From Donghicola mangrovi (GTDB taxonomy: Bacteria; Pseudomonadota; Alphaproteobacteria; Rhodobacterales; Rhodobacteraceae), in NCBI RefSeq assembly GCF_013377535.1, contig NZ_JABCJE010000003.1:1-64000 (forward strand): 64,000 bases of DNA. The letters run 5' to 3'. Below the pieces are notes generated by a model, which saw only the letters and a program-made list of their open reading frames with translations, was not told where the DNA came from and ran no database searches. The first letter of the stretch is position 1. Each line of letters opens with the position of its first letter. Position numbers and translations under genes: made by a program. Positions 1 through 64,000 of this stretch are shown in pieces.

Positions 1-197
1 CAATACCCTTCGGAAGTTTCACAACATCACCTGTTCAGATCAAAGCGGCCTGACGGGCTTCGTAGTCCGGAACGTCGGTGGCCTAGTGACGCGCGCAGGG
101 ACAGCAGGTTCGATCCGCATAATCCCTTTGCACAGAGGTGGCCAGACTTTGGCTTCGGGCTGACTGTAGCCCGCCCTCCGTTCATCTTTCAAAGTGG

Positions 198-2249
198 TCA
201 GATCAGCCTTGCAAGCCTGTAGCCGTCGAGAATGGCGGCATGCAGATCCCGCGACGAAACCGCATCCCCGATCCGGTGCAGGGCGAATCCGTTCTTTCCG
301 CCCAATGGTGCGCTGTTGTCTGCGCGCCTTGTCAGAATGTCCGGGTCGGTAAACCCCTTGTTCGAGGAGGCTTCGCGCAATGCATCAAACAGGTCATCCA
401 TGGGCTGTGTCCCGTGTTCGACCACGACAACCCCGGCCGTTCTGGTGAATTCCGCGCCGGAATAGGTGTTCTGAAACACCGCTTCGAGCGTGCGGCCCTT
501 GCGGTGGACAGCGATCAGACGTGTATCTGTCAGTTGGCTCACGCCAAGTTCGGCAAAGTGTTTTCGGAACCCGCTACGGTCCTGATATGGCATCTCAATA
601 ACCGTGGCATCGTCGGGGGTTGCAAAGGTGATCTCCCTTCCTTCGCGGGCCAATTCCAGCACACAGGATGCCGCAGCCTGCCTGCCCGTAGCATCGTAGA
701 TCAGCACGGATGACGCGGCGGGGGTGGGCTGGCTTAGGATATCCCAAGTTGACAGGCAGTGCTCGGCTCCTTCCAGCCAGTCCAGATCGGGTACGCCACC
801 CGTGGCTAGGATGACCGTGTCAGGCTGTTCCGCCAGAATATCGCTTTCGTCGGCATAAGTGTTCAGCCGCACATCCACCTCCTGCGCATAAAGGCTGTTA
901 TCACGCCAATAGATGATGCCCTGCAAATCTGCCCGTTCGCGAACTCGTGTCGCCAGCCGCAGCTGCCCGCCGAGCTGAGGCGCTGCTTCAAACAGCACGA
1001 CCTGATGCCCACGAAGGGATGCGACACGGGCGGCTTCCATGCCGGCTGGACCACCGCCAACGACCACGACCTTGCCCGGTTGCGCCGCCTTTGGAATGTC
1101 ATGCCCCAGCTTCAGTTCCCGCGTCGTTGCTGGGTTGTGGACGCAATGCGACTTGCGCAGCAGGCAATAGGATGCGCCGACGCAGGGGCGGATCTCGTCT
1201 TCGCGTCCGGCTCGCAGCTTCTGCACCAAATGCGGATCGGCCAGATGCGCCCGCGTCATGCCGACCAGATCGACCAAATCGGCGCGCAGCACATGGCGGG
1301 CCGTAGCCACATCCCGGATGCCGCCCGCATGCAGTAGCGGCAGGCTGACTTCCATGCGGAAGGCCGCCACCGAACCGAGGTACGGCGCGCTCTTTTGGAA
1401 CATGCCGGGCATGTTATCTTCGGACAGGACAAGGTCACTTTCCATGCGTCCGTAGATGCAATTAAAGAAGTCTACCGTGCCTTCTCGTTCAAATGCCTGC
1501 GCAATCTCGATGCAATCGTCCAGCCGCAAGCCGCCATCGATGCCTTCGTCAACAACCAGCCGGATGCCGACCGGCATGGCATCACCCACCGCGCGGCGGA
1601 TACGTTCATGGACCATGAAGGCAAAGCGCATCCGGTTCTCCAGGCTGCCGCCAAACCCGTCTGTGCGGGTATTCATCATTGGCGACAGGAACTGGCCGAT
1701 CAGGTGGCCACCGGTCAGCGTCTCAAGCCCGTCAAGACCCGCATCGGCCACCCGACGCGCGGCGTTTTCGAAATCATCAAGAATGCGGTCGATGTCTTCG
1801 CGTGTCATTTCGCGCGGGAAGGACCGGTTTCGCTGTTCGCGCAGGCGTGACGGAGCGAGGACCGGCAACCAGTCACCGGTGGCGAATTGCGCCCGCCGCC
1901 CCAGATGCGAAATCTGCGTCATCACCGCCGCGCCTTCGGCATGGATCGCTTCGGCCAGTTTCGCCAGATGGGGAATGACCGCATCCGTCGACAGGTTGAC
2001 CTGACCGGCCCCCCAACTGGAATCGCGTGACACCATTGCGCTTCCGCCGATCATTGTCATGGCCAGCCCGCCGCGCGCTTTTTCGACATGGTAGGCGCGA
2101 TAGCGCTCCGCAGGCATCCCACCATCATCCATGGCCGACGCATGGGCTGTACTGATGACCCGGTTGCGCAGCGTCAGGCCCTTCAGGGTAAAGGGCTGCA
2201 GCAGGGGATCTTTGGGGGTTTCAACGGGGATTGATTGCATCTGTGCCAC
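198..2249 (-). CDS. DgcA/N-methylproline demethylase-like FMN/FAD/Fe-S oxidoreductase
   Basis: A 683-residue protein of the trimethylamine dehydrogenase/2,4-dienoyl-CoA reductase family. Residues about 15-350 form an Old Yellow Enzyme-type FMN TIM barrel (HLGRR at 115-119, GGSLENRMRF near 200-209). A Cys cluster follows (Cys356, Cys362, Cys369), then a GGGPAG dinucleotide-binding loop at about 398-403 that opens the C-terminal FAD/NAD module. The segment CVGASYC followed by CVHNPATTRE resembles the Cys region of dimethylglycine/N-methylproline demethylases, so oxidative N-demethylation is the likely reaction. The Fe-S ligand pattern is irregular compared with the usual CxxC spacing. The gene is divergent from a LysR regulator. 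Substrate is inferred; a plain enoate reductase is the alternative. Confidence 0.85.
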   Translation of the reverse strand: MAQMQSIPVETPKDPLLQPFTLKGLTLRNRVISTAHASAMDDGGMPAERYRAYHVEKARGGLAMTMIGGSAMVSRDSSWGAGQVNLSTDAVIPHLAKLAEAIHAEGAAVMTQISHLGRRAQFATGDWLPVLAPSRLREQRNRSFPREMTREDIDRILDDFENAARRVADAGLDGLETLTGGHLIGQFLSPMMNTRTDGFGGSLENRMRFAFMVHERIRRAVGDAMPVGIRLVVDEGIDGGLRLDDCIEIAQAFEREGTVDFFNCIYGRMESDLVLSEDNMPGMFQKSAPYLGSVAAFRMEVSLPLLHAGGIRDVATARHVLRADLVDLVGMTRAHLADPHLVQKLRAGREDEIRPCVGASYCLLRKSHCVHNPATTRELKLGHDIPKAAQPGKVVVVGGGPAGMEAARVASLRGHQVVLFEAAPQLGGQLRLATRVRERADLQGIIYWRDNSLYAQEVDVRLNTYADESDILAEQPDTVILATGGVPDLDWLEGAEHCLSTWDILSQPTPAASSVLIYDATGRQAAASCVLELAREGREITFATPDDATVIEMPYQDRSGFRKHFAELGVSQLTDTRLIAVHRKGRTLEAVFQNTYSGAEFTRTAGVVVVEHGTQPMDDLFDALREASSNKGFTDPDILTRRADNSAPLGGKNGFALHRIGDAVSSRDLHAAILDGYRLARLI

Positions 2250-2358
2250 TCCTGATCAGGCGATGGCCAAATACCGCCCTATACACTTGCACCTTGATGT
2301 CGTGGGGCAGGACATTATGGAATATTGAAAAAATGCGGCAGAGATATACGCTCAGAGT
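2250..2358. promoter_or_regulatory. Divergent intergenic region between demethylase and lysR
   Basis: These 109 bp separate two divergently transcribed genes, the classic layout in which a LysR regulator controls its neighbour and itself. The stretch around 2310-2360 is AT-rich, which suits overlapping promoters. I could not fix a T-N11-A box with confidence, so only the arrangement supports this call. Confidence 0.4.
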
Positions 2359-3273
2359 ATGGAAGACTTCACGCACCGCTTTCCCTCTCTCAAACCGTTC
2401 CTCGTTTTCGAATGCGCGGCTCGCCATGGCAGCTTTTCTGCGGCGGCAAAGGCGTTCAACATTTCGCAACCCTCGGTCAGCCGCAACATCGCGGCGCTTG
2501 AGGCGGAAATTGGCGTGGCCCTGTTCGAACGCCGCGCCACCGGGGCGCAGCTGTCCGATGCGGGTCGCGAGCTGTTCCTTGCCGTTGCACAGGGCCTGAA
2601 CACTATCCAACAGTCGGTCACGTCCATCGAACGGCGCAAGGTCGAGGACGCGAATACCGTCACGCTGTCGGTATCGGGGTCGTTTGTCGCGCATTGGATG
2701 GCGCCGCGTCTCGGGGCATTTGCGCAGGCGTTTCCGCAGGTGCGGTTGCGGTTTCACCTGATTTCCGGATTGATGCCGGGGCTGCCCGATGATGCCGATC
2801 TAGCGATGCGCACCACGGATGGCCCCGACCCGGATCACCCCAGTTGGACCTTTTCGCCGGAAATCGTCCTGCCGCTGTGTAGCCCCGCCTACAAGGTTGA
2901 TCACATGTCGACGGGACCAAGGACTATCCTGCATTTGTCGGATCATACGCATTGCATTTGGGCGGACATGGCGGCTCTGCCCCGACCGGGGGAAAGCGGT
3001 GATGTCTGCCATGAATTCGACGATTATTCCGTTATCCTTCAGGCGGCGCTGGACGGCGGCGGGATCGCTCTTGGCTGGCTCAGTGTCACGTCACGGCTGC
3101 TTCTCGAAGGCAGGCTGGTGCCCGCAACAGGCCACGTGCATCACACGGGACGGCAGCATTCGCTTATCCAGTGTTCAAGGCATCCCTCGCGTGAGATTCT
3201 TCCACAAATCGCACAATGGCTGGTGGCACAGATGGCCGCCGACCGGGCGGTTCTGGGGTCAGAATTCCGCTGA
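2359..3273 (+). CDS. LysR-family transcriptional regulator (GcvA-like)
   Basis: A 304-residue LTTR of normal length. The N-terminal winged helix-turn-helix is clear: FLVFECAARHGSFSAAAKAF, then NISQPSVSRNIAALE and the LFER wing at about residues 10-60. Residues about 90-300 form the periplasmic-binding-like effector domain. The protein resembles the GcvA/AmpR branch. It is read away from the demethylase gene over a 109-bp gap and probably regulates it in response to the methylated amine substrate. Start chosen at the first ATG, which gives the usual short lead into the helix-turn-helix. Confidence 0.9.
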   Translation: MEDFTHRFPSLKPFLVFECAARHGSFSAAAKAFNISQPSVSRNIAALEAEIGVALFERRATGAQLSDAGRELFLAVAQGLNTIQQSVTSIERRKVEDANTVTLSVSGSFVAHWMAPRLGAFAQAFPQVRLRFHLISGLMPGLPDDADLAMRTTDGPDPDHPSWTFSPEIVLPLCSPAYKVDHMSTGPRTILHLSDHTHCIWADMAALPRPGESGDVCHEFDDYSVILQAALDGGGIALGWLSVTSRLLLEGRLVPATGHVHHTGRQHSLIQCSRHPSREILPQIAQWLVAQMAADRAVLGSEFR

Positions 3274-3620
3274 GTTTCAATGACTTGATCCGCAGAGTGT
3301 TCGGCCGTAGTCGATGGTCAATCCGCCTGCGCCATCACTGGTGAATTCACCGCGGAAGCCATCCACGCCGGCATTGAGGGATACGGCTTGCCTAAGAACA
3401 CCTTCCTCCTTGATCCCATCCTCCTCTTCGGCGAATTGGGCTTGGTGAACGCGATGTTCGTCTCGGTCGGGCCGCTTCAAAAAACCTCTTGATATTTCGA
3501 CGAGGCAGTGCGCTCGCCTAGTGCGAAACTGGGTGACCTCGATCGGTATCGAGCCGAGCGACTATGAATCCTGTCGCGAAATTTGAAACTTTGTTCCAAC
3601 GGCTGCCGCACAGAGGAAGA
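3274..3620. other. Intergenic region without a recognisable gene
   Basis: 347 bp between the convergent lysR and gntR genes. Short reading frames occur on both strands but none has a recognisable motif or a good ribosome site. The stretch from about 3480 to 3590 vaguely recalls the tail of a transposase, but I could not support that. Confidence 0.4.
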
Positions 3621-4280
3621 TCAAGTCTCTTGTTTCCCGAATTTCAAGGACCGAGGCGCGGCATGTTCCATGTGTTCTCGCATGAGGCGCGCGGCCTCGT
3701 CAATTTCACCACGGACCATGTGGCCGAATATCTGGTCATGTTCCTTCCAAACGCGCAGGGTCGCCCCAGGGACACTGAGAACCTCGGACATAGCACGCTG
3801 GAGGTGGCGCCAGTTCAGGCTCATGGTGTCGGCGATAATGATGTTGCCTGATAGATCGTAGATCAGTGTGTGAAAATCCATGTCCGCACGCAGGGCTGAG
3901 GCGAAGTCGCCGCTCTGCACATGGCTCTTCCCGCGTGCGATGATCTCGCGGCCTGTGGCGATGGCTTCCTTGGTCATCCGCGCGGTCGCCAGTTGAACGG
4001 CAAGCGGCTCGACCGCCGTTCTGAATTGATAAATTGAATCGAACAACGCCTGATCGATGGGGGCAACGATCACGCCGCGCTTTCCGGTTTCTTGGACGAA
4101 TCTCTGCGCCTTCAGCATGGCAATGGCGCTCGTCAATGGTTGGCGCGAGACGTTCAGGCGGTCTGCCAATTCGTCTTGGTTCAAACGCTCACCCGCTCGA
4201 ATATCGCCGGCGCTAATGGCCTCAAGAAGTGCATCATAAGCTTGATCAACAAGCGATTTATTCTGAACCAAGGCTTCCAT
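3621..4280 (-). CDS. GntR-family (FadR subfamily) regulator
   Basis: A 219-residue regulator. The N-terminal winged helix spans about 10-75 (GDIRAGERLNQDELADRLNVSRQP). The C-terminal all-helical FCD domain has the expected metal/ligand residues in the segments around DMDFH and MREHM. It is divergent from the hcm operon with 135 bp between the starts, and a near-perfect 24-bp palindrome with the GntR core GTATAC lies in that gap (4356-4379). It is therefore the probable repressor of the 2-hydroxyisobutyrate genes, with a CoA ester or hydroxy acid as ligand by inference. Confidence 0.88.
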   Translation of the reverse strand: MEALVQNKSLVDQAYDALLEAISAGDIRAGERLNQDELADRLNVSRQPLTSAIAMLKAQRFVQETGKRGVIVAPIDQALFDSIYQFRTAVEPLAVQLATARMTKEAIATGREIIARGKSHVQSGDFASALRADMDFHTLIYDLSGNIIIADTMSLNWRHLQRAMSEVLSVPGATLRVWKEHDQIFGHMVRGEIDEAARLMREHMEHAAPRSLKFGKQET

Positions 4281-4337
4281 GCGCGTCCTTTCAAAAGGGG
4301 TTTCCCTGCCTCCCTACGAGCCAGTCTACTTTCTGCG

Positions 4338-4379
4338 TTGACAGGTTTCAAGTCGTCGTGTTTCGTATACGGAACACGA
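4338..4379 (+). promoter_or_regulatory. hcm operon -35 box and GntR palindrome
   Basis: A TTGACA box at 4338-4343 is followed by a 24-bp palindrome at 4356-4379 with half-sites TCGTGTT and AACACGA around a CGTATACG centre; only one base pair breaks the symmetry. GT-N0-AC centred dyads are typical FadR/GntR operators. The palindrome covers the position where the -10 element should lie, so binding would block transcription. The hcmB start is 36 bp downstream. Confidence 0.65.
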
Positions 4380-4415
4380 GATACCAAGTTTTGGTTTAAA
4401 AACAGGGAGAGGAAA

Positions 4416-4823
4416 ATGTCGGCACAGATCCGAGTACTGCTCGCAAAGGTGGGCCTTGATGGCCATGACCGCGGCGTGAAGGTGGTAGCGCGTACGCTAC
4501 GGGATGGTGGCATGGACGTGGTCTATACAGGGCTGCACCGCACGCCCGAGGAAGTGGTCACTGCAGCGGTGCAGGAAGACGTGGATATTTTGGGCGTCTC
4601 GCTGCTGTCGGGCGTGCAGATGACGGTATTCCCTAAGATATTTGCTTTGTTGAAAGAGAAAAATGTTGAGGACATGATCGTCGTCGCAGGCGGGGTCATG
4701 CCCGACGAGGACGTGGTGGAGCTCAAGAAGATGGGCGTCGCCGAAGTGCTGCTTCAGGACACGCCACCGCAGCAGATCATCGATACGCTGACGGGTCTCG
4801 TCGAGGCGCGGGGGGCACGCTGA
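4416..4823 (+). CDS. hcmB: 2-hydroxyisobutyryl-CoA mutase small (B12-binding) subunit
   Basis: A 135-residue coenzyme B12-binding Rossmann domain, the small subunit of a methylmalonyl-CoA-mutase-type enzyme. The DxHxxG base-off/His-on cobalamin motif is present (LDGHDRG, about residues 15-21), followed by SLLSG and VAGGVMPDED, which line the nucleotide tail. Known HcmB proteins have almost the same length. The frame stays open far upstream, but the ATG at 4416 is preceded by a purine-rich GGGAGAGG ribosome site and starts directly at the domain. Its stop overlaps the ligase start. It pairs with the large subunit at 7226. Confidence 0.92.
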   Translation: MSAQIRVLLAKVGLDGHDRGVKVVARTLRDGGMDVVYTGLHRTPEEVVTAAVQEDVDILGVSLLSGVQMTVFPKIFALLKEKNVEDMIVVAGGVMPDEDVVELKKMGVAEVLLQDTPPQQIIDTLTGLVEARGAR

Positions 4824-6265
4824 TGGTTGCCATGGAGCAATGGTCCTGGCCGCCGTCCTACGACGACAGCTACTTGCCGGACCCATCCTCGCGCTACTGG
4901 TTCAAGGAACGCGAGACCATGCCAGCGGGAGACCGCGAGGCGGCAATCCTACAGCGCCTTCAAGAGGTCTGCGCCTACGCTTACGAGAACGCACCGTTTT
5001 ATAAGCGGAAGTGGGACGAGGCCGGGTTTCATCCTTCGCAGTTGAAATCGCTGGAGGATTTCGAATCCCGCGTCCCGGTTGTGAAGAAGGCTGACCTGCG
5101 CGCGGCACAAGAGGCGCATCCGCCGTTCGGGGATTACCTCTGCGTGCCGGACTCCCAGGTTGCCCGCGTCCACGGCACATCCGGGACCACTGGCCGCCCC
5201 ACTGCCTTCGGCATCTCGGCGCAAGACTGGCGCAGCATTTCCAACGCCCATGCCCGCATCATGTGGGCTATGGGGATGCGCCCAGGGGATACGATCTGCG
5301 TCGCTGCGATCTTCTCGCTCTACATGGGGTCATGGGGTGCGCTTGGCGGTGCCGAGCGGCTGGGTGCCAAGGCGTTTCCGTTTGGCGCGGGCGCGGCAGG
5401 CATGTCGTCGCGGTGTGCGCAGTGGCTCGACATCCTTAAACCGGCAGGCTTCTACGGCACGCCGACTTACGCAATCCACCTCGCCGAAACGGCGATCAAG
5501 GACGGGCGCGATCCGCGCAAGTTCGGGCTGAAGTACATGTTCTTCAGTGGCGAGCCTGGGGCTTCGATCCCGTCGATCCGCGAGCGCATTGAGGACCTCT
5601 ATGGTGCCAAGGTCTACGACAGCGGCTCCATGGGCGAGATGACACCTTGGATGCACGTCGGCGGGTCGAAGGAAACGCCGGGGATGCTATGCTGGCAGGA
5701 CATCGTCTACACCGAGGTCTGCGATCCCGCCACGCACCACCGCGTGCCCTATGGTCAACGCGGAACACCAGTCTACACGCATCTTGAACGTACCTCCCAA
5801 CCGATGATCAGGTTGGAATCTGGTGACCTGACCGTCTGGACCAATGACCCGACGCCTTGTGGACGCACCTACCCGCAGTTGCCCATGGGTATCATAGGCC
5901 GGATCGACGACATGATCACCATTCGGGGCGAGAACGTCTATCCGTCTGAAATCGAAGCCGCATTGAGCCAACTCAATGGGTACGGCGGAGAGCATCGCAT
6001 CTTCATCACCCGCGAAGGCACGATGGACGAGATGCTGATTTCGGTCGAACAAGAGGGCGAAGGTTGGGCGCGCGGCGAAGACACCCGCAAAGCCTTCCAT
6101 GCGCAGGTGGCAACGCAGCTGCACAACATGCTCGGTCTGCGTTCGGTGATCGAGATCGTCGCGCCGAACACTCATGAACGGACCGATTTCAAAGCCAAGC
6201 GCGTGATTGACGACCGTGTAGCCTTTGCCGAGATGCAGGCCCGCCATCTGGAAGCTTCGTCATGA
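4823..6265 (+). CDS. Acyl-CoA ligase, probable 2-hydroxyisobutyrate-CoA ligase
   Basis: A 480-residue PaaK-type AMP-forming ligase. It has a phenylacetate-CoA-ligase-like N-terminus (YENAPFYKRKWDEAG), the ATP/AMP P-loop GTSGTTGRPT near residue 117, the SGEPGAS region and the C-terminal GRIDDMITIRGENVYPSEIE hinge. The ATG overlaps the hcmB stop, so the genes are translationally coupled. Lying between hcmB and the mutase GTPase, it most likely activates 2-hydroxyisobutyrate to its CoA ester in the cytoplasm. Sequence alone would only say aryl/short-chain acyl-CoA ligase; the substrate comes from context. Confidence 0.85.
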   Translation: MVAMEQWSWPPSYDDSYLPDPSSRYWFKERETMPAGDREAAILQRLQEVCAYAYENAPFYKRKWDEAGFHPSQLKSLEDFESRVPVVKKADLRAAQEAHPPFGDYLCVPDSQVARVHGTSGTTGRPTAFGISAQDWRSISNAHARIMWAMGMRPGDTICVAAIFSLYMGSWGALGGAERLGAKAFPFGAGAAGMSSRCAQWLDILKPAGFYGTPTYAIHLAETAIKDGRDPRKFGLKYMFFSGEPGASIPSIRERIEDLYGAKVYDSGSMGEMTPWMHVGGSKETPGMLCWQDIVYTEVCDPATHHRVPYGQRGTPVYTHLERTSQPMIRLESGDLTVWTNDPTPCGRTYPQLPMGIIGRIDDMITIRGENVYPSEIEAALSQLNGYGGEHRIFITREGTMDEMLISVEQEGEGWARGEDTRKAFHAQVATQLHNMLGLRSVIEIVAPNTHERTDFKAKRVIDDRVAFAEMQARHLEASS

Positions 6266-7221
6266 GCAGGCCCTATATCCCCTCGATAGACATGATCGGA
6301 CCTGCATCTGCAGGCGAGACATGGGCGATCGCACGGCTGATCTCGCGCGCCGAAGCCGGTGTTCCCGAAGTGCGCTCCGCCATGGGCGAGATCTATCGCC
6401 GCGCGGGCCGCGCCCACGTGATCGGCATTACCGGCGTTCCTGGTTCGGGCAAGTCCACCATGGTGGGCAAGCTGGTGCGCAAACTGCGGGACCAAGGCCA
6501 GCGCGTGGCTGTCGTCGCCATCGATCCCTCCAGCCCCTATTCGGGCGGCTCTATCCTTGGTGATCGCATCCGCATGTCGGATCTCGTTATGGATCCACAT
6601 GTCTTCATTCGATCGATGGCAACGCGGGGCGCGGTGGGCGGCATGGCGCATGCAGCGCTCGACGTGGTCGATGTGCTGGACATCGGCGGCTTTGACAAAA
6701 TCATCATCGAAACGGTGGGCGTCGGACAGGACGAGGTGGAAATTGCGAAGTCTTCACACACCACCGTCGTCGTCTCGGCGCCGGGGCTGGGGGACGAGAT
6801 TCAGGCTATCAAGGCGGGCATCCTAGAGATCGCCGACATCCACGTCGTCTCGAAATGTGACCGCTCGGATGCCAACCGAACCATGACCGACCTCAAGATG
6901 ATGCTGAAGGACGGGGTTGGTCAGGCTCTCACGCGAGGCTGGGTGCCGCCGGTTCTGGGAACGTCTTCGCTGAACGAAGAAGGCTTCGATGATCTGGTGG
7001 CTGCTTTCGATAAACATCTGACCGCCCTCGATGGGCCAGCCGGAGAGGCGCGACGTGCTCAGATCAGCGCCTTCCGCCTGAAAAAGGCGACGGAGACGCT
7101 GATGCTCGAAAGGCTAAGGCGCGATGGCGCCTTTGACACCTACACCCCCCGCGTGGCTGCCCGCGAAACCGATCCCTACGCCGCCGCCACTGCCATTGCT
7201 GACGCATTCTCAAGGATTTGA
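6262..7221 (+). CDS. meaB: MeaB/ArgK-type GTPase chaperone of the B12 mutase
   Basis: A 319-residue G3E P-loop GTPase. The P-loop GVPGSGKS sits at about 58-65, the DPSSPYSGGSILGDR switch and ETVGVGQ Walker-B-like segments follow, and the base-specificity loop is SKCD instead of the usual NKxD. Members gate cofactor loading and rescue of adenosylcobalamin mutases. The ATG overlaps the upstream stop (ATGA) and the mutase large subunit begins 4 bp after its stop, so it very likely serves HcmAB, as MeaH does in characterised 2-hydroxyisobutyrate degraders. Confidence 0.93.
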   Translation: MSRPYIPSIDMIGPASAGETWAIARLISRAEAGVPEVRSAMGEIYRRAGRAHVIGITGVPGSGKSTMVGKLVRKLRDQGQRVAVVAIDPSSPYSGGSILGDRIRMSDLVMDPHVFIRSMATRGAVGGMAHAALDVVDVLDIGGFDKIIIETVGVGQDEVEIAKSSHTTVVVSAPGLGDEIQAIKAGILEIADIHVVSKCDRSDANRTMTDLKMMLKDGVGQALTRGWVPPVLGTSSLNEEGFDDLVAAFDKHLTALDGPAGEARRAQISAFRLKKATETLMLERLRRDGAFDTYTPRVAARETDPYAAATAIADAFSRI

Positions 7222-7225
7222 CCAA

Positions 7226-8917
7226 ATGACCAAGACCATCGCCCAATCCACCCCCGAAGAAATTGCCGCCGCCGCCAAGGCTTGGGAAGACACGGAAGTT
7301 GCTAATTTCATCGCCCGCGCGCCGGAAGCGAAAGAGGCCTATTTCACCCTCGGCGATTTTCCGGTCAAGCGCACCTACACCGCCGCCGACATCGCCGACA
7401 CCCCCGCCGAGGACATCGGGTTGCCGGGGAAATATCCTTTTACCCGTGGTCCTTATCCGACGATGTATCGCGGTCGGAACTGGACAATGCGCCAGATCGC
7501 AGGCTTTGGGACTGGGGAAGACACCAATAAACGCTTCAAGTTCCTGATCGAGGCGGGTCAGACTGGGATTTCCACAGACTTCGACATGCCGACCTTGATG
7601 GGTTATGACAGCGACCATCCTATGTCCGACGGCGAAGTGGGTCGCGAGGGCGTGGCAATCGACACGCTGGCCGACATGCGCGCGCTGCTAGACGGGATCG
7701 ATCTGGAGAAGATCTCGGTCTCGCTGACGATCAACCCGACGGCGTGGATCCTGCTCGCCATGTATATCGCGCTCTGTGAAGAGCGTGGCTATGACCTAAA
7801 CAAGGTCTCGGGGACCGTGCAGGCGGACATCCTAAAAGAATACATGGCACAGAAGGAATACATCTACCCGATCGCGCCTTCAGTTCGCATCGTCCGCGAC
7901 ATCATCGGCCACACAACAAAGACCATGGCGCGCTACAACCCGATCAATATCTCGGGCTACCACGTTTCCGAGGCCGGAAGCTCGCCGTTGCATGAGGCCG
8001 CCTTCACGCTGGCGAACCTGATCGTCTATGTCGAGGAAGTGCTGAAAACCGGTGTGAAGGTTGATGACTTTGCACCGCGTCTGGCCTTTTTCTTTGTCTG
8101 CCAAGCCGATTTCTTCGAGGAAATCGCCAAGTTCCGGGCTCTGCGTCGTTGCTACGCGAAAATTATGAAGGAGCGCTTCGGGGCGCAAAAACCGGAATCG
8201 ATGCGTCTTCGTTTCCACTGTCAGACGGCGGCAGCCTCACTGACAAAGCCGCAATATATGGTCAACGTAATGCGTACGACAACGCAGGCGCTGGCCGCAG
8301 TTCTTGGCGGCGCGCAATCGTTGCACACCAACGGTTACGACGAAGCCTTCGCCATTCCGACAGAGCACGCCATGCAACTGGCGCTGCGCACGCAGCAGGT
8401 TATTGCAGATGAGACCGGCGTGACTCAGGTCGTTGACCCGCTCGGCGGATCATATTTCGTTGAGAGCCTGACTAACGACTACGAAAAGAAAATCTTCGAA
8501 ATCCTCGACGAAGTCGAAGAGCGCGGTGGCACCATCAAGCTGATCGAGGAAGGCTGGTTCCAAAAGCACATCGCCGACTTCGCTTACGAGACCGCTTTAC
8601 GCAAACAATCGGGGGAAAAGCCGGTTATCGGCGTGAACCGCTATGTGCTCGACGAGAGTGACGTCAAGATCGAGACTCATCCCTACGACGAGTCAACCGC
8701 GCGGCGGCAAGTCGAGCGCACGCAGTCGGTGCGGGCGAACCGCGATGAAGCCAAGGTGCAGACCCTCCTCGAGGAGCTTGTTGCTGTCGCTCAGGATGAA
8801 AGCCAGAACATCATGCCCGTCACCATCCAATTGGTGAAGGAAGGCGCGACCATGGGTGACATCGTCGAGAAGCTGAAGGCCATCTGGGGCGTCTACCGCG
8901 AAACGCCGGTGTTTTGA
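7226..8917 (+). CDS. hcmA: 2-hydroxyisobutyryl-CoA mutase large subunit
   Basis: A 563-residue catalytic subunit with a methylmalonyl-CoA-mutase TIM barrel and no fused B12 domain. The diagnostic active-site residues fit 2-hydroxyisobutyryl-CoA mutase rather than methylmalonyl- or isobutyryl-CoA mutase: Ile91 in RQIAGFGTG (Tyr in methylmalonyl-CoA mutase, Phe in isobutyryl-CoA mutase) and Asp118 in STDFDMPT. These match Ile90 and Asp117 of Aquincola HcmA with a one-residue offset. It interconverts 2-hydroxyisobutyryl-CoA and 3-hydroxybutyryl-CoA. The frame extends upstream into meaB; the ATG at 7226, 4 bp after that stop, gives the usual N-terminus. Confidence 0.93.
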   Translation: MTKTIAQSTPEEIAAAAKAWEDTEVANFIARAPEAKEAYFTLGDFPVKRTYTAADIADTPAEDIGLPGKYPFTRGPYPTMYRGRNWTMRQIAGFGTGEDTNKRFKFLIEAGQTGISTDFDMPTLMGYDSDHPMSDGEVGREGVAIDTLADMRALLDGIDLEKISVSLTINPTAWILLAMYIALCEERGYDLNKVSGTVQADILKEYMAQKEYIYPIAPSVRIVRDIIGHTTKTMARYNPINISGYHVSEAGSSPLHEAAFTLANLIVYVEEVLKTGVKVDDFAPRLAFFFVCQADFFEEIAKFRALRRCYAKIMKERFGAQKPESMRLRFHCQTAAASLTKPQYMVNVMRTTTQALAAVLGGAQSLHTNGYDEAFAIPTEHAMQLALRTQQVIADETGVTQVVDPLGGSYFVESLTNDYEKKIFEILDEVEERGGTIKLIEEGWFQKHIADFAYETALRKQSGEKPVIGVNRYVLDESDVKIETHPYDESTARRQVERTQSVRANRDEAKVQTLLEELVAVAQDESQNIMPVTIQLVKEGATMGDIVEKLKAIWGVYRETPVF

Positions 8918-9201
8918 TGGGACAGGCTAGGAAACATACTAGGGACTTGAGCGAACGTGTCCGGAAGGGCGACCGCGATGCAGCTACGCAGCTCTTGTCA
9001 CATTCGGTGAGGCTGGGGCACAGGCGGCTGGCGGTGCGACGGCTTTTTTTCGCCCATGCCATCGGGGCGAAGATTGATGCCGATGACGTCGCCTACTGCG
9101 CCAAGTTGCTCGACGATCTGCCCTTCGAAGCGATCCGCGATCTAGCTGGCGACGCGCAAGCGCAGGCTCGTAGAATTCAGCGGAGGGCAAGCCTTGTCTG
9201 A
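8917..9201 (+). CDS. Small basic protein of unknown function in the hcm operon
   Basis: A 94-residue protein I do not recognise. It is rich in Arg/Lys and Ala, predicted mostly helical, with an RLGHRRLAVRRLFFAHAIG stretch and no Cys pairs, signal peptide or membrane segment. Its ATG overlaps the hcmA stop (TGATG), and its last codons overlap the next gene by 8 bp, so it is almost certainly translated with the operon. A role linked to mutase assembly or to the carbonic-anhydrase-like neighbour is possible from position only. Confidence 0.65.
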   Translation: MGQARKHTRDLSERVRKGDRDAATQLLSHSVRLGHRRLAVRRLFFAHAIGAKIDADDVAYCAKLLDDLPFEAIRDLAGDAQAQARRIQRRASLV

Positions 9202-10243
9202 GTTGACCGCACTCATAGCCACTTACGAGGGTGTTACTCCGAGATTGGCGGGTGCCCCGGCCTTTGCTGGACCGGGGGCCGCAGTTCTGGGGCGGGCAAC
9301 GCTTGGCACAGGCGCTTGGCTCGGAGCTTTCAGCGTGATCCGCGCAGATGGGCACACAATCGATATCGGCGACGATTTCCACCTAGGCGGTCACGGCACG
9401 GTGCATATCGCCCATGCCATCTTACCCACGATTATCGGCCACCATGTCACGGCCGGAGAGAATGCCGTGATTCATGCCTGCACCGTTGGCGATGACTGCG
9501 TGGTGGAGCGGGACGCGGTGATCCTTGACGGATCAGTCATAGGGGATGGCGCGGTGATCGCAGCCGGATCCATCGTCTTTCCACGCTCGCAGTTGAATGG
9601 CGGCTGGCTCTACTCGGGATGCCCCGCAAAGCCGGTTTCGCAGATCAACACAGCCGAGCGCGAAGCGCGCCATCGCAAGACACGTGCTGCTGATAGTGGT
9701 TCGCAGGAAGTAACGCGATCGGAAGATACGGCAGAATGCTTCCTCGCCCCAACCTCGCGGTTGACCGGAACCCTGATCAGCGGGAGAGACGTCGGCGTTT
9801 GGTATGGTTGCACCTTGAATGCGGGCGGCCACGTGATCCGCATCGGTGACGGCTCGAACGTGCAGGACAACTCGGTTCTGACCTGTATCGAAGGCGATAT
9901 CACCATCGGCGCTGATGTCACGATCGGTCACAACGTGACTATGGCCGATTGCACGGTGGAAAGCGGCAGCCTGATCGGCATCGGAGCGATCCTTGCCCCG
10001 GGCACCCATGTGGAAAGCGATGTTCTGGTAGCGGCGGGCGCGCAGTCTGAACCGGGACAGATGCTGACCAAAGGGCAGGTTTGGGCCGGGCGACCGGCGC
10101 GGCCGATTGGACCAATGGATGAGCGCAAGCGGGCAATCATGTCCGGCACCCTTCCACATTACGTCGAATACGCTCGGACCTTCAGCGCTACACCGCACGA
10201 ACCACTGACCCAACTGCAATCAGAACTAAACGGGGAGGACTGA
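9194..10243 (+). CDS. Double-domain gamma-carbonic-anhydrase-like left-handed beta-helix protein
   Basis: A 349-residue protein made of two tandem hexapeptide-repeat beta-helix domains (about 1-155 and 180-335), each like a complete gamma-carbonic anhydrase/PaaY unit; family members normally carry one such domain of about 170-210 residues. Zinc ligands are split. Domain 1 keeps His71 (HIAH) and His94 (VIHAC) but has Glu89 where the third His belongs. Domain 2 keeps only His246 (IGHN) and has Thr230 and Ala251 at the other two sites. Start is TTG at 9194, supported by CGGAGGG seven bases upstream. CoA-ester hydrolysis or CO2 hydration are both possible; the function is unproven. Confidence 0.8.
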   Translation: MSELTALIATYEGVTPRLAGAPAFAGPGAAVLGRATLGTGAWLGAFSVIRADGHTIDIGDDFHLGGHGTVHIAHAILPTIIGHHVTAGENAVIHACTVGDDCVVERDAVILDGSVIGDGAVIAAGSIVFPRSQLNGGWLYSGCPAKPVSQINTAEREARHRKTRAADSGSQEVTRSEDTAECFLAPTSRLTGTLISGRDVGVWYGCTLNAGGHVIRIGDGSNVQDNSVLTCIEGDITIGADVTIGHNVTMADCTVESGSLIGIGAILAPGTHVESDVLVAAGAQSEPGQMLTKGQVWAGRPARPIGPMDERKRAIMSGTLPHYVEYARTFSATPHEPLTQLQSELNGED

Positions 10244-10244
10244 C

Positions 10245-10805
10245 ATGGGACATCGCTTGTCAAAGATTGTTACGCGCACCGGCGATACCGGCACGACCGG
10301 TCTGTCGGACGGTTCGCGCATTGACAAAGACGCTCCGCGGATGGAGGTCATTGGTACAGTAGACGAACTGTCATCATGCATTGGCTTTGCACAAAGTTTG
10401 CTGCCAGAGGACCATACCCTGCGTGAGGCGCTCTCGTTTGTGCAGCATGATCTTTTTGATCTGGGCGGTGCGCTCTCGCATCCAGATGCTGTGCTACTGA
10501 CAATTGCCCATGTGGGACGGCTGGACGCTTTGGCTGAACAACTCAACGATGGGCTGCAACCGCTGAAAGAGTTCATCCTGCCCGGCGGCTCTATGGCGAT
10601 CAGCACATTGCACATGGCTCGGACAGTGGCGCGGCGGGCGGAGCGCCGCCTGATCTCTCTGCTGGAACTTGAACCGCAGGACGGCGCACAGGGTATGGCC
10701 TATCTCAACCGGCTGTCAGACGTGCTGTTCATCGCTGCGCGGCGGGTCGCCCAAGACACCGGCCAAACTGAACATCTCTGGCAGCAGGGTAAGAGCCTGT
10801 CGTGA
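10245..10805 (+). CDS. pduO: PduO-type cob(I)alamin adenosyltransferase
   Basis: A 186-residue ATP:cob(I)alamin adenosyltransferase. The N-terminal ATP-binding motif TRTGDTGTTGLSDG, the VDELSS segment and the C-terminal RRAERRL and NRLSDVLF helices are all in place. It makes adenosylcobalamin, the cofactor of HcmAB, which explains its place in the operon. It begins 2 bp after the previous stop, and its own stop overlaps the GTG start of the dehydrogenase gene. Confidence 0.95.
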   Translation: MGHRLSKIVTRTGDTGTTGLSDGSRIDKDAPRMEVIGTVDELSSCIGFAQSLLPEDHTLREALSFVQHDLFDLGGALSHPDAVLLTIAHVGRLDALAEQLNDGLQPLKEFILPGGSMAISTLHMARTVARRAERRLISLLELEPQDGAQGMAYLNRLSDVLFIAARRVAQDTGQTEHLWQQGKSLS

Positions 10806-11686
10806 CGTCGAAAATCCGCACAGTCGGCGTGATCGGCGCAGGACAGATGGGCACAGGAATCGCGCAGGTCTTGGCTCAGGCGGGCTACACCGTCTCCTTG
10901 AATGACCTCTCTCCGGCACAGGTCGAGGCCGCGCTGGGACGGATCGGCAAGTCACTGGCGAGGCTCGTAGAGAAGAACCGGCTCGCGGCAGAAGACGCAA
11001 GAGCGACCGGCACCCGACTGTCCCTTGCTTCTGTCGACGTCATCGGAAAATGCGACCTCGTGATCGAGGCCGCAACCGAAGACGAAAGTGTCAAGCGCCG
11101 CATCTTCGACGATCTCGCGCCCCATCTCGCTCCACATACGATCCTCACCACGAACACGTCTTCGCTGTCGATCACGCGGCTCGGCGCCGCGACCGACCGC
11201 CCCGAACGGTTTATGGGCCTGCACTTCATGAACCCGGTCCCCGTTATGCAACTGGTGGAATTGATCCGCGGCATCGCCACCGACCAGCCGACCTTTAACT
11301 CGGTGGCGGGCGTGGTCGCACGTCTGGGCAAAACGGCCTCGATCTCCGAGGATTACCCCGCCTTCATTGTCAACCGGATCCTCGTGCCGATGATCAACGA
11401 GGCAGCTTATGCTCTTTACGAAGGCGTTGGAAACGTAAGCTCGATCGACGATTCAATGAAACTTGGCGCAAATCATCCGATGGGTCCGCTAGAGCTTGGC
11501 GATTTCATTGGGCTGGATACCTGTCTCGCAATCATGCACGTTCTGAATGAGGGACTCGGAGACACCAAGTATCGCCCCTGCCCACTGCTGGTGAAATACG
11601 TCGAAGCAGGGTGGCTCGGCCGCAAGGTCGGGCGAGGATTTTACGATTACCGGGACCGTGATGCCGGCCCCGTACCGACACGTTGA
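10802..11686 (+). CDS. hbd: 3-hydroxybutyryl-CoA dehydrogenase
   Basis: A 294-residue NAD(P)-dependent 3-hydroxyacyl-CoA dehydrogenase. It has the Rossmann loop GAGQMGTGIAQVLA at about 11-24, the ENTSS-like TTNTSSLSIT segment, the catalytic His in GLHFMNPVPVM and the C-terminal GFYDY. It starts with GTG overlapping the adenosyltransferase stop. In this operon it would oxidise the (S)-3-hydroxybutyryl-CoA made by HcmAB to acetoacetyl-CoA for thiolysis. A thiolase is not in the window. Confidence 0.93.
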   Translation: MTSKIRTVGVIGAGQMGTGIAQVLAQAGYTVSLNDLSPAQVEAALGRIGKSLARLVEKNRLAAEDARATGTRLSLASVDVIGKCDLVIEAATEDESVKRRIFDDLAPHLAPHTILTTNTSSLSITRLGAATDRPERFMGLHFMNPVPVMQLVELIRGIATDQPTFNSVAGVVARLGKTASISEDYPAFIVNRILVPMINEAAYALYEGVGNVSSIDDSMKLGANHPMGPLELGDFIGLDTCLAIMHVLNEGLGDTKYRPCPLLVKYVEAGWLGRKVGRGFYDYRDRDAGPVPTR

Positions 11687-11726
11687 AGAGGCGTGTGAGC
11701 ATCAACATGAACCTTGGGAGGGGGCA

Positions 11727-13490
11727 ATGAGCGATACGATACCGGAATTAGAAACCCTGACGGGACGCCAGCGCGACACTGCAGAGCGGTTGCAGCAACT
11801 GTCCGTGCGACTGATGATGGCGCTGTCACGTCGCAAGTCGCCAAACCCCGGCATCGAGGCACCAGGACCGGACCTATACGCCAAGACCGCCGCCGCTTGG
11901 TGGGAGCAAATGTTGCAAAACCCAACATGGGCCGTGGGGCACGCGGTAGGCTTTTGGGAAAGCTCGATGCAGGCTTGGGTCGGCGCCCTGCAGCATTCCG
12001 AGGACGGTCCAGGCACCGAAAAGGACAAGCGCTTTGCCGATGCTGATTGGCAAGAGAACCCATGGCTGGACTACCTCAAGCGTCAGTACAAGGTCACCTC
12101 CGCCGCGATGCGCAGCGCAGTGGCTGACCTCGACACGCTACCCGAGACCGATAAGCGCCGCCTCAGCTACTTCACCGACCAAATTGCCAACCTGATGGCA
12201 CCGAACAATTTTCTCGGCTCCAATCCAGAAGCCCTGCGCCGCGCGATGGAAACGGACGGCGAAAGCCTGCTGAAGGGGCTTGAAAACCTCGTGGCGGATC
12301 TCGAAGCCAACAATGGCGAGCTGTTAGTCAAGCTTGTGGATGACAGTGCCTTTTCAGTCGGCGACAACATCGCTACCGCACCTGGACAGGTGGTGCTACG
12401 CACCAAGATGATGGAGCTGATCCAATACGCCCCGACGACCGAAAACGTCTATGCCATCCCGATCGTGATTTTTCCCCCGTGGATCAACAAGTTCTACATT
12501 CTCGATCTCAAGCCGCAGAACAGCTTAATCCGCTGGTTGACGGAGCAAGGCTACACTGTCTTCGTGGCCTCTTGGGTGAACCCAGACGAGTCGTTGAAGG
12601 ATGCCGGGCTCGAGGATTATATCACTGATGGTTTTCTCGCCGCGATCGAGGCTGCCAAGGAAATCTGCGATCAAGAGAAGGTCAATGTGGTGGGCTACTG
12701 CATTGCCGGCACCACCCTGTCGCTGACCCTGTCCTACCTGAACCAGATCGGAGACACTTCGGTCAACTCCGCAACGCTATTCACAGCGCTGACCGACTTC
12801 TCGGATCAGGGCGAGTTCACGCCATTTCTGCAGGAGGATTTCGTTGACGGCATCGAAGTACAGGTAGGTCGATCTGGCCTGCTGCCCGCGCGGGTCATGT
12901 CACGAACCATGTCCTTCCTACGCTCGAACGATCTCGTCTACGGCCCGGCGATCAAATCCTACCTGCTAGGCGAAACACCGCCCGCCTTCGATCTTCTCTA
13001 CTGGAATGGGGATAGCACGAACCTTCCGGGAAAGATGACGATGCAGTATCTGCGCGGACTTTGCCGAGCCAACGACTTCGCTGAGGAACGGTTCGCTCTG
13101 ATGGGCCGCACGCTGAAACTGTCTGACGTGCGCGTACCCCTGATGGCTGTCACCGCCGAAAGCGACCATATCGCGGCGTGGAAGGATTGCTATCGCGGCG
13201 TACAGAAGATGGGATCGGCAGACAAAACTTTCATCCTCTCGCAGTCGGGTCACATCGCTGGGATTGTCAATCCGCCGTCCAAGGGCAAGTACGGCCATTA
13301 TACCAATTCCGACCTATCGAAGACCGCCGTGGAGTGGCAGAAAGAGGCAAACTTCCATCAGGGATCCTGGTGGCCGCTTTGGGACGCTTGGCTGAAACCC
13401 CGCTCCGGCGACCTCGTCCCGGTGCGCAAGCCCGCCGAAAACGACTTAGGCGCTGCGCCGGGGAGCTATGTGAAGCAGCGCGCGGGGTGA
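11727..13490 (+). CDS. phaC: Class I poly(3-hydroxyalkanoate) synthase
   Basis: A 587-residue PHA synthase. The lipase-like box with catalytic Cys is GYCIAG (Cys325), and the partners Asp480 (AESDHIA) and His509 (SGHIAG) complete the triad. The N-terminal PhaC_N domain covers about 90-260. The ATG at 11727 is preceded by GGGAGGGGG and gives a normal N-terminus; the frame is open for 23 further codons. It polymerises (R)-3-hydroxybutyryl-CoA, so the operon end links 2-hydroxyisobutyrate carbon to PHB storage. HCM is reported to favour the (S) product, so an epimerising step may be needed. Confidence 0.93.
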   Translation: MSDTIPELETLTGRQRDTAERLQQLSVRLMMALSRRKSPNPGIEAPGPDLYAKTAAAWWEQMLQNPTWAVGHAVGFWESSMQAWVGALQHSEDGPGTEKDKRFADADWQENPWLDYLKRQYKVTSAAMRSAVADLDTLPETDKRRLSYFTDQIANLMAPNNFLGSNPEALRRAMETDGESLLKGLENLVADLEANNGELLVKLVDDSAFSVGDNIATAPGQVVLRTKMMELIQYAPTTENVYAIPIVIFPPWINKFYILDLKPQNSLIRWLTEQGYTVFVASWVNPDESLKDAGLEDYITDGFLAAIEAAKEICDQEKVNVVGYCIAGTTLSLTLSYLNQIGDTSVNSATLFTALTDFSDQGEFTPFLQEDFVDGIEVQVGRSGLLPARVMSRTMSFLRSNDLVYGPAIKSYLLGETPPAFDLLYWNGDSTNLPGKMTMQYLRGLCRANDFAEERFALMGRTLKLSDVRVPLMAVTAESDHIAAWKDCYRGVQKMGSADKTFILSQSGHIAGIVNPPSKGKYGHYTNSDLSKTAVEWQKEANFHQGSWWPLWDAWLKPRSGDLVPVRKPAENDLGAAPGSYVKQRAG

Positions 13491-13900
13491 AGCCCTCCAA
13501 ATGCGCTGTGTCACCATGATTTGGAAAGGGGTGACACTGGCCGTTCTGAATGCACTCGCTCGAACGGCCTCCAATTCGATCTCCCGCGCTCAGCCACATC
13601 GCCAACACAGTTCTAGCGTGCAAGCATATCGCAAAGTGGCTTTCGGCGATGCAAAGTCCGCTTTTGCAACGGGACAGTGGATCATTCGCGCGTGCAGCGA
13701 ATGCACACTTTCCGCCCTTTCCTGTAGGTGAACCAAGGTTCCGCGGCGCGATACTGGCGGAGTGTCCGCTTTCCTGTTCTGAGAGAGATCGGTTGGCGCG
13801 TGCAGAGAAGGTCCGGAATCCGCCCTTGCCAATCCTGGACATCAAATTCTTGTATTGCCCCATTGATTTCCTGCTCATGCTGTAATGGAAGAAAGTAGCC
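13491..13900. other. Intergenic region after phaC, one hairpin, no gene
   Basis: 410 bp without a supportable gene. An inverted repeat GTGTCACC / GGTGACAC (13508-13515 and 13530-13537, 14-nt loop) lies just after the phaC stop and may end the operon, but no T-tract follows. The rest carries only short frames on both strands with no motif. Confidence 0.45.
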
Positions 13901-14185
13901 ATGAAGAAGAGTATGAAGGAAACTGTTAAACGCTGGACACCTAAGCGAAAGACTACCCAGATGATTGAGATCAGTCAGGGTGAGACCGCGGTGGCGGGGG
14001 CTAGCCGGACCTATGATCTGACGCCGTCTGAGGTCGAAACCTGAGTCGACGACGCCAAGAAGGGGATGGAGAATTCCCTCCGCGCCACGCCGCAAAACAT
14101 CCACGCACAGTACGAGAAGTAGCTCAAAGACCTGCAAGAAGCCTATGGCGAGGGAGTACTCGAGTTGCGTATCAGAGCCCGTCCA
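13901..14185 (+). pseudogene. Degenerate IS3-family transposase orfA
   Basis: Translation from the ATG at 13901 gives a recognisable IS3-family OrfA: KETVKRWTPKRKTTQMIEI, then EASR-like GASRTYDLTPSEVE, then DDAKKGMENSLRA and LKDLQEAYGEGVLELR. The frame is broken by TGA at 14042 and TAG at 14120, so it is dead. No orfB or terminal repeats were found, so only a fragment remains. It marks the left edge of the accessory region. Confidence 0.75.
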
Positions 14186-14476
14186 GAGGGGGCTCTATCT
14201 ACATACCTGCGCTGTCCGTGACTGGACCCGCTGCCATTTCCCCTGGTCAACTTGCAGGCGTTTCGGACGGCTTTGCTTCAGCCGGGGATGAGGAATGCGA
14301 TGCGCTTTGCTGAAACCCAAGCTGCGCCTTCTGGCTGCATTTAAGATAGGGCGCTGAGTGCCCGATGTGAGCCGTGGGCCTGAAGCAGACCATCTCCTCA
14401 ATGTCGCGGGTCAGACGCCAGGCTTCCATACGCCTCTTTCGTCCGTTAGACGTGAAAAAAATGGAGCGTCAAATTG

Positions 14477-15658
14477 ATGCTAGAGACACCAGCGCGCATC
14501 GAGCCTTGCGGCCTTGAGGAGGCGGTTCCTGAAGCGCTCTCAGATTTGGTCGTGAAAATCAGTGTGGAAGCTGAAGCTCTTGGTTTGGGGCTGCATGAAG
14601 ACACCGTCGCTGAGTTGCGCGCTGTCATGCGGATCACGAATTCCTATTTCTCCAACCTGATCGAAGGCCACAGAGTTAATCCTTGCGATATCGAACGCGC
14701 GGTCGAAGGCTGTTTCGATGAGGTTGAGAACAGCGTACTGGCACAAGAGGCTGCTGCGCTCATCGAGGCGCAGAGTTGGGTCGACGAAGTCGTGGCACAC
14801 GGTACAGTGCCAACGTCAGCGGCCTTCATACGTGAGATCCATCGGCGCTTCTTTGAAACGCTGCACCCTGATCTTCGGGTTGCCGAGCATGGCTCGTTGC
14901 GGCGTGAGATTGTCCCGGGCCAATTTCGAGTCGAGGGTCATGAGGTTAGCGTCGGTCTTCACATTCCTCCTTCTGCGCATCGGGTCGAAGCTTTCATGGC
15001 GCATTTCGAACGCCGCTATTTCGGCCTGACGCGGGGTGCTCGCGGGCGCGTCCTGTCAATTCCAGCTGCGCATCATCGGCTAAATTTCATTCACCCGTTC
15101 GATGACGGGAATGGTCGCGTCAGTCGTTTGATGTCTCATGCAATGTGCCAAGCTGCTGGTATCAGTGGCCGAGGTTTATGGTCTATAAGCCGTGGTCTGG
15201 CGCGCGGGCTGAACGACCCTTTGGAATACAAGCAGCGGATGGAAGCAGCAGACCAACCGCGCCGAGGGGATCGGGATGGTCGCGGCAATCTCTCCCTTGC
15301 CATGCTTGAAAGTTTCACCGGTTGGTTCTTAGGCGTCATCCACGAACAACTGCTTTTTACCAAGGACCTTTTCAATTCGGCGTCTCTCTGCGAACGATAT
15401 ATTGCTTTGGTCTGCGAAATATTCCCGGACCAGAATGGCCTACCGAATTTGGTCTCCCATGTTTTTCATCATGGTGAGATGGCGATTGAGGATGCATGTC
15501 AAATGCTTGGAGCCTCACATCTTCCGGCACTGCTAGAGCTGTCAGATCGAGGTTTCCTTAAACAGGCGAGTGCGACCTGTCCCATTCGGCTGGCTTTCCC
15601 GATTGAGCACCATCAAACGCTATTCCCGAAGCTTTTCCAACTTTCTGATTCAGTTTGA
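14477..15658 (+). CDS. Fic-domain protein (AMPylase type, class II inhibition motif)
   Basis: A 393-residue Fic/DOC protein. The active-site motif HPFDDGNGR is intact at 206-214, with the upstream HxxFxxIHPF-like segment AAHHRLNFIHPF. An N-terminal inhibitory helix motif S-x3-E-G (Ser59 to Glu63-Gly64) marks it as a class II, self-inhibited Fic enzyme. The C-terminal third (about 290-393) looks like a winged helix, often the DNA-binding part of such proteins. ATG 14477 was chosen; a TTG lies one codon upstream and no strong ribosome site is seen. It probably AMPylates a host or phage-related target; it sits in a scar zone beside a CRISPR array. Confidence 0.88.
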   Translation: MLETPARIEPCGLEEAVPEALSDLVVKISVEAEALGLGLHEDTVAELRAVMRITNSYFSNLIEGHRVNPCDIERAVEGCFDEVENSVLAQEAAALIEAQSWVDEVVAHGTVPTSAAFIREIHRRFFETLHPDLRVAEHGSLRREIVPGQFRVEGHEVSVGLHIPPSAHRVEAFMAHFERRYFGLTRGARGRVLSIPAAHHRLNFIHPFDDGNGRVSRLMSHAMCQAAGISGRGLWSISRGLARGLNDPLEYKQRMEAADQPRRGDRDGRGNLSLAMLESFTGWFLGVIHEQLLFTKDLFNSASLCERYIALVCEIFPDQNGLPNLVSHVFHHGEMAIEDACQMLGASHLPALLELSDRGFLKQASATCPIRLAFPIEHHQTLFPKLFQLSDSV

Positions 15659-15965
15659 TTTGCTGCGAAATACGTTTTGGCACCTGGGGAAAAGATCACT
15701 TAGGGTTTGGTACAGATGCTGGTGATCGGTAGCGCCGTATTGGCTTTCGATTGGCATCACATTGTCCGTGGCGTCCGTGCAGTAAATGTCGGCGGGGAAA
15801 CTCTCGACCCCGACCTCTATTTTCAGCTTGGTAAATTCACCAAGGCCCAACGTGCTGGCTAGCACAGACAGATTTTCGGCTCGGCCCAGCCAAAGCGTGA
15901 AGTCTCTAGGTCCTGATGGTCAGACAGCGCGAGTGCTTTGCTTTTCAGGTCGTCCAATTTGTAAA
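15650..15965 (-). pseudogene. Decayed DUF4268/PD-(D/E)xK-like nuclease fragment
   Basis: Two overlapping minus-strand frames together read like one protein: DDLKSKALALSDHQDLETSRF..WAEPK in one frame, then LSVLASTLGLGEFTKLKIEV, FPADIYCTDATDN, IESQYGATDHQHLYQTL in the other. The D..IESQ..TDH.HL pattern resembles the nuclease-like core of DUF4268-type proteins (usually ADI..., IENQ, TDHxHLGQ). A frameshift near 15870 and loss of both ends indicate decay. Its end overlaps the Fic gene end by 9 bp, and its upstream end runs into the oldest end of CRISPR array 1. Confidence 0.55.
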
Positions 15966-15980
15966 TTTTGCGAAGTGAGT

Positions 15981-16214
15981 GCGCGGTAGCCGTTCATGAA
16001 CAAATTGTGGATGGACTCAGGGTTGTCCCATTTCTGTTTCTATCCGCATTAGCGCGGTAGCCGTTCATGAACGTAAATCTGGGCGTCATCGCCGTTGTCG
16101 CAGTCTGTTTCTATCCGCATTAGCGCGGGAGCGGTTCATGAACCAATCACAACTGGAAAATCGATCCGGTGATCCGGGTTTCTATCCGCATTAGCGCGGG
16201 AGCGGTTCATGAAC
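15981..16214 (-). CRISPR. CRISPR array 1 (4 repeats, 3 spacers)
   Basis: 37-bp repeats at 16036-16072, 16107-16143 and 16178-16214, plus a degenerate oldest copy ending at 16001 of which the last 21 bases are kept. All three spacers are 34 bp. In crRNA sense (minus strand) each repeat is palindrome GTTCATGAAC, a 5-nt linker, hairpin CCGC-GCTAAT-GCGG and the 8-nt tail ATAGAAAC, the classic 5' handle. The linker is GGCTA in the two older repeats and CGCTC in the two leader-proximal ones, unlike CTTCA in arrays 2 and 3. Direction is set by the degenerate trailer on the left and the leader on the right. Confidence 0.95.
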
Positions 16215-16411
16215 GGGGTTTCTGGAAGCCAGTGAAAAATATTGGGAAAATACAGCACTTTCCAAGGTCGAGGTTTGTCCGGTAGATTTTCAGTATTGTT
16301 TCCTCTCTTTTTGTGTTTTGCAACTAAAATACTTAAATAATTTCAGGGCGTTGTTAGATTTCCAAGGTTGATTTTCGCGATTCCGCCCCCTCATAGCACT
16401 ATGATGGACCG
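16215..16411 (-). promoter_or_regulatory. Leader of array 1 and upstream region of RT-cas1
   Basis: This 197-bp AT-rich segment lies between the newest repeat of array 1 and the divergent RT-cas1 gene. It shares blocks with the other two leaders: GGGTTTCTGGAAG directly after the repeat, CTTTCCAAGGTCGAG at 16258-16272 (43 nt from the repeat) and TTTCCAAGGTTGA at 16359-16371 (144 nt). It should hold the leftward array promoter and the rightward RT-cas1 promoter. Confidence 0.75.
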
Positions 16412-18355
16412 ATGCGTGATCTTTTCTCAACCCTGATTTCTGACGAACAATTGGTTTCTGCTTGGGGAAAAGTGGCCGAAAATTCTGGGTCGCCAGGCGG
16501 CGATGGCGTGACGATCCAAAAATTCCAGCGCCGATTGGAGCAGAATATCCGACTATTGCAGGCACAACTGCGGGATGGGGATTACTTTCCCGGTCCCTTG
16601 CGGGCGGTGGATATTCCAAAACGTGACGGCGGGCAGCGACGGCTGAACATACCTTGCGTCAGGGACCGCATCGCGCAAACTGCGGTCGCACAGCTGCTTG
16701 ATCCGGTTCTGGACCCGCTATTTTCGCCGGACAGCTTTGCCTATCGCTCTGGTCGGTCAGTGGATATGGCGGTGCGTCGGGTGGATGCGCTCCGGCGGCA
16801 GGGCTATGGCTGGGTGGCTGAAAGCGACATTCGCCGCTGCTTTGACAGTATTCCGCATGAGCCTTTGCTGGCTCGGCTCTCAGAGGTGCTACGTGATCAT
16901 CCTGGGCGGGACGAAACGCTGGATCTGATCGCCCTGTGGCTGGAGCATTTCGGGGCCGAGATGGACACGCCCGGTGTTGGGCTGTCCCAAGGGTCGCCAA
17001 TCGCGCCACTATTGTGCAACTTCTATCTGGATCAGTTCGATGACGGCTTGGCCGAGATCGGAATTCGCTGCGTCCGATTTGCCGATGACTTTGTGCTGCT
17101 GGCCAAGACAGAAGCGCAGGCCCATAACGCATTGGGGCACGCCTCGGGTATTCTGCGCGAACACGGGCTAGAGCTGCATGGCGACAAGACCCGCGTGGTG
17201 CCCTTCGACGAGGGGATGGAGTTTCTGGGCCACTTGTTCATCCGCTCAATGGTTCTTCGGCAGGTCAGTGATCCCGATGAGGATAGCGGAACACTTCTGA
17301 AAGCTGCTCCGCCTGCCGTGCTGCCCGCAGATGACCCACAGCACGACGCCGAGGCATATCGAGTATTGTATCTGACGGAAGATGAGTTGGTTCTTGACCT
17401 GCGGAACCTGTCGTTCTCGGTTCAGCGTGAGGGGCATGAGGTCATGGCCGTTCACCCCGAGGCGGTTGCGCGGGTTGAGGTGGGGCCAGACGCGACAGTA
17501 ACGGACAGGGCGCTGCGGCAGGCACTGGCGGCGGGAGTGGAGCTGGCTTTTGTTGACGGACGTGGTCAAACCAAGGGGTGGCTGCGCGCCCCTGAATTTG
17601 ACCGGGCGGGGCTGCATCTGGCGCAGGCGCGACTGTGTCTGGATCCGGCATTTTCTTTGGATATGGCGCGGCGGCTGGTAGATTTGCGACTGCGCAACAT
17701 GCGCGCTCAGTTGCATCGGTTGAATCGGGGGAGTCGTGATCCTCAGGTCATTGCGGCAACGGCGGCGCTGGGGCGTATCCTGCGCAAGTTGCCCGATTGC
17801 GGCGCTGTGCCCGAATTGATGGGGCAAGAAGGGGCCGCAGCTGCTCTTTATTGGCCAGCCTTGGGCAGGTTGTGCGCGGCCGTGCAGGGGAATTTCATGC
17901 GGCAGCGTCCCGCGCTTGATCCGTTGAATGCGGCGATTAACTACCTGACGGCGATGTTGGAGCGGGACATCCATTCTGCCATTTTGCGCGCTGGTCTGCA
18001 TCCTGGATTCGGGCTTTTACATACGCCCCGCGACCGGCACGAAGCCTGTGTCTATGACCTGATGGAGGGGTTTCGCGCCCCGTTGACCGAAGGCGTGGCG
18101 GTTACTTTGTTCAACCAATCGCGCCTGCGGGATCAGATGTTCGACGTGTGCGATGACAGTGTTCGGATTGATCGCGAAGGCATCCGGGCCTTGATCACAG
18201 GTTATGAGCGGACAGTGTCACGCAAATTGCGCTCGGTTCATTCGAGACAACAGCGCACGTGGCGCGCGATCATGCTGGAAGAGGCACGGGCCTTTGGTCG
18301 CCATTGTTCCGACCCGACCAAAAATCCTTTTAAGGGGCAGGTGCTGGACTACTGA
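16412..18355 (+). CDS. cas1: Reverse transcriptase-Cas1 fusion
   Basis: A 647-residue RT-Cas1. Residues about 1-280 are a group II-intron-like reverse transcriptase: first catalytic Asp139 (SDIRRCFDSI), SQGSPIAPLL at 192-201, and FADD at 223-226 in place of YADD. Residues about 315-400 are the Cas1 beta domain and 400-647 the helical integrase domain with the metal triad Glu473 (GQEGAAAALYW), His537 (GLHPGFGLLH) and Asp549 (YDLMEGFR). No Cas6 domain is fused at the N-terminus; a separate cas6 lies at 28849. It would acquire spacers, including from RNA, together with Cas2. The ATG at 16412 lacks a clear ribosome site. Confidence 0.97.
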   Translation: MRDLFSTLISDEQLVSAWGKVAENSGSPGGDGVTIQKFQRRLEQNIRLLQAQLRDGDYFPGPLRAVDIPKRDGGQRRLNIPCVRDRIAQTAVAQLLDPVLDPLFSPDSFAYRSGRSVDMAVRRVDALRRQGYGWVAESDIRRCFDSIPHEPLLARLSEVLRDHPGRDETLDLIALWLEHFGAEMDTPGVGLSQGSPIAPLLCNFYLDQFDDGLAEIGIRCVRFADDFVLLAKTEAQAHNALGHASGILREHGLELHGDKTRVVPFDEGMEFLGHLFIRSMVLRQVSDPDEDSGTLLKAAPPAVLPADDPQHDAEAYRVLYLTEDELVLDLRNLSFSVQREGHEVMAVHPEAVARVEVGPDATVTDRALRQALAAGVELAFVDGRGQTKGWLRAPEFDRAGLHLAQARLCLDPAFSLDMARRLVDLRLRNMRAQLHRLNRGSRDPQVIAATAALGRILRKLPDCGAVPELMGQEGAAAALYWPALGRLCAAVQGNFMRQRPALDPLNAAINYLTAMLERDIHSAILRAGLHPGFGLLHTPRDRHEACVYDLMEGFRAPLTEGVAVTLFNQSRLRDQMFDVCDDSVRIDREGIRALITGYERTVSRKLRSVHSRQQRTWRAIMLEEARAFGRHCSDPTKNPFKGQVLDY

Positions 18356-18364
18356 CCCAGCGCC

Positions 18365-19179
18365 CGCACAGTCCGCATTAGCGCGGTGAAGGTTCATGAA
18401 CTTAAAAATACAAACAAATAACCTTGAAAGTAGGTTTCTATCCGCATTAGCGCGGTGAAGGTTCATGAACCGTACTTTTATCCCGAGAGCAAGTTCGGAA
18501 ATGTTTCTATCCGCATTAGCGCGGTGAAGGTTCATGAACTTGTTGTTCGTCCGCGTCCCAAGAAAAAGAAAGTTTCTATCCGCATTAGCGCGGTGAAGGT
18601 TCATGAACAAAAATCTCTGATGTCGACGATCTTGCAACCCTCAGTTTCTATCCGCATTAGCGCGGTGAAGGTTCATGAACCGAATCTTTGAGGAACTATC
18701 CTAGAACAACAGTTCTCTGTTTCTATCCGCATTAGCGCGGTGAAGGTTCATGAACACTTCATTTTCGCTATCATCACTACCGTCGTTACGTTTCTATCCG
18801 CATTAGCGCGGTGAAGGTTCATGAACAATAGTGGAATACTTGCGAAAATTGTTAGCGGTCAGTTTCTATCCGCATTAGCGCGGTGAAGGTTCATGAACTC
18901 ATCAGGTCGCCGGGCATGGGAATGCTCACGTTTCTATCCGCATTAGCGCGGTGAAGGTTCATGAACTCTACGGTGGTGGTGCGGCTGTAAAGGTCTAAGT
19001 TTCTATCCGCATTAGCGCGGTGAAGGTTCATGAACAAAAAAAAAAAAAAGAACTCGCTAATTTCATGAGAGTTTCTATCCGCATTAGCGCGGTGAAGGTT
19101 CATGAACATTTATGACTGGGAGGTCATTCATGCATTATTCGCGTTTCTATCCGCATTAGCGCGGTGAAGGTTCATGAAC
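18365..19179 (-). CRISPR. CRISPR array 2 (12 repeats, 11 spacers)
   Basis: 37-bp repeats start at 18434, 18503, 18572, 18644, 18719, 18790, 18862, 18930, 18999, 19071 and 19143; a degenerate oldest copy ends at 18401 with its outer bases lost. Intact copies are identical, with crRNA linker CTTCA. Spacers are 31-38 bp. The array is read leftward, toward the 3' end of RT-cas1, from the leader at 19180. The spacer at 19036-19070 begins, on the plus strand, with fourteen A residues. I could not search spacer targets. Confidence 0.97.
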
Positions 19180-19668
19180 AGGGTTGCTGCAGGTCATTGA
19201 TCTTATTTATGAATTCGACCACCTTTCCAATGTCGATTTTCAAGCGGGGCTTGTAGATTGATTAAGCCTCGGTCTTGAATGTCAAAATTTAAAATTCACA
19301 CGAAAAATCAATAACTTGATAATTTCCAAGGTTGATTTCCCATTGTTTTCATTGTGATGCAAGCTTTGTACGCCCTGATCCAAAAATCAACCCTGATTTT
19401 GGGGGTGATAGTGCGCCAAGCGAAACGGATATTTTTTGGGGTCGTCGGGGTGTAAATGTGTAAGTTCTATTTTATATTTTGGCTGCCTGAGTGTTTCCAA
19501 AATTTTTCACGGTGTAGAGCCATGAGTTCGTACTTCGTGTAAGCTCAAGTATTCTTTGAATTTTTGTGTTCCTTCAACATATTTCTCGGGGAATTTTATT
19601 TTTTGATTTCTGGGGTTCTCAAATTTGTACGTTTCTGCAAGCTTGTTGCAAATTACGGATTTTAAGAA
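19180..19668 (-). promoter_or_regulatory. Leader of array 2 and upstream region of the cmr operon
   Basis: 489 bp without a gene. Next to the array it repeats the leader design: AGGGTTGCTGCAGG, CTTTCCAATGTCGAT at 19223-19237 (44 nt from the repeat) and TTTCCAAGGTTGA at 19323-19335 (144 nt). The remaining roughly 330 bp up to cmr1 is strongly AT-rich and must hold the operon promoter. A second short TTTCCAA occurs near 19493. This leader is much longer than the other two. Confidence 0.7.
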
Positions 19669-20913
19669 ATGATTTGGACTGCAGATTTCGATGTTGTCAC
19701 GCCACTTTTCGGTGCTGGAAATGATCAGAGTGTGCCGGAGATCCGGCTAACAAGCATCAAGAACGAGATTGTCTTCTGGTGGCGCGCAATCGCCTTCCAG
19801 AGCTATCTTGCGGCCACCAAAGATCCTGCTCCCTATCGGGAGGCCCTGTCTCGTCTGCAAAAGGACGAGCGCCTGCTGTTCGGGGATGCCACCCGTGGTC
19901 AAGGGCTGTTTGTCGCAGCGCTGAGCGGTAAGTCTGGGGATAAACTTACAGCCAATGCCCTTTTCGATCCGAAAAAGAGGCCGGGCGTGACCTACATGGG
20001 CTATGGTCTGGCAGAAAACTGTAAGAACCGAGAATACGTGGAAGATGCCCGTTTCACCCTGACTTTCAGGTTTAAACCCGCAGTCGCCCGTGATCCTGCC
20101 AAAGCAGAGCTGCTTAAGTCCTTGTACCGTGCCATACGAATGACGGGATTGATTGGGGCTTTTGGCGGTCGCAAGCGGCGTGGCTTTGGTAGCTTGTCAT
20201 TGCGGGCTTTTGAAGGGTGTCCGTATTGCGACGAATTTGTGCCGGTGGTCGATGCACCTGATTTGAAGCAACAGATCGCGGCATTGGCTGGCTCACGGAA
20301 TGTAGGCGGTCAGCAATGGGAGTTGAGCGCTTTCGCCAAGGAAACCGAAATCCGCATTTGGAGCTCTGGAGGTTTCAAAAGCGGACAAGATGCTCTGGAA
20401 GCCGCTGGCAATGAGTTTCGAACCTATCGAAGCTGGAAGCCACTCCTATACAACTTTCGCCCTGACCATGACTGGTTCAAATCAGCGTGGTCAACAGACA
20501 AAGAACACGATCAAAGTAAGTGGCGTTGTCGACCGAATAATGTACCAGAGCGTGCCGCATTTGGTCTGCCCCATAACTACTTCAAATATGGCAAAAATGT
20601 AGGACTTGAAAACCTGAAGGCCAAGGTTGCGCCGTCGGAGACCGACGTAGAACGGCGCGCCAGTCCGCTGATCTTTCGGATCGCCCGTGTTGGAAAGATT
20701 TACGTTCCTGTCGCGATCTTCTTTGACAATCTTTTCCTTCCAAATTTCAAGAACGGCACGGTCGGGACGCTGAAGATCGCTGGAGATAGCAACGTCAAGT
20801 ATCGGTACGAGCGTCAGGTTATTTTGGATTTCTTGGATGGTGCAATTCGCCATGGCAGCGCCGGCTCAAGAGGATCAGCTGGCAACGCACCATTTGGCGA
20901 AAGGGTTGCTTGA
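19669..20913 (+). CDS. cmr1: Type III-B RAMP protein Cmr1
   Basis: A 414-residue RAMP subunit. The N-terminal segment DVVTPLFGAG..QSVPEIRLTSIKNEIVFWWRA matches the Cmr1 signature (TPLF...R..S.KG..RFWWRA), and the glycine-rich loop GAFGGRKRRGFGSL at about 165-178 is the RAMP motif. Cmr1 caps the head end of the Cmr effector and helps capture the 3' part of target RNA. It is the first gene of an eight-gene operon and its stop overlaps the cas10 start. Confidence 0.93.
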   Translation: MIWTADFDVVTPLFGAGNDQSVPEIRLTSIKNEIVFWWRAIAFQSYLAATKDPAPYREALSRLQKDERLLFGDATRGQGLFVAALSGKSGDKLTANALFDPKKRPGVTYMGYGLAENCKNREYVEDARFTLTFRFKPAVARDPAKAELLKSLYRAIRMTGLIGAFGGRKRRGFGSLSLRAFEGCPYCDEFVPVVDAPDLKQQIAALAGSRNVGGQQWELSAFAKETEIRIWSSGGFKSGQDALEAAGNEFRTYRSWKPLLYNFRPDHDWFKSAWSTDKEHDQSKWRCRPNNVPERAAFGLPHNYFKYGKNVGLENLKAKVAPSETDVERRASPLIFRIARVGKIYVPVAIFFDNLFLPNFKNGTVGTLKIAGDSNVKYRYERQVILDFLDGAIRHGSAGSRGSAGNAPFGERVA

Positions 20914-22889
20914 TGGACAAGAAAATCCTTCATTTCACGATCGGCCCTGTTCAGGGATTTATCAATGATGCCCGCAGGCTGCGAGATTATTGGGCTGGTT
21001 CGTTTTTACTGTCATTGTTGTCCGGTCACGCCATGCAAGCAGTGACCAAGGCGGGTGGACAGGTTGTCTTCCCACAGGTGGAGAATGATCCGCTTTTTAC
21101 GGCATTGAGCGAGCGGAAGGGTGCGCCATACATTGGATCCCTTCCAAACCGCTTCATGGCAGTGGTTTCCGCTGAAGAAGCGGCAGATATTGCTCGGCGA
21201 AGTACGCAGGCCGTGAATGATGCTTGGGCGGAAATCTGCGAGGCTATTTGGGATGCATTCTTCGAAAGTGTGTCTTCAAAAAGTGCGGATGGCGGTTCAG
21301 CCGCAGCGCGGATATGGCAGCGACAAATTCAAAACTTTTGGTCTACAGCCTGGGTTGTCGGTGAAGCTCCGAATGATGGCAGCGATGGTGCATGGCTGGA
21401 CTTGCGCAAGAACTGGCGAACCCATTTTCCTGACAGTATCGAGGACGGGGATCATTGTCGCCTGATGGGACAATACCAGGAATTGTCCGGGTTCCATCGC
21501 ATCGGGGGGCGGAGGCGGCAGCAGGCCTTTTGGGAATGCGTCCGCGCGAAGCTCGGGCAGGAAAGCTTGGATGTGTCTCCGAACGAGCCGCTTTGTGCGA
21601 TTGCCTCAGTTAAGCGACTTTTCCCAATTCTTGTGCGTCAAAAAGGGAAGATTGGAAGTGCTTTGCCCTTTTGTCCCGGTGATGGGGTTTTGAATATCCG
21701 GAACTGGCCATCGACGAGTTATATTGCGGCCTCTCCTTGGCTTCGGGGCATTGATCGCAGTGCTGATGGGGTTGAAGAGAGCCTGCAAAATTATGCGGAG
21801 ACAGCAAAAAACATTTTCCCTTCAGCAGCATTCTCTGAATGGGAAAGCCCAGAGCTTTTAGGTCTCCCATACGACAGAAACTCAAGATTTTTTCGCCTTG
21901 ATGGGCACTTGCTCCACGAAGACGCGATCCCGGGAACGGTAAAGGATTTTCAAAAACGCACCGCAACAGTATTAGATCATCGAACTTCTCAGAAGCTGCA
22001 AGCCTCTCTCAAGGAGTTGCAAGGCAAGATTGGAAACCGACCGTCCGAGTTCTATGCAATTCTGAGAATGGATGGTGATAGCATCGGGGCCGCACTACGA
22101 GAGGAACCTGACGTCATAAAAGCCGCGCTAGCAGACTTCACCCGTGATGTCGCAGTTGCATTTGATCCGGGATCTCAAGAGGCGGTGGCTGGTGTCTTGG
22201 TGTATGCTGGAGGCGATGATGTTTTGGCGGTGTTGCCCGCTGACGAAGCTATAGAAACAGCCATGAAAATGCGCGAAATATACAGCGCATCATTTGCAAA
22301 ATTTTCCAAGAAATCAGCGCAGTATACGCTCTCAGGTTCGATCATTTTCGCTCATTTCAAGCGTACACCTTTATCGACAGCTTTGAGGCAATCCAGCCAC
22401 TATCTTGATGTGGTTGCTAAAGATCAAAATGGCAGGAACTCACTGGCAATCGCTGTCCTGAAGCCAGGTGGAGTGCAGTCGGATTGGGTCTGTGCATTTG
22501 AAGCGGGAGGGGGCCTGATAAAGCAGCTTGATGAAATTGCGCAGCTTGGACTGGGTGTTGATGGAGGCGCAGGTTTGGCGGGCGGCTTCTTTCACGCTGT
22601 AGAACGGAAATATGGAACACTCTTTAAATCTGGAAATAGTGTAGACATGAAAGTCCTGCTTTCGCCACTCGTCACGCATCAACTGCGACAGCAATACGGA
22701 AGAAATGAAGCAGCCAAAGAAATTAGGGAACTGTCCGAGAAAATCTGCTCAATCTACTCGCCACTTTGTGGCCCATCAGCGGATCAGGATCCAGGCGTGA
22801 GTTTTGGTGGTGGACAGGTAATCCGGTTCCTGAATTCCGATGGCACTATTGCTTCAATTGCAAACAAAAGGGCGCGGCATGATGACTGA
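20913..22889 (+). CDS. cas10: Cas10 (Cmr2), HD-less, with intact GGDD cyclase
   Basis: A 658-residue Cmr2. It begins directly with FTIGPVQGFINDARRLRDYWAGS, the start of the first palm region in this family, and I see no HD nuclease motif before or after it; HD-bearing Cmr2 proteins are usually much longer. The first palm carries LRMDGDSIG near 385-391 and the second palm carries GGDD at 433-436 (YAGGDDVLAV), the cyclic oligoadenylate synthase site. So the complex should signal through cOA rather than cut DNA through Cas10. The ATG at 20913 overlaps the cmr1 stop. Confidence 0.95.
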   Translation: MDKKILHFTIGPVQGFINDARRLRDYWAGSFLLSLLSGHAMQAVTKAGGQVVFPQVENDPLFTALSERKGAPYIGSLPNRFMAVVSAEEAADIARRSTQAVNDAWAEICEAIWDAFFESVSSKSADGGSAAARIWQRQIQNFWSTAWVVGEAPNDGSDGAWLDLRKNWRTHFPDSIEDGDHCRLMGQYQELSGFHRIGGRRRQQAFWECVRAKLGQESLDVSPNEPLCAIASVKRLFPILVRQKGKIGSALPFCPGDGVLNIRNWPSTSYIAASPWLRGIDRSADGVEESLQNYAETAKNIFPSAAFSEWESPELLGLPYDRNSRFFRLDGHLLHEDAIPGTVKDFQKRTATVLDHRTSQKLQASLKELQGKIGNRPSEFYAILRMDGDSIGAALREEPDVIKAALADFTRDVAVAFDPGSQEAVAGVLVYAGGDDVLAVLPADEAIETAMKMREIYSASFAKFSKKSAQYTLSGSIIFAHFKRTPLSTALRQSSHYLDVVAKDQNGRNSLAIAVLKPGGVQSDWVCAFEAGGGLIKQLDEIAQLGLGVDGGAGLAGGFFHAVERKYGTLFKSGNSVDMKVLLSPLVTHQLRQQYGRNEAAKEIRELSEKICSIYSPLCGPSADQDPGVSFGGGQVIRFLNSDGTIASIANKRARHDD

Positions 22890-24006
22890 AAGATCATTCC
22901 GCTTTGATGCTAACGATACCCTGATGTTTCGGGATGGCGCTCCCTTTAATCAGGCTGATGACGGCGCAGCTCAGGCTCGGAGTGTTTTCCCACCTAACAG
23001 TTCAACGCTAATCGGTGCGCTCAGACTTAAACTGGCGCAAAACTTGGGTTTTCCCGAACAAGCTTGGCCCTCCAATTTCTTGGGAGATGGTGTGAATTGG
23101 CAATCCGAAAAGAGTGTTCTCGGTAGTCTCCAATTCTCCCCTATTTTGCTTTCTAGGAGGAACGAGGGGCAGACGAGTGTTTTACTCCCGTGTCCGCTGA
23201 GTGTGGTAAATGTGCAGTCTGAAAGCGGAATCCAGCCCGCACTTCTTTCGCCGAGTGACGAAACTTTTGAAACAGATATTGGTGCTGTCCGTTTGCCTGC
23301 GGTGTCGAGCGCCATGCGCTTTGGCAAGGTCAAGCAGCTCTCCCAATCCTTTGTCGAATTGGATGATTTTTCGCGGATTCTGAACGGGCTTCCGCCAAAG
23401 AATCCGGTCGCCGCCAACAAACTTTGGTCAAATGAGGTTCGAACCGGTATCGGGATTGATGAAACGTCACGGCATACGCGAGATGGTGAGCTTTATTTCG
23501 CGTCTCACATTCGTCTTCATGATGACGTCTCGCTCGATTTTTCGGTGACAGGGCTTGGGTGTGATGAGATTGCCTCCTGTTCTCTACCCGTTGGCGGAGA
23601 GCATAGGATGATGCATCTGTCTAATTCCGAGATTAGCTTCGCCTCGGTACTGAAGACCATTCAAGAAGCCCAGTCCGATGATGCCGGGCGAAGAGGCTAT
23701 TGCGCGATAGCTTTGTCACCGATGCTTTTGAAAAAAACAATTGTGCCAGGCACATCCCTGCATCCCGAATTGTCGGGTACTCTTGTCTCGGCCTGTGTTG
23801 GCACAGCCGAATGGGCTGGTGGTTGGGACTCTTTAAGCAGACGCCCGATCCCGATGGTGCAACTGCTGCCCGCTGGGACAGTTCTGTTCTTTGAAAAAGC
23901 TCTGGGAATAGAGACCCCGAAACAGGGATCAATTATTAAAGTTGGCGCAGCGACCGAATGGGGCTTGGGTCACATGATTATTGGAAATTGGAGAAAAAAC
24001 ACATGA
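22879..24006 (+). CDS. cmr3: Type III-B RAMP protein Cmr3
   Basis: A 375-residue Cmr3. The N-terminal hallmark is clear: FRDGAPFNQADDGAAQARSVFPPNSSTLIGALR. The C-terminal glycine-rich loop GAATEWGLGHMIIGNW ends the RAMP fold. Cmr3 binds the crRNA 5' handle next to Cas10. The start is one of two adjacent ATGs (22879 or 22882), both overlapping the cas10 end; the frame runs further upstream but the domain begins here. Confidence 0.93.
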   Translation: MMTERSFRFDANDTLMFRDGAPFNQADDGAAQARSVFPPNSSTLIGALRLKLAQNLGFPEQAWPSNFLGDGVNWQSEKSVLGSLQFSPILLSRRNEGQTSVLLPCPLSVVNVQSESGIQPALLSPSDETFETDIGAVRLPAVSSAMRFGKVKQLSQSFVELDDFSRILNGLPPKNPVAANKLWSNEVRTGIGIDETSRHTRDGELYFASHIRLHDDVSLDFSVTGLGCDEIASCSLPVGGEHRMMHLSNSEISFASVLKTIQEAQSDDAGRRGYCAIALSPMLLKKTIVPGTSLHPELSGTLVSACVGTAEWAGGWDSLSRRPIPMVQLLPAGTVLFFEKALGIETPKQGSIIKVGAATEWGLGHMIIGNWRKNT

Positions 24007-24842
24007 GCGCGATTGTATCGTTTCTTGCAGAAACACCCGTGCATGTGGGTATTGGGCAATCGAATGCTGCGATTGATTTGCCTTTTGCAAGGGAGTCTTC
24101 GACCGGCTTTCCTCATGTTCCGGGATCAGGAATGAAAGGTGCATTTCGTGTGTGGTCGAATGGCGCTGGTTTCGACGATGGTGCGAAAAAGGATCTCTTT
24201 GGGGTTGCCGCAGATGAAGATGAAGGATCCGACAAAGGCGCTGGCAGCATCTTACTTGGAGAAGCCCGTCTTGCCCTGTTGCCGGTGCGATCTGTGTCTC
24301 ACAGCTATCTTTATATTACCTGTCCTACCATCTTGCGCCGCCTCTCCCAAGATGTTGCGCGTGCTGGTGTAAGCCTCGCGTTTCCAAAGCTCGATGAAAT
24401 TGCTGAAGGAAAGTGTTTGTCCGAGAGCGAAATAATCGGTTTGGAGGAAAGAGAGTTTCAGCGACAAGGCTATGTCCCTGAAGGACTTTCAGAGACTTTA
24501 ATTTCATTATTTCCACAGCGTTTTTCGAATGAAGATGAGCTGGGAAATCGGATCGTCATTCTGAATGATGCGGATTTTTCCTGGTTTGCTGAATTTGCTC
24601 TTCAAGTTGTGACGCGCAACAGCCTTGACGAGAACAAACGTGTGAAAACCGGTGCTCTTTGGAGTGAAGAGCTTCTTCCGACTGATAGCTTGCTGTGGAT
24701 GTTTCTTGGGACCCGTAATGGCACTTTGGAAAAAGTTCGCACGGCGATTGTTGCTGAACCATACCTGCAAGTGGGGGGGAACGAGACTATTGGGCAGGGC
24801 TGGTTGCATATGCAATGTCTTCCCCTCGGAGCTGCCATATGA
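24003..24842 (+). CDS. cmr4: Type III-B backbone ribonuclease Cmr4
   Basis: A 279-residue Cas7-type RAMP. The segment VGIGQSNAAIDLPFARESSTGFPHVPGSGMKGAFR contains the catalytic Asp25 that cuts target RNA at 6-nt intervals in known Cmr complexes, and the GNETIGQGW loop near the C-terminus is the RAMP glycine motif. Several copies would form the crRNA-binding filament. ATG overlaps the cmr3 stop (ATGA). Target RNA cleavage activity is therefore expected to be intact. Confidence 0.94.
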   Translation: MSAIVSFLAETPVHVGIGQSNAAIDLPFARESSTGFPHVPGSGMKGAFRVWSNGAGFDDGAKKDLFGVAADEDEGSDKGAGSILLGEARLALLPVRSVSHSYLYITCPTILRRLSQDVARAGVSLAFPKLDEIAEGKCLSESEIIGLEEREFQRQGYVPEGLSETLISLFPQRFSNEDELGNRIVILNDADFSWFAEFALQVVTRNSLDENKRVKTGALWSEELLPTDSLLWMFLGTRNGTLEKVRTAIVAEPYLQVGGNETIGQGWLHMQCLPLGAAI

Positions 24843-25300
24843 TGACTCTTGATCAACGGCGCGCAAAATTTGCACTTGAAAAGGTCAACGAGGTTGTCGG
24901 GTTATCTGCGGAGCCCAACAGCGCTTATCGCGCCTACGTCCGGAAATTTCCATCCACAGTACAGCGGAACGGCCTCATGCAGGCTCTGGCGCTCGAGCTG
25001 GCGCTGGCCAATCGCTCTGGCGGCGATGCGGCTGCACATAAGCATGTGCTCTGCCATGTCTCGGCTTGGCTGGTTGATCCTTCTGGATGGGGCCCCAGAA
25101 GCCCGCACTTCACGGAGAAGTCGTTCAATTATCTCTCAACAGACCTGGTTAAACGGATGTCGGAGGGTACTGAAAAGGAACTGATACGTACCCAATACGA
25201 GATGATGACTTATCTGCGATGGCTTAAGACCTTTGCAGAAGCGCTGATCCCGCCGCCTGAAAAAGGAAATTCGGAACCGGCGCCTGAGGAAGGGGTATGA
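24839..25300 (+). CDS. cmr5: Type III-B small subunit Cmr5
   Basis: A small all-helical Cmr5 of 153 residues (ATG 24839; a second ATG follows at 24842). QRRAKFALEKVNEV, then YRAYVRKFPSTVQRNGLMQALAL and the closing YLRWLKTFAEALIP match the Cas11-type Cmr5 pattern. It forms the minor filament beside Cmr4. The last 14 residues are Pro/Glu-rich and probably disordered. Overlaps both neighbours by a few bases. Confidence 0.9.
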   Translation: MMTLDQRRAKFALEKVNEVVGLSAEPNSAYRAYVRKFPSTVQRNGLMQALALELALANRSGGDAAAHKHVLCHVSAWLVDPSGWGPRSPHFTEKSFNYLSTDLVKRMSEGTEKELIRTQYEMMTYLRWLKTFAEALIPPPEKGNSEPAPEEGV

Positions 25301-26295
25301 TGCAGCTTCTATCAGGCGGTCGGGAACGCAAGGTTGTCCCGGTAAACAAAGGGCTGCAGTTCGATAAGTTCTTCGACAGATGGGAAGCGAGCCAGGAATT
25401 TGACGTCAAGAACCCCGAAAAGCAGGCTTGGATCAAAGAATTCGCCAAGAACCCCGTTGGAGTTAAGGAGGAGCTAAAGCGCGCTGTCGAACGGCAAACT
25501 TCTCTTTTGAGTAAACAGAAGGGCTGGTGCGTCAAAGCCGATACCGCATCTCGGGTGATCACAGGCATGGGGCTACCTCATCCCCTAGAAAATGGTTTGC
25601 TTTGGCACCACACGCTTGGGGTGCCGTATATTTCGGGCAGCTCGCTAAAAGGGATGTGCCTTGCTTGGGCGCGTGAGTGGCTTGAGTGGGAAAAGCCGGA
25701 GATTGATCGCATTTTTGGTTCAGCGAATTGCCAAGGGTCAGTAATCTTCTTTGATGCTTTGCCGATTGTGCCACTAAAACTCGTGGCTGATATTATAACG
25801 CCCCATGGAAGCTGGCGTTTGGTAGATGTGCCGAAGGAAGGGGCTATCCAGACACCTTCGGATTGGGCCACGCCCGTGCCATCCCCCTTTCTTGCGATTG
25901 AAGAGCAGCAAACATTCCAGTTTTCATGTGCGCCGGTAAATCGGCGAAGTGATGCAGATAAGACGGACTGTGATGCCATTCAGGCCGTACTGTTTGAAGC
26001 GCTTGAGTGGTTGGGGATCGGTGCCAAAACGGCTGTGGGCTACGGGCGCTTTTTGAGTGTCGAGAGACGAAAAAATCTAGATCAGAATTCTTCTAAGCGG
26101 AGAAGTTTGGCGGAAAAAAGACTGGCTGAACAAACACCGGAGTTGACGAAACGAGTAGGTTCGATCTGCTTTTATTGCGGAGAAGAGGTGAAGGTCATCG
26201 CACTGAGTGCAGGTGCTGCGAACATCGAGTATCTAGAAGATGGCACGGTTGTTAATGGCATCCCTCTCAAAGCTCTAAATCTCAAACTCAGATGA
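25297..26295 (+). CDS. cmr6: Type III-B RAMP protein Cmr6
   Basis: A 332-residue Cmr6. The signature GMGLPHPLENGLLWHHTLGVPYISGSSLKGMCLAWA at about 89-124 and the loop GIGAKTAVGYGRF near 248-260 are both clear. Cmr6 caps the tail end of the Cmr filament. It carries an extra C-terminal part of about 65 residues with a single CFYCG pair that might bind metal but lacks a second pair. ATG overlaps the cmr5 stop. Confidence 0.93.
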   Translation: MMQLLSGGRERKVVPVNKGLQFDKFFDRWEASQEFDVKNPEKQAWIKEFAKNPVGVKEELKRAVERQTSLLSKQKGWCVKADTASRVITGMGLPHPLENGLLWHHTLGVPYISGSSLKGMCLAWAREWLEWEKPEIDRIFGSANCQGSVIFFDALPIVPLKLVADIITPHGSWRLVDVPKEGAIQTPSDWATPVPSPFLAIEEQQTFQFSCAPVNRRSDADKTDCDAIQAVLFEALEWLGIGAKTAVGYGRFLSVERRKNLDQNSSKRRSLAEKRLAEQTPELTKRVGSICFYCGEEVKVIALSAGAANIEYLEDGTVVNGIPLKALNLKLR

Positions 26296-26591
26296 CAGAC
26301 TGGTTTGTGTCTCGTCATCAAGCGACCATGGAATGGGCCAAAGGGCAGCACATTGCAGCCAATTTCGTCTCGCACTTGGATATTGCGAAGGTGCAGCAGA
26401 ATGATCGCGTCTATGGCACTTTACCAATCCAATTGGTCGCAGAGGTTTGCGCCAAAGGGGCGCGATATTTTCATGTCATACTTGATTTGCCTGCAGAGCA
26501 TAGGGGCAAGGAACTGACCATGGTGGATCTGCAACGTTTCGGAATTAGGCTGCAGGAATTTATGGCGAAAGAAATTTTAGATGGACGCTAA
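26292..26591 (+). CDS. csx16: Csx16 (VVA1548 family), putative ring nuclease
   Basis: A 99-residue Csx16. WFVSRHQATMEWAKGQ, AANFVSHLDIAKVQQNDRVYGTLP and AAEVCAKGARYFHV-like LVAEVCAKGARYFHVILDLPAEHRGKEL follow the family profile closely. Csx16 proteins occur only with type III systems and are proposed to degrade cyclic oligoadenylates and so switch off ancillary effectors. ATG overlaps the cmr6 stop and its own end overlaps the CARF effector start by 11 bp, so the two are co-translated: a likely effector/off-switch pair. Confidence 0.9.
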   Translation: MTDWFVSRHQATMEWAKGQHIAANFVSHLDIAKVQQNDRVYGTLPIQLVAEVCAKGARYFHVILDLPAEHRGKELTMVDLQRFGIRLQEFMAKEILDGR

Positions 26592-27468
26592 AACAAGGAT
26601 CGTTTCGGCAAATTGGATGGCGGGGCCCGCGGCGATCGTTGCCGTTGTGCTTTCCGGGATCGTTTACAGTTCGGAAAAGCTGTGGGATCACATTTGGGAG
26701 GACCTTGATCAGGCCCACGTTTTTCTTTTCACCATTCCACTGTTTGCTCTTCTGCTCTGGGGATGCGCATACCTTTTCGCGCCGCGTGTCAATCGGATTA
26801 CTCAGGCCACCGCCCGTGTTCGGACGGATGCAGAACTTACACCACCCGAGTATTTAATCACAGGCTATTCGCCAATCGGAAACCTGTCTGGTTTTGACGC
26901 GACGGTGAAGGCGCAGGCCTTGGTAGAGGATTTTGAAGGTAACCTTGGTAATGTGTGTGATGAGCATAAACTGGATCGCAATCTTTACCCACTGTCATGG
27001 CAACAGAACTTGCGCGTGATCCGTGCGGCGTGTCGCAAAGGGAAATTGAAGCAAGTTCTGGTTGTAGAGCCAAACTTCGACCAATTCGAAGCTTTCCAAA
27101 CCTGCATTTCGGGTTTTTGTCCTGAAATCGATGTCAAAAGAGTTTCTGCCAAAGGAAACCCCTCGGCCAGATTTACGACCATGTATGGTAGTGTAGAGGG
27201 GCAGGACTATGAGAATTTCGATTACGTCACAGCAGCGATTGCGCGTGCTTTCGAGATGATCGCCGAGGATGCGGGGAAAAAGATAGAAGACCTGGAGGAT
27301 AGGGTCGCCTTCGATGTCACTCCTGGCCTGAAAATCTTTTCGATCGCAACAGCGATCCAGTCTTTGAACAGGAATGCGATCTTTTATTACGCCAAGACGA
27401 ATGGACCAGATCAGGGCAAGGTAATAGCCTATGATGCCTCTATCGGGTTCTCGACATCGCCAATGTAA
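26581..27468 (+). CDS. CARF-domain membrane effector (two TM helices), Cam1/Csx23-like role
   Basis: A 295-residue protein. Two hydrophobic helices at about 14-32 and 46-66 are joined by a short acidic loop, giving both ends in the cytoplasm or a hairpin topology. Residues about 85-295 form a Rossmann-type CARF sensor; the hallmark loop is DVTPGLK at 245-251 (usually DxTGGTK), followed by SIATAIQSL and a FYY...GKVIAYDAS strand pair. As the last gene of the cmr operon, next to Csx16, it should bind cyclic oligoadenylate and disturb the inner membrane. I cannot assign it to a named family with certainty. Confidence 0.8.
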   Translation: MDAKTRIVSANWMAGPAAIVAVVLSGIVYSSEKLWDHIWEDLDQAHVFLFTIPLFALLLWGCAYLFAPRVNRITQATARVRTDAELTPPEYLITGYSPIGNLSGFDATVKAQALVEDFEGNLGNVCDEHKLDRNLYPLSWQQNLRVIRAACRKGKLKQVLVVEPNFDQFEAFQTCISGFCPEIDVKRVSAKGNPSARFTTMYGSVEGQDYENFDYVTAAIARAFEMIAEDAGKKIEDLEDRVAFDVTPGLKIFSIATAIQSLNRNAIFYYAKTNGPDQGKVIAYDASIGFSTSPM

Positions 27469-27490
27469 CATTTGCATAATTCCCATGAGT

Positions 27491-27517
27491 AAAAGGCCGT
27501 CCCGAAGGCGGCCTTTT
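27491..27517. terminator. Terminator of the cmr operon, abutting array 3
   Basis: An inverted repeat AAAGGCCG / CGGCCTTT with a short GC loop is followed by a T-run, 22 bp after the last cmr operon stop. It directly touches the oldest, decayed repeat of array 3 (27519). Because A residues precede and T residues follow the stem it should also stop leftward array transcripts. Confidence 0.85.
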
Positions 27518-27518
27518 T

Positions 27519-28340
27519 GCATTGGTGCGGTGAAGGTTCATGAACCAGGGGGAAATCCTATCTAATGTTTGACCCAAGTTTCTATCCGCATTGGCGCGGT
27601 GAAGGTTCATAAACCGGACAATCCGCTTCCTAATTCCAGACACTCAGTTTCTATCCGCATAAGCGCGGTGAAGGCTCATGAACCCGATGAATCACCTCAG
27701 CTGGACGGGGTAATCTCGGATTACTCTACTCCTGGGTTTCCAATGTTTCTATCCGCATTAGCGCGGTGAAGGTTCATGAGCGCGTCAAGTTTTCCACAGG
27801 AAAGGGCGTGTTTGCGTTTCTATCCGCATTAGCGCGGTGAAGGTTCATGAACATAACGGCGCAATCCTAGGAGCATAACGATGGGTTTCTATCCGCATTA
27901 GCGCGGTGAAGGTTCATGAACGGTTTTTAGAGTTCACCACGGTGGGCAAGGTATTTTTCTATCCGCATTAGCGCGGTGAAGGTTCACGAACAATGCAGCG
28001 GCCCTCGGAGTTGAAGAGAAAGGTTTCTATCCGCATTAGCGCGGTGAAGGTTCATGAACCTTCGGTGGTCTCGCAAGACCTGTCCGCAATAGTTTCTATC
28101 CGCATTAGCGCGGTGAAGGTTCATGAACATTCAATTTTTCTGCTTAGGACCTATTATATTTGTGTTTCTATCCGCATTAGCGCGGTGAAGGTTCATGAAC
28201 TAATTTTTCGGGAGGGACTATTGTCCAAAACTGGTAAGTTTCTATCCGCATTGGCGCGGTGAAGGTTCATGAACAAACCATCGGTGAAAACAAGCAGCGC
28301 CCTGTTTCTATCCGCATTAGCGCGGTGAAGGTTCATGAAC
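27519..28340 (-). CRISPR. CRISPR array 3 (12 repeats, 11 spacers)
   Basis: Repeats start at 27578, 27647, 27745, 27816, 27885, 27955, 28023, 28092, 28164, 28238 and 28304; the oldest copy (ending 27545) is truncated and fused to the operon terminator. The linker is CTTCA as in array 2. The older half has several point variants: ATTGG for ATTAG, CATAAAC, ATAAG, GGCTC, CATGAGC and GGTTCACG; one newer repeat (28238) has ATTGG as well. Spacers are 31-38 bp except 27684-27744, which is 61 bp. The array is transcribed leftward from the leader at 28341. Confidence 0.96.
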
Positions 28341-28561
28341 AGGGTTTCTGGAAGATACTGATTTTGTTGATGAAAAAACCATTGCTTTCCAAGGTCGAGC
28401 ATTTCTCCTTTTATTTTGCAATGTGAAACACTGAATTACGTGTCGCAAAATCGCAAATTTATGAGGTCGTACAGGTGTTTACACTTTTTCCAAGGTTGAA
28501 TTATTGACTCTGGCGCTGTGTCGCGCAAGCTTTAGTTGAAGTTTTTTCATGAGGACGGGAA
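28341..28561 (-). promoter_or_regulatory. Leader of array 3 and upstream region of cas2-cas6
   Basis: 221 bp between the newest repeat of array 3 and the divergent cas2. Blocks shared with the other leaders: AGGGTTTCTGGAAG after the repeat, CTTTCCAAGGTCGAG at 28385-28399 (44 nt from the repeat) and TTTCCAAGGTTGA at 28487-28499 (146 nt). A TTGACT at about 28504-28509 may be the -35 of the cas2-cas6 promoter. Confidence 0.75.
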
Positions 28562-28852
28562 ATGGCAAGAACAAAGATGCTGATGGTCTTTGTTTATGAC
28601 GTATCGTCCGCAAAACGCCGCCGGAAGGTCGCCGGAATACTAGAGAAACACGCAACTCGGGTGCAGTACTCGGTCTTTGAGGCGCGCCTAAGTCAACGCA
28701 AGGCTGATACGATTGCAGAACGTGCGGCGACGCATCTGGATGCGGGCGATAGTCTGCGGATGTACGCGGTCGGGGCGGACGGATTTCAACGCTCTCGCGT
28801 CTTTGGCAGCAGCATTCCCATGCAAACCGCCGAGGGGTTCTGGCTGATATGA
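28562..28852 (+). CDS. cas2: Cas2
   Basis: A 96-residue Cas2 of normal size. It shows FVYDVSSAKRRRKVAGILEKHATRVQYSVFEARL, with the conserved Asp after the first strand and the RVQxSVFE motif. It dimerises and bridges Cas1 pairs for spacer integration. It lies 10 kb from RT-cas1, which is unusual since the two are normally adjacent, but both sit beside an array leader of the same type. Its stop overlaps the cas6 start. Confidence 0.95.
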   Translation: MARTKMLMVFVYDVSSAKRRRKVAGILEKHATRVQYSVFEARLSQRKADTIAERAATHLDAGDSLRMYAVGADGFQRSRVFGSSIPMQTAEGFWLI

Positions 28853-29739
28853 ACCATATGTCTCGGGTCTCGATGACCCAGATCAGAAACAGTTTGTCTA
28901 TGGCACAGGCCGAGAGTTGGACATGGCCGCAAGCCGCCGCCGCTCTGCGCTGGACGGATATAGAGGTTGCTTTGCCAACAGGCGCGGCCCGCAGCACAAT
29001 CCCCCGTCTGTTGGCCTTGCGCGGGGCGCTGGGACAGGCCCTGGATATTGCGCAAGATCCGAATTGGTCTGATCATCCGTCGGCAGGCCAGATGATGTTT
29101 CTGGAATGGCCCACCAGATTTAGCCGGGATGCATCTTATCCCAAGCCCTTCGTGCTCCAGGCAGATGATCAGACAGGTCTTTTGCGGCTGCGGCTGTTCG
29201 GCCCCTTGCAGGTGTGGGCGGATCTGTTGGCATCACATTTGGTGGCATTGCTTGAACGGGGGATTGCACATGCCGATGGCTGGTCGTCGGAGGCTGTACT
29301 CGGATGTCGGATTTCCCCGCGATCTCTTGGCGGGGCTGACTTTGCTTTGGGGCAACAAGCATTGCTGCGGTTTCTGACCCCGTTGTCGATGCGACAGGGT
29401 AAGGCCCTGCAAACATCTCCAGAGGCAGTTGTACGGGGAATTTATCGCCGCGCTGCCAGTATGCTCGCATGGCAAGGTGTCGGCTGCCCGATGCCTCCTC
29501 AGCAAGAGCAAGCGCGGATATTCTCTTGCCTGAAGGAAGTATCATGGGCTGAGAACGAGCTTGATCAATGGGAGCATCGGTCCAAGCGGCAGAAGACGCG
29601 CTATGCAGAGACGGGCGTCAAAGGTGTGATGCGTCTTGAGGGTGACCTAGACGGCATCGCTCATATGCTGCGGATAGGCGAGGTCGTCTGTGCTGGCGGA
29701 AATGGGGCGTACGGATGCGGACGTTTCGTGGTGATTTGA
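28849..29739 (+). CDS. cas6: Cas6-like crRNA processing endoribonuclease
   Basis: A 296-residue RAMP-type protein read as Cas6. The C-terminal half has GVKGVMRLEGDLDGIAHMLRIGEVVCAGGNGAYGCGRFVV, the characteristic strand followed by the glycine-rich loop at the C-terminus. It would cut each repeat at the base of the CCGC/GCGG hairpin, leaving ATAGAAAC as 8-nt handle. The catalytic His cannot be fixed by eye. It is coupled to cas2 (ATGA overlap) and is the only processing nuclease in the locus, since RT-Cas1 lacks the fused Cas6 found in some relatives. Confidence 0.85.
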   Translation: MNHMSRVSMTQIRNSLSMAQAESWTWPQAAAALRWTDIEVALPTGAARSTIPRLLALRGALGQALDIAQDPNWSDHPSAGQMMFLEWPTRFSRDASYPKPFVLQADDQTGLLRLRLFGPLQVWADLLASHLVALLERGIAHADGWSSEAVLGCRISPRSLGGADFALGQQALLRFLTPLSMRQGKALQTSPEAVVRGIYRRAASMLAWQGVGCPMPPQQEQARIFSCLKEVSWAENELDQWEHRSKRQKTRYAETGVKGVMRLEGDLDGIAHMLRIGEVVCAGGNGAYGCGRFVVI

Positions 29740-30410
29740 GGGGCAGGGGGTTAATGGCGTGGGGGCTGCCCCCAGAGATCGGTGTGCCAACGTAAGAAAG
29801 CAGTGGGCCACTATCGACGTTGCGTGAACCGCATGAGCTCTAGACTGTTCTAAATTGGGAGCTGTGAGTAGCCAAGTCTGCCCATTTTACGCTGGTAGGG
29901 TGTGCTTTGAAACGCCTCTCAGCGTAACGCTCTCTTTGGACTTTGGCGATGTTCGGGCGTTTGAAGAGGGGGAAACTCTTTGCCTCGATTCAAAAAACGT
30001 TCTCGAGATGCCCGAGACCGATTCGTCGTGCAAGCCTGCGTTTCACCTTTAGATTGCAGATCGGAAAATTAATTTCGACCTAAGAGTGTGCTGCTGGTAG
30101 GCAGTCAGGAACATCAGATTTCATTTTCTAAATTTTTTTTGGCCGAGATCTGCGTCGAAGACAAATCTAGGGCGCGAAATCGCCCTTCATCGCAGTGATT
30201 TTTTGTTTGTTTTCAACGCTTCCGGATTCTGATTTGCGAAAAAATGTTAATCTTATCAAATAGTTGGCAGTCGAAAAAAATTCTCTGAGGGTTGCGCCTT
30301 TTTGTTCAATCGGCTTAGAGCCGCCGCCGAACGCGCACGTTCATCTCGAAACCCTCAACTCCACCACCGGTCCCAGTGCATGCCTGGAGCCGGGGCGGCA
30401 CCCGTATGAC
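29740..30410. other. AT-rich gene-free stretch between cas6 and the transposon-side genes
   Basis: About 670 bp with no gene I can support. A 65-codon frame at 29855-30052 has no motif and no ribosome site. Small inverted repeats occur (TGGGGGC/GCCCCCA near 29764; AGGGCG/CGCCCT near 30170). The AT-rich, T-tract-bearing part at 30110-30300 would be a plausible place for a transposon end, but no terminal repeat could be paired with the other side. Confidence 0.4.
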
Positions 30411-30914
30411 ATGATGAACAACACACACGACTACCTGTATCACGATCTGTTAAAGCGCAGCATCAGTGCATTCCATGCCGTACTGAAGGGCTCGGAGCCT
30501 GACGTAGAACGCTGCGATGCTCCGATGATGGACCGATATGTGATCGTCCTTCAGGGCGAGACGATGAGCTTGCGCGGATGGGTTGAAGGACACCCGAGGC
30601 TTGGGACAAGTCTCATCCAGACATCTCTACTGATCCACATCAGCAAAGATCGCAAATGGGCCCGCACCTTATCGCGATGGTACCGACTGGGAGAGCCGGA
30701 ACGGCTGGGCACATCGCAACTTTCATTGGGCATCGACCTTCCTAGTTTCTGCGTGCCGATAGGGCTCGACGGGATCAGCATACCGCTTCACTTGGCGCGC
30801 CGCGTCATGGAACTGCAGCCGACCCGTCTTACGGGAATGGCCGCAGAAAGAGGTTTCAATGATGTGTCGAAAACACTTTCGGACATCGCAAACAGGTGGC
30901 CACCGCAGACCTGA
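30411..30914 (+). CDS. DUF6634-like protein of unknown function
   Basis: A 167-residue protein from the ATG at 30411; the frame is open further upstream to a TTG at 30264, but the ATG pair gives a cleaner start. The middle part LRGWVEGHPRLGTSLIQTSLLIHISKDRKWARTLSRWYRLGEPE resembles small proteins annotated as DUF6634 in alphaproteobacteria (HPxxG..I.TS....WART.SR.Y.LG). No catalytic motif, signal or membrane segment is seen. It lies upstream of the zinc-ribbon protein and the TnsABC module; a link is possible but not shown. Confidence 0.6.
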   Translation: MMNNTHDYLYHDLLKRSISAFHAVLKGSEPDVERCDAPMMDRYVIVLQGETMSLRGWVEGHPRLGTSLIQTSLLIHISKDRKWARTLSRWYRLGEPERLGTSQLSLGIDLPSFCVPIGLDGISIPLHLARRVMELQPTRLTGMAAERGFNDVSKTLSDIANRWPPQT

Positions 30915-31185
30915 TCGGATGCATTTCTTGGGGGAATTTTTTCGAAAATTTCGCTCAGAACTTTCATGACCTACGATTTCCTCTTGGGAAAGAAGAGATG
31001 CAGAAGTGGGGCGAGCAGCCATGAGAACTGTAATTCCCTGAATGCGGGCCGGGTGATTGGGGCGATCCTTCTGGGCGCCCCGACCAACTGAAACGAACGA
31101 TCGCACACTAATCTAAGAGAGCACACGCCGCTCGACTGCCCGTGCAGTTCGAGACCGGATACATTGTGCCAGCAGGAAAGACCGA

Positions 31186-32070
31186 ATGAAGACGTTACTT
31201 GAACATCGCGGCATTTGGATGAACGCAGCACAGCCCTCTAGTGTGACCCGCTGGGAAACGGGCTACGTGAAAAGCGGTGCCATCAAGACGCTGGAGTTCG
31301 TCGACGGTGACGCTGTCCACTCCGCTGACATGGCTTCCAACCGAAGCCATCACGGCCAGACATGTAGAGCATACGTCCACCACATGACTGGCTCGTATGG
31401 GGGCGCTCCATTGCTTCGCGTGCGCTGGTGCCCAAGGCGAGTGGAACGTTTTCGTCGCTTGCCGCGGGAAATCTTGATGCAGTATTGCGTCGCGATGGAA
31501 CCGAGCTCCTTGTCAGAACCAGAATTGCTCCGATGGTACTGGATGTCGCTGTACGTGCGGCTGCCGGATGCCGGTATCGCGGTGACCTTCCCTTCAGAAG
31601 ATGCGGCTCGCGAGCGACTTTTGAACGTTCGTTGGCCAAATGGCATCGTTTGCCCGGTTTGCGAGGGTGACAGGGTAGGGCAGAAGACGGCACGAGACAT
31701 CTACAAGTGCAACAGCTGTGGCTATCAGACGTCAGTGACGTCAGGCACAGCCCTGAACTCCACCAACATACCGATCCTGCTTTGGCTGCTGGCCGCCGAG
31801 GAATACGTCATCCGGCAGGCCACTGGCCGCAAGAACATGCTGACGAACGCACGGTTCATGAAATTCCTCGGTACACGGTCAAACGACACCGCCGTACGAG
31901 TGAAGCGCAAGCTCAAGGCTGATCTGGAACCGGGTGGTGTCGGGATGCTGCTGGCTTGCATCTGTCCGCCTGACGACGAGGCACAGCTCGTTGAAGCACC
32001 GCTCCGAAGCGATTTCGATGCCCTTACCGCGGACGTCTTGCAGCGCAATCTTACCCGCTCTCGACGTTGA
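31186..32070 (+). CDS. IS1595-type zinc-ribbon protein without a DDE domain
   Basis: A 294-residue protein. A zinc ribbon (Cys156, Cys159, Cys175, Cys178) is followed by QTSVTSGTALNSTNIPILLWLLAAEEYV and a helix-turn-helix-like LTNARFMKFLGTRSNDTAVRVKRKLKADLE, matching the N-terminal part of IS1595-family transposases. The DDE nuclease domain that should follow is missing; only about 70 further residues remain. The first roughly 95 residues are unfamiliar, and a start at Met98 or Met104 (31477 or 31495) is possible. It is either a truncated transposase or a free-standing DNA-binding protein of the TnsABC element 280 bp downstream. Confidence 0.65.
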   Translation: MKTLLEHRGIWMNAAQPSSVTRWETGYVKSGAIKTLEFVDGDAVHSADMASNRSHHGQTCRAYVHHMTGSYGGAPLLRVRWCPRRVERFRRLPREILMQYCVAMEPSSLSEPELLRWYWMSLYVRLPDAGIAVTFPSEDAARERLLNVRWPNGIVCPVCEGDRVGQKTARDIYKCNSCGYQTSVTSGTALNSTNIPILLWLLAAEEYVIRQATGRKNMLTNARFMKFLGTRSNDTAVRVKRKLKADLEPGGVGMLLACICPPDDEAQLVEAPLRSDFDALTADVLQRNLTRSRR

Positions 32071-32348
32071 GAATTCCGGACAATTTTCCGAATTCCAAAC
32101 GTATCGGGATGAAAATCACCGGCATACCTGAACTTTGAACAAGGCAGGACGAACGCCGACTAGCGGGTCGTTCCTAACGGTAACAAAGCAGGGGAAGGAG
32201 CTTTTGCGAGAAGGATAGCTTCCACCGTTATAGGTGTAAGGTATTGAAAATATTTGAGATGATTGGTTGGTCGCGCCGGCTTAGATAAGTGGCGATCACC
32301 TCCGGGCTCAAGTTTTCACGCACAGGCTACCACAAAAACGAGACGAAC

Positions 32349-33161
32349 ATGGCAGCACCTTTCACATCCTTCACTATCGACGTCGTGCCGGCTCCCGTGA
32401 TCCCGGCATACGCGATAGAGGCCCTCGAAAAAGGCCCGATGGGTGAGAACCTGTCGGTGAAGCTTGGCTACGAGAACCTCGATAAGCTTCTGCCTTATCG
32501 TGGTGTCCGGAAGGTCGTTCATCGTTCGAACTTTGCGAAGACGGGAGAATTGGTGGCGCGGGTCGAGGCCGATGACAATCTCCCGCGCATTTTTGGCGTG
32601 GAGTCCTCTCTTGAACGTGCCACTGCCGTCGCTGCATTGATCAATCCGAATACATTCGACCTGCACGGTCAGCCCCGCAAGGTTCACTTCCAGAAGGAGG
32701 TCGACGGGAAAAAGTCGAACACGCTGGACTTCCTCGTGACTTTGAAGACCGGCGAGAAAACGTACCTCTACGTGAAGAACGACGACGCCCTGAGTCGTGA
32801 AGAAACAGCGTTCATCACCCAACAGATCAAGCTGGGTCTTCCTGCCGGATGTGGGTTTGCGACAATTTCTGAGGCGTCGTTTCACCCGCAGGTGCGTGGC
32901 AACAACGAGCGGATTTTTCTGGCCAAGCGCTTTCCTGACCCGGCTGCTGACAGCCGTCTCGCGGAGGTCCTGGTCGATATTATCGATGTGCCAGAATTTT
33001 CGATCGAGGAGCTGGTCGTGCGCGGCGTTGGTGCCAAAGCAGCCAAGACGGAGATGGGTCGTGTCTTCGATGCTGTCCTGCGAGGCATCGCGGACGGAAT
33101 CCTGAAGACGGACAAGACCCGGCTCATTGATTATCCGACACGGGTCAGAAGGGCGTTATGA
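32349..33161 (+). CDS. tnsA: TnsA-like transposon endonuclease
   Basis: A 270-residue TnsA-type restriction-fold nuclease. The pattern E(85)SSLERATAVAALINPNTFD...QP(108-109), then LDFLV with Asp127, then YVKN with Lys143, gives the E-D-(V)K active site of TnsA, which cuts the 5' ends of the transposon. A winged-helix part should follow at about 190-270. ATG 32349 was chosen; a GTG at 32289 would add 20 residues. It overlaps tnsB by 4 bp. Confidence 0.8.
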   Translation: MAAPFTSFTIDVVPAPVIPAYAIEALEKGPMGENLSVKLGYENLDKLLPYRGVRKVVHRSNFAKTGELVARVEADDNLPRIFGVESSLERATAVAALINPNTFDLHGQPRKVHFQKEVDGKKSNTLDFLVTLKTGEKTYLYVKNDDALSREETAFITQQIKLGLPAGCGFATISEASFHPQVRGNNERIFLAKRFPDPAADSRLAEVLVDIIDVPEFSIEELVVRGVGAKAAKTEMGRVFDAVLRGIADGILKTDKTRLIDYPTRVRRAL

Positions 33162-35518
33162 GCGTTCTCGAGAAAATTCATTTCCCGAATGGAACTCTGC
33201 TTGAGTTCGATGGTCATGCTGTCGTCGTGACTGGGTTCTGCCATGACGGGATCGTCGTCAGGAATGAGATTCAGGACGGCCCCACGCAGAATTTTGTGAT
33301 TGAGCATGCGGAGCTCCAGAAAATCCTGGCCCGCGTGGATTTCACTGCTGACTACAACTATGCCCGCGACACGGCCGAGGAAGCGAAGCTTGCCGCCGCG
33401 GCGAAGCTTGCGGTCAAGGCCTGGGCTGATGCATCGCAAAAGGAGCGCGAGGAGGCCTTGATGAAAGAGGCCTGGGCGCTGGCTTGCCAGAAGATCATTC
33501 CCGGCGGACGATACACTTGGTCAGCCGTCGAACGGCATTATGACAAGATTGAGAAGGAAGCCACCAAGCGGCAGAGGTGCTTGCACTTCGGTTGGGATAA
33601 GAAGGGAGCATTCAAGGCCAAGACCTGGAGCCCCAAGAGGATCAGCCAGTTCTGCCAGAAATATTTCCGCCAACTACGACCAACGGCCGAGGTTCTTCTG
33701 AACCAGAAGAACTCTGGCAACACGAAACCCGGGCACATGACGTCCCAAGCATGCGAATTGCTCACGGCAGTTTGCAAGAAGTACCGATCGACCTCGCAGC
33801 CGTCGAAGGCTTCCATCGTCACGGAGGTGAAAAAGGCCTTCGACGCAGCGTCGGCTGCACTAGTTGCGAAGGGGATGGAGCCGCTTAGGCTGCCGCACAG
33901 GAATACCGTTTATCGTCGGCTGGAGCGCATTCCGCTGTACGAGAAGATCCTCGGACGTGAAGGCCTGCAGGAAGCGCAGAAGCTCCTGTCGCCGACTGAG
34001 CATGGAATGCGCGTTCTCAAACCGGGCGAGCTGATCGAACTGGATTTCCAGCACGTCGATGTGTTCACCCTGCGTGAGAAGAGCGAGTTCTGGGGGCTGC
34101 TGGCGCCGGACCTTCAGGAAAAGCTGGAGGATCAAGAGCGCACGAAGCCCAAGAAGAAACAAGTGCAGCGCCTTTGGGTCTGCGCAGCCATCGATGTTGC
34201 TACACGCATGATCCTCGGTGTCGGTGTGGCCGAGACAGCGAATGTCCGCACGGTGATTGAAGTGTTGGACATGGTTACGCGCAGCAAGGCGGAGCTCAGC
34301 CGCTTGGCGGGATGTGTCGCCACCTGGTTCCATGCGACGGGCCTCGGCACGATCGTGGTCGATACCGGCAACGAGTTTTTCAACGAGGAGATCCAGGCGG
34401 TGATCCTTTCGATGGGTGGGGCGTACATCTACGGCCGGACCGGTGTGCCTATGGACAAGCCGTACATCGAGAGATTTTTCGGGACCTTGCGAACCATGTT
34501 CTCGGACAAATTGCCCGGCAAGACTGGGTACTCGCCCGAATGCTTGGTTGCCTACGACAGGGAAGGCTGGGCGTGCTTTGATGCGAACGTGTTTCGCCAG
34601 CTTCTGTACCAGTTCATCGTCGACTACTATCCACTTCAGGAGCACGCTGGCCTGCATCGGAAGCGGCCCATCGACCAATGGAAGGAGGCTCAGAAGTACG
34701 GCGCCATTGCGCCGCCTTCTGTGCGTGTCAGGCGGGCCGCGACTGGCCTAAAGCTGAAGCGGAAGCTGACGAAGGAAGGCATTCATATCCTCGGCGTTCC
34801 TTTTGGTGACATGACGCAGTTCCCGAAGGAAATCTGGGGGGAGAACGTGGCTCTCGAGATCCGTCTCGATCCGACGGACTTCCGGGAGGTCACCGCTTTC
34901 TACAAAGGCAAGCACTACTACCTGGAGAACAAGCGCCCTGATCTGGCGCATCACTCGGTGCGGACTTTGATGGCCGCCCTTCACGAAATGCGGGCCACGC
35001 GCCCAAGCGATCTGGAATTCTATGAATACGCTTTGGCGAAATATTCCAAGGCGATTGACGATAAGATCGAGCACGCTCTTTCCGTCAAGTTCGCAAATGT
35101 GTTGGCCAGCCATGGCATGCCGTCCACTGAGCTGAATGAAAAGATCTTAGAGTGGTTCGAGAACAGCTTCGTCATGAACCTCCAGATCAAGGAAAACCCC
35201 AAGGAGACGCATTCGGCAGACATGGAAACGCTGCTGTCTGGCGGCACAGGGCGGGGAATTTCAACGCCAGAAATGATCGAGGAAGAAAAGTTGAAATGGG
35301 CCGCTGAACAAGAAGGGGAAGGCGGCGACGAGGCGCAGACAGACGCCGATCCTGATATCTCCAACGGCCGCAGCGATACGGAACCGGGAGACGGACAGGA
35401 GAGCACATCTGACCGGCCCTCGGGTGGAAAGAAGCCACGAAAACAGAAGGCGCCCCCCGGCAAGAAATCGGGGAGGAAGTTCTCGGGCGCACCAAAAGGA
35501 AGAGGCAGTTTCAAATGA
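33158..35518 (+). CDS. tnsB: TnsB/TniA-type DDE transposase
   Basis: A 786-residue Mu-superfamily integrase. The RNase H-fold triad is clear: Asp296 (LIELDFQHVD), Asp402 (TIVVDTGNEFF) and Glu438 (DKPYIERFFGTLR). N-terminal helix-turn-helix regions (about 60-260) should bind the transposon ends, and the mu-C type beta-barrel follows the core. The last roughly 90 residues are a low-complexity acidic then Lys/Arg/Gly-rich tail, probably the contact with the AAA partner. Overlaps both tnsA and tnsC by 4 bp. Confidence 0.92.
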   Translation: MSVLEKIHFPNGTLLEFDGHAVVVTGFCHDGIVVRNEIQDGPTQNFVIEHAELQKILARVDFTADYNYARDTAEEAKLAAAAKLAVKAWADASQKEREEALMKEAWALACQKIIPGGRYTWSAVERHYDKIEKEATKRQRCLHFGWDKKGAFKAKTWSPKRISQFCQKYFRQLRPTAEVLLNQKNSGNTKPGHMTSQACELLTAVCKKYRSTSQPSKASIVTEVKKAFDAASAALVAKGMEPLRLPHRNTVYRRLERIPLYEKILGREGLQEAQKLLSPTEHGMRVLKPGELIELDFQHVDVFTLREKSEFWGLLAPDLQEKLEDQERTKPKKKQVQRLWVCAAIDVATRMILGVGVAETANVRTVIEVLDMVTRSKAELSRLAGCVATWFHATGLGTIVVDTGNEFFNEEIQAVILSMGGAYIYGRTGVPMDKPYIERFFGTLRTMFSDKLPGKTGYSPECLVAYDREGWACFDANVFRQLLYQFIVDYYPLQEHAGLHRKRPIDQWKEAQKYGAIAPPSVRVRRAATGLKLKRKLTKEGIHILGVPFGDMTQFPKEIWGENVALEIRLDPTDFREVTAFYKGKHYYLENKRPDLAHHSVRTLMAALHEMRATRPSDLEFYEYALAKYSKAIDDKIEHALSVKFANVLASHGMPSTELNEKILEWFENSFVMNLQIKENPKETHSADMETLLSGGTGRGISTPEMIEEEKLKWAAEQEGEGGDEAQTDADPDISNGRSDTEPGDGQESTSDRPSGGKKPRKQKAPPGKKSGRKFSGAPKGRGSFK

Positions 35519-36477
35519 AAGATCTGAGCACTATGGACGGCATGTCTCTCGCGATGCGCAAGGCGCGCCTTCGCAACATGTACTTCCACATGTCGAGGGC
35601 GGAAGACCTTGATCGCCTCTTCAAGGCTGCGGCGGACGACTACGATTCGGGCGTGCTTACCGGCCAGCTGTTCGAGGCCAGCTGTCTGACGATCGTGGGC
35701 GAAAGCAATTCGGGGAAAACCGAGGAGATCCGACATGCGATGTCGCGTCTTCAGGAAAGCTGCCCTACGTTGGAATGCGGCCGGGGCGTTCAAAGCGTGT
35801 CGATCTTTCTCGATGGCGAAACGACCTGGAAGTCGTTGGGCATCAAGATTCTGGAGCAGGTTGGCTACCACATGTCGCCCCGCAAGACCGAGCATGAGAT
35901 CTGGTCGCGCGTGCGTCTGCAGTTGAAAACGCAAGGGTATTGGATCGTTCATATCGACGAATGCCAGCACATGTTCGAAACGCTGGGCGAGAAGGACACG
36001 AAGAAGGTTGTGAACTCGATCAAGACCCTGATCAAAAACCCCGACTGGCCCGTTGTTGTTGTCCTGAGCGGCATTCCTGAGTTGCTGCCGAAAGTGAACT
36101 TCGATCCTCAGTTGAGGAACCTGACGTCAGCATACCACATGCGGCCGTTGGACCCGCTGTCGGATCACGACCTGAATGAGATCGATACTGCATTCTACCA
36201 CTACGCCGAGGCACGAGGAGTCGATATCGATGGTATCCGCGACGAGGATACCTACCAGCGCATGTGCTACGCTCACGGCAACCATTTCGGTCTGATCTTC
36301 AAGTTCATGGTGGATGTTTTCGCGAACATTGAAGACGAGCAGGGCGCACTCGATATTTTCTGGTTGGCGGATCGGTACGCAGCCAAGACCGGATGCGTGC
36401 CAGGCCACAACCCTTTCATCCGCGAAGACTACCAGATGTGCGAAGTCAAAGAGCTTCTGGCTGGCATGATGGACTGA
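35515..36477 (+). CDS. tnsC: TnsC/TniB-type AAA+ ATPase
   Basis: A 320-residue AAA+ transposition regulator. Walker A GESNSGKT is at 62-69 and Walker B WIVHIDECQHMF at about 143-154; a sensor-like VVVLSGIPELL follows. TniB/TnsC proteins assemble on target DNA and recruit the transposase, and they normally receive the target from a TniQ/TnsD partner. No such gene lies downstream here. Confidence 0.92.
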   Translation: MKDLSTMDGMSLAMRKARLRNMYFHMSRAEDLDRLFKAAADDYDSGVLTGQLFEASCLTIVGESNSGKTEEIRHAMSRLQESCPTLECGRGVQSVSIFLDGETTWKSLGIKILEQVGYHMSPRKTEHEIWSRVRLQLKTQGYWIVHIDECQHMFETLGEKDTKKVVNSIKTLIKNPDWPVVVVLSGIPELLPKVNFDPQLRNLTSAYHMRPLDPLSDHDLNEIDTAFYHYAEARGVDIDGIRDEDTYQRMCYAHGNHFGLIFKFMVDVFANIEDEQGALDIFWLADRYAAKTGCVPGHNPFIREDYQMCEVKELLAGMMD

Positions 36478-36509
36478 CGAACGCCGCACCATATTTAATT
36501 TCCTAAGAA

Positions 36510-36546
36510 TGAAGGGCCCTGGCTTGCGAAAGCCAGGGCCCTTCAT
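36510..36546. terminator. Strong 15-bp hairpin after tnsC
   Basis: A perfect inverted repeat with arms starting GAAGGGCCCTGGCTT and a GCGA tetraloop lies 35 bp after the tnsC stop. It lacks a T-tract, so it may be an intrinsic stop of low efficiency or an RNA-stability element. Confidence 0.6.
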
Positions 36547-36735
36547 ATGTCTCAAGGTACGCGACCCAAGTAATCTACCGGCTCATGCAAAGCCTTCAGA
36601 TCCGGTAGCAGGATCATGTGACTCGGACAGCAGATGAGGTGATTGGGCTGAAAAATGTCCAATGATTTCAATGACCCAAAATCTTGGTCCGGAAGTTCGA
36701 TGGGGTTATTCACAGCTTGATTCACGGAAAGGTTA

Positions 36736-36770
36736 AAAAGGGCGGTACCAACTGGTGCCGCCCTTTTTTG
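36736..36770. terminator. Rho-independent terminator
   Basis: AAAAGGGCGGTACC pairs with GGTGCCGCCCTTTT around an AACT loop and is followed by a T-run, with A residues on the other side, so it can work in both directions. It separates the transposon module from the hemerythrin gene. Confidence 0.85.
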
Positions 36771-36950
36771 TTCGTGATCTAGTCGATTACTTGGCATGTG
36801 CCGCTTCGACTCTGGCTTCCATGTTTGCCTTTTCCCTTTGGTCAGAAGCCTCAGGGTAATGAGCCGGCCATGGAACGCCGCAGCATCCCGCGTTCCGATA
36901 AAGCGTCCCATGTTCTTGACTTATTTTGGGAAAAGGCATCCTTTCCGGAT

Positions 36951-37532
36951 ATGACTGATCTCTCCGCCCAATCTCTGGATGACCTCGATCTCGACGAAGC
37001 TTCCCGCCCCAAGGCGCCGAAGGTTCCGGCGGCAACGGATATGCACCGCCGCCAAGGACGGCAGCTTACGGCAATCCACCGTCACTATCTGATGGAAATG
37101 GCCCAGATCGGCGCAGTACTGGCGCGGATCGAAGCCGGTGACGCCCCGCCAGAGAACCTGAAGCGGATCGTGCTATCGCTCGATATGTCCGAGAATTTTC
37201 GCGCGTTCGGATCCCTTTGCGGGCGCGAGTGTCAGGTGCTCAAGTTCCACCATGACATCGAAGGCGCTGACATGTTTCCCCGCATTCAGGCCGCCGGAGG
37301 CGGCATGTTTCGCGAGGTCGTCGCCAAGCTGCTGGCCGAGCACGAGGTTGTGCACGAATTGATCATCCGGCTGGATCGTGCCGCCGATACCTTGATCGAA
37401 AATCCGAGCGAAGCGAACTTTGGTCAGGCCGCCGCCACCTATAGAAAGCTCGAGGAAGTGGTGCGCTCGCATTTCGGCTACGAAGAAACGGAATTGGTCG
37501 AGGCCATCGGATATTACCTCGGTTCAATCTGA
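36951..37532 (+). CDS. Hemerythrin HHE-domain protein
   Basis: A 193-residue protein with a hemerythrin-like four-helix bundle: ligands in HRHYLMEMA, LKFHHDIEGADMFPRI, LLAEHEVVHELI and HFGYEETEL supply the expected His/Glu set for a di-iron centre. The first 45 residues look disordered. The ATG at 36951 was chosen; two upstream in-frame starts would add low-complexity sequence. Likely a soluble oxygen, NO or iron sensor/store. It stands alone, convergent with the YihY gene. Confidence 0.8.
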   Translation: MTDLSAQSLDDLDLDEASRPKAPKVPAATDMHRRQGRQLTAIHRHYLMEMAQIGAVLARIEAGDAPPENLKRIVLSLDMSENFRAFGSLCGRECQVLKFHHDIEGADMFPRIQAAGGGMFREVVAKLLAEHEVVHELIIRLDRAADTLIENPSEANFGQAAATYRKLEEVVRSHFGYEETELVEAIGYYLGSI

Positions 37533-37676
37533 GGCGGGCCTACGAGACCTTTACCCCGTTGCTACTGATTGTGCGTGATCTTTGCGGACGCCCATGATCT
37601 CAAAAGCCAGTCGGCACTCCATATTGGTGTTGGCGAACAGTTTCTGGAACTTGGTCCACGACAAACCGCTCAGGGC

Positions 37677-38618
37677 TTAAGTACCGCCCCGCATCGCACG
37701 CGCTAAACGGCGGATGCGGATTGCGCGGTTGATCTCTCCTCCGAAGATAAGGACCAGCGCGCCTAGGTACAGGAAGTAGAGCGTCGCGATGATGCCTGCG
37801 AGGCCGCCGTAATAGCTCGAGTAGGTGGCGAAGTTTGCCAGATAGAACGAAAAGGCCGCAGTCAGCGTCAGCCATGCGCCCACCGTCACCAAAACTCCGG
37901 GATAGATCGACGAAAACCGGGTGCGCCGGGCGGGCAGGAACACATGCGCCAGAAACAGCGAAGACACTAGGATCAGCGCCGCAGCCGGATACCGGAAGAA
38001 GCCGACGGTGACAGAGGCCGGATCAAAGCCCGGAAACAGGATGTGCAGCCACGATCCGGCGCGCGGGGCCAGCACCAGTAGATATCCGACCAGCACCAGC
38101 ACCAGACTGGCGATCACCACCATCAGGGCCATCAGCGGAAACAGCACATACCACGCGCGGGTCTCGCGCACGCCGTAGGCGCGGTTCAGGCCCACGCGCA
38201 CGCCGTCGACCCCGCCTAGGGCGAACCAGATGGTCAGCAAAATACCGACAGACATGACGCCGCCGCGCTGGACGGTCATCACTTGGCGCACCTCCGACAC
38301 GATCGGCTCGATCAGGGCGGACGGCACAATGGCGATCAGGAACGAGATCAGATTGTCGGCCATGCTCTGACTGCCGACAAAGGCCGTGAGCGACGACGTA
38401 AAGATCAGAAACGGGAAAACCGCCAGCAGCACGCGAAAGGCAACGTTCCCGGCCAGACCGAAGGCATCGTCGCTCCAGAGGCGCAGGCCAGCCTCGCGCA
38501 GAATGCCCCAAACCGCACGCCAGCCGGTGCCGTGCAGCAACCCTTCGGGATTGTCGGTGACGATGCCGTGGGTGATGACGGCGTCGCGACCCGCTTCGAT
38601 CGGCGTGCGTTCAGCCAT
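37677..38618 (-). CDS. YihY/BrkB (UPF0761) family inner-membrane protein
   Basis: A 313-residue polytopic membrane protein with about six hydrophobic helices and the family segments AFGLAGNVAFRVLLAVFPFLIF and YSSYYGGLAGIIATLYFLYLGALVLIFGGEIN. The ATG at 38618 (MAERTPIEAGR) was chosen; the open frame extends 63 codons upstream without homology-like sequence. The function of the family is not settled (it was once called RNase BN). Divergent from the ABC ATPase gene. Confidence 0.85.
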   Translation of the reverse strand: MAERTPIEAGRDAVITHGIVTDNPEGLLHGTGWRAVWGILREAGLRLWSDDAFGLAGNVAFRVLLAVFPFLIFTSSLTAFVGSQSMADNLISFLIAIVPSALIEPIVSEVRQVMTVQRGGVMSVGILLTIWFALGGVDGVRVGLNRAYGVRETRAWYVLFPLMALMVVIASLVLVLVGYLLVLAPRAGSWLHILFPGFDPASVTVGFFRYPAAALILVSSLFLAHVFLPARRTRFSSIYPGVLVTVGAWLTLTAAFSFYLANFATYSSYYGGLAGIIATLYFLYLGALVLIFGGEINRAIRIRRLARAMRGGT

Positions 38619-38901
38619 TCTGCGTTCCTCGTGTTCGCGATGAAATTTAGCTTTTTGCGTTTGGTGGGCCAGACTTATTTCCGAAAAAGTCTGGCGGCTG
38701 GGGCTGGTGTGATACGGCGGCACGGGGGGCATCGCCATGCCATCACCGGAAATGCCCAAATACACAGCACATTCCTGCCATTTCATCGGCCCGTCTGAAA
38801 AATCCATCTTTGACGCAGCTTAAAGGGCCAAGCCGCTTTGTCCTGCGCTGGGTCCGTCCTCTTCTGGTCAGGCATAATAACAACAAACGAAGAGAACACT
38901 G

Positions 38902-40527
38902 ATGACCACGCTGGAAATGGGGCACACCCCCGTTCTGTCCGTGCGCGACCTGACCGTCGCTTTGCCCGGAAAACACGACCGCGCCTATGCCGTACAGGGG
39001 ATCAATTTCGATCTCATGCAGGGCGAAATCCTTTGTATAATCGGGGAGTCCGGCTCGGGCAAATCCGTGACCGCGAACACGGTGATGGGCCTTTTGCCCG
39101 ACGTGATGACCATTGAAAAAGGCTCGATTACCTTCAAGGGGCGGCCTCTTTTGGACCTGCCAGAGGCCGAGCTGCGCAAACTGCGGGGCAGGGCCGTGTC
39201 GATTATCTTTCAGGACCCGCTTTCGGCCCTGAACCCCTTGATGACGGTCGGCGACCAGATCCGCGAGGTCCTTGATGCCCACAGCATCGGCACCAAAGAG
39301 AGCCGTGCCGAAAAGGTTGTCGAGATGCTGACCGAGGTTGGTCTGCCCGATCCGGTGTTGATCCAGCATCAGTATCCCTTCCGTCTGTCCGGCGGGCAGC
39401 GGCAGCGGGTGATGATCGCGATGGCTTTGGCGCTGGACCCCGATATCCTGATCGCGGACGAACCCACCACCGCCCTAGACGTGACCACTCAGGCGCAAAT
39501 CCTTGACCTGATCTCCCGCATCCAGAAGCGCAAAGGCATGAGCGTCATGTTCATCACCCACGATTTCGGTGTCGTGGCCGAGATCGCGGATCGGGTTCTG
39601 GTGATGGAAAAGGGGCATCTGGTCGAACAAGGCCTCGCCGCCGAGGTGCTGACCAATCCGCAGCATCCCTACACCCAGAAGCTCATCGCCGCCGTCCCGA
39701 AAATGCGCGAAGAGGACCGCACCCGTGACAAGGTCCGCCCCGTCGCGCTCGAGGTGCGGAACCTGCACAAAACCTACCGCACGCGCAGCGGCTTTCTGGG
39801 CCGGATGCGAGAGGTCAAGGCCGTCGATGACATCAGCTTTACCCTGCATCGCGGCGAAACCATCGGGATTGTGGGGGAATCCGGTTCGGGGAAATCCTCG
39901 ATGGGGAAGGTCTTGATGAAACTGATCGCGGCGGACAGCGGTGAAATCCGGTTTCAGGGCAAGAACACCCTCGACATGGACGAAGAGAATTTCCGCCATT
40001 TGCGCCCGCGCATCCAGATGATCTTTCAGGATCCCTATGCCTCGTTGAACCCGCGGTTCACGATTGGCCAAGCTCTGACCGTGGGGCCGATCGCCCACAA
40101 CCTGCTGACCAAACGCGACGCCCGCAAAAAGGCCGAGGACCTGTTGCATCTGGTTGGGCTGGATGCGTCGGCCTTTGACCGCTATCCCCACGAATTCTCG
40201 GGCGGGCAGCGCCAGCGTGTCGGCATCGCCCGTGCGCTGATGTTCGACCCTGAAGTGATCGTCGCGGACGAGGCGGTCTCTGCGTTGGACGTGTCCATTC
40301 AGGCGCAGGTTCTGGAACTGCTGGATCACATCCGCCGCGAGCGAAAGCTGGCGATGGTCTTTATCACCCACGATCTGCGGGTCGCCAGCCAGATCAGCGA
40401 CGAAATCATCGTGATGCATCGCGGCAAGATGGTCGAGTATGGCCCACCGAGCCAGATATTCCAGCACCCCGAGCACGAATACACCCGGTCCTTGGTTGCG
40501 GCGATTCCGGGGGCGGCTGCGGCCTGA
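38902..40527 (+). CDS. Fused dipeptide/oligopeptide-type ABC transporter ATPase (DppD-DppF-like)
   Basis: A 541-residue protein with two complete ABC ATPase domains. Domain 1 has GESGSGKS near 49-56, LSGGQRQR and ADEPTTALD. Domain 2 has GESGSGKSS near 330, FSGGQRQR and ADEAVSALD; its Walker B Glu is present. Fused ATPases of this kind power peptide or opine uptake. The partner permeases and binding protein lie at 43.4-47 kb, separated by the MarR-SDR-oxidase genes, and very probably form one transporter. Confidence 0.92.
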
Positions 40528-40555
40528 CTCGAAACTTTCACCATTCGAACCCCAT

Positions 40556-40583
40556 AGGGGTCGGCCAGTGCCGGCCCCTTTTT
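40556..40583 (+). terminator. Rho-independent terminator after the ABC ATPase gene
   Basis: AGGGGTCGGC and GCCGGCCCCT pair around a CAGT loop and are followed by five T residues, 29 bp after the stop codon. Confidence 0.85.
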
Positions 40584-40657
40584 CGATCCTGAACCCGGCC
40601 TCGGACCCCTAAATCCCACCGTCCACACCACCTTGATGCTTCAAAATCCGGCAGTAG

Positions 40658-40691
40658 TTGTTTTTCACAATTAAAAAGTTGTGTTTTACAA
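40658..40691. promoter_or_regulatory. Tandem MarR operator pair
   Basis: Two copies of the dyad TTGT-N5-ACAA lie at 40658-40670 and 40679-40691, 21 bp from centre to centre (two helical turns). They sit 65 bp before the marR start in an AT-rich promoter stretch. Spacing and symmetry suit two dimers of the adjacent MarR protein bound on one DNA face. Confidence 0.6.
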
Positions 40692-40755
40692 TCTTCTTTG
40701 TTGAGCGACGCGCGTTCCCGTCAAATCATGAACTTAAGATGACAGTGAGTTCGAC

Positions 40756-41259
40756 ATGAGTGACACGCCTGACAAACCCGATCATGTGACAGAGCCCTTT
40801 ACCGTGGCGGGCCTGCGGATCGACGTTCTGGACGAGGCTTTCAGCTGGTACATCCGCTCGATCGACACGGTGGTGTCGCGTGATCTGGACCAACGCACCG
40901 CCCATCTGGATGTGGCCAAGGGCAAGGGCAAAATCACCACGCTTCTGCTGGTCGATGGCTATCCCGGTATCCGCCCCTCGCAGATCGCCGAGGTGCTGAT
41001 GCGCGATAGGCCCGCCACCGGTCGCATCATCGATCACCTTGTCAAAGCAGGCGATATCCGCCGCGAGTCAGACGAGGACGACCAGCGCGCCCAATCGCTG
41101 TTCATCACCGAAAAGGGCAGCGCGTTGGCCCAAGAGGTGCGCGACATCATCCGCACCCAAGAGAACGATTTCTTTGACTTTATCCCCCCCGAAGACCGTC
41201 AGGAATTCATGCGGGTGCTCAAGCGGGCCTACATCAACATGAGGAACAAGCTGAAATGA
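40756..41259 (+). CDS. MarR-family transcriptional regulator
   Basis: A 167-residue MarR protein with the winged helix at about 60-130: YPGIRPSQIAEVLMRDRPATGRIIDHLVKAGDIRRESDEDDQRAQSLFITEKG, where DEDDQR is the wing. It overlaps the SDR gene by 4 bp and so is the first gene of a catabolic operon it probably represses through the tandem dyads upstream. Confidence 0.9.
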   Translation: MSDTPDKPDHVTEPFTVAGLRIDVLDEAFSWYIRSIDTVVSRDLDQRTAHLDVAKGKGKITTLLLVDGYPGIRPSQIAEVLMRDRPATGRIIDHLVKAGDIRRESDEDDQRAQSLFITEKGSALAQEVRDIIRTQENDFFDFIPPEDRQEFMRVLKRAYINMRNKLK

Positions 41260-41957
41260 TCTGCAAGGTTGCTCTGATATCAGGGGCCAGCCGGGGCATC
41301 GGTGCGGCGACGGCCAAAACCCTGTTCGACGCGGGGTGGGCGGTGTCCTTGGGGATGCGTCATCCGGTGATGCCTGCGTGGGCGCAGGCCGACCCTGACC
41401 GGGTGCATCTGTTTGCCTATGACGCGATGGATGCGGGCGCTGCTCAGGACTGGTCGCAGGCCGCGATGGCGCGGTTCGGGCGGATTGACGCGCTGGTTGC
41501 AAGCGCCGGGATCATGATCCCCAAAACGCCGATCGAGATTTCCGATGCCGAGATGGCAGAGATGCTGGAGATCAACGTTCAGGCGCCGCGCCGTCTGGCT
41601 GCGGCCTGTTGGGACGCGCTCGGGGTGTCGGGGCAGGGACGGATTATCATGCTGGCCTCGCTGTCCGGCAAACGGGTGAAATCGGCGCAGGCGGGATCGT
41701 ACTCGGTGTCCAAATTCGCGGTCGTCGGGCTGGCCCACGCGCTGCGGCAGGCGGGCTTTGATCAGGGTATCCGCTGCACCGCCGTCTGCCCCGGTTTCGT
41801 GGCCACGGACATGGCGATGTCCATCACCGACCGCGCCCCTGCGGCGATGACCCAGCCAGAGGATCTGGCCCGCGTGATCCAGATGCTGATCGACCTGCCG
41901 AACGAGGCAAGCGTCGCGGAATTTGCAGTGAATTGCCAACTCGAGGAGCGTTTCTGA
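41256..41957 (+). CDS. Short-chain dehydrogenase/reductase
   Basis: A 233-residue classical SDR. The cofactor loop is SGASRGIG at about 7-14, the NAG-equivalent is VASAGI, and the catalytic pair is Tyr-x3-Lys in SYSVSKFAV with LASLSGK supplying the Ser. Translationally coupled to marR upstream and to the FAD oxidase downstream (TGATG). The substrate is unknown; oxidation or reduction of the keto/hydroxy product of the neighbouring oxidases is likely. Confidence 0.9.
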   Translation: MICKVALISGASRGIGAATAKTLFDAGWAVSLGMRHPVMPAWAQADPDRVHLFAYDAMDAGAAQDWSQAAMARFGRIDALVASAGIMIPKTPIEISDAEMAEMLEINVQAPRRLAAACWDALGVSGQGRIIMLASLSGKRVKSAQAGSYSVSKFAVVGLAHALRQAGFDQGIRCTAVCPGFVATDMAMSITDRAPAAMTQPEDLARVIQMLIDLPNEASVAEFAVNCQLEERF

Positions 41958-43288
41958 TGCCCGGCCCGTTTGTAGTCCCCGTTCACGGCGATCTGGACCT
42001 GCCGAAAAAGGTTGATGTGGTGGTGATCGGGGGCGGCATCATCGGATGCTCCACCGCGCTTGAACTGGCAGAGCAGGGCCTGAAGGTCGCGCTTTGTGAA
42101 AAGGGCGGGATCGGGCATGAACAGTCCAGCCGCAATTGGGGCTGGGTCCGCATCACGCGCCGCGATCCCCGCGAAGTCCCCTTGATGGCCGAGGCGCTGC
42201 GCATCTGGCCGACGCTGGCGGAACGCACGGGGCGGGACTTGGGCTATAAACGGTCGGGCATCGCCTTTGCCTGCGGGACGCCCAAGGATTACGCCGAACA
42301 CGAGCGTTGGCTGGAGCAGCTCAAGGACTACCAGTTCGACAGCCGCATGATGTCCCGCGAGGAATTCGCGGCCATGACGCCGGGGTTCGAACTGCCCATC
42401 GAAGGGGCGCTATATACCTCCGCCGACGGGCGGGCCGAGCCGCAAAAAGCAGCCCCCGCCATTGCCGAGGCCGCTCGGGAACGTGGGGCCCATATTCTGA
42501 CCGAATGCGCGGTGCGCGGGATCGAAACCAAGGGCGGCGCGGTCTGCGGCGTGGTCACTGAGCGCGGCGAGATTGAATGCGAGCAGGTCGTTCTGGCGGG
42601 GGGCGCTTGGTCCAGCCTCTTTGCGCGGAATACCGGTCTGCGGTTGCCCCAGCTGAAGGTGAAGAATTCCGTCATCCGCACCAAGCCGCTCGAAGGCGGG
42701 CCGGAGCACGCGATCTGGTATGATGGCTTTGCGATCCGCAAGCGGCAGGACGGCGGCTATACCATTGCAGACGGGTTCCGGAACATCGTCGACATCGTGC
42801 CCGATAGCTTCCGTTACATGCGCGATTTCATGCCCGCCCTCGGGGTCCAATGGAAGGCGCTGATGCTGAGGTTCGGCGGGCGGTTTTACGACGAGGCGCG
42901 GCTGCCGAACAAATGGGCCCTCAACGAGGCCAGCCCCTTTGAATATAACCGCGTCCTTGATCCCAAACCGTCCTTCTCGCTTCAGGACGAGGCGCTGCGC
43001 AATCTGCGCAAGGCCTTTCCCGTCTTTGAAAAGGCCGAGATTGCCCAACGATGGGCGGGGGCGATTGACGTGACCCCCGACGCCATTCCCGTGATTTCCG
43101 GTGTTGATGACATTCCGGGGTTCTACATTGCGACCGGTTTTTCGGGCCACGGCTTTGGCATTGGCCCCGCCGCCGGACGTCTGACCGCTGATCTGGTGCG
43201 TGGTGTCACGCCCTTGGTCGATCCCACGCCCTTCCGCTTCTCCCGTTTCTCCGACGGCTCGAAAATCGAGATCATCAGCGGCTTCTAA
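41957..43288 (+). CDS. FAD-dependent amine/amino-acid oxidoreductase (DAO family), copy 1
   Basis: A 443-residue DAO-fold flavoenzyme. The dinucleotide loop VVIGGGIIGCSTALELAEQG is at about 20-39, followed by EQSSRNWGWVR, and the C-terminal FAD segment is GFYIATGFSGHGFGIGPAAGR. The ATG at 41957 overlaps the SDR stop; GAGGAG lies upstream. It is clearly paralogous to the protein at 48314. Oxidative deamination or demethylation of an imported amino acid, betaine or opine is the expected job. Confidence 0.88.
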   Translation: MPGPFVVPVHGDLDLPKKVDVVVIGGGIIGCSTALELAEQGLKVALCEKGGIGHEQSSRNWGWVRITRRDPREVPLMAEALRIWPTLAERTGRDLGYKRSGIAFACGTPKDYAEHERWLEQLKDYQFDSRMMSREEFAAMTPGFELPIEGALYTSADGRAEPQKAAPAIAEAARERGAHILTECAVRGIETKGGAVCGVVTERGEIECEQVVLAGGAWSSLFARNTGLRLPQLKVKNSVIRTKPLEGGPEHAIWYDGFAIRKRQDGGYTIADGFRNIVDIVPDSFRYMRDFMPALGVQWKALMLRFGGRFYDEARLPNKWALNEASPFEYNRVLDPKPSFSLQDEALRNLRKAFPVFEKAEIAQRWAGAIDVTPDAIPVISGVDDIPGFYIATGFSGHGFGIGPAAGRLTADLVRGVTPLVDPTPFRFSRFSDGSKIEIISGF

Positions 43289-43394
43289 ACTTCCCCCAAC
43301 TGGTGCGGCGCCTGCGTGTCCACCTGACAGAGAACGTGTGCCTTGCGCTAGCCTCGATCTCTTCTCCTCCCTCAGCGCGAACAGGGAAATCAAG

Positions 43395-45056
43395 ATGACT
43401 GACGAGAAGAAAAATTCCGCACATCTCAGCCGCCGCCAGGCCTTGATGATGATGGGGGCTGCTGGTGCGGCCTTGATGACGCCCATGGCGATTGGCCGCG
43501 ACAAAGCCTTTGCCGCCAATGCCGATGCGACCGGTCAGCTGGTTCTGGCATTCTCCCAAGAGCCCACCGTGTTCAACCCTCTGATGCCCCACATCGAGGT
43601 GGACGAGGGCGTGTATTACGCGGTCTACGACACCCTGTTCGACTTTGATCCCGATGGTGAGTTCTTCCCCATTCTCGCTGCCGAAGTTCCCACCGTTGCC
43701 AATGGCGGTATCTCGGCAGACGGTCTGTCGTGGAAGCTGAAACTGAAAGAGGGCGTCACGTGGCACGACGGCACGCCGTTCACCGCCGAGGATGTGAAAT
43801 TCTCGCTCGAACTGACCGTTGATCCCGATTTCCGCTCGTTCCGCTCGACCGGTTACAAGCTGATGCAGGACATCACCGTTGTCTCGGACACCGAGCTGAC
43901 CTGGACCATGAGCGAACCCTTCGCCCCCATGGCGGCCATTCTGGCATCAACCTACATCGTGCCCAAGCACGTGTTCGACGGGGCCGCGGACAAGAACGCC
44001 ACCATCCTGAACACCGCGCCCATCGGCACCGGCCCCTTCAAGTTCAAAAACCGGATGGCAGGCGATCACATCGAGCTGGAAGCGAATGCCGACTATCACA
44101 TGGACGGCCCGTTCCTGAAGACGCTGATCATCAAATACGTGCCTGACTTAAACGTCATGTACACCCAGTTCAAATCGGGCGACATCGACGTCATCGGCCT
44201 GCAGTACATCACCCCTGACCACTTGGCCGAGGCGGAAACGCTGGACGGCAAGGTTGTCAAAGTGGCGGGCACCGCGACCTTTGAGTCCATCGGTCTGAAC
44301 ATGACCCGTCCGCAGTTTCAGGACAAAGCGGTCCGTCAGGCGCTGTACTTGGCGATCGACAAAACCTCGATCATCGACGCGCTCTATTACGGCGTGCCCA
44401 CCCCGACCGAGACCTACATGCCGCAGCAGTCGTTCTACTATAACGACAGCCTGCCCAAACACGAGTTCAGCATCGACAAGGCGAACGCCATGTTGGACGA
44501 GGCGGGCTGGGAAAAAGGCTCGGATGGCATCCGTGTCAAAGACGGCGTGCGCCTGTCCTTCTCGAACTCGACCACTGCGGGGAACCACCTGCGGGAGCAG
44601 GCACAGCAGTTCATCCAGCAGACCTTTGCGATGATCGGCGTCGAGATGACGATCAAGAACTTCCCGCCTGCGGTCATGTGGGGCGACTACTGGATGAACT
44701 CCGAGTTTGACTCGGTCGTCGTTGGCCTGAACACGCTGGCGGGTGCGGACCCTGACACCTCGGATTACTTCATGTCCACCATGTCGCCCGCATTGGGTGG
44801 GTCGGGGCAGAACACCTTTGCCTACCAGAACCCCAAGGTAGACGAGCTGCTGACCAAAGGCGCGCAGAACTTTGTCCCCGAGGAACGCAAGGCGATCTAT
44901 CAGGAAATGCAGGCCGTCATGCGCGAGGATCTGCCCTTCTTGCCGATGTTCCAATACGCGGTGGTCAAAGGCTGGAAAGACGACGTGACCGGCCCAACCC
45001 CCAACGTGAACAACCGGATCGATACATGGAACGTGCGCGATTGGGCGCGCACCTGA
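43395..45056 (+). CDS. ABC transporter substrate-binding protein, peptide/opine family 5
   Basis: A 553-residue SBP_bac_5 protein (DppA/OppA type). The start carries a Tat-like leader: twin Arg in SRRQALMMMGAAGAALM, then an AFA-AN cleavage region near residue 36. Family segments TWHDGTPFTAEDVKFSLE and GTGPFKFK are present. It binds a peptide-like or opine-like ligand in the periplasm. The frame is open far upstream, but the ATG at 43395 gives the leader. A stem-loop follows the gene. Confidence 0.92.
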   Translation: MTDEKKNSAHLSRRQALMMMGAAGAALMTPMAIGRDKAFAANADATGQLVLAFSQEPTVFNPLMPHIEVDEGVYYAVYDTLFDFDPDGEFFPILAAEVPTVANGGISADGLSWKLKLKEGVTWHDGTPFTAEDVKFSLELTVDPDFRSFRSTGYKLMQDITVVSDTELTWTMSEPFAPMAAILASTYIVPKHVFDGAADKNATILNTAPIGTGPFKFKNRMAGDHIELEANADYHMDGPFLKTLIIKYVPDLNVMYTQFKSGDIDVIGLQYITPDHLAEAETLDGKVVKVAGTATFESIGLNMTRPQFQDKAVRQALYLAIDKTSIIDALYYGVPTPTETYMPQQSFYYNDSLPKHEFSIDKANAMLDEAGWEKGSDGIRVKDGVRLSFSNSTTAGNHLREQAQQFIQQTFAMIGVEMTIKNFPPAVMWGDYWMNSEFDSVVVGLNTLAGADPDTSDYFMSTMSPALGGSGQNTFAYQNPKVDELLTKGAQNFVPEERKAIYQEMQAVMREDLPFLPMFQYAVVKGWKDDVTGPTPNVNNRIDTWNVRDWART

Positions 45057-45068
45057 TCCCACTCTCTT

Positions 45069-45093
45069 GGTCAGCCGCGTTACGCGGCTGACC
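45069..45093 (+). other. Intercistronic stem-loop after the binding-protein gene
   Basis: GGTCAGCCGCG pairs perfectly with CGCGGCTGACC over a TTA loop, with no T-tract. Such hairpins between a binding-protein gene and its permease genes usually protect the upstream mRNA and give excess binding protein. Confidence 0.7.
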
Positions 45094-45125
45094 TCCCCCA
45101 ACGTTTACCTACATGAGGGGACATC

Positions 45126-46076
45126 ATGGCCCGCTATCTTCTGTCTCGGCTCGGCCAGAGCCTTATCCTGTTGCTGATTGTGTCCTTTATCGGGTTCGCG
45201 GTGCTGACGCTGGCCCCCGGTGGACCCCTGTCGCAATTCGCGCTCAGTCCGGGCATGACACAGGAACAAATCGACAAGATCGCGAGCCAGATGGGCCTCG
45301 ACCGCCCCGTGGTCGTCCAGTACTTCGACTGGCTCAGTCATCTGGTGATCGGCGACTGGGGCACGTCCTATCGGGACGGCCAGTCGGTGCTGCACGTGAT
45401 CGGCAGCCACCTGTTCGCGACCCTGCTTTTGATGGGCACCGCGACCGTGATTTCCGTGACCCTTGGCAGCAGCATCGGCATCTACAGCGCCCTGCGCCGT
45501 GGCGGAGCGTTCGATTACACCATGACGGTTTTCGCGATGGTCGCCCTGTCGATCCCGACCTTCTGGTTCGGTCTGATCGCCATCTACATCTTTTCCCTGA
45601 ACCTTGGCTGGCTGCCCGCGGGCAACATGTACACGGTCGGTGACGGCTCGGTTCTGGACTATGTCCGCCACCTGATCATGCCCGCGACCGTTCTGGCGCT
45701 GGTCGATGTCGCGATCTGGAGCCGTTACATGCGGACCTCGACCCTGAACGTGGTGAACCAGGACTTCGTCCGCACCGCCAAGGCCAAAGGTCTGACCGGT
45801 CGCCGCGTTCTGTTAAAACACATCGTCGGCAACTCGCTGGTCCCGATGATCACGCTGGCTGGTCTGCAACTGCCCATGGTCCTTGGCGGTGCGTTGGTGA
45901 CCGAGACCGTGTTCACGTGGCCCGGCATGGGGCGGCTGTTCCTCGATAGCCTCGGGTACTCGGATTACCCCGTGGTCATGGGGCTGTTGATGGCTTCGGC
46001 TGTTCTGGTTCTGGTCGGCAACCTGCTGGCTGACATCACCGTTGCGCTCATCGATCCGCGCATCCGCCTTGATTGA
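45126..46076 (+). CDS. DppB-type ABC transporter permease
   Basis: A 316-residue inner-membrane permease with about six helices. It has the N-terminal LSRLGQSLILLLIVSFIGFAVL helix typical of DppB/OppB and the EAA loop segment VRTAKAKGLTGRRVLLKHIVGNSLVP that docks the ATPase. It lies after the binding-protein gene; its partner DppC follows 10 bp downstream. Confidence 0.93.
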   Translation: MARYLLSRLGQSLILLLIVSFIGFAVLTLAPGGPLSQFALSPGMTQEQIDKIASQMGLDRPVVVQYFDWLSHLVIGDWGTSYRDGQSVLHVIGSHLFATLLLMGTATVISVTLGSSIGIYSALRRGGAFDYTMTVFAMVALSIPTFWFGLIAIYIFSLNLGWLPAGNMYTVGDGSVLDYVRHLIMPATVLALVDVAIWSRYMRTSTLNVVNQDFVRTAKAKGLTGRRVLLKHIVGNSLVPMITLAGLQLPMVLGGALVTETVFTWPGMGRLFLDSLGYSDYPVVMGLLMASAVLVLVGNLLADITVALIDPRIRLD

Positions 46077-46086
46077 GGAACTGCCC

Positions 46087-46968
46087 ATGACAACCCTGTC
46101 CACCAATTCCACCGAGCGCAAACCCCTTATCAAGTCCCGCGCCCTGCGCCGGTTCCTGAGCCACAAGCTGGCCCTGATCGGCACCGTCATGGTGCTGACC
46201 TTAACGCTAGCCTGTTTCGTCGGCCCCTACCTGCTGCCCTATGACGAGCTTTACATCGACCTGATGTCCCGTTTCGCCCCGCCGGGGACGAACGGCCACA
46301 TCCTTGGCACCGACCCCTTGGGCCGTGATATTGCCGCGCGCCTGTTTCATGCGGGGCAGATTTCGATGGCGGTCGGGTTTGCGGTGATGATCATCGCGAC
46401 CTGCATCGGGTCGGTGATCGGCGTGATTTCCGGCTATTACGGGGGCGCTGTGTCCGCGGTTCTGATGCGGGTCGTCGATGCCTTCCTGTCGTTTCCGTCG
46501 GTGTTCTTGCTGCTGGCGCTGGCAGCGTTCATCCAGCCCGGCCCTGTGATGATCGCCCTGATCATCTCGGCCACCAGCTGGATGGAAGTCGCCCGCATCG
46601 TCGAAGCCGAAGTCAAATCCCTGCGGAACCAGGACTTCGTCCAAGCGGCCCACATGCTAGGTCTGTCGAACCGCTGGATCATGTTCCGCGAGCTGCTGCC
46701 CAACGCCATTGGCCCCATCATCGTCGCCGCAACCCTGACAGTGGCCCGCGCGATCCTGCTAGAGGCCTATATCTCGTTCCTTGGCTACGGCATCCAGCCG
46801 CCGCTGCCCAGTTGGGGCAACATGCTGAACGGTGCGCAACAGTATCTGGCGAATGCACCTTGGCTGGCCATCGTGCCGGGGGTGGCGATCACCATTGCGG
46901 TTGCGGGCTTCAACTTCATCGGGGACGGCCTGCGGGACGCCTTTGACAGCCGCAGCGATTTGGGATGA
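46087..46968 (+). CDS. DppC-type ABC transporter permease
   Basis: A 293-residue permease with an N-terminal LRRFLSHKLALIGTVMVL helix and the DppC hallmark HILGTDPLGRDIAARLFHAGQIS. The EAA loop is VQAAHMLGLSNRWIMFRELLPNAIGP. The ATG at 46087, with GAGGA upstream, was chosen over an upstream in-frame start inside dppB. Its stop overlaps the next gene's start. Confidence 0.93.
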   Translation: MTTLSTNSTERKPLIKSRALRRFLSHKLALIGTVMVLTLTLACFVGPYLLPYDELYIDLMSRFAPPGTNGHILGTDPLGRDIAARLFHAGQISMAVGFAVMIIATCIGSVIGVISGYYGGAVSAVLMRVVDAFLSFPSVFLLLALAAFIQPGPVMIALIISATSWMEVARIVEAEVKSLRNQDFVQAAHMLGLSNRWIMFRELLPNAIGPIIVAATLTVARAILLEAYISFLGYGIQPPLPSWGNMLNGAQQYLANAPWLAIVPGVAITIAVAGFNFIGDGLRDAFDSRSDLG

Positions 46969-48299
46969 GCCACGCCATGCGCAAGTTCTCGGAATTCAAG
47001 GACACTTTGTGGTACGCGACCGCGCCCGATGCGCCAGAGACAAAGGCGCTGAAGGGTGAGGTCAAAGCTGACGTTTGCATCGTCGGGGCGGGTTATTCCG
47101 GCCTGACCACTGCGCTGGAGTTGGCGCGGGCAGGGGTCTCGGTCGTGGTGCTAGAGCGCGAAGAGGTGGGGTTCGGCGGATCGGGCCGGAACGCGGGCCA
47201 CTGCACGCCGACCTTCACGCACTTCAGCCTGCCGGAATTGCGCAACCACTTGGGCGCGCCCTGGGCCGACCGCCTGATCCAGCGCCAGACCCGCGCGAAT
47301 GACAAAGTGGCGGCCATGATCGCCCGCTACAACATCGACTGCGAGTGGGAGCAGAACGGCTACGTCCAAGGCGCGCTATTCCCCTCTCACCTGAAAACCC
47401 TGCGCGGCCACATGGACAGTTACAACGCCGTCGGGGCCCGCACCCGTCTGCTGGATCGGGAAGAGGCACACGCCATCACCGGATCGCCCCGTTTCTACGG
47501 TGGCTGGTTCCACGAAGAGGCGGGCGGGCTGAATGCATTGGCCTATGCCCGTGGGCTGGCCCGCGCCGTGCAGCAAGAGGGTGGGGTGATCTACACCGGC
47601 ACCTCTGCCCAAAGCTGCGATCGTCAGGGCCAGGCGTGGGTTGTCAAAACGCCAAACGGCTCTGTCCGCGCGGAAAAGGTGATCTATACAACGGGCGCCT
47701 ATACGGTTGCGGGTTGGCCGAAACTGGATCAGACCTTCAAGATCATGCGGGTGTTCGTGGCGGCCACCCAGCCGATGTCCCCAGAGTCCCAAGCCGTTGT
47801 CCTGCCCAAACGGACCACGATCCAGGACGGGCGCGGCGACATCTACGTCTACAAATACAACCGTGAGAACCGGATTGTGGCGTCGATGTTCCCGATGGGT
47901 GCCCGTGGCCGCGACCCTGCGCTGACCCGCCAAATCCTGTCGGCGCGGCTAAAGTGGCTGCACCCTGACCTGAAGGAAGAACCGCGCTGGGACTTCTTCT
48001 GGTATGGCGAACTGGACATGCAGCGCCGGACGGTTCCGCGGCTCTATGGCCTTGCGCCCGGTGTGGTCGCGATGACGGGGCTGTCGGGGCGGGGTGTGCC
48101 AACGGGGTCGATGATCGGCGGCATTCTGGCCGATTGGGCGAAAGGTACGCCCGAAGCCGATCTGGACCTGAAGCTTGAGCCCCTCAGCCAGCAACCCCTT
48201 TACATGAGCATCGCGCCGCAGGCCGCACTTCGCGGGTACCGGCTGCGCGACAACTTGCGGGCCAAACTGCAAAATGCACCGCTCCCCCCATTTGCATGA
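46965..48299 (+). CDS. FAD-dependent oxidoreductase (DAO/GlcD-type, PuuB-like)
   Basis: A 444-residue DAO-fold flavoprotein. The FAD loop is CIVGAGYSGLTTALELARAG at about 30-49, then GFGGSGRNAGHCTPTF, as in gamma-glutamylputrescine oxidase-like enzymes. The C-terminal segment GLSGRGVPTGSMIGG binds the flavin pyrophosphate. It is a different branch from the two GFSGHGFG-type oxidases at 41957 and 48314. Coupled to the permease gene by ATGA overlap, so it probably acts on the imported compound. Confidence 0.88.
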   Translation: MSHAMRKFSEFKDTLWYATAPDAPETKALKGEVKADVCIVGAGYSGLTTALELARAGVSVVVLEREEVGFGGSGRNAGHCTPTFTHFSLPELRNHLGAPWADRLIQRQTRANDKVAAMIARYNIDCEWEQNGYVQGALFPSHLKTLRGHMDSYNAVGARTRLLDREEAHAITGSPRFYGGWFHEEAGGLNALAYARGLARAVQQEGGVIYTGTSAQSCDRQGQAWVVKTPNGSVRAEKVIYTTGAYTVAGWPKLDQTFKIMRVFVAATQPMSPESQAVVLPKRTTIQDGRGDIYVYKYNRENRIVASMFPMGARGRDPALTRQILSARLKWLHPDLKEEPRWDFFWYGELDMQRRTVPRLYGLAPGVVAMTGLSGRGVPTGSMIGGILADWAKGTPEADLDLKLEPLSQQPLYMSIAPQAALRGYRLRDNLRAKLQNAPLPPFA

Positions 48300-48313
48300 A
48301 ATAGGAGAACGTC

Positions 48314-49666
48314 ATGCCTGGACCGAAAGTCGAACCGGTCGAGAATAGCCCCGCATTGCCCGAACAGGTCGATGTGGTGATCATCGGCGGAGGCATCGCA
48401 GGGGTCTCTGCCGCGCTAGAGCTTGTGGAGCGCGGGATGACAGTCGCCCTGTGCGAAAAGGGCCAGATCGGCGCCGAGCAATCCAGCCGCAATTGGGGTT
48501 GGGTGCGTCTAACCCACCGTGACCCCCGCGAAATGCCCCTGATGATCGAGTCCGTGCGCCTGTGGAAATCCATGGACGAACGCACGGGCCAAAAGACCGG
48601 CTATGTGCAGTGCGGGGCGACCTATACGGTGACCTCCGACGCGGCCTTGGCCTATGAAAAACGCTCGGCCGAGGAGCTGCAATCCTATCAAATCCCCGCC
48701 AAAGTCCTGAGCCCAGAAGAGGTCAAAGAGGCCTTTCCCGACTTTGACTTGGGCATCAAGGGCGCGCTGCACAATCCGCATGATGGCCGTGCGGAACCCC
48801 AGTCAGCGGCACCTGCCATTGCGCGCGCGGTCCTGCGCAATGGCGGGACGGTTCACCAGAATTGCGCGGTGCGGACGCTGGAAACGGTGGATGGCAAGGT
48901 TTCGGCGGTGGTCACGGAACATGGCCGGATCAAATGCGATGCGGTGCTGGTTGCGGGCGGCGTCTGGTCGCGTCTGTTTCTGGGGAACCTCGGGATCGAG
49001 CTGCCGCAGCTCTGGACCAAGGGGAATGTGCAGCGGATAGACCCCGTGCCGGATGGGCCCGAGGGGACGCTCAAACACCCCGAATTTGCGATGCGCAAAC
49101 GTGCGGACGGGGGCTATACCATCGCTTCTGCCACCCCGAGCCGATATCAACTGACACCTGACAGCTTCCGTTTGTTCTTCAAGTTCCTGCCGACGCTGAA
49201 AAACGAATGGCGCAGCCTGAGTTTGGGGATCGGGCCCGCGTTCTTTGAGGCGTTGCGGATGCCGCGCCGCTGGACCGCGCAGGATGTGACCCCGTTCGAG
49301 AAGAACCGCATCCTTGATCCGGTGCCGGACACCTCCTTGCTGGACAAGGCTCTGGCCACGCTGAAAGAATTCTATGCCCCCTTCAAGGACGCCAAAATCG
49401 CGCAGCGGTGGGCGGGGTATATTGATGTCATGCCGGATGTGATCCCCGTGATCTCGGACACTTCGGGGGTCAAGAACGGCATTCAGGGGCTGTTTGTGGC
49501 GACAGGATTTTCAGGACACGGCTTTGGGCTGGGGACGGGGGCAGGGCGGCTGGCGGCGGACTTGATCACCGGCCAAGGTCCATGCGTCGATCCGACCCCC
49601 TTTCGCCTGAGCCGTTTTTCCGACGGCTCGAAAATCAGTCCGATGGGGGGCATCCTGCAACGCTGA
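48314..49666 (+). CDS. FAD-dependent amine/amino-acid oxidoreductase (DAO family), copy 2
   Basis: A 450-residue flavoenzyme closely similar to the one at 41957: same MPGP start, VVIIGGGIAGVSAALELVERG, EQSSRNWGWVRLTHRDPREMPLM, and GFSGHGFGLGTGAGR near the end. The pair frames the transporter genes and suggests duplication followed by division of labour. AATAGGAGAA precedes the ATG. Last gene of the operon; a bidirectional terminator follows. Confidence 0.88.
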   Translation: MPGPKVEPVENSPALPEQVDVVIIGGGIAGVSAALELVERGMTVALCEKGQIGAEQSSRNWGWVRLTHRDPREMPLMIESVRLWKSMDERTGQKTGYVQCGATYTVTSDAALAYEKRSAEELQSYQIPAKVLSPEEVKEAFPDFDLGIKGALHNPHDGRAEPQSAAPAIARAVLRNGGTVHQNCAVRTLETVDGKVSAVVTEHGRIKCDAVLVAGGVWSRLFLGNLGIELPQLWTKGNVQRIDPVPDGPEGTLKHPEFAMRKRADGGYTIASATPSRYQLTPDSFRLFFKFLPTLKNEWRSLSLGIGPAFFEALRMPRRWTAQDVTPFEKNRILDPVPDTSLLDKALATLKEFYAPFKDAKIAQRWAGYIDVMPDVIPVISDTSGVKNGIQGLFVATGFSGHGFGLGTGAGRLAADLITGQGPCVDPTPFRLSRFSDGSKISPMGGILQR

Positions 49667-49678
49667 CGCTGCGCAACA

Positions 49679-49708
49679 AAAAAGGCAGGCCGAAAGACCT
49701 GCCTTTTC
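49679..49708. terminator. Bidirectional terminator between convergent operons
   Basis: AAAAGGCAGG and CCTGCCTTTT pair over a short CCGAAAGA loop, with A-run on one side and T-run on the other, between the oxidase gene and the convergent hpaI gene. Confidence 0.88.
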
Positions 49709-49731
49709 CGATGGTACGTGAGGCTGGGGAG

Positions 49732-50478
49732 TTAGCCCAGCAGACCTTTGCGAAGGGCTGCCATGTCCACGGTTTTTGACACAAATACAGCGCCGGCCTC
49801 GATGGCGGCGTCGTATACTTCGGGGTTCAGGGTCAGCACGCCGGCGGGCAGACCCGCGGCGCGAATGCGGCGGATGCCCTCGAGCGTGGCGGCGATCACA
49901 TCGGGGTGGTTGGGGTTACCAACGTGACCCATGCTGGCCGCCAGATCGGCGGGCCCGATAAAGATGCCATCCACGCCTGGAACGGCGGCGATGGCTTCGA
50001 TCTCGGTCATAGCCTCGACGGTTTCTACCTGAACCAGCAGGCAGATTTCAGCGCGGGCCGCCTTGTGGTAGCCCGCGATCTTGCCGAAACGGGTGGCGCG
50101 GGTCATGCCCGACACGCCGCGAATGCCCGCAGGGGCGTATTCCACGGCGGCCACAGCCTCGGCGGCCTCAACCGCATTCTGGACATAGGGGATCAGCAGG
50201 GTTTGCGCCCCAAGGTCCAAGAGCTTTTTGATTTCGGCCGCGTTCAGCGATCCGGGGCGCACGATCGGCGTCACCGGATAGGGAGCGATGGCCTGCAGCA
50301 TCGGCAGCACCGAAATCGGGTCCAGCGGCGAATGCTCGGTGTCGAACATCATCCAGTCGAACCCGCAATCGGCCATCATCTCGGCCGCCAAGGGATCGCG
50401 CAGAGTGCACCAGATGCCGGTTTGCAGACGCATCTCTTGCAGGGCTGCCTTGAAGGCGTTCTTGTACAGATCGGCCAT
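49732..50478 (-). CDS. hpaI: HpaI-type class II pyruvate aldolase
   Basis: A 248-residue HpcH/HpaI aldolase. GIWCTLRDPLAAEMMADCGFDWMMFDTEHSPLD carries the active-site His, VRPG the Arg, VQVETVEAMTEIEAIAAVPGVDGIFIGPADLA the metal-binding Glu and Asp. It cleaves 4-hydroxy-2-oxoheptanedioate to pyruvate and succinic semialdehyde, or related hydroxy-oxo acids. hpaH lies directly upstream (12 bp). Confidence 0.9.
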   Translation of the reverse strand: MADLYKNAFKAALQEMRLQTGIWCTLRDPLAAEMMADCGFDWMMFDTEHSPLDPISVLPMLQAIAPYPVTPIVRPGSLNAAEIKKLLDLGAQTLLIPYVQNAVEAAEAVAAVEYAPAGIRGVSGMTRATRFGKIAGYHKAARAEICLLVQVETVEAMTEIEAIAAVPGVDGIFIGPADLAASMGHVGNPNHPDVIAATLEGIRRIRAAGLPAGVLTLNPEVYDAAIEAGAVFVSKTVDMAALRKGLLG

Positions 50479-50490
50479 CGTTATCCCCAG

Positions 50491-51273
50491 TTATTCGAAG
50501 CTGACGCCGATGGACCCAAGCGGGCCGTAATCGGCATAGATCACATCACCCGAGGCGATATCGACAGGGCGGGTAAAGGACCCACCCAGCACGATGTCAC
50601 CCTTCTTGAGGCCACCCCCCAACGGCGCCAGCTTGTTCACCAGCCACGCAATCCCCGCGGCTGGGTGCCCCATGATCGCGGCAGACACACCGGACTCCTC
50701 GATCACGCCATTCTTTGACAGGGTCGCAGCGACCCAACGTACGTCCAGATCAAAGGGGCGGAAAATGCGGCCCCCCAGAACGATTGCCCCAAAGGCTGCG
50801 TTGTCGGCGATCGTGTCGGTGATCGCGCGCGGCACCTCGGTGCGGTAGTCGATGATTTCCAGCGCGGGCGTCACGTATTCGGTGGCGCGCATCACGTCGT
50901 GCATCTGGCAACCTTCGCCCTGAAGATCCTCGCCCATGACAAAGGCCAGTTCGGTTTCGAGGCGCGGCTTGATGAAGGTGCCCGCAGCGATACGGGCGCC
51001 GTCCTTGAACAGAGCGTCGTCAAGCATGACGCCGTAGTCGGGCTCGGTCATCTTGCTGGCCATCTGCATGGCGCGGCTGGTCAGGCCGATCTTGCGGCCA
51101 ACGATCTTGGCCCCTTTGGCGATGCGCCCCTCGGCCCAGCGGCGCTGGATGTCATAGGCGTCCTCGATCTCCATCTCGGGATAGGTCTTGGACAATTGAG
51201 GGACAACGATCCGGGTCTGCTCGGCGGTCAGCAGGGATTCTGCTGCCGCCTGACGCTGTTCGTTCGAAAGCAT
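50491..51273 (-). CDS. hpaH: 2-oxo-hept-4-ene-1,7-dioate hydratase (HpaH)
   Basis: A 260-residue member of the fumarylacetoacetase-fold hydratase/decarboxylase family. KIVGRKIGLTSRAMQ, DYGVMLDDALF, PRLETELAFVMG and ALEIIDYR contain the expected acidic metal ligands. It makes the substrate of HpaI. The ATG at 51273 gives the usual length; the frame is open 26 codons further. The ring-opening and earlier homoprotocatechuate genes are absent from the window. Confidence 0.88.
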   Translation of the reverse strand: MLSNEQRQAAAESLLTAEQTRIVVPQLSKTYPEMEIEDAYDIQRRWAEGRIAKGAKIVGRKIGLTSRAMQMASKMTEPDYGVMLDDALFKDGARIAAGTFIKPRLETELAFVMGEDLQGEGCQMHDVMRATEYVTPALEIIDYRTEVPRAITDTIADNAAFGAIVLGGRIFRPFDLDVRWVAATLSKNGVIEESGVSAAIMGHPAAGIAWLVNKLAPLGGGLKKGDIVLGGSFTRPVDIASGDVIYADYGPLGSIGVSFE

Positions 51274-51289
51274 GAACTGGTCCTGTGGT

Positions 51290-51778
51290 TTAGAATGCGG
51301 CGGTCGCGGTCGGCAGGATGACAGCGGCCTGAGTAATTTCTTCGACAACAAATGCGGCGCTGCCGAGCAGGGCGCAGCCGGTCATCAGGATGATGACGGC
51401 GGTGGTGAACAGGGTGACGTTCGCATCGCACAGGCCCAGGATCGGCAGCTTGAAGGGGGGAACGCCGTTCACTTCGTCCACCAGATGGCCGCCATAGATC
51501 GGGCGCATCGCAACCGCAGTCCAGAAGCCGCCATAGGCGCAGACCGACAGGATCGCGGCGATCCAGATGGGCCATGCGGTGTCACCGGCGGTCCAGATCA
51601 GGACCAGCGCCAGAATGGCGATATAGACGTAGGACATCACCTGCCAGACGCAGTGAAAGCGCGCGTGCGGGGTCCAGCTGGGGTTGAACCAGTGGGTTTT
51701 GTTCGAATCGAACAGGAAAGGGATCAGGCTGTAGCCGAGCGAAGAGATCGTCAGCAGAATTTTGGCTGCGAGTAGCAT
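51290..51778 (-). CDS. Small integral membrane protein (DUF6640-like)
   Basis: A 162-residue protein with four hydrophobic helices and the segment DSNKTHWFNPSWTPHARFHCVWQ, which recalls small membrane proteins annotated DUF6640. The ATG at 51778 is preceded by GGGAGGACC. It is the first gene of the hpaH-hpaI operon, just downstream of an IclR-type palindrome. A role in uptake of the same aromatic-derived acid is possible; none is proven. Confidence 0.7.
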   Translation of the reverse strand: MLLAAKILLTISSLGYSLIPFLFDSNKTHWFNPSWTPHARFHCVWQVMSYVYIAILALVLIWTAGDTAWPIWIAAILSVCAYGGFWTAVAMRPIYGGHLVDEVNGVPPFKLPILGLCDANVTLFTTAVIILMTGCALLGSAAFVVEEITQAAVILPTATAAF

Positions 51779-51828
51779 CTGGGGTCCTCCCAAGGGTGTG
51801 GAAATAGGTCCGCTCCTCAACGGATCGA

Positions 51829-51849
51829 GTGTATCGTAATATGGTACAC
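51829..51849. promoter_or_regulatory. Palindrome in front of the hpa operon (IclR site 1)
   Basis: TGTATC-N7-GGTACA with flanking GTG...CAC forms a 21-bp dyad with one mismatch, 51 bp before the first gene of the minus-strand operon. It matches the second site at 52879-52897 in half-site sequence and 7-nt spacing. Confidence 0.65.
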
Positions 51850-51961
51850 TGTATCATAAAATGAGCATGAGTCGCGAATCTGTCAAGCGCCCTCGCACGG
51901 GGTGCGGGGCGCTTGGCGGGGCATTTCCCGCAAATTCAACAGCTTGGGCGTTGTAAAATTC

Positions 51962-52726
51962 TTAGATCGAGGGGCCGAAACGGTCCTGGACCGCGCGGCG
52001 GAAGGACAGCAGCGCCGCCTTCAGATCTTCTTCGCGGCGCTTGAACCGCGCTGTCGGCATCGCGATCGAGATGGCCAATTTGCGGCCGCCGATCTCGGGT
52101 AGGGTGGTGGACATCGCGCAGGCATCGACGCCGTATTCCTCGCGATCGATGAACAGGCCGAACTCGGCAAAGGCTTCGACTTGGGCCAGCAAACGCTCGG
52201 GGTCGGTGATGGAGTGGCTGGTCATTGCGGGCATGCCTTTGGCGCGCAGCAGGGCCAGTGCTTCGTCGCGGGGCATCTGCGCCAGATGGGCTTTGCCGTT
52301 GGCGGTGCAGTGGATGGGATGTTCGCGCCCGACAAAGGAAATAACGCGAATATCCTCGTTCGAAGCGATCTGTTCGATCACAATCACCCGCCCGTCGTCC
52401 AAGGCCGTCAGGTCGATGTTGTCCCCGATTTGGGCGTGCAGCTCCTCCATCAGGGGCATCAGCAGGGTGCGGGCGTTCAGGTTCACCTTGGCCCCCAGAC
52501 GCGCCAGCTCCATGCCCAGAAACACGCCCTGATGGCCGGAATTCTTGGTCACCAGCCCCTCTTTGTTCAGGGCGCCGACCATGCGCTGGACGGTGGATCG
52601 GGCCAGTCCGGTGGCTTTGGCGATCTCTCCAAGGCTGCTGCCCTGATGGTCGGCAATCGCGCGCAACACGGCGATCGCCTTGGAAATCGACTGTCCGTCA
52701 CTGGCGCGGGGTTTTTCTTCGGCCAC
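51962..52726 (-). CDS. IclR-family transcriptional regulator
   Basis: A 254-residue IclR protein. The winged helix is SISKAIAVLRAIADHQGSSLGEIAKATGLARSTVQRMVGALNKEGLV; the effector domain has PIHCTANGKAHLAQMP and the YGVDACAMSTTLPE motif. A GTG start at 52726, with GGAG upstream, gives the standard length; an ATG-led frame extends 82 codons upstream. It lies between the hpa operon and the divergent Liv-type transporter, with matching palindromes in front of both, so it probably controls both. Confidence 0.88.
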   Translation of the reverse strand: MAEEKPRASDGQSISKAIAVLRAIADHQGSSLGEIAKATGLARSTVQRMVGALNKEGLVTKNSGHQGVFLGMELARLGAKVNLNARTLLMPLMEELHAQIGDNIDLTALDDGRVIVIEQIASNEDIRVISFVGREHPIHCTANGKAHLAQMPRDEALALLRAKGMPAMTSHSITDPERLLAQVEAFAEFGLFIDREEYGVDACAMSTTLPEIGGRKLAISIAMPTARFKRREEDLKAALLSFRRAVQDRFGPSI

Positions 52727-52878
52727 CTGCTTGCTCCATCCGGTCTGCGAAAAAGTCTTTGTCAAACAGCTACTCCCCCTTGGGCGCATCTTCAACGCCG
52801 CGCGGCGACGCACCGCGAATTGATTCATTTCGGGCAAGGCTATTGACACGAATCCAACCTTACCGCATTTTGGTATAG

Positions 52879-52897
52879 TGTATCGTATATTGATACA
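52879..52897. promoter_or_regulatory. Palindrome between iclR and the liv operon (IclR site 2)
   Basis: A perfect TGTATC-N7-GATACA dyad in the promoter gap between divergent iclR and the binding-protein gene, sharing half-site and spacing with the site at 51829. Confidence 0.65.
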
Positions 52898-52999
52898 AGC
52901 ACATTGCACCCCGACCGGACACGCGCCGGTGACCGCAGATCCACGCAAGGAGGAGCGCGTGGTTCCGGCCAAGGGAGGGGCGCATCAGGGAGGAATTTC

Positions 53000-54265
53000 A
53001 TGCTTTCACGACGTCGCCTTTTGAAGGGCGCGGCCGCCACTGGCGTGCTTGGCGCTGTTTCCAACTTTCCGCTGCCGGCCTATGCCAAGACCCGTCCGAT
53101 CAAGATCGGGTTCGTCACCCCGAAAACCGGCCCGCTCGCCATTTTCGCCGAGCCCGATGAATTTGTGCTGTCCCAGTTCCGCACCGCGCTTGCGGACGGG
53201 CTAGAGATCAACGGCGCCAAGCATCCCGTCGAATTCATCGTCAAGGACAGCCAGTCGAACTCGAACCGCGCGTCGTCGGCGGCGCAGGAACTGATCTTCG
53301 AGGACGAGGTGGACATCATCGCGGCATCCTCGACCCCCGACACCACGAACCCCGTCGCGGATCAGGCCGAGCTGAACGGCGTGCCCTGCATCACCAACGA
53401 CACCCCGTGGCAGCCGCATTTCTTTGGCCGTCAGGGCGATCCGAAGGTGGGTTTCGAATACACCTACCACTTCTTCTGGGGCCTCGAGGACGTCATTCAG
53501 GTGTTCATGTCCCTGTGGGACGCGGTCGGCACCAACAAGGTCGTGGGCGCGATGTGGCCCAACGATCCCGATGGCAATGGCTGGAGCCACCCCGAACTGG
53601 GCTTCCCCCCTGTGATGCAGCAGGCGGGCTACAAACTGGTCGATCCGGGCCGCTACCAGAACATGACCGACGATTTCAGCGCGCAGATTTCAGCGTTCAA
53701 GGAAGCAGGCGTCGAGATCATTTCGGGCGTGATGATCCCGCCGGATTTCACCACCTTCTGGACGCAGGCCGCACAGCAGGGCTTTAACCCCAAGGTCGTC
53801 AACGTCGCCAAGGCCAGCGAATTCCCGCAGGCGATGGCCGCGCTCGGGGACCGCGCCGATGGTCTGTCGGTCGAGGTCTGGTGGCACAAGTACTTCCCCT
53901 ACATGTCCAGCTTCAACGGCCAGAGCTGCGAGGCCCTGTCGGATGCCTATGAGGCCGCGACCGGCAAGCCGTGGACCATGCCCTTGGGGGCCAAGCACTC
54001 GCTGTTCGAGGTGGTCATCGACACCCTGCGCCGCACGCAGGATCTGGACAGCCCCGAAAGCATCGCCGAGGCGATCCGCACCACCGATCTGGCCACGGTC
54101 TTTGGTCCGGTGAACTTCCAGACCGGTCCGGTGCCCAACATCTCGAAAACGCCTGTTGCGGGCGGGCAGTGGCAGATCGAGGGCGACAAGCCCGTTCTGC
54201 ACATCGTCACCAACAGCCACACCCCGTCCATCGGTCTGACCGGTGCGATGAAGCCGATCGCCTGA
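53000..54265 (+). CDS. Liv-type ABC transporter substrate-binding protein
   Basis: A 421-residue periplasmic binding protein of the branched-chain amino acid/aromatic acid type (Peripla_BP_6). The Tat-like leader SRRRLLKGAAATGVLGAV ends near AYA-KT (about residue 29). IKIGFVTPKTGPLAIFAEPDEFV is the family N-terminus. The ATG at 53000 has GGGAGGA upstream. It would feed the LivFGHM genes that follow; given the IclR/hpa context an aromatic or dicarboxylic acid is more likely than leucine. Confidence 0.92.
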   Translation: MLSRRRLLKGAAATGVLGAVSNFPLPAYAKTRPIKIGFVTPKTGPLAIFAEPDEFVLSQFRTALADGLEINGAKHPVEFIVKDSQSNSNRASSAAQELIFEDEVDIIAASSTPDTTNPVADQAELNGVPCITNDTPWQPHFFGRQGDPKVGFEYTYHFFWGLEDVIQVFMSLWDAVGTNKVVGAMWPNDPDGNGWSHPELGFPPVMQQAGYKLVDPGRYQNMTDDFSAQISAFKEAGVEIISGVMIPPDFTTFWTQAAQQGFNPKVVNVAKASEFPQAMAALGDRADGLSVEVWWHKYFPYMSSFNGQSCEALSDAYEAATGKPWTMPLGAKHSLFEVVIDTLRRTQDLDSPESIAEAIRTTDLATVFGPVNFQTGPVPNISKTPVAGGQWQIEGDKPVLHIVTNSHTPSIGLTGAMKPIA

Positions 54266-54316
54266 TCGACCGGCGCGACCCTGCTGCGGGTCGCGCCCCT
54301 TGATGTGGAGGGAACC

Positions 54317-55051
54317 GTGCAACCACTTCTCAGCCTTAAAGGCGTTAACAAACAGTTCGGGGCGCTGACCGTTTCGGACAACATCACCTTTGATCTGCCA
54401 AAGGGGCAGGCCTTGGGGATCATCGGGCCGAACGGCGCCGGTAAATCGACCCTGTTCAACCTGATTGGCGGGGCGTTGCCGCCGTCCTCGGGGACCGTGT
54501 CGTTCAAGGGCGCGGATGTCACCCAACAGCCCGCGTCGGTGCGCTGCCGTGCGGGGATCGCGCGGTCGTTCCAGATCCCGCACCCCTTTGTCGGGATGAG
54601 CGTTTACGAAAACCTGCTGGTCGCGTCGTCCTTTGGCGGTTCGGGGCATCGCAACCCCAAAGAAGCCTGCCGCGAAATTCTGGATCGCACCGGCCTTTTG
54701 CACAAGGCGAACCGCCCCGCGGGCAGCCTGACCCTGCTGGAGCGCAAGCGACTGGAGCTGTCCCGCGCCTTGGCCACGGGGCCGGAACTGCTGCTGCTGG
54801 ATGAAATCGCCGGCGGCCTGACCGAGGCCGAATGCCACGAGCTGGTGGAAACCATCCAGGGCATTCATGCCAGCGGTGTCTCTATTATATGGATCGAACA
54901 CATCGTTCACGCGCTGCTGGCTGTGGTCGAGCGGCTGATCGTGATCGACTTTGGCAAGATCGTCGCCGAGGGCGAGCCCCGCGCAGTCATGTCTGATCCG
55001 TTTGTTCAGGAAATCTACATGGGGATCTCGGTCGATGACCAAGCTGCTTGA
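54317..55051 (+). CDS. livG: Liv-type ABC transporter ATPase (LivG-like)
   Basis: A 244-residue ABC ATPase of the LivG branch: GPNGAGKST P-loop, the signature region reads SLTLLERKRLELSRAL in place of LSGG, and Walker B is LLLLDEIAGGLTEAE. GTG at 54317 with GGAGGGA just upstream was chosen; an earlier GTG at 54305 overlaps that ribosome site. Overlaps livF by 17 bp. Confidence 0.9.
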   Translation: MQPLLSLKGVNKQFGALTVSDNITFDLPKGQALGIIGPNGAGKSTLFNLIGGALPPSSGTVSFKGADVTQQPASVRCRAGIARSFQIPHPFVGMSVYENLLVASSFGGSGHRNPKEACREILDRTGLLHKANRPAGSLTLLERKRLELSRALATGPELLLLDEIAGGLTEAECHELVETIQGIHASGVSIIWIEHIVHALLAVVERLIVIDFGKIVAEGEPRAVMSDPFVQEIYMGISVDDQAA

Positions 55052-55748
55052 GGTGTCCGGCCTGACCGCCCATTACGGCGACTTTCAGGCCCTATTCGGT
55101 GTCGATATGCAAGTCGAAGAGGGCGAGACCGTCGCCATCATCGGCTCGAACGGCGCCGGTAAATCCACGTTCCTGCGCACCCTGACCGGCCTGCGCCCGT
55201 CCAAGGGGCAGGAGATCCGGTTCTGCGGCCAGCAGATCGCGGGCCTGCCTGCGGACCAGATCCACAAGCTGGGTCTGGCCATGGTCCCCGAGGGGCGCCG
55301 CCTGTTCCGGTCCCTGTCGGTCGAGGAAAACCTGCTGATCGGGGCGGCTGGCAAACGCAAGGGGCCTTGGGACCTGAAGAAAATCTATGATCTCTTCCCC
55401 GATCTGGTGGCCAAGCGGAATAACCCCGGCACGGCCCTGTCCGGCGGTCAGCAGCAGATGGTGGCGATCGGGCGCGCGCTGATGTCGAACCCGTCCTTGC
55501 TGCTGTGCGACGAGATCAGTCTTGGCCTTGCGCCCAAGGTCATCAAGGACATCTACGAGGCCGTTCCGATGATCCGCGCCCAAGGGACTTCGATCCTGGT
55601 GGTCGAACAGGATGTCAGTCAGGCGCTGGCCGTGGCGGACCGCATCTATTGCTTCATGGAGGGGCGCGTGTCCCTGACGGGTACGCCCGACAGCCTGTCC
55701 AAAGAGCAGATCGCAAACGCATATTTCGGAATAGGGGAGGCCGCCTGA
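55035..55748 (+). CDS. livF: Liv-type ABC transporter ATPase (LivF-like)
   Basis: A 237-residue ABC ATPase of the LivF branch: GSNGAGKST P-loop, LSGGQQQMVAIGRALM signature and LLLCDEISLGLAPKV Walker B. It heterodimerises with the LivG-like ATPase. The ATG at 55035 lies inside the livG end; its stop overlaps the permease start (TGATG). Confidence 0.93.
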   Translation: MTKLLEVSGLTAHYGDFQALFGVDMQVEEGETVAIIGSNGAGKSTFLRTLTGLRPSKGQEIRFCGQQIAGLPADQIHKLGLAMVPEGRRLFRSLSVEENLLIGAAGKRKGPWDLKKIYDLFPDLVAKRNNPGTALSGGQQQMVAIGRALMSNPSLLLCDEISLGLAPKVIKDIYEAVPMIRAQGTSILVVEQDVSQALAVADRIYCFMEGRVSLTGTPDSLSKEQIANAYFGIGEAA

Positions 55749-56614
55749 TGGTCTGGATCAACTCGATCGTCCAAGGCGTGATGCTTGGCGGTCTATATGC
55801 ATTGTTCGCCGCGGGCCTGAGCCTGATGTTCGGCGTGATGCGGTTCGTGAACATCGCCCACGGGGATTTCATCGTGGTCGGGGCCTATCTGATCCTGACC
55901 TTTGTGGTCAGCTGGGGGCTAAGCCCCGTGCTCGGGGTCGGCATGGTTCTGGTACTGCTGGCGGTCGCTGGCTACATGAATCAGCGCCTGCTGCTGAACC
56001 GCGTCCTGGGCAAGGATATCCTGCCGCCGATCCTCGTGACCTTTGGCATGTCGATCATCATCCAGAACGGTCTGCTCGAGGTCTTTTCCGCCGACAGCCA
56101 AAAGCTGCAAACCGGCTGGCTGGAGACCACGAGCGTCCAGCTTGGCGACCAGTTCGCCGTGGGGCTGCTGCCGTTCCTGATGTTCATGACGGCGGTGGCG
56201 GTGATCGGTCTGCTGCAATTCGTGTTCTACAAGACGCCCTTGGGCCGGATGCTGCGCGCGACCTCGGATGATCCGGAAATCGTGCCACTAATGGGGGGCA
56301 ACAACGCGCATACCTTTGCTTTGGCGACTGGACTTGCTTCGCTGGTGGTCGGGGTCGCGGGCATCTGGCTGGCGATGAAGACCAACTTTGACCCTGCCGC
56401 CGGTCCAGCCCGTCTGCTGTTCGCGTTCGAGGCGGTGATCATCGGTGGCCTTGGCAACATCTGGGGCACGCTGCTGGGGGGGATTATCCTCGGGGTGGCG
56501 CAAACCGTCGGCGCGCAGGTGGATGCTGGCTACCAGATCCTTGCCGGACACCTTGCCTTCTTGCTGGTGCTGGTCATCCGCCCGACCGGCCTGTTCCCGA
56601 AAGTGAGCCATTAA
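55748..56614 (+). CDS. livH: Liv-type permease (LivH-like)
   Basis: A 288-residue membrane protein with about eight helices. It has the LivH start GVMLGGLYALFAAGLSLMFGVMRFVNIAHGDF and the ATPase-coupling segment TPLGRMLRATSDDPEIVPLMG. The ATG at 55748 overlaps the livF stop. Partner of livM, which starts 1 bp after its stop. Confidence 0.93.
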   Translation: MVWINSIVQGVMLGGLYALFAAGLSLMFGVMRFVNIAHGDFIVVGAYLILTFVVSWGLSPVLGVGMVLVLLAVAGYMNQRLLLNRVLGKDILPPILVTFGMSIIIQNGLLEVFSADSQKLQTGWLETTSVQLGDQFAVGLLPFLMFMTAVAVIGLLQFVFYKTPLGRMLRATSDDPEIVPLMGGNNAHTFALATGLASLVVGVAGIWLAMKTNFDPAAGPARLLFAFEAVIIGGLGNIWGTLLGGIILGVAQTVGAQVDAGYQILAGHLAFLLVLVIRPTGLFPKVSH

Positions 56615-56615
56615 C

Positions 56616-57620
56616 ATGACCATGATCGCACAAACCGGCGCGGCACCGCGTCTGCAAACCAGCCTGTCTGTCATCATCCTCGGGGCCACGCTGGCCGCGC
56701 TGGCGACCGCGCCCATGTGGGCAGGCCGCGCCGAATTGCGCCTGTTGATGGAGGCGCTGAGCTATCTGGCCTTGGCCCAGATGTGGAACCTGCTCGCGGG
56801 TTACACCGGTCTGGTGTCCGTGGGGCAGCAAGCGTTCGTGGGCCTTGGGGGCTACATGTTCTTTGGGCTGGCTATTTTCGGCGGGATGGGCGTGCTGCCC
56901 GCGTTGGGGTTGGCGGCCGTGGGCACCGCGATCATCGCGATCCCGACCGGCTGGTTGGCCTTCCGCCTGAACGGCGCCTACTTTGCCATCGGAACGTGGG
57001 TGATCGCCGAGGTCTTCCGTCTGGGCATGGCCCAGGTCGGCTCGCTTGGCGGTGGCTCGGGGATTTCGCTGCCCGTGGATGTGGCTCGCTCGCTGGCCGA
57101 TGGTCGGGCAGAGCGCGAGATGGCCATGTATTACATCGCCTTCGCCATCGGTGTGGCTTCGGTTGCACTGGTCTGGGGCTTGCTTCGGTCCCGTTGGGGT
57201 CTGGCGATGACCGCGATCCGCGACAGCGAACTGGCCGCCGAGACCGTGGGCGTCAGTACCCGCCGCCTGAAGTTCATGATCTATGTCCTGACAGCAGGCT
57301 TCACCGCGCTGGCCGGAGGGTTCCTGTTCCTGCAAAAGCTGCGGATCACGCCGGACGCGGCCTTTAGCGTGAATGACTGGACGGCCTTCGTGATCTTTAT
57401 CGTCGTCATCGGCGGCATCGGCACCATCGAGGGGCCGATCATCGGGACGGTTCTGTTCTTTGCCCTGCGTCAGGTCGCGGCGGATTGGGGGACGTGGTAC
57501 CTGATGCTGATGGGGGTCATCGCGATCTCGGTCATGCTGGTGGATAAACGCGGCATCTGGGGCCGGATCGAGAGCCTGACCGGTTGGCACCTGTTGCCGG
57601 TGAAACGTACCCTCGATTGA
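56616..57620 (+). CDS. livM: Liv-type permease (LivM-like)
   Basis: A 334-residue membrane permease with LAQMWNLLAGYTGLVSVGQQAFVGLGGYMFF and the coupling loop SRWGLAMTAIRDSELAAETVGVSTRRLK, typical of LivM. Last gene of the transporter operon; a terminator follows 29 bp later. Confidence 0.93.
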   Translation: MTMIAQTGAAPRLQTSLSVIILGATLAALATAPMWAGRAELRLLMEALSYLALAQMWNLLAGYTGLVSVGQQAFVGLGGYMFFGLAIFGGMGVLPALGLAAVGTAIIAIPTGWLAFRLNGAYFAIGTWVIAEVFRLGMAQVGSLGGGSGISLPVDVARSLADGRAEREMAMYYIAFAIGVASVALVWGLLRSRWGLAMTAIRDSELAAETVGVSTRRLKFMIYVLTAGFTALAGGFLFLQKLRITPDAAFSVNDWTAFVIFIVVIGGIGTIEGPIIGTVLFFALRQVAADWGTWYLMLMGVIAISVMLVDKRGIWGRIESLTGWHLLPVKRTLD

Positions 57621-57649
57621 GTCGCAATGCCCGTTGGACATTCGGAAAA

Positions 57650-57675
57650 CCCGCGCTGGACTGGCGCGGGTTTTT
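57650..57675 (+). terminator. Terminator after livM
   Basis: CCCGCGC and GCGCGGG pair over a 7-nt loop and are followed by TTTTT. Confidence 0.88.
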
Positions 57676-57913
57676 GCGTGGGCCCTGCGCGTATTGCCGC
57701 ATCATACGCGAATATGTAACCGGCGGGATTTCGCGAATTTCCCTTGGACCCCCTTGGATTGGGGGCCGTTGCGTAAATTCCCTCAGCAATTCGGCAATTT
57801 GCGCGGATAAAGATACATTCCAGCTGAACTATAAAAAGTATATATAGGAAAGGCGGTATATCCTGACCTGACGGATTTGCTAGCGTTTGCTCGATTTGAT
57901 CGAGGGCGAGTTC

Positions 57914-59989
57914 ATGACAGAGTCCGGTGGGGCTATCGGCCACAAAGTTATTCCACTCAAGAAATGGCTTTGGAATTCCTATATCAGCGCGGCGCTTATC
58001 CCGCTTTTGCTGATCGAATTGACCTTTCTGGGGATTTACTGGGGTACGGGCGAGTTCGTCTATGACAAGGGCGCCCAAGCGGTCACCGAGATGTCCCGCG
58101 ACGCCCTGTCCGATGCCGCTGGCCGCGAGGCGCAGACGATTTCGCGCCGCCTTGCCACGGTCGAGGCACTAACCAAGGTTTACGCCGATGCCACCGGCCA
58201 GTCGCTGGAGCGTGCCCCCGATGCCAGTGACGCCGAAAAGGCCCGCTATGCCTATGGGCCGGACGGGGTGTTTTACACGACCGAAAATAACGGGGGCTCG
58301 GCGGTCTATTTCAGCGGGATTGTGCCCGTCACTCTGGAAAAGCAGGACAAGGTCTGGCGCACCGCCCATCTGGACCCCTTGATGAAATCTATCGTCGAGG
58401 CCGATCCCCTGATCGCGCAGATTTACCTGAATACCTATGACAGCCTGAACCGGATTTATCCCTATTTAGATGTGCTGGAAATCTTTCCGCCGAAAATGGA
58501 TATCCCCAGCTATAACTTTTATTACGAGGCCGACGAGGTTCATAACCCCGAGGGCAAGGTCGTCTGGACCGACGCTTATATCGATCCGGCGGGGGCAGGG
58601 TGGATGGTGTCCTCTATCGCGCCGGTGAAATCCGCCGAGCGGCTCGAGGCCGTGGTCGGGATCGACATAACCATTTCGAACATCGTCGAGCAGGTTCTCG
58701 ACGTGTCCTTGGCGGGCGAAGGCTACGCGATGCTGGTGGGGCGCGACGGGACCATTCTGGCCTTGCCCCCGCAGGGCGAAAAGGATCTGGGCCTGACCGA
58801 ATTACTGGATCACCGCTATGACGAGGCCATTCTGGACGACACTTTTAAACCGTCCGAATTCAACATCTTTCGCCGCAGCGATCTGGGGGGGCTGGCGCTG
58901 GCGATGCAGGATGCCGAGAGTGGCGTCATGGACCTGCAACTCGAGCATCCGGTCATGGCCTCTTGGTCCACGGTTGCGGGGCCGGGGTGGAAGCTGATCG
59001 CCATCGCCAACTCTGACGTGCTGCTGCAGCCGTCGAACACCCTGCGCACGACCCTTGGGACGGTCAGCAAGATCATGTTGGCGGCGCTGGTCATCTTCTA
59101 CTCGATCTACTTTGCGGTGCTGTGGGGGCGGGCCTCCAAGATGAGCGCCTCGGTCGCGCAGCCGCTGGCCGAACTCGAATCCGACATGGCCGAGATTTCC
59201 GCAGGCGGCACGCTGGCCGCGCAGCGCGTCCACTCGGTCGAGGAATTGCAGAACGTGAACCGCCATCTGGTGAAGATGAGCGCCAAGCTTTCTGCGGCCT
59301 CGCGCGCCAAATCGGCTTTCTTGTCCGCCATGAGCCACGAATTGCGCACGCCCCTGAACGCGATCCTTGGCTACACGCAGCTGCTGCAAATGGCCGAAGG
59401 GCAAAAGATCGACGCCACCAAGATGGCCGATCTGGAGCAAATCTCGCGCTCTTCCACCGAACTCCTGCTGCTGGTCGAAGGGGTCATGGACCTGAGCCGG
59501 ATCGAGCAGGGGACCCTCGACACGTCCTTTGAGGCGGTGGATGTGGTGCCGCTGATCCGCCACGCCTTTGTCGCGCTGAAACCGCTGGCTGATGCCAAGG
59601 GCGTGACGTTTGACCTCGACGTGCCCCATGGTGGCGAGACCTTGGCCCTGACCGACGCAGGCGCATTGAAACGCATCCTGTCGCAGCTGATCTCGAACGC
59701 CATCAAGTACAACCGCGATGGCGGCAAGGTGACTGCGCGCCTGCGGGTGTCCGAGGATGACACCCTCTGGATCGATATTCAGGACACCGGAGTCGGCATC
59801 CCCGAGGAGCGCCAGCAAGACGTCTTTACCCCGTTCGAACGCATCGGCCACGAGAATAGCAGCGTGTCGGGGGCAGGGGTCGGCCTGTCTATCACCCGCC
59901 GCCTGATCGAGATGATACGCGGCCACCTGACCCTGACCAGCGAGGTGGGCAAAGGCTCGATCTTCTCGGTGCAGGTGCCGCGCCCGTAA
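57914..59989 (+). CDS. Membrane histidine kinase with double Cache sensor domain
   Basis: A 691-residue sensor kinase. TM helix 1 (about 21-44), a large periplasmic part (45-380) with the AWTDAYIDPAGAGWMVSSIAPV-like Cache pattern, TM helix 2 (about 385-405), a HAMP-like linker, HisKA with phospho-acceptor His475 (SHELRTPLNAILGY), and a HATPase with ISNAIKYNRDGG, DTGVGIP and GAGVGLSITRRL. No receiver domain is fused and no response regulator gene is adjacent, so the partner is elsewhere. Probably senses a small acid or amine in the periplasm. Confidence 0.92.
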   Translation: MTESGGAIGHKVIPLKKWLWNSYISAALIPLLLIELTFLGIYWGTGEFVYDKGAQAVTEMSRDALSDAAGREAQTISRRLATVEALTKVYADATGQSLERAPDASDAEKARYAYGPDGVFYTTENNGGSAVYFSGIVPVTLEKQDKVWRTAHLDPLMKSIVEADPLIAQIYLNTYDSLNRIYPYLDVLEIFPPKMDIPSYNFYYEADEVHNPEGKVVWTDAYIDPAGAGWMVSSIAPVKSAERLEAVVGIDITISNIVEQVLDVSLAGEGYAMLVGRDGTILALPPQGEKDLGLTELLDHRYDEAILDDTFKPSEFNIFRRSDLGGLALAMQDAESGVMDLQLEHPVMASWSTVAGPGWKLIAIANSDVLLQPSNTLRTTLGTVSKIMLAALVIFYSIYFAVLWGRASKMSASVAQPLAELESDMAEISAGGTLAAQRVHSVEELQNVNRHLVKMSAKLSAASRAKSAFLSAMSHELRTPLNAILGYTQLLQMAEGQKIDATKMADLEQISRSSTELLLLVEGVMDLSRIEQGTLDTSFEAVDVVPLIRHAFVALKPLADAKGVTFDLDVPHGGETLALTDAGALKRILSQLISNAIKYNRDGGKVTARLRVSEDDTLWIDIQDTGVGIPEERQQDVFTPFERIGHENSSVSGAGVGLSITRRLIEMIRGHLTLTSEVGKGSIFSVQVPRP

Positions 59990-60014
59990 GTGTATGACAC
60001 CTCAGACTCAGCGC

Positions 60015-60043
60015 ACCCCGTCCGGTCCTTCGGGCGGGGTTTG
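60015..60043 (+). terminator. Probable terminator after the histidine kinase gene
   Basis: ACCCCGTCCG and CGGGCGGGGT form an imperfect stem over GTCCTT, followed by only TTTG. The weak T-run lowers certainty. Confidence 0.6.
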
Positions 60044-60207
60044 CCTTTCACAACTGTTTGAAGGGGCGCCGCACACCCCCGAAAACAAGGCCTAGTTTGC
60101 GCTAACTTAACCTCAGCTACACATGTTGTGAAATAATCTTAAAATACTCTCCCTGAAAGCCCTGCTACATCCCCGCGACAAGCTGCATAGCGTTGTGGGA
60201 GGACAGC

Positions 60208-61062
60208 ATGACAGTAGATGACCGCGCACCTGCGCGTTCCAACGTTTCGTTGGCACGCCGTGCATGGAACATCCGGCGCAAAGCCCTGCAAATGGGTGAA
60301 GTGCAAGGCCAAGGCTACATCGGGCAGGCGCTCGGCATCGCGGATGTCTTGGCAGCTTCTTATTTTCACGCATTGGATTATCGCGCGGACGAACCCGAGT
60401 GGGAAGGCCGCGACCGTTTTCTTCTGTCGATCGGCCATTACGCGATCGCGCTTTATGCCGTTCTGATGGAAGCGGGCATTCTGCCCGAAGAGGAGCTGGA
60501 AACCTACGGGATGGATGACAGCCGTATGCCGATGTCGGGCATGGCGTCCTACACCCCCGGGATGGAAATCACCGGCGGTTCGCTGGGTCATGGCTTGGGC
60601 ATCGCAGTTGGGATGGCGATGGGTCTCAAGCGCAAGAAAAACCCCGCGTTCATCTATAACCTGATGTCGGACGGCGAACTTGGCGAAGGCTCCACCTGGG
60701 AAGCCGCCATGTCCGGCGCGCACCATAAGCTGGACAACCTGATCTGCCTCGTGGACTTCAACGACCAGCAGGCTGACGGTAAATCGACCGAGATGTTGTG
60801 CTCGGAGCCTTTGGGCGACAAGTGGTCGGCGTTCGGTTGGTTCACCCAGCGCGTCGACGGCAACGATCTGGACGCCGTCGTTGCGGCGATGGATGCGGCC
60901 CGTAACAGCGATCACAACGGCCCCCGCGTGATCATTTTCGACACCACCATGTGCAAGGGCGTGCCGTTCCTTGAGCAGCGCGAGATCACCCACTTTGTCC
61001 GCGTGGATGCTGATGAATGGGGCAAGGCTCTGGACGTTCTCGAAGAAGGAAAGCCCGCATGA
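60208..61062 (+). CDS. Transketolase, N-terminal (TPP-binding) subunit
   Basis: A 284-residue half-transketolase. GGSLGHGLGIAVGMAMGLK and the thiamine diphosphate motif SDGELGEGSTWEAAMSGAHHKLDNLICLVDFND are intact. GGGAGGAC precedes the ATG. The C-terminal half is a separate gene overlapping by 4 bp. Split transketolases often act on special keto-sugars; with an SDR and a TRAP transporter downstream, a role in uptake and breakdown of a sugar acid or unusual ketose is likely. Confidence 0.92.
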   Translation: MTVDDRAPARSNVSLARRAWNIRRKALQMGEVQGQGYIGQALGIADVLAASYFHALDYRADEPEWEGRDRFLLSIGHYAIALYAVLMEAGILPEEELETYGMDDSRMPMSGMASYTPGMEITGGSLGHGLGIAVGMAMGLKRKKNPAFIYNLMSDGELGEGSTWEAAMSGAHHKLDNLICLVDFNDQQADGKSTEMLCSEPLGDKWSAFGWFTQRVDGNDLDAVVAAMDAARNSDHNGPRVIIFDTTMCKGVPFLEQREITHFVRVDADEWGKALDVLEEGKPA

Positions 61063-62096
61063 CCATGGCATCGATGGCGCGCAAGTACGAGGCGCGCAAA
61101 GTCACCCCCAAAGAAGAACGTCAAGCCACCAGCGCAATGATCGCATCGCTGGCCGCCGAAGGGTACGACACCGTTTCGGCGCCCTTTGGTCAGGCTCTGG
61201 TTCAGGCGGCCAAGGCGGACGAGCGTATCGTTGGCCTGACTGCGGACCTTGGCAAATACACCGACCTGCACATCCTGGGCAACGAGATGCCCGACCGGTT
61301 CTACCAGATGGGCATGGCCGAGCAGATCCTGATGTCCGCCGCCGCCGGTATGGCCCGCGAAGGGTTCATCCCCTTTGCCACCACCTATGCCGTGTTCGCC
61401 TCGCGCCGCGCCTATGACTTTATTGCCATGGCCATCGCCGAGGAGAACCTGCCGGTGAAAATCTGCTGTGCGCTGCCCGGTCTGACCACCGGCTACGGCC
61501 CCAGCCACCAAGCGACCGAGGATCTAGCGATCTTCCGCGGGTTGCCCAACATGACCATCATCGACCCCTGCTGCGCCGATGACATCATGGGCATGGTCCC
61601 CGCGATGATCGCACACAACGGCCCCGTCTATTCGCGCCTGCTGCGCGGCAAGGTGCCCTCGGTGCTGACCCGCCACAAGCCGGACTACAAGTTCGAACTG
61701 GGCAAGGCGCAGATGATCCGCGAGGGCAAGGACGCGCTGGTGATCTCGACCGGTTTCATGACCATGCGCGCGCTGGATGCGGCCGAACAGCTGGCCAAGG
61801 ACAACGTCGATGTGGCCGTGCTGCACTGCCCGACCATCAAGCCGCTGGACGTCGAGACCATCGTCGCCGAAGCGTCCAAGGGTGGGCGTCTGGTCATCAC
61901 CGCCGAGAACCACACCAAGGTCGGCGGTCTGGGAGAGGCAGTCGCCGGTGCCCTGCTGACCAACGGCGTTGCGCCCAAGTTCCGCATGATCGGCTTGCCG
62001 GACGAGTTCCTCGAGGCGGGCGCACTGCCGACCCTGCACGACATGTACGGCCTTTCGGTTTCGAAGGTCGTCGAACAGATCAAGGGGTGGCTCTAA
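61059..62096 (+). CDS. Transketolase, C-terminal (pyrimidine-binding) subunit
   Basis: A 345-residue partner of the preceding protein: pyrimidine domain with the catalytic Glu in FYQMGMAEQILMSAAAGMA, GPSHQATEDLAIFRGLPN, and the C-terminal transketolase domain with HCPTIKPLD and TAENHTKVGGLGEAVA. ATGA overlap with the N-terminal subunit gene secures equal expression. Together they equal one transketolase of about 630 residues. Confidence 0.92.
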   Translation: MTMASMARKYEARKVTPKEERQATSAMIASLAAEGYDTVSAPFGQALVQAAKADERIVGLTADLGKYTDLHILGNEMPDRFYQMGMAEQILMSAAAGMAREGFIPFATTYAVFASRRAYDFIAMAIAEENLPVKICCALPGLTTGYGPSHQATEDLAIFRGLPNMTIIDPCCADDIMGMVPAMIAHNGPVYSRLLRGKVPSVLTRHKPDYKFELGKAQMIREGKDALVISTGFMTMRALDAAEQLAKDNVDVAVLHCPTIKPLDVETIVAEASKGGRLVITAENHTKVGGLGEAVAGALLTNGVAPKFRMIGLPDEFLEAGALPTLHDMYGLSVSKVVEQIKGWL

Positions 62097-62149
62097 GGGC
62101 CCCCCGCGAAAACAAGAACCACTAACACACTACTTCGGAGGAGAGGCTC

Positions 62150-62902
62150 ATGGGCCTACTGGAAGGTAAATTCGCAATCGTCACCGGCGCAGCTTCGGCA
62201 CGCGGCCTTGGTAAAGCGACCGCAAAACTGTTCGCCGAGCACGGCGCAACCGTCGCGATCCTGGACCTGGATCTGGACGCAGCCAAAGCCGCAGCAGCCG
62301 ACATCGGCGAGCAGCACATCGGTCTGGCATGCAACGTCACAGACAAAGCCGCCTGTCAGGCAGCCGTCGACGAGCTGGTCGCCAAGTGGGGCCGCATCGA
62401 CATTCTGGTGAACAACGCAGGCATCACCCAGCCGCTGAAGTCGCTGCAGATCGAGCCCGGCAACTATGACGCCGTTATGGACGTCAACCTGCGCGGCACC
62501 CTGTACATGTCGCAGGTTTGTGTACCCGTCATGCAGGCGCAAAAATCCGGTAGCGTTGTTAACCTGTCGTCGGTTTCGGCACAGCGCGGCGGCGGCATCT
62601 TTGGTGGCCCGCACTACTCGGCGGCCAAGGCAGGCATTCTGGGTCTGACCAAAGCAATGGCGCGCGAATTCGCACCCGATCAGGTTCGCTTCAACGCAAT
62701 CTGCCCGGGCTTCATCGCGACCGATATTACGGGTGGTAAACTCACCCCTGAGATGAAAGTAATGATCCTCGAAGGCATCCCCATGGGCCGCGCTGGCGAG
62801 GCATCGGATGTAGCAGGCTGCGCTCTGTTCCTGGCTTCGGATCTGTCGGCATATTGCACCGGCACCGAGGTTGATGTGAACGGCGGCTCGCTCATCCACT
62901 AA
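62150..62902 (+). CDS. Short-chain dehydrogenase/reductase
   Basis: A 250-residue classical SDR. The cofactor loop is TGAASARGLGKAT, NNAG is at about 86-89, and the catalytic Ser/Tyr/Lys lie in NLSSVSA and YSAAKAG. The closing YCTGTEVDVNGGSLIH is typical of the FabG-like group. GGAGGAGAG precedes the ATG. It probably oxidises a polyol or sugar acid taken up by the TRAP system and passes it to the split transketolase branch. Confidence 0.9.
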   Translation: MGLLEGKFAIVTGAASARGLGKATAKLFAEHGATVAILDLDLDAAKAAAADIGEQHIGLACNVTDKAACQAAVDELVAKWGRIDILVNNAGITQPLKSLQIEPGNYDAVMDVNLRGTLYMSQVCVPVMQAQKSGSVVNLSSVSAQRGGGIFGGPHYSAAKAGILGLTKAMAREFAPDQVRFNAICPGFIATDITGGKLTPEMKVMILEGIPMGRAGEASDVAGCALFLASDLSAYCTGTEVDVNGGSLIH

Positions 62903-62904
62903 AG

Positions 62905-62941
62905 CTCCTCCGCAGCGCGTCCGGAGGAGTTCGCGCTGCGG
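62905..62941 (+). promoter_or_regulatory. Overlapping alternative hairpins between SDR and dctP
   Basis: Two stems share bases and exclude each other: CTCCTCCG/CGGAGGAG (62905-62912 with 62922-62929) and CCGCAGCGCG/CGCGCTGCGG (62910-62919 with 62932-62941). No T-run follows. The layout could tune transcription or message stability before the abundant binding protein. Confidence 0.5.
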
Positions 62942-62974
62942 CCTTCACACCTAGTTAGTAACGAGGAGAGACTA

Positions 62975-63934
62975 ATGAAATCCGTTGTTTACGCAGCACT
63001 TGCCGTGACCACCATGGTGGCGGGAACTGCAAATGCAGCCGAAGTAATTTTTGCCCACGGTGCAAACCCCGGCAACCCCCGTTTTGTCGCCGCTGAAAAG
63101 TGGTCCGAGCTTTATGCACAGTGCTCTGGCGATACCGTAAACCATGCGCCTTCGGGCACCATGGGCGATGACGTCGAGATGCTGACCTCTGCAACCGCAG
63201 GTGTTATTCAGGTTACTGCCAACAGCCAAGGCGCCATGAGCCAGATCGTCCCCGAGATCGGTCTTCTGGGTCTGCCCTTCCTGTTCAACGATCTTCCCAG
63301 CGCATGGAAAGTTCTGGACGGCGAAGTCGGCCAGATGCTGGACGAGCGCGCTCAGAATTCCGGTCTGAAGATCCTTGGTTTCTGGGATAACGGCATCCGT
63401 AACGTAACCCACCTTTCCAAGAACGTCTCGTCGCCCGAAGACCTGAAAGGCATGAAGATCCGCACTCCCCCGGATCAGATGACCGTCGACATCTTCGAAG
63501 CACTTGGCGCGTCGCCCGCACCGCTGGCATGGTCGGAACTGCCGACCGCGCTTCAGTCGGGCGTATTCGACGGTCAGGAAAACCCGCTGACCAACATCTA
63601 CTCGGCCAAGATCCACGAGATCACCCCCTATGTCACCCTGACCGGTCACAAGTACGAGTCGACCCCCGTGGTTGCTGGTCTGGCATGGTGGGCAACTCTG
63701 GATCAGGCGCATCAGGATTGCGCTCTGCAGGCCACTGCAGAAGCAGGCAAACTGCAGCGCGAGCTGAGCCAGGACGGCGACGTGACCCTGCCCGCAAAGA
63801 TGGAAGCCGAAGGCGCGATCTTCGCCGAAGCTGACAAGGCCGCCTACAAAGAGGCAACCGCGTCGGTCTATGCGAAATACGCTGAAACCTACCCCGAGCT
63901 AGTCAAGGCTCTGCAAGACGCGACGGCCCAGTAA
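62975..63934 (+). CDS. dctP: TRAP transporter substrate-binding protein (DctP family)
   Basis: A 319-residue periplasmic binding protein. A Sec signal peptide (KSVVYAALAVTTMVAGTANA-A) is followed by the DctP core: GTMGDDVEMLTSATAGVIQV, LGLPFLFNDLPSAWKVLDG, GMKIRTPPDQMTVDIFEALGASPAPLAWSELPTALQSGVFDGQENP. The Arg in KIRTP is the expected carboxylate-binding residue, so an organic or sugar acid is the likely ligand. The next gene overlaps its stop. Confidence 0.94.
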   Translation: MKSVVYAALAVTTMVAGTANAAEVIFAHGANPGNPRFVAAEKWSELYAQCSGDTVNHAPSGTMGDDVEMLTSATAGVIQVTANSQGAMSQIVPEIGLLGLPFLFNDLPSAWKVLDGEVGQMLDERAQNSGLKILGFWDNGIRNVTHLSKNVSSPEDLKGMKIRTPPDQMTVDIFEALGASPAPLAWSELPTALQSGVFDGQENPLTNIYSAKIHEITPYVTLTGHKYESTPVVAGLAWWATLDQAHQDCALQATAEAGKLQRELSQDGDVTLPAKMEAEGAIFAEADKAAYKEATASVYAKYAETYPELVKALQDATAQ

Positions 63935-64000
63935 TGAACGCTGGCATCGGCGTGAACCCGAGCGAAGCGGAGGGGGTGCATCAGCACCCCTTCCACCGTA
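63934..64000 (+). CDS. Start of the next TRAP transporter gene (probable small permease DctQ), truncated by the window edge
   Basis: An ATG overlapping the dctP stop opens a frame that runs off the end after 22 codons (MNAGIGVNPSEAEGVHQHPF...). The visible part is too short to identify; position after dctP makes the DctQ-type small membrane subunit the best guess. Confidence 0.45.
   Translation, partial: MNAGIGVNPSEAEGVHQHPFHR

Follow-up and report, generated by a model that had tools for sequence, protein, structure and literature searches.

Paired, self-matching words in the leaders of RT-Cas1 CRISPR arrays as a candidate docking site of the integrase

The window (the whole stretch of 64,000 nucleotides of Donghicola mangrovi DNA that was analyzed) contains a CRISPR-Cas locus of type III-B that encodes an RT-Cas1 fusion and has three CRISPR arrays. 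The genes lie on the plus strand, as follows: RT-cas1 (16412 to 18355), a run of cmr1, cas10, cmr3, cmr4, cmr5, cmr6, and csx16 (19669 to 26591), a gene for a CARF-TM effector (26581 to 27468), cas2 (28562 to 28852), and cas6 (28849 to 29739). The presence of cas10/cmr2 together with cmr1, cmr3, cmr4, cmr5, and cmr6 identifies type III-B (Cmr); Cmr1 and Cmr3 score below the NCBIfam cutoffs and pass the RAMP and Cmr3 cutoffs of Pfam. The RT-Cas1 frame of 647 amino acids joins RVT_1 (residues 68 to 274) and Cas_Cas1 (residues 319 to 599) in one protein, which, with cas2 in the locus, constitutes an RT-Cas1 adaptation module. The CARF-TM effector was identified by PADLOC (CARF_TM, E value of 1.5e-14) and has no match in Pfam or NCBIfam.

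The arrays are read from the minus strand. Array A (15981 to 16214), which adjoins RT-cas1, has three full repeats and a decayed partial repeat of 21 nt, array B (18365 to 19179) has 12 repeats and a distal end that follows 9 bp after the stop codon of RT-cas1, and array C (27509 to 28340) has 12 repeats that are decayed on the left side. The corresponding leaders, given on the plus strand, are leader A (16215 to 16371), between array A and RT-cas1, leader B (19180 to 19335), facing the cmr operon, and leader C (28341 to 28499), facing cas2-cas6. This agrees with an earlier note on this DNA, in which the three arrays were read leftward with their leaders on the right, before RT-cas1, the cmr1-to-CARF operon, and cas2-cas6; the gene coordinates likewise confirm its placing of cas2 10 kb from RT-cas1. 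The orientation is supported by the related leaders on the right and by the repeats, which are most decayed at the left end. Counted from left to right, the mismatches are 6 followed by eleven repeats with 0 in array B, and 9, 2, 2, 1, 0, 0, 2, 0, 0, 0, 1, and 0 in array C; array A, compared with the repeat of B and C, shows the 21-nt partial repeat at 15981 and then 4, 4, and 4. On the minus strand the repeat forms a CCGC...GCGG hairpin followed by a terminal ATAGAAAC, and the fold is unexceptional (z of −1.3 and −0.8). With up to two mismatches allowed, the 22-nt core of the repeat matches the genome at 25 places, every one of them within arrays A, B, and C. No phage sequence matched array B or array C when each was searched on its own, and no plasmid came near the locus searched as a whole; spacer 20-mers compared with the fetched loci hit nothing but copies of the locus described here (L109 to L114).

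Common to all three leaders is TTTCCAAKGTYGA, which is present twice, 44 to 45 bp from the last repeat, with the copies 99 to 101 bp apart. The proximal and distal words, all on the plus strand, lie at 16259 to 16271 (TTTCCAAGGTCGA) and 16359 to 16371 (TTTCCAAGGTTGA) in leader A, at 19224 to 19236 (TTTCCAATGTCGA) and 19323 to 19335 (TTTCCAAGGTTGA) in leader B, and at 28386 to 28398 (TTTCCAAGGTCGA) and 28487 to 28499 (TTTCCAAGGTTGA) in leader C. The window contains six matches to the word at up to one mismatch, against 0.47 expected, and the 4.3-Mb genome contains six exact copies, all within the three leaders. As in IHF-assisted leaders, an upstream anchor motif keeps a constant distance to the repeat. 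The distal words are 40 bp ahead of the RT-cas1 ATG, 333 bp ahead of the cmr1 start codon, and 62 bp ahead of the cas2 ATG, so that the earlier description of the leaders as directly upstream of their genes is looser for the cmr operon. Its second description, that the leaders are of the same kind, holds for the paired word and the junction (about 15 bp), with relatedness limited to these short blocks; overall, the leaders are 53 to 56% identical, compared with 46% on average and 55% at most when one pair was shuffled 30 times. Two further candidates near +20 were rejected by eye. A TTGACA-like stretch on the crRNA strand, considered as a −35 box of the array, has no −10 box at the right distance, and a possible IHF site has a spacing unlike the consensus.

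The paired layout recurs in a set of 44 related RT-cas1 loci with 78 array flanks, in which genes were called by homology and codon position. The contig scan for relatives retained 80 of 293 with alignment A2 and found none with a single protein as the query, and searches for further RT-Cas1 loci at class and order level (E value of 1e-100) added little, with hits in 3 of 385 genomes and in 3 of 390, the present genome included. The best-scoring relatives are mostly Alphaproteobacteria; L097, by name a Desulfarculus and not alphaproteobacterial, stayed in the set on score, and L065, L070, L085, and L091 have no detected array. A loose rule for the pair is passed by 56 of the 78 flanks and by 6 of 1,460 letter-shuffled flanks, counts that are not independent across loci because the loci are related. 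The 22 failures comprise five truncated flanks, one fragment, one unresolved flank, seven of the eight VI-A flanks, which fail because they carry another word and were mostly scored on the wrong side, and, as real misses, seven gene-facing leaders and one other. TTTCCA (up to one mismatch, 9-bp window) is found at +40 in 52 of 73 leaders, in 1 to 8 of 73 when the window is displaced by −30 to +80, and in 43 of 73 when it is displaced by +100; the spacing of the words in the main set is loose (97 to 105, and 89).

The same layout emerges when no motif is specified. A self-match of a 10-mer with up to two mismatches, at an offset of 43 to 47 and a spacing of 97 to 104, occurs on 43 of 73 leader sides (those of eight arrays, in L032, L037, L042, L062, and L079, having been assigned after the flanks were viewed) and on 0 of 71 tail sides, whereas control offsets and spacings give 0 to 3 of 73. 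Pairs at any spacing occur on 50 of 73 leader sides, against a chance level of 17 of 71 on the tail sides. Moreover, the two copies covary from locus to locus. With the pair picked without regard to similarity, 3.57 of the six positions in the variable half of the word agree within a leader, compared with 2.00 between loci (0 of 10,000 permutations), and this also holds when each locus contributes a single leader (n = 38). Compared by eye with the repeat end, the word shows a suggestive likeness in L030 only. An Azospirillum locus (L119), two Tistrella-like loci (L115 and L116), and a VI-A locus (L118) lack a pair where one would be expected, a result partly due to truncation of the repeat end by the finder.

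The VI-A loci, among which a profile search confirmed Cas13a in L037, L041, L042, and L079, carry a matching pair (up to three mismatches in 10), built from words other than those of the main set, on one flank of eight of eight arrays and on the other flank of none, and they keep it although the array beside RT-cas1 has the other orientation. Outside the main group of RT-Cas1 loci, a pair at a spacing of 40 to 149 is present on 16 of 25 leader sides and 5 of 23 tail sides, and the paired layout is also seen outside Alphaproteobacteria. Fourteen of these 16 spacings fall at 78 to 79, 88 to 90, or 99 to 101, about one helical turn apart, with periods of 10 to 11.5 bp all fitting; this grouping is based on 14 loci entered by hand, and two of these, with spacings of 94 and 112, fall outside the groups. 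Among other Cas1 loci, the pair occurs in 5 of 16 arrays, which is not clearly above the tail background (their own tail control, 0 of 1, is too small to be of use), the check for an RT having covered the loci of 9 of the 16 arrays. L137 has an exact 11-mer pair (44/100) without an RT and L139 has the paired layout without an RT, so the layout is not a mark of RT-Cas1 alone; L145, entered as a non-RT control, proved to be an RT-Cas1 fusion and has no pair.

Leader B also contains, at 19306 to 19318 of the plus strand, a perfect match (AATCAATAACTTG) to the IHF consensus, starting 17 bp before the distal word, whereas leaders A and C have none at up to one mismatch. In 56 leaders scanned at that threshold, 12 of 14 forward-strand matches start 16 to 19 bp before the distal word, so placed in only 12 of the 56 leaders, and the 15 reverse-strand matches are scattered, with 5 near the junction. 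The genome has four matches to the HU/IHF family.

A comparison proposed in the earlier note, the search for leaders before cas genes in other RT-cas1 loci, shows that the geometry is no accident of this genome: in the 44 related loci, 54 of 63 resolved leaders (labels partly assigned by hand) are directed at the 5′ end of a gene associated with CRISPR, namely, RT-cas1 (37), cas2 (7), cas6 (5), cas10 (3), cmr1 (1), and a corA-like gene (1). The resolved count excludes, from the 78 flanks, five truncated, one fragment, eight VI-A, and one unresolved, array 1 of L062 having been moved from the gene-facing to the unresolved class. At least two gene-facing array-leader units are present in 13 of 39 loci, and three units are present in two loci. 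A culturable relative, Rhodobacter capsulatus SP108 (L040/L067), shares the layout. In 28 of the 43 relatives measured, at most 25 bp separate the end of the distal word from the start codon, and the gene promoters there should therefore lie in or overlap the leader. Where the leader faces the 3′ end of a gene and no gene start lies beyond it, the pair is kept in seven of eight leaders.

The persistence of the pair without a gene start, in VI-A loci whose array beside RT-cas1 is oriented the other way, and outside Alphaproteobacteria shows that it travels with the array rather than with the gene. As an element that belongs to the array, the paired word is best interpreted as a docking site for the RT-Cas1-Cas2 integrase, or of a partner that the integrase needs, with the leader folded between the words; from sequence comparison, the probability of this reading is put at roughly 70%. 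The leader consists of a junction element and two words, one about 45 bp from the repeat and the other some 100 bp beyond it and, in some members, immediately preceded by an IHF-like bend site. The integrase or its partner would bind the words, a bend between them, perhaps due to IHF where its site is present, would fold the leader so that both words touch the complex, and this double contact would fix the leader-repeat junction as the point of integration. Because the arrays are mostly back to back with cas genes, the distal word often comes to lie near a start codon, where a promoter should overlap the docking site; in the relatives with the distal word within 25 bp of the start codon, such an overlap is likely.

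That closeness to genes also speaks for a different and rather unlikely reading, in which the leader is a bidirectional promoter-operator that coregulates array and cas genes and the paired word is the operator of a transcription factor. The prevalence of leaders facing gene starts and the short distance to the start codon favor it, as do a sigma-70-like site (10/12) between the words of leader B, directed at cmr1, and the 40 bp ahead of the distal word, where gene-facing leaders have a higher AT content and a closer likeness to a −10 box (P = 0.011 for each). However, the AT content of the first 40 bp of the leader differs as well (P = 0.022), and within loci the AT trend agrees in six of eight and fails in two, with the −10 score agreeing in five of eight (one tie). 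The sigma-70 scan gives no more promoter-like sites in the locus than shuffling does (10 versus 10.1), for which reason a conserved promoter pair was rejected as evidence, and the distal word of leader B is far from cmr1. The pair stays with the array when the gene start is absent or the array is turned around, and the proposal in the earlier note that a shared sequence ties array and cas expression together is not supported.

Descent without function is less probable still. Under this explanation, one array was copied twice, and the likeness of the leaders and their place before operons are by-products. The three units probably did arise by copying of array plus leader, and traces of this are visible beyond the distal words. 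A 13-nt stretch, TCAACCCTGATTT, at 19387 to 19399 of the plus strand, recurs within codons 6 to 10 of RT-cas1 (16427 to 16439), 51 bp from the distal word in leader B and 55 bp in RT-cas1 (0 of 1,000 shuffles); it is a possible relic of a copied array-leader-gene start, and the copy that gave unit B perhaps took along the first codons of RT-cas1. Past the distal word, leaders B and C have GCAAGCTTT in common (47 of 1,000 shuffles), but A and C share nothing (925 of 1,000 shuffles equal). Against an absence of function, the words, their spacing, and the junction remain intact in leaders whose identity as a whole has dropped close to that of shuffled sequences, and the layout persists in other loci with different words. 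It is highly improbable that the pair is a signal for transcription of the array, whose promoter is usually in the leader according to the part of PMC8616872 consulted, as covarying direct copies some 100 bp apart would be odd for a promoter and the outer copy would sit about 145 bp upstream of the array.

The docking-site reading likens these leaders to the IHF-assisted leaders of types I-E and I-F, in which a word lies far from the repeat, with a bend site between and a presumed Cas1-Cas2 contact. In contrast to those, the present leaders repeat one locus-specific word in direct orientation, at about +45 and about +145, this word differs between loci while the copies still match, and the systems are RT-Cas1 type III and VI-A, with IHF suggested in a minority only. 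Type I-F leaders carry an inverted pair. By this comparison, the paired words would be a variant within the known IHF-assisted leader anchors. Santiago-Frangos 2021 reportedly treats the distribution and phasing of leader motifs, with IHF-linked motifs in types I-C, I-E, I-F, and II-C, and Buyukyoruk 2025 is said to be a catalogue of leader motifs; the words may already be contained in these surveys. Since they differ between loci, a search based on conservation would tend to miss them.

In IHF-dependent systems, phase is expected to matter, as far as the available parts of PMC9602844, PMC12259127, and PMC8616872 state. The type I-D leader of Synechocystis (Kieper 2019, as excerpted via PMC10212523), with its motifs I, II, and III, resembles the present ones in its length and in a distant motif presumably brought to the integrase by a bend in the DNA, and it differs in having three motifs rather than two copies of one word, in a host without an IHF homologue. 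In the portions available, PMC5541045 (clade RT-CRISPR-7 of Alphaproteobacteria; Toro 2017) and PMC6753606 (VI-A/RT1 loci; Toro 2019) describe RT-Cas1 loci with a gene set and host class of the same kind as here and with arrays mostly less than 1 kb from the RT gene. Those portions describe no leader element, the word "leader" occurring once in the text of PMC5541045 and being absent from that of PMC6753606. The literature covered yielded no account of how RT-Cas1 systems choose the array end.

How Cas1-Cas2 chooses the right end and the right array has been worked out for few types only, and RT-Cas1 systems can record RNA. The self-matching pair at +45/+145 offers an address code that is open to test, an easy means of assigning array orientation and of predicting leaders even without sequence conservation, and a design rule for recorder tools. 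A more far-reaching version, doubtful as it stands, is that the leader would serve at once as the integration address and, for the adaptation genes, as promoter-operator. Bound to the words of its own leaders, RT-Cas1-Cas2 would then shut off or gate transcription of RT-cas1, cas2, and the array, making adaptation self-limiting, and each operon starting from a leader copy would join the loop; the address, having no fixed sequence and needing two matching words at a fixed helical distance, would be a private one inherited by array copying. The distal word lies near the RT-cas1 start in many relatives, which makes self-limiting adaptation directly testable, and the site at which new immune memories are recorded may overlap the switches of the CRISPR genes that the leaders face.

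The three arrays of the window (A, 15981-16214; B, 18365-19179; C, 27509-28340) share one family of 37-nt repeats, which read GTTTCTATCC... on the plus strand and have decayed copies at the left ends of the arrays; this places the crRNA-like sequence on the minus strand, where it ends in ATAGAAAC. Genes were named via Pfam, NCBIfam, and PADLOC as RT-cas1; cmr1, cas10, cmr3 to cmr6, and csx16; a CARF-TM protein (PADLOC CARF_TM, E value of 1.5e-14; without a match in Pfam and NCBIfam); cas2; and cas6. Arrays, repeat orientation, and gene naming agree with the earlier note that each leader stands in front of a rightward gene set, namely RT-cas1 (unit A), the cmr1-to-CARF operon (unit B), and cas2-cas6 (unit C). 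According to PMC6737040, arrays mostly run in the same direction as the cas genes, type II-C following the opposite rule, which would make the back-to-back layout look unusual. A strong terminator-like hairpin, seen by eye at 27495-27530 and absent from the scan list, separates the CARF gene from array C at the point where their transcripts would meet. To the left of the locus lies a Fic protein (14474-15658) and to the right (30264-35518) DUF6634, a zinc-ribbon domain of the IS1595 type, and a weak match to an integrase core that stays below the cut-off, neighbors that make a mobile setting possible. A stretch of 21 nt at the start of RT-cas1 (16401-16421) recurs with 19 of 21 positions at 30525-30545, within the DUF6634 frame to the right of cas6, and is borderline for chance.

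Over their full length, the window leaders are only 53 to 56% identical, near the shuffled level (mean, 46%; maximum, 55%; 30 shuffles). The conserved parts are the junction block and a single word of 13 nt, TTTCCAAKGTYGA, of which each leader has two copies, the first (proximal) 44 to 45 bp from the last repeat and the second (distal) 99 to 101 bp further out. Exact matches in the whole 4.3-Mb genome number six, all within the window leaders and on the same strand. A second CRISPR array of this genome (G000:C12, 455000-474999), I-E-like with 25 repeats and close to a Cas1 match, did not reveal the paired word on the flank presumed to be its leader.

Related loci were collected by searching an alignment of four RT-Cas1 proteins against 84,980 species genomes and keeping the best 80 of 293 relatives, for which arrays, orientation, and neighbors were computed by script. 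The main set consists of the window plus 47 further loci; going by their titles, nearly all come from Alphaproteobacteria, with L097 labeled as Desulfarculus. Arrays were detected in 44 of these 48, giving 78 array flanks, 8 of them type VI-A. With classes set partly by hand, 54 of 63 resolved type III flanks adjoin a CRISPR-associated gene at its 5' end (37 RT-cas1, 7 cas2, 5 cas6, 3 cas10, 1 cmr1, and 1 corA-like; the first gene of L045 may be cas2 rather than cas6), 8 point toward a gene 3' end, and 1 points toward a TraG-like gene. At least two gene-facing leaders occur in 13 of 39 loci, and three occur in the window and in L048. That a leader precedes every cas operon is not a rule, as L044, L053, and L064 revealed no array in the 1.2 to 1.6 kb examined before cmr1. 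Outside the main count, an annotated plasmid of Azospirillum lipoferum 4B has arrays just before RT-cas1 and before cas6; the pair was not found there, using shortened repeat ends. The three units of L048 (CorA-like, RT-cas1, and cas6), as many as in the window, include an array and leader (242-518) directed toward the CorA-like ancillary gene, and an array of L058 (12469-13018) with an intact leader pair points, across 191 bp, toward a TraG-like conjugation gene.

The leader word pair is real and general. The word is enriched at +40 to +48 (52/73) and at +140 to +148 (43/73); six further displaced windows gave 1 to 8 of 73. A motif-blind self-match (offset, 43 to 47; spacing, 97 to 104) retrieved 43 of 73 leader sides and 0 of 71 tail sides, with 0 to 3 of 73 at control offsets and spacings. 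At the variable positions of the word, 3.57 of 6 agree within a leader and 2.00 between loci (reached in 0 of 10,000 permutations), indicating that the two copies change together. When any spacing of 40 to 149 was allowed (≤2 mismatches in 11), the pair was present on 50/73 leader and 17/71 tail sides of the main set and on 16/25 and 5/23, respectively, of RT-Cas1 loci outside it. Spacings outside the main set cluster at 78 to 79, 88 to 90, and 99 to 101, with outliers of 94 and 112; periods of 10 to 11.5 bp all fit (14 loci). In the L062 leader, an exception to the direct-pair layout, a second word appears to be inverted (CCCTGTGGAAA, by eye) and nearer. A description of this element was not found in the accessible parts of the literature compared, on RT-Cas1/III-B leaders, IHF, leader motifs, and divergent promoters (PMC5513706, PMC12259127, PMC9048733, PMC6737040, PMC6753606, PMC8616872, PMC9602844, PMC10212523, PMC9456107, and PMC5541045); two leader surveys may contain one, and we do not claim that the element is unpublished.

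The pair is kept in 7 of 8 leaders facing no gene start and in 47 of 54 facing one; it therefore goes with the array, which separates an array element from a gene element. The fixed distance to the integration point, the stepwise spacing, and a nearby IHF-like site argue for a putative docking site of the integrase as the best reading of the paired word. Among forward-strand IHF-like matches, 12 of 14 begin 16 to 19 bp before the distal word, whereas 15 reverse matches are scattered; the IHF and promoter consensus sequences used in the scans are taken here as assumptions. Adaptation leaders with paired words that putatively dock the integrase would explain the data with a probability of about 0.7.

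The view of the earlier note, that array and cas expression may be tied through shared divergent control regions, is possible but less probable, and the sequence common to the leaders does not show it. As the array points away from the gene, a predicted gene promoter should lie in the leader, and leader B contains, between its two words, a sigma-70-like site directed at cmr1; such sites are, however, no commoner in the region than in the background. Gene-facing leaders differ from the others in the expected direction, but weakly. Of the 43 gene-facing leaders measured (window excluded), 28 have a distal word that ends ≤25 bp from the start codon (median, 13); small distances are partly built in, as in cases where the longest frame opened before that point, the start was shifted to the first in-frame start past the word. 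In window leaders A, B, and C, this distance is 40, 333, and 62 bp.

Past leader B, TCAACCCTGATTT exactly matches a segment of the first RT-cas1 codons and lies almost as far from the distal word as that segment does (0 of 1,000 mononucleotide shuffles of 120-nt stretches). By the same test, A and C have nothing in common beyond the distal word, and B and C share a 9-mer (47/1,000). This suggests that unit B arose as a copy of unit A that took along part of the gene start and was inserted ahead of the cmr operon; such an origin would account for the 333 bp that precede cmr1. A small open frame directly after leader B (19357-19455; MQALYALIQKSTLILGVIVRQAKRIFFGVVGV) contains the RT-cas1-like stretch and is a possible relic. 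That the window leaders are alike merely through array copying, their position before operons having no function, is improbable.

The putative docking pair was also sought in type VI-A loci and around other Cas1 proteins. Cas13a was confirmed in four RT-Cas1 loci (L037, L041, L042, and L079), and L032 was placed in type VI-A by repeat and layout only. The arrays of these five have the pair on one flank in 8/8 cases (≤3 mismatches in 10) and on the other in 0/8, the leader side of most being picked by the pair itself. The words of the four Cas13a loci are unlike those of type III (e.g., TTTCTGAAGG, TTTCTGAGGC, ATCTGAAGCAG, and CGTAGCTGATTGG), and the VI-A array adjoining RT-cas1 reads towards it, which places the leader on the far side. 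Among 16 control arrays from other Cas1 loci, 5 have the pair (L137 and L139, generic Cas1; L121 and L123, I-C type; L133, Cas4g/Cas1g type), a count near background, and 7 with 32- to 33-nt, I-C-like repeats are without it. In L137, an 11-mer is repeated exactly at 44/100, and L145, a control that proved to be an RT-Cas1 fusion, is without the pair; the layout thus probably extends beyond RT-Cas1 systems and is not universal among them.
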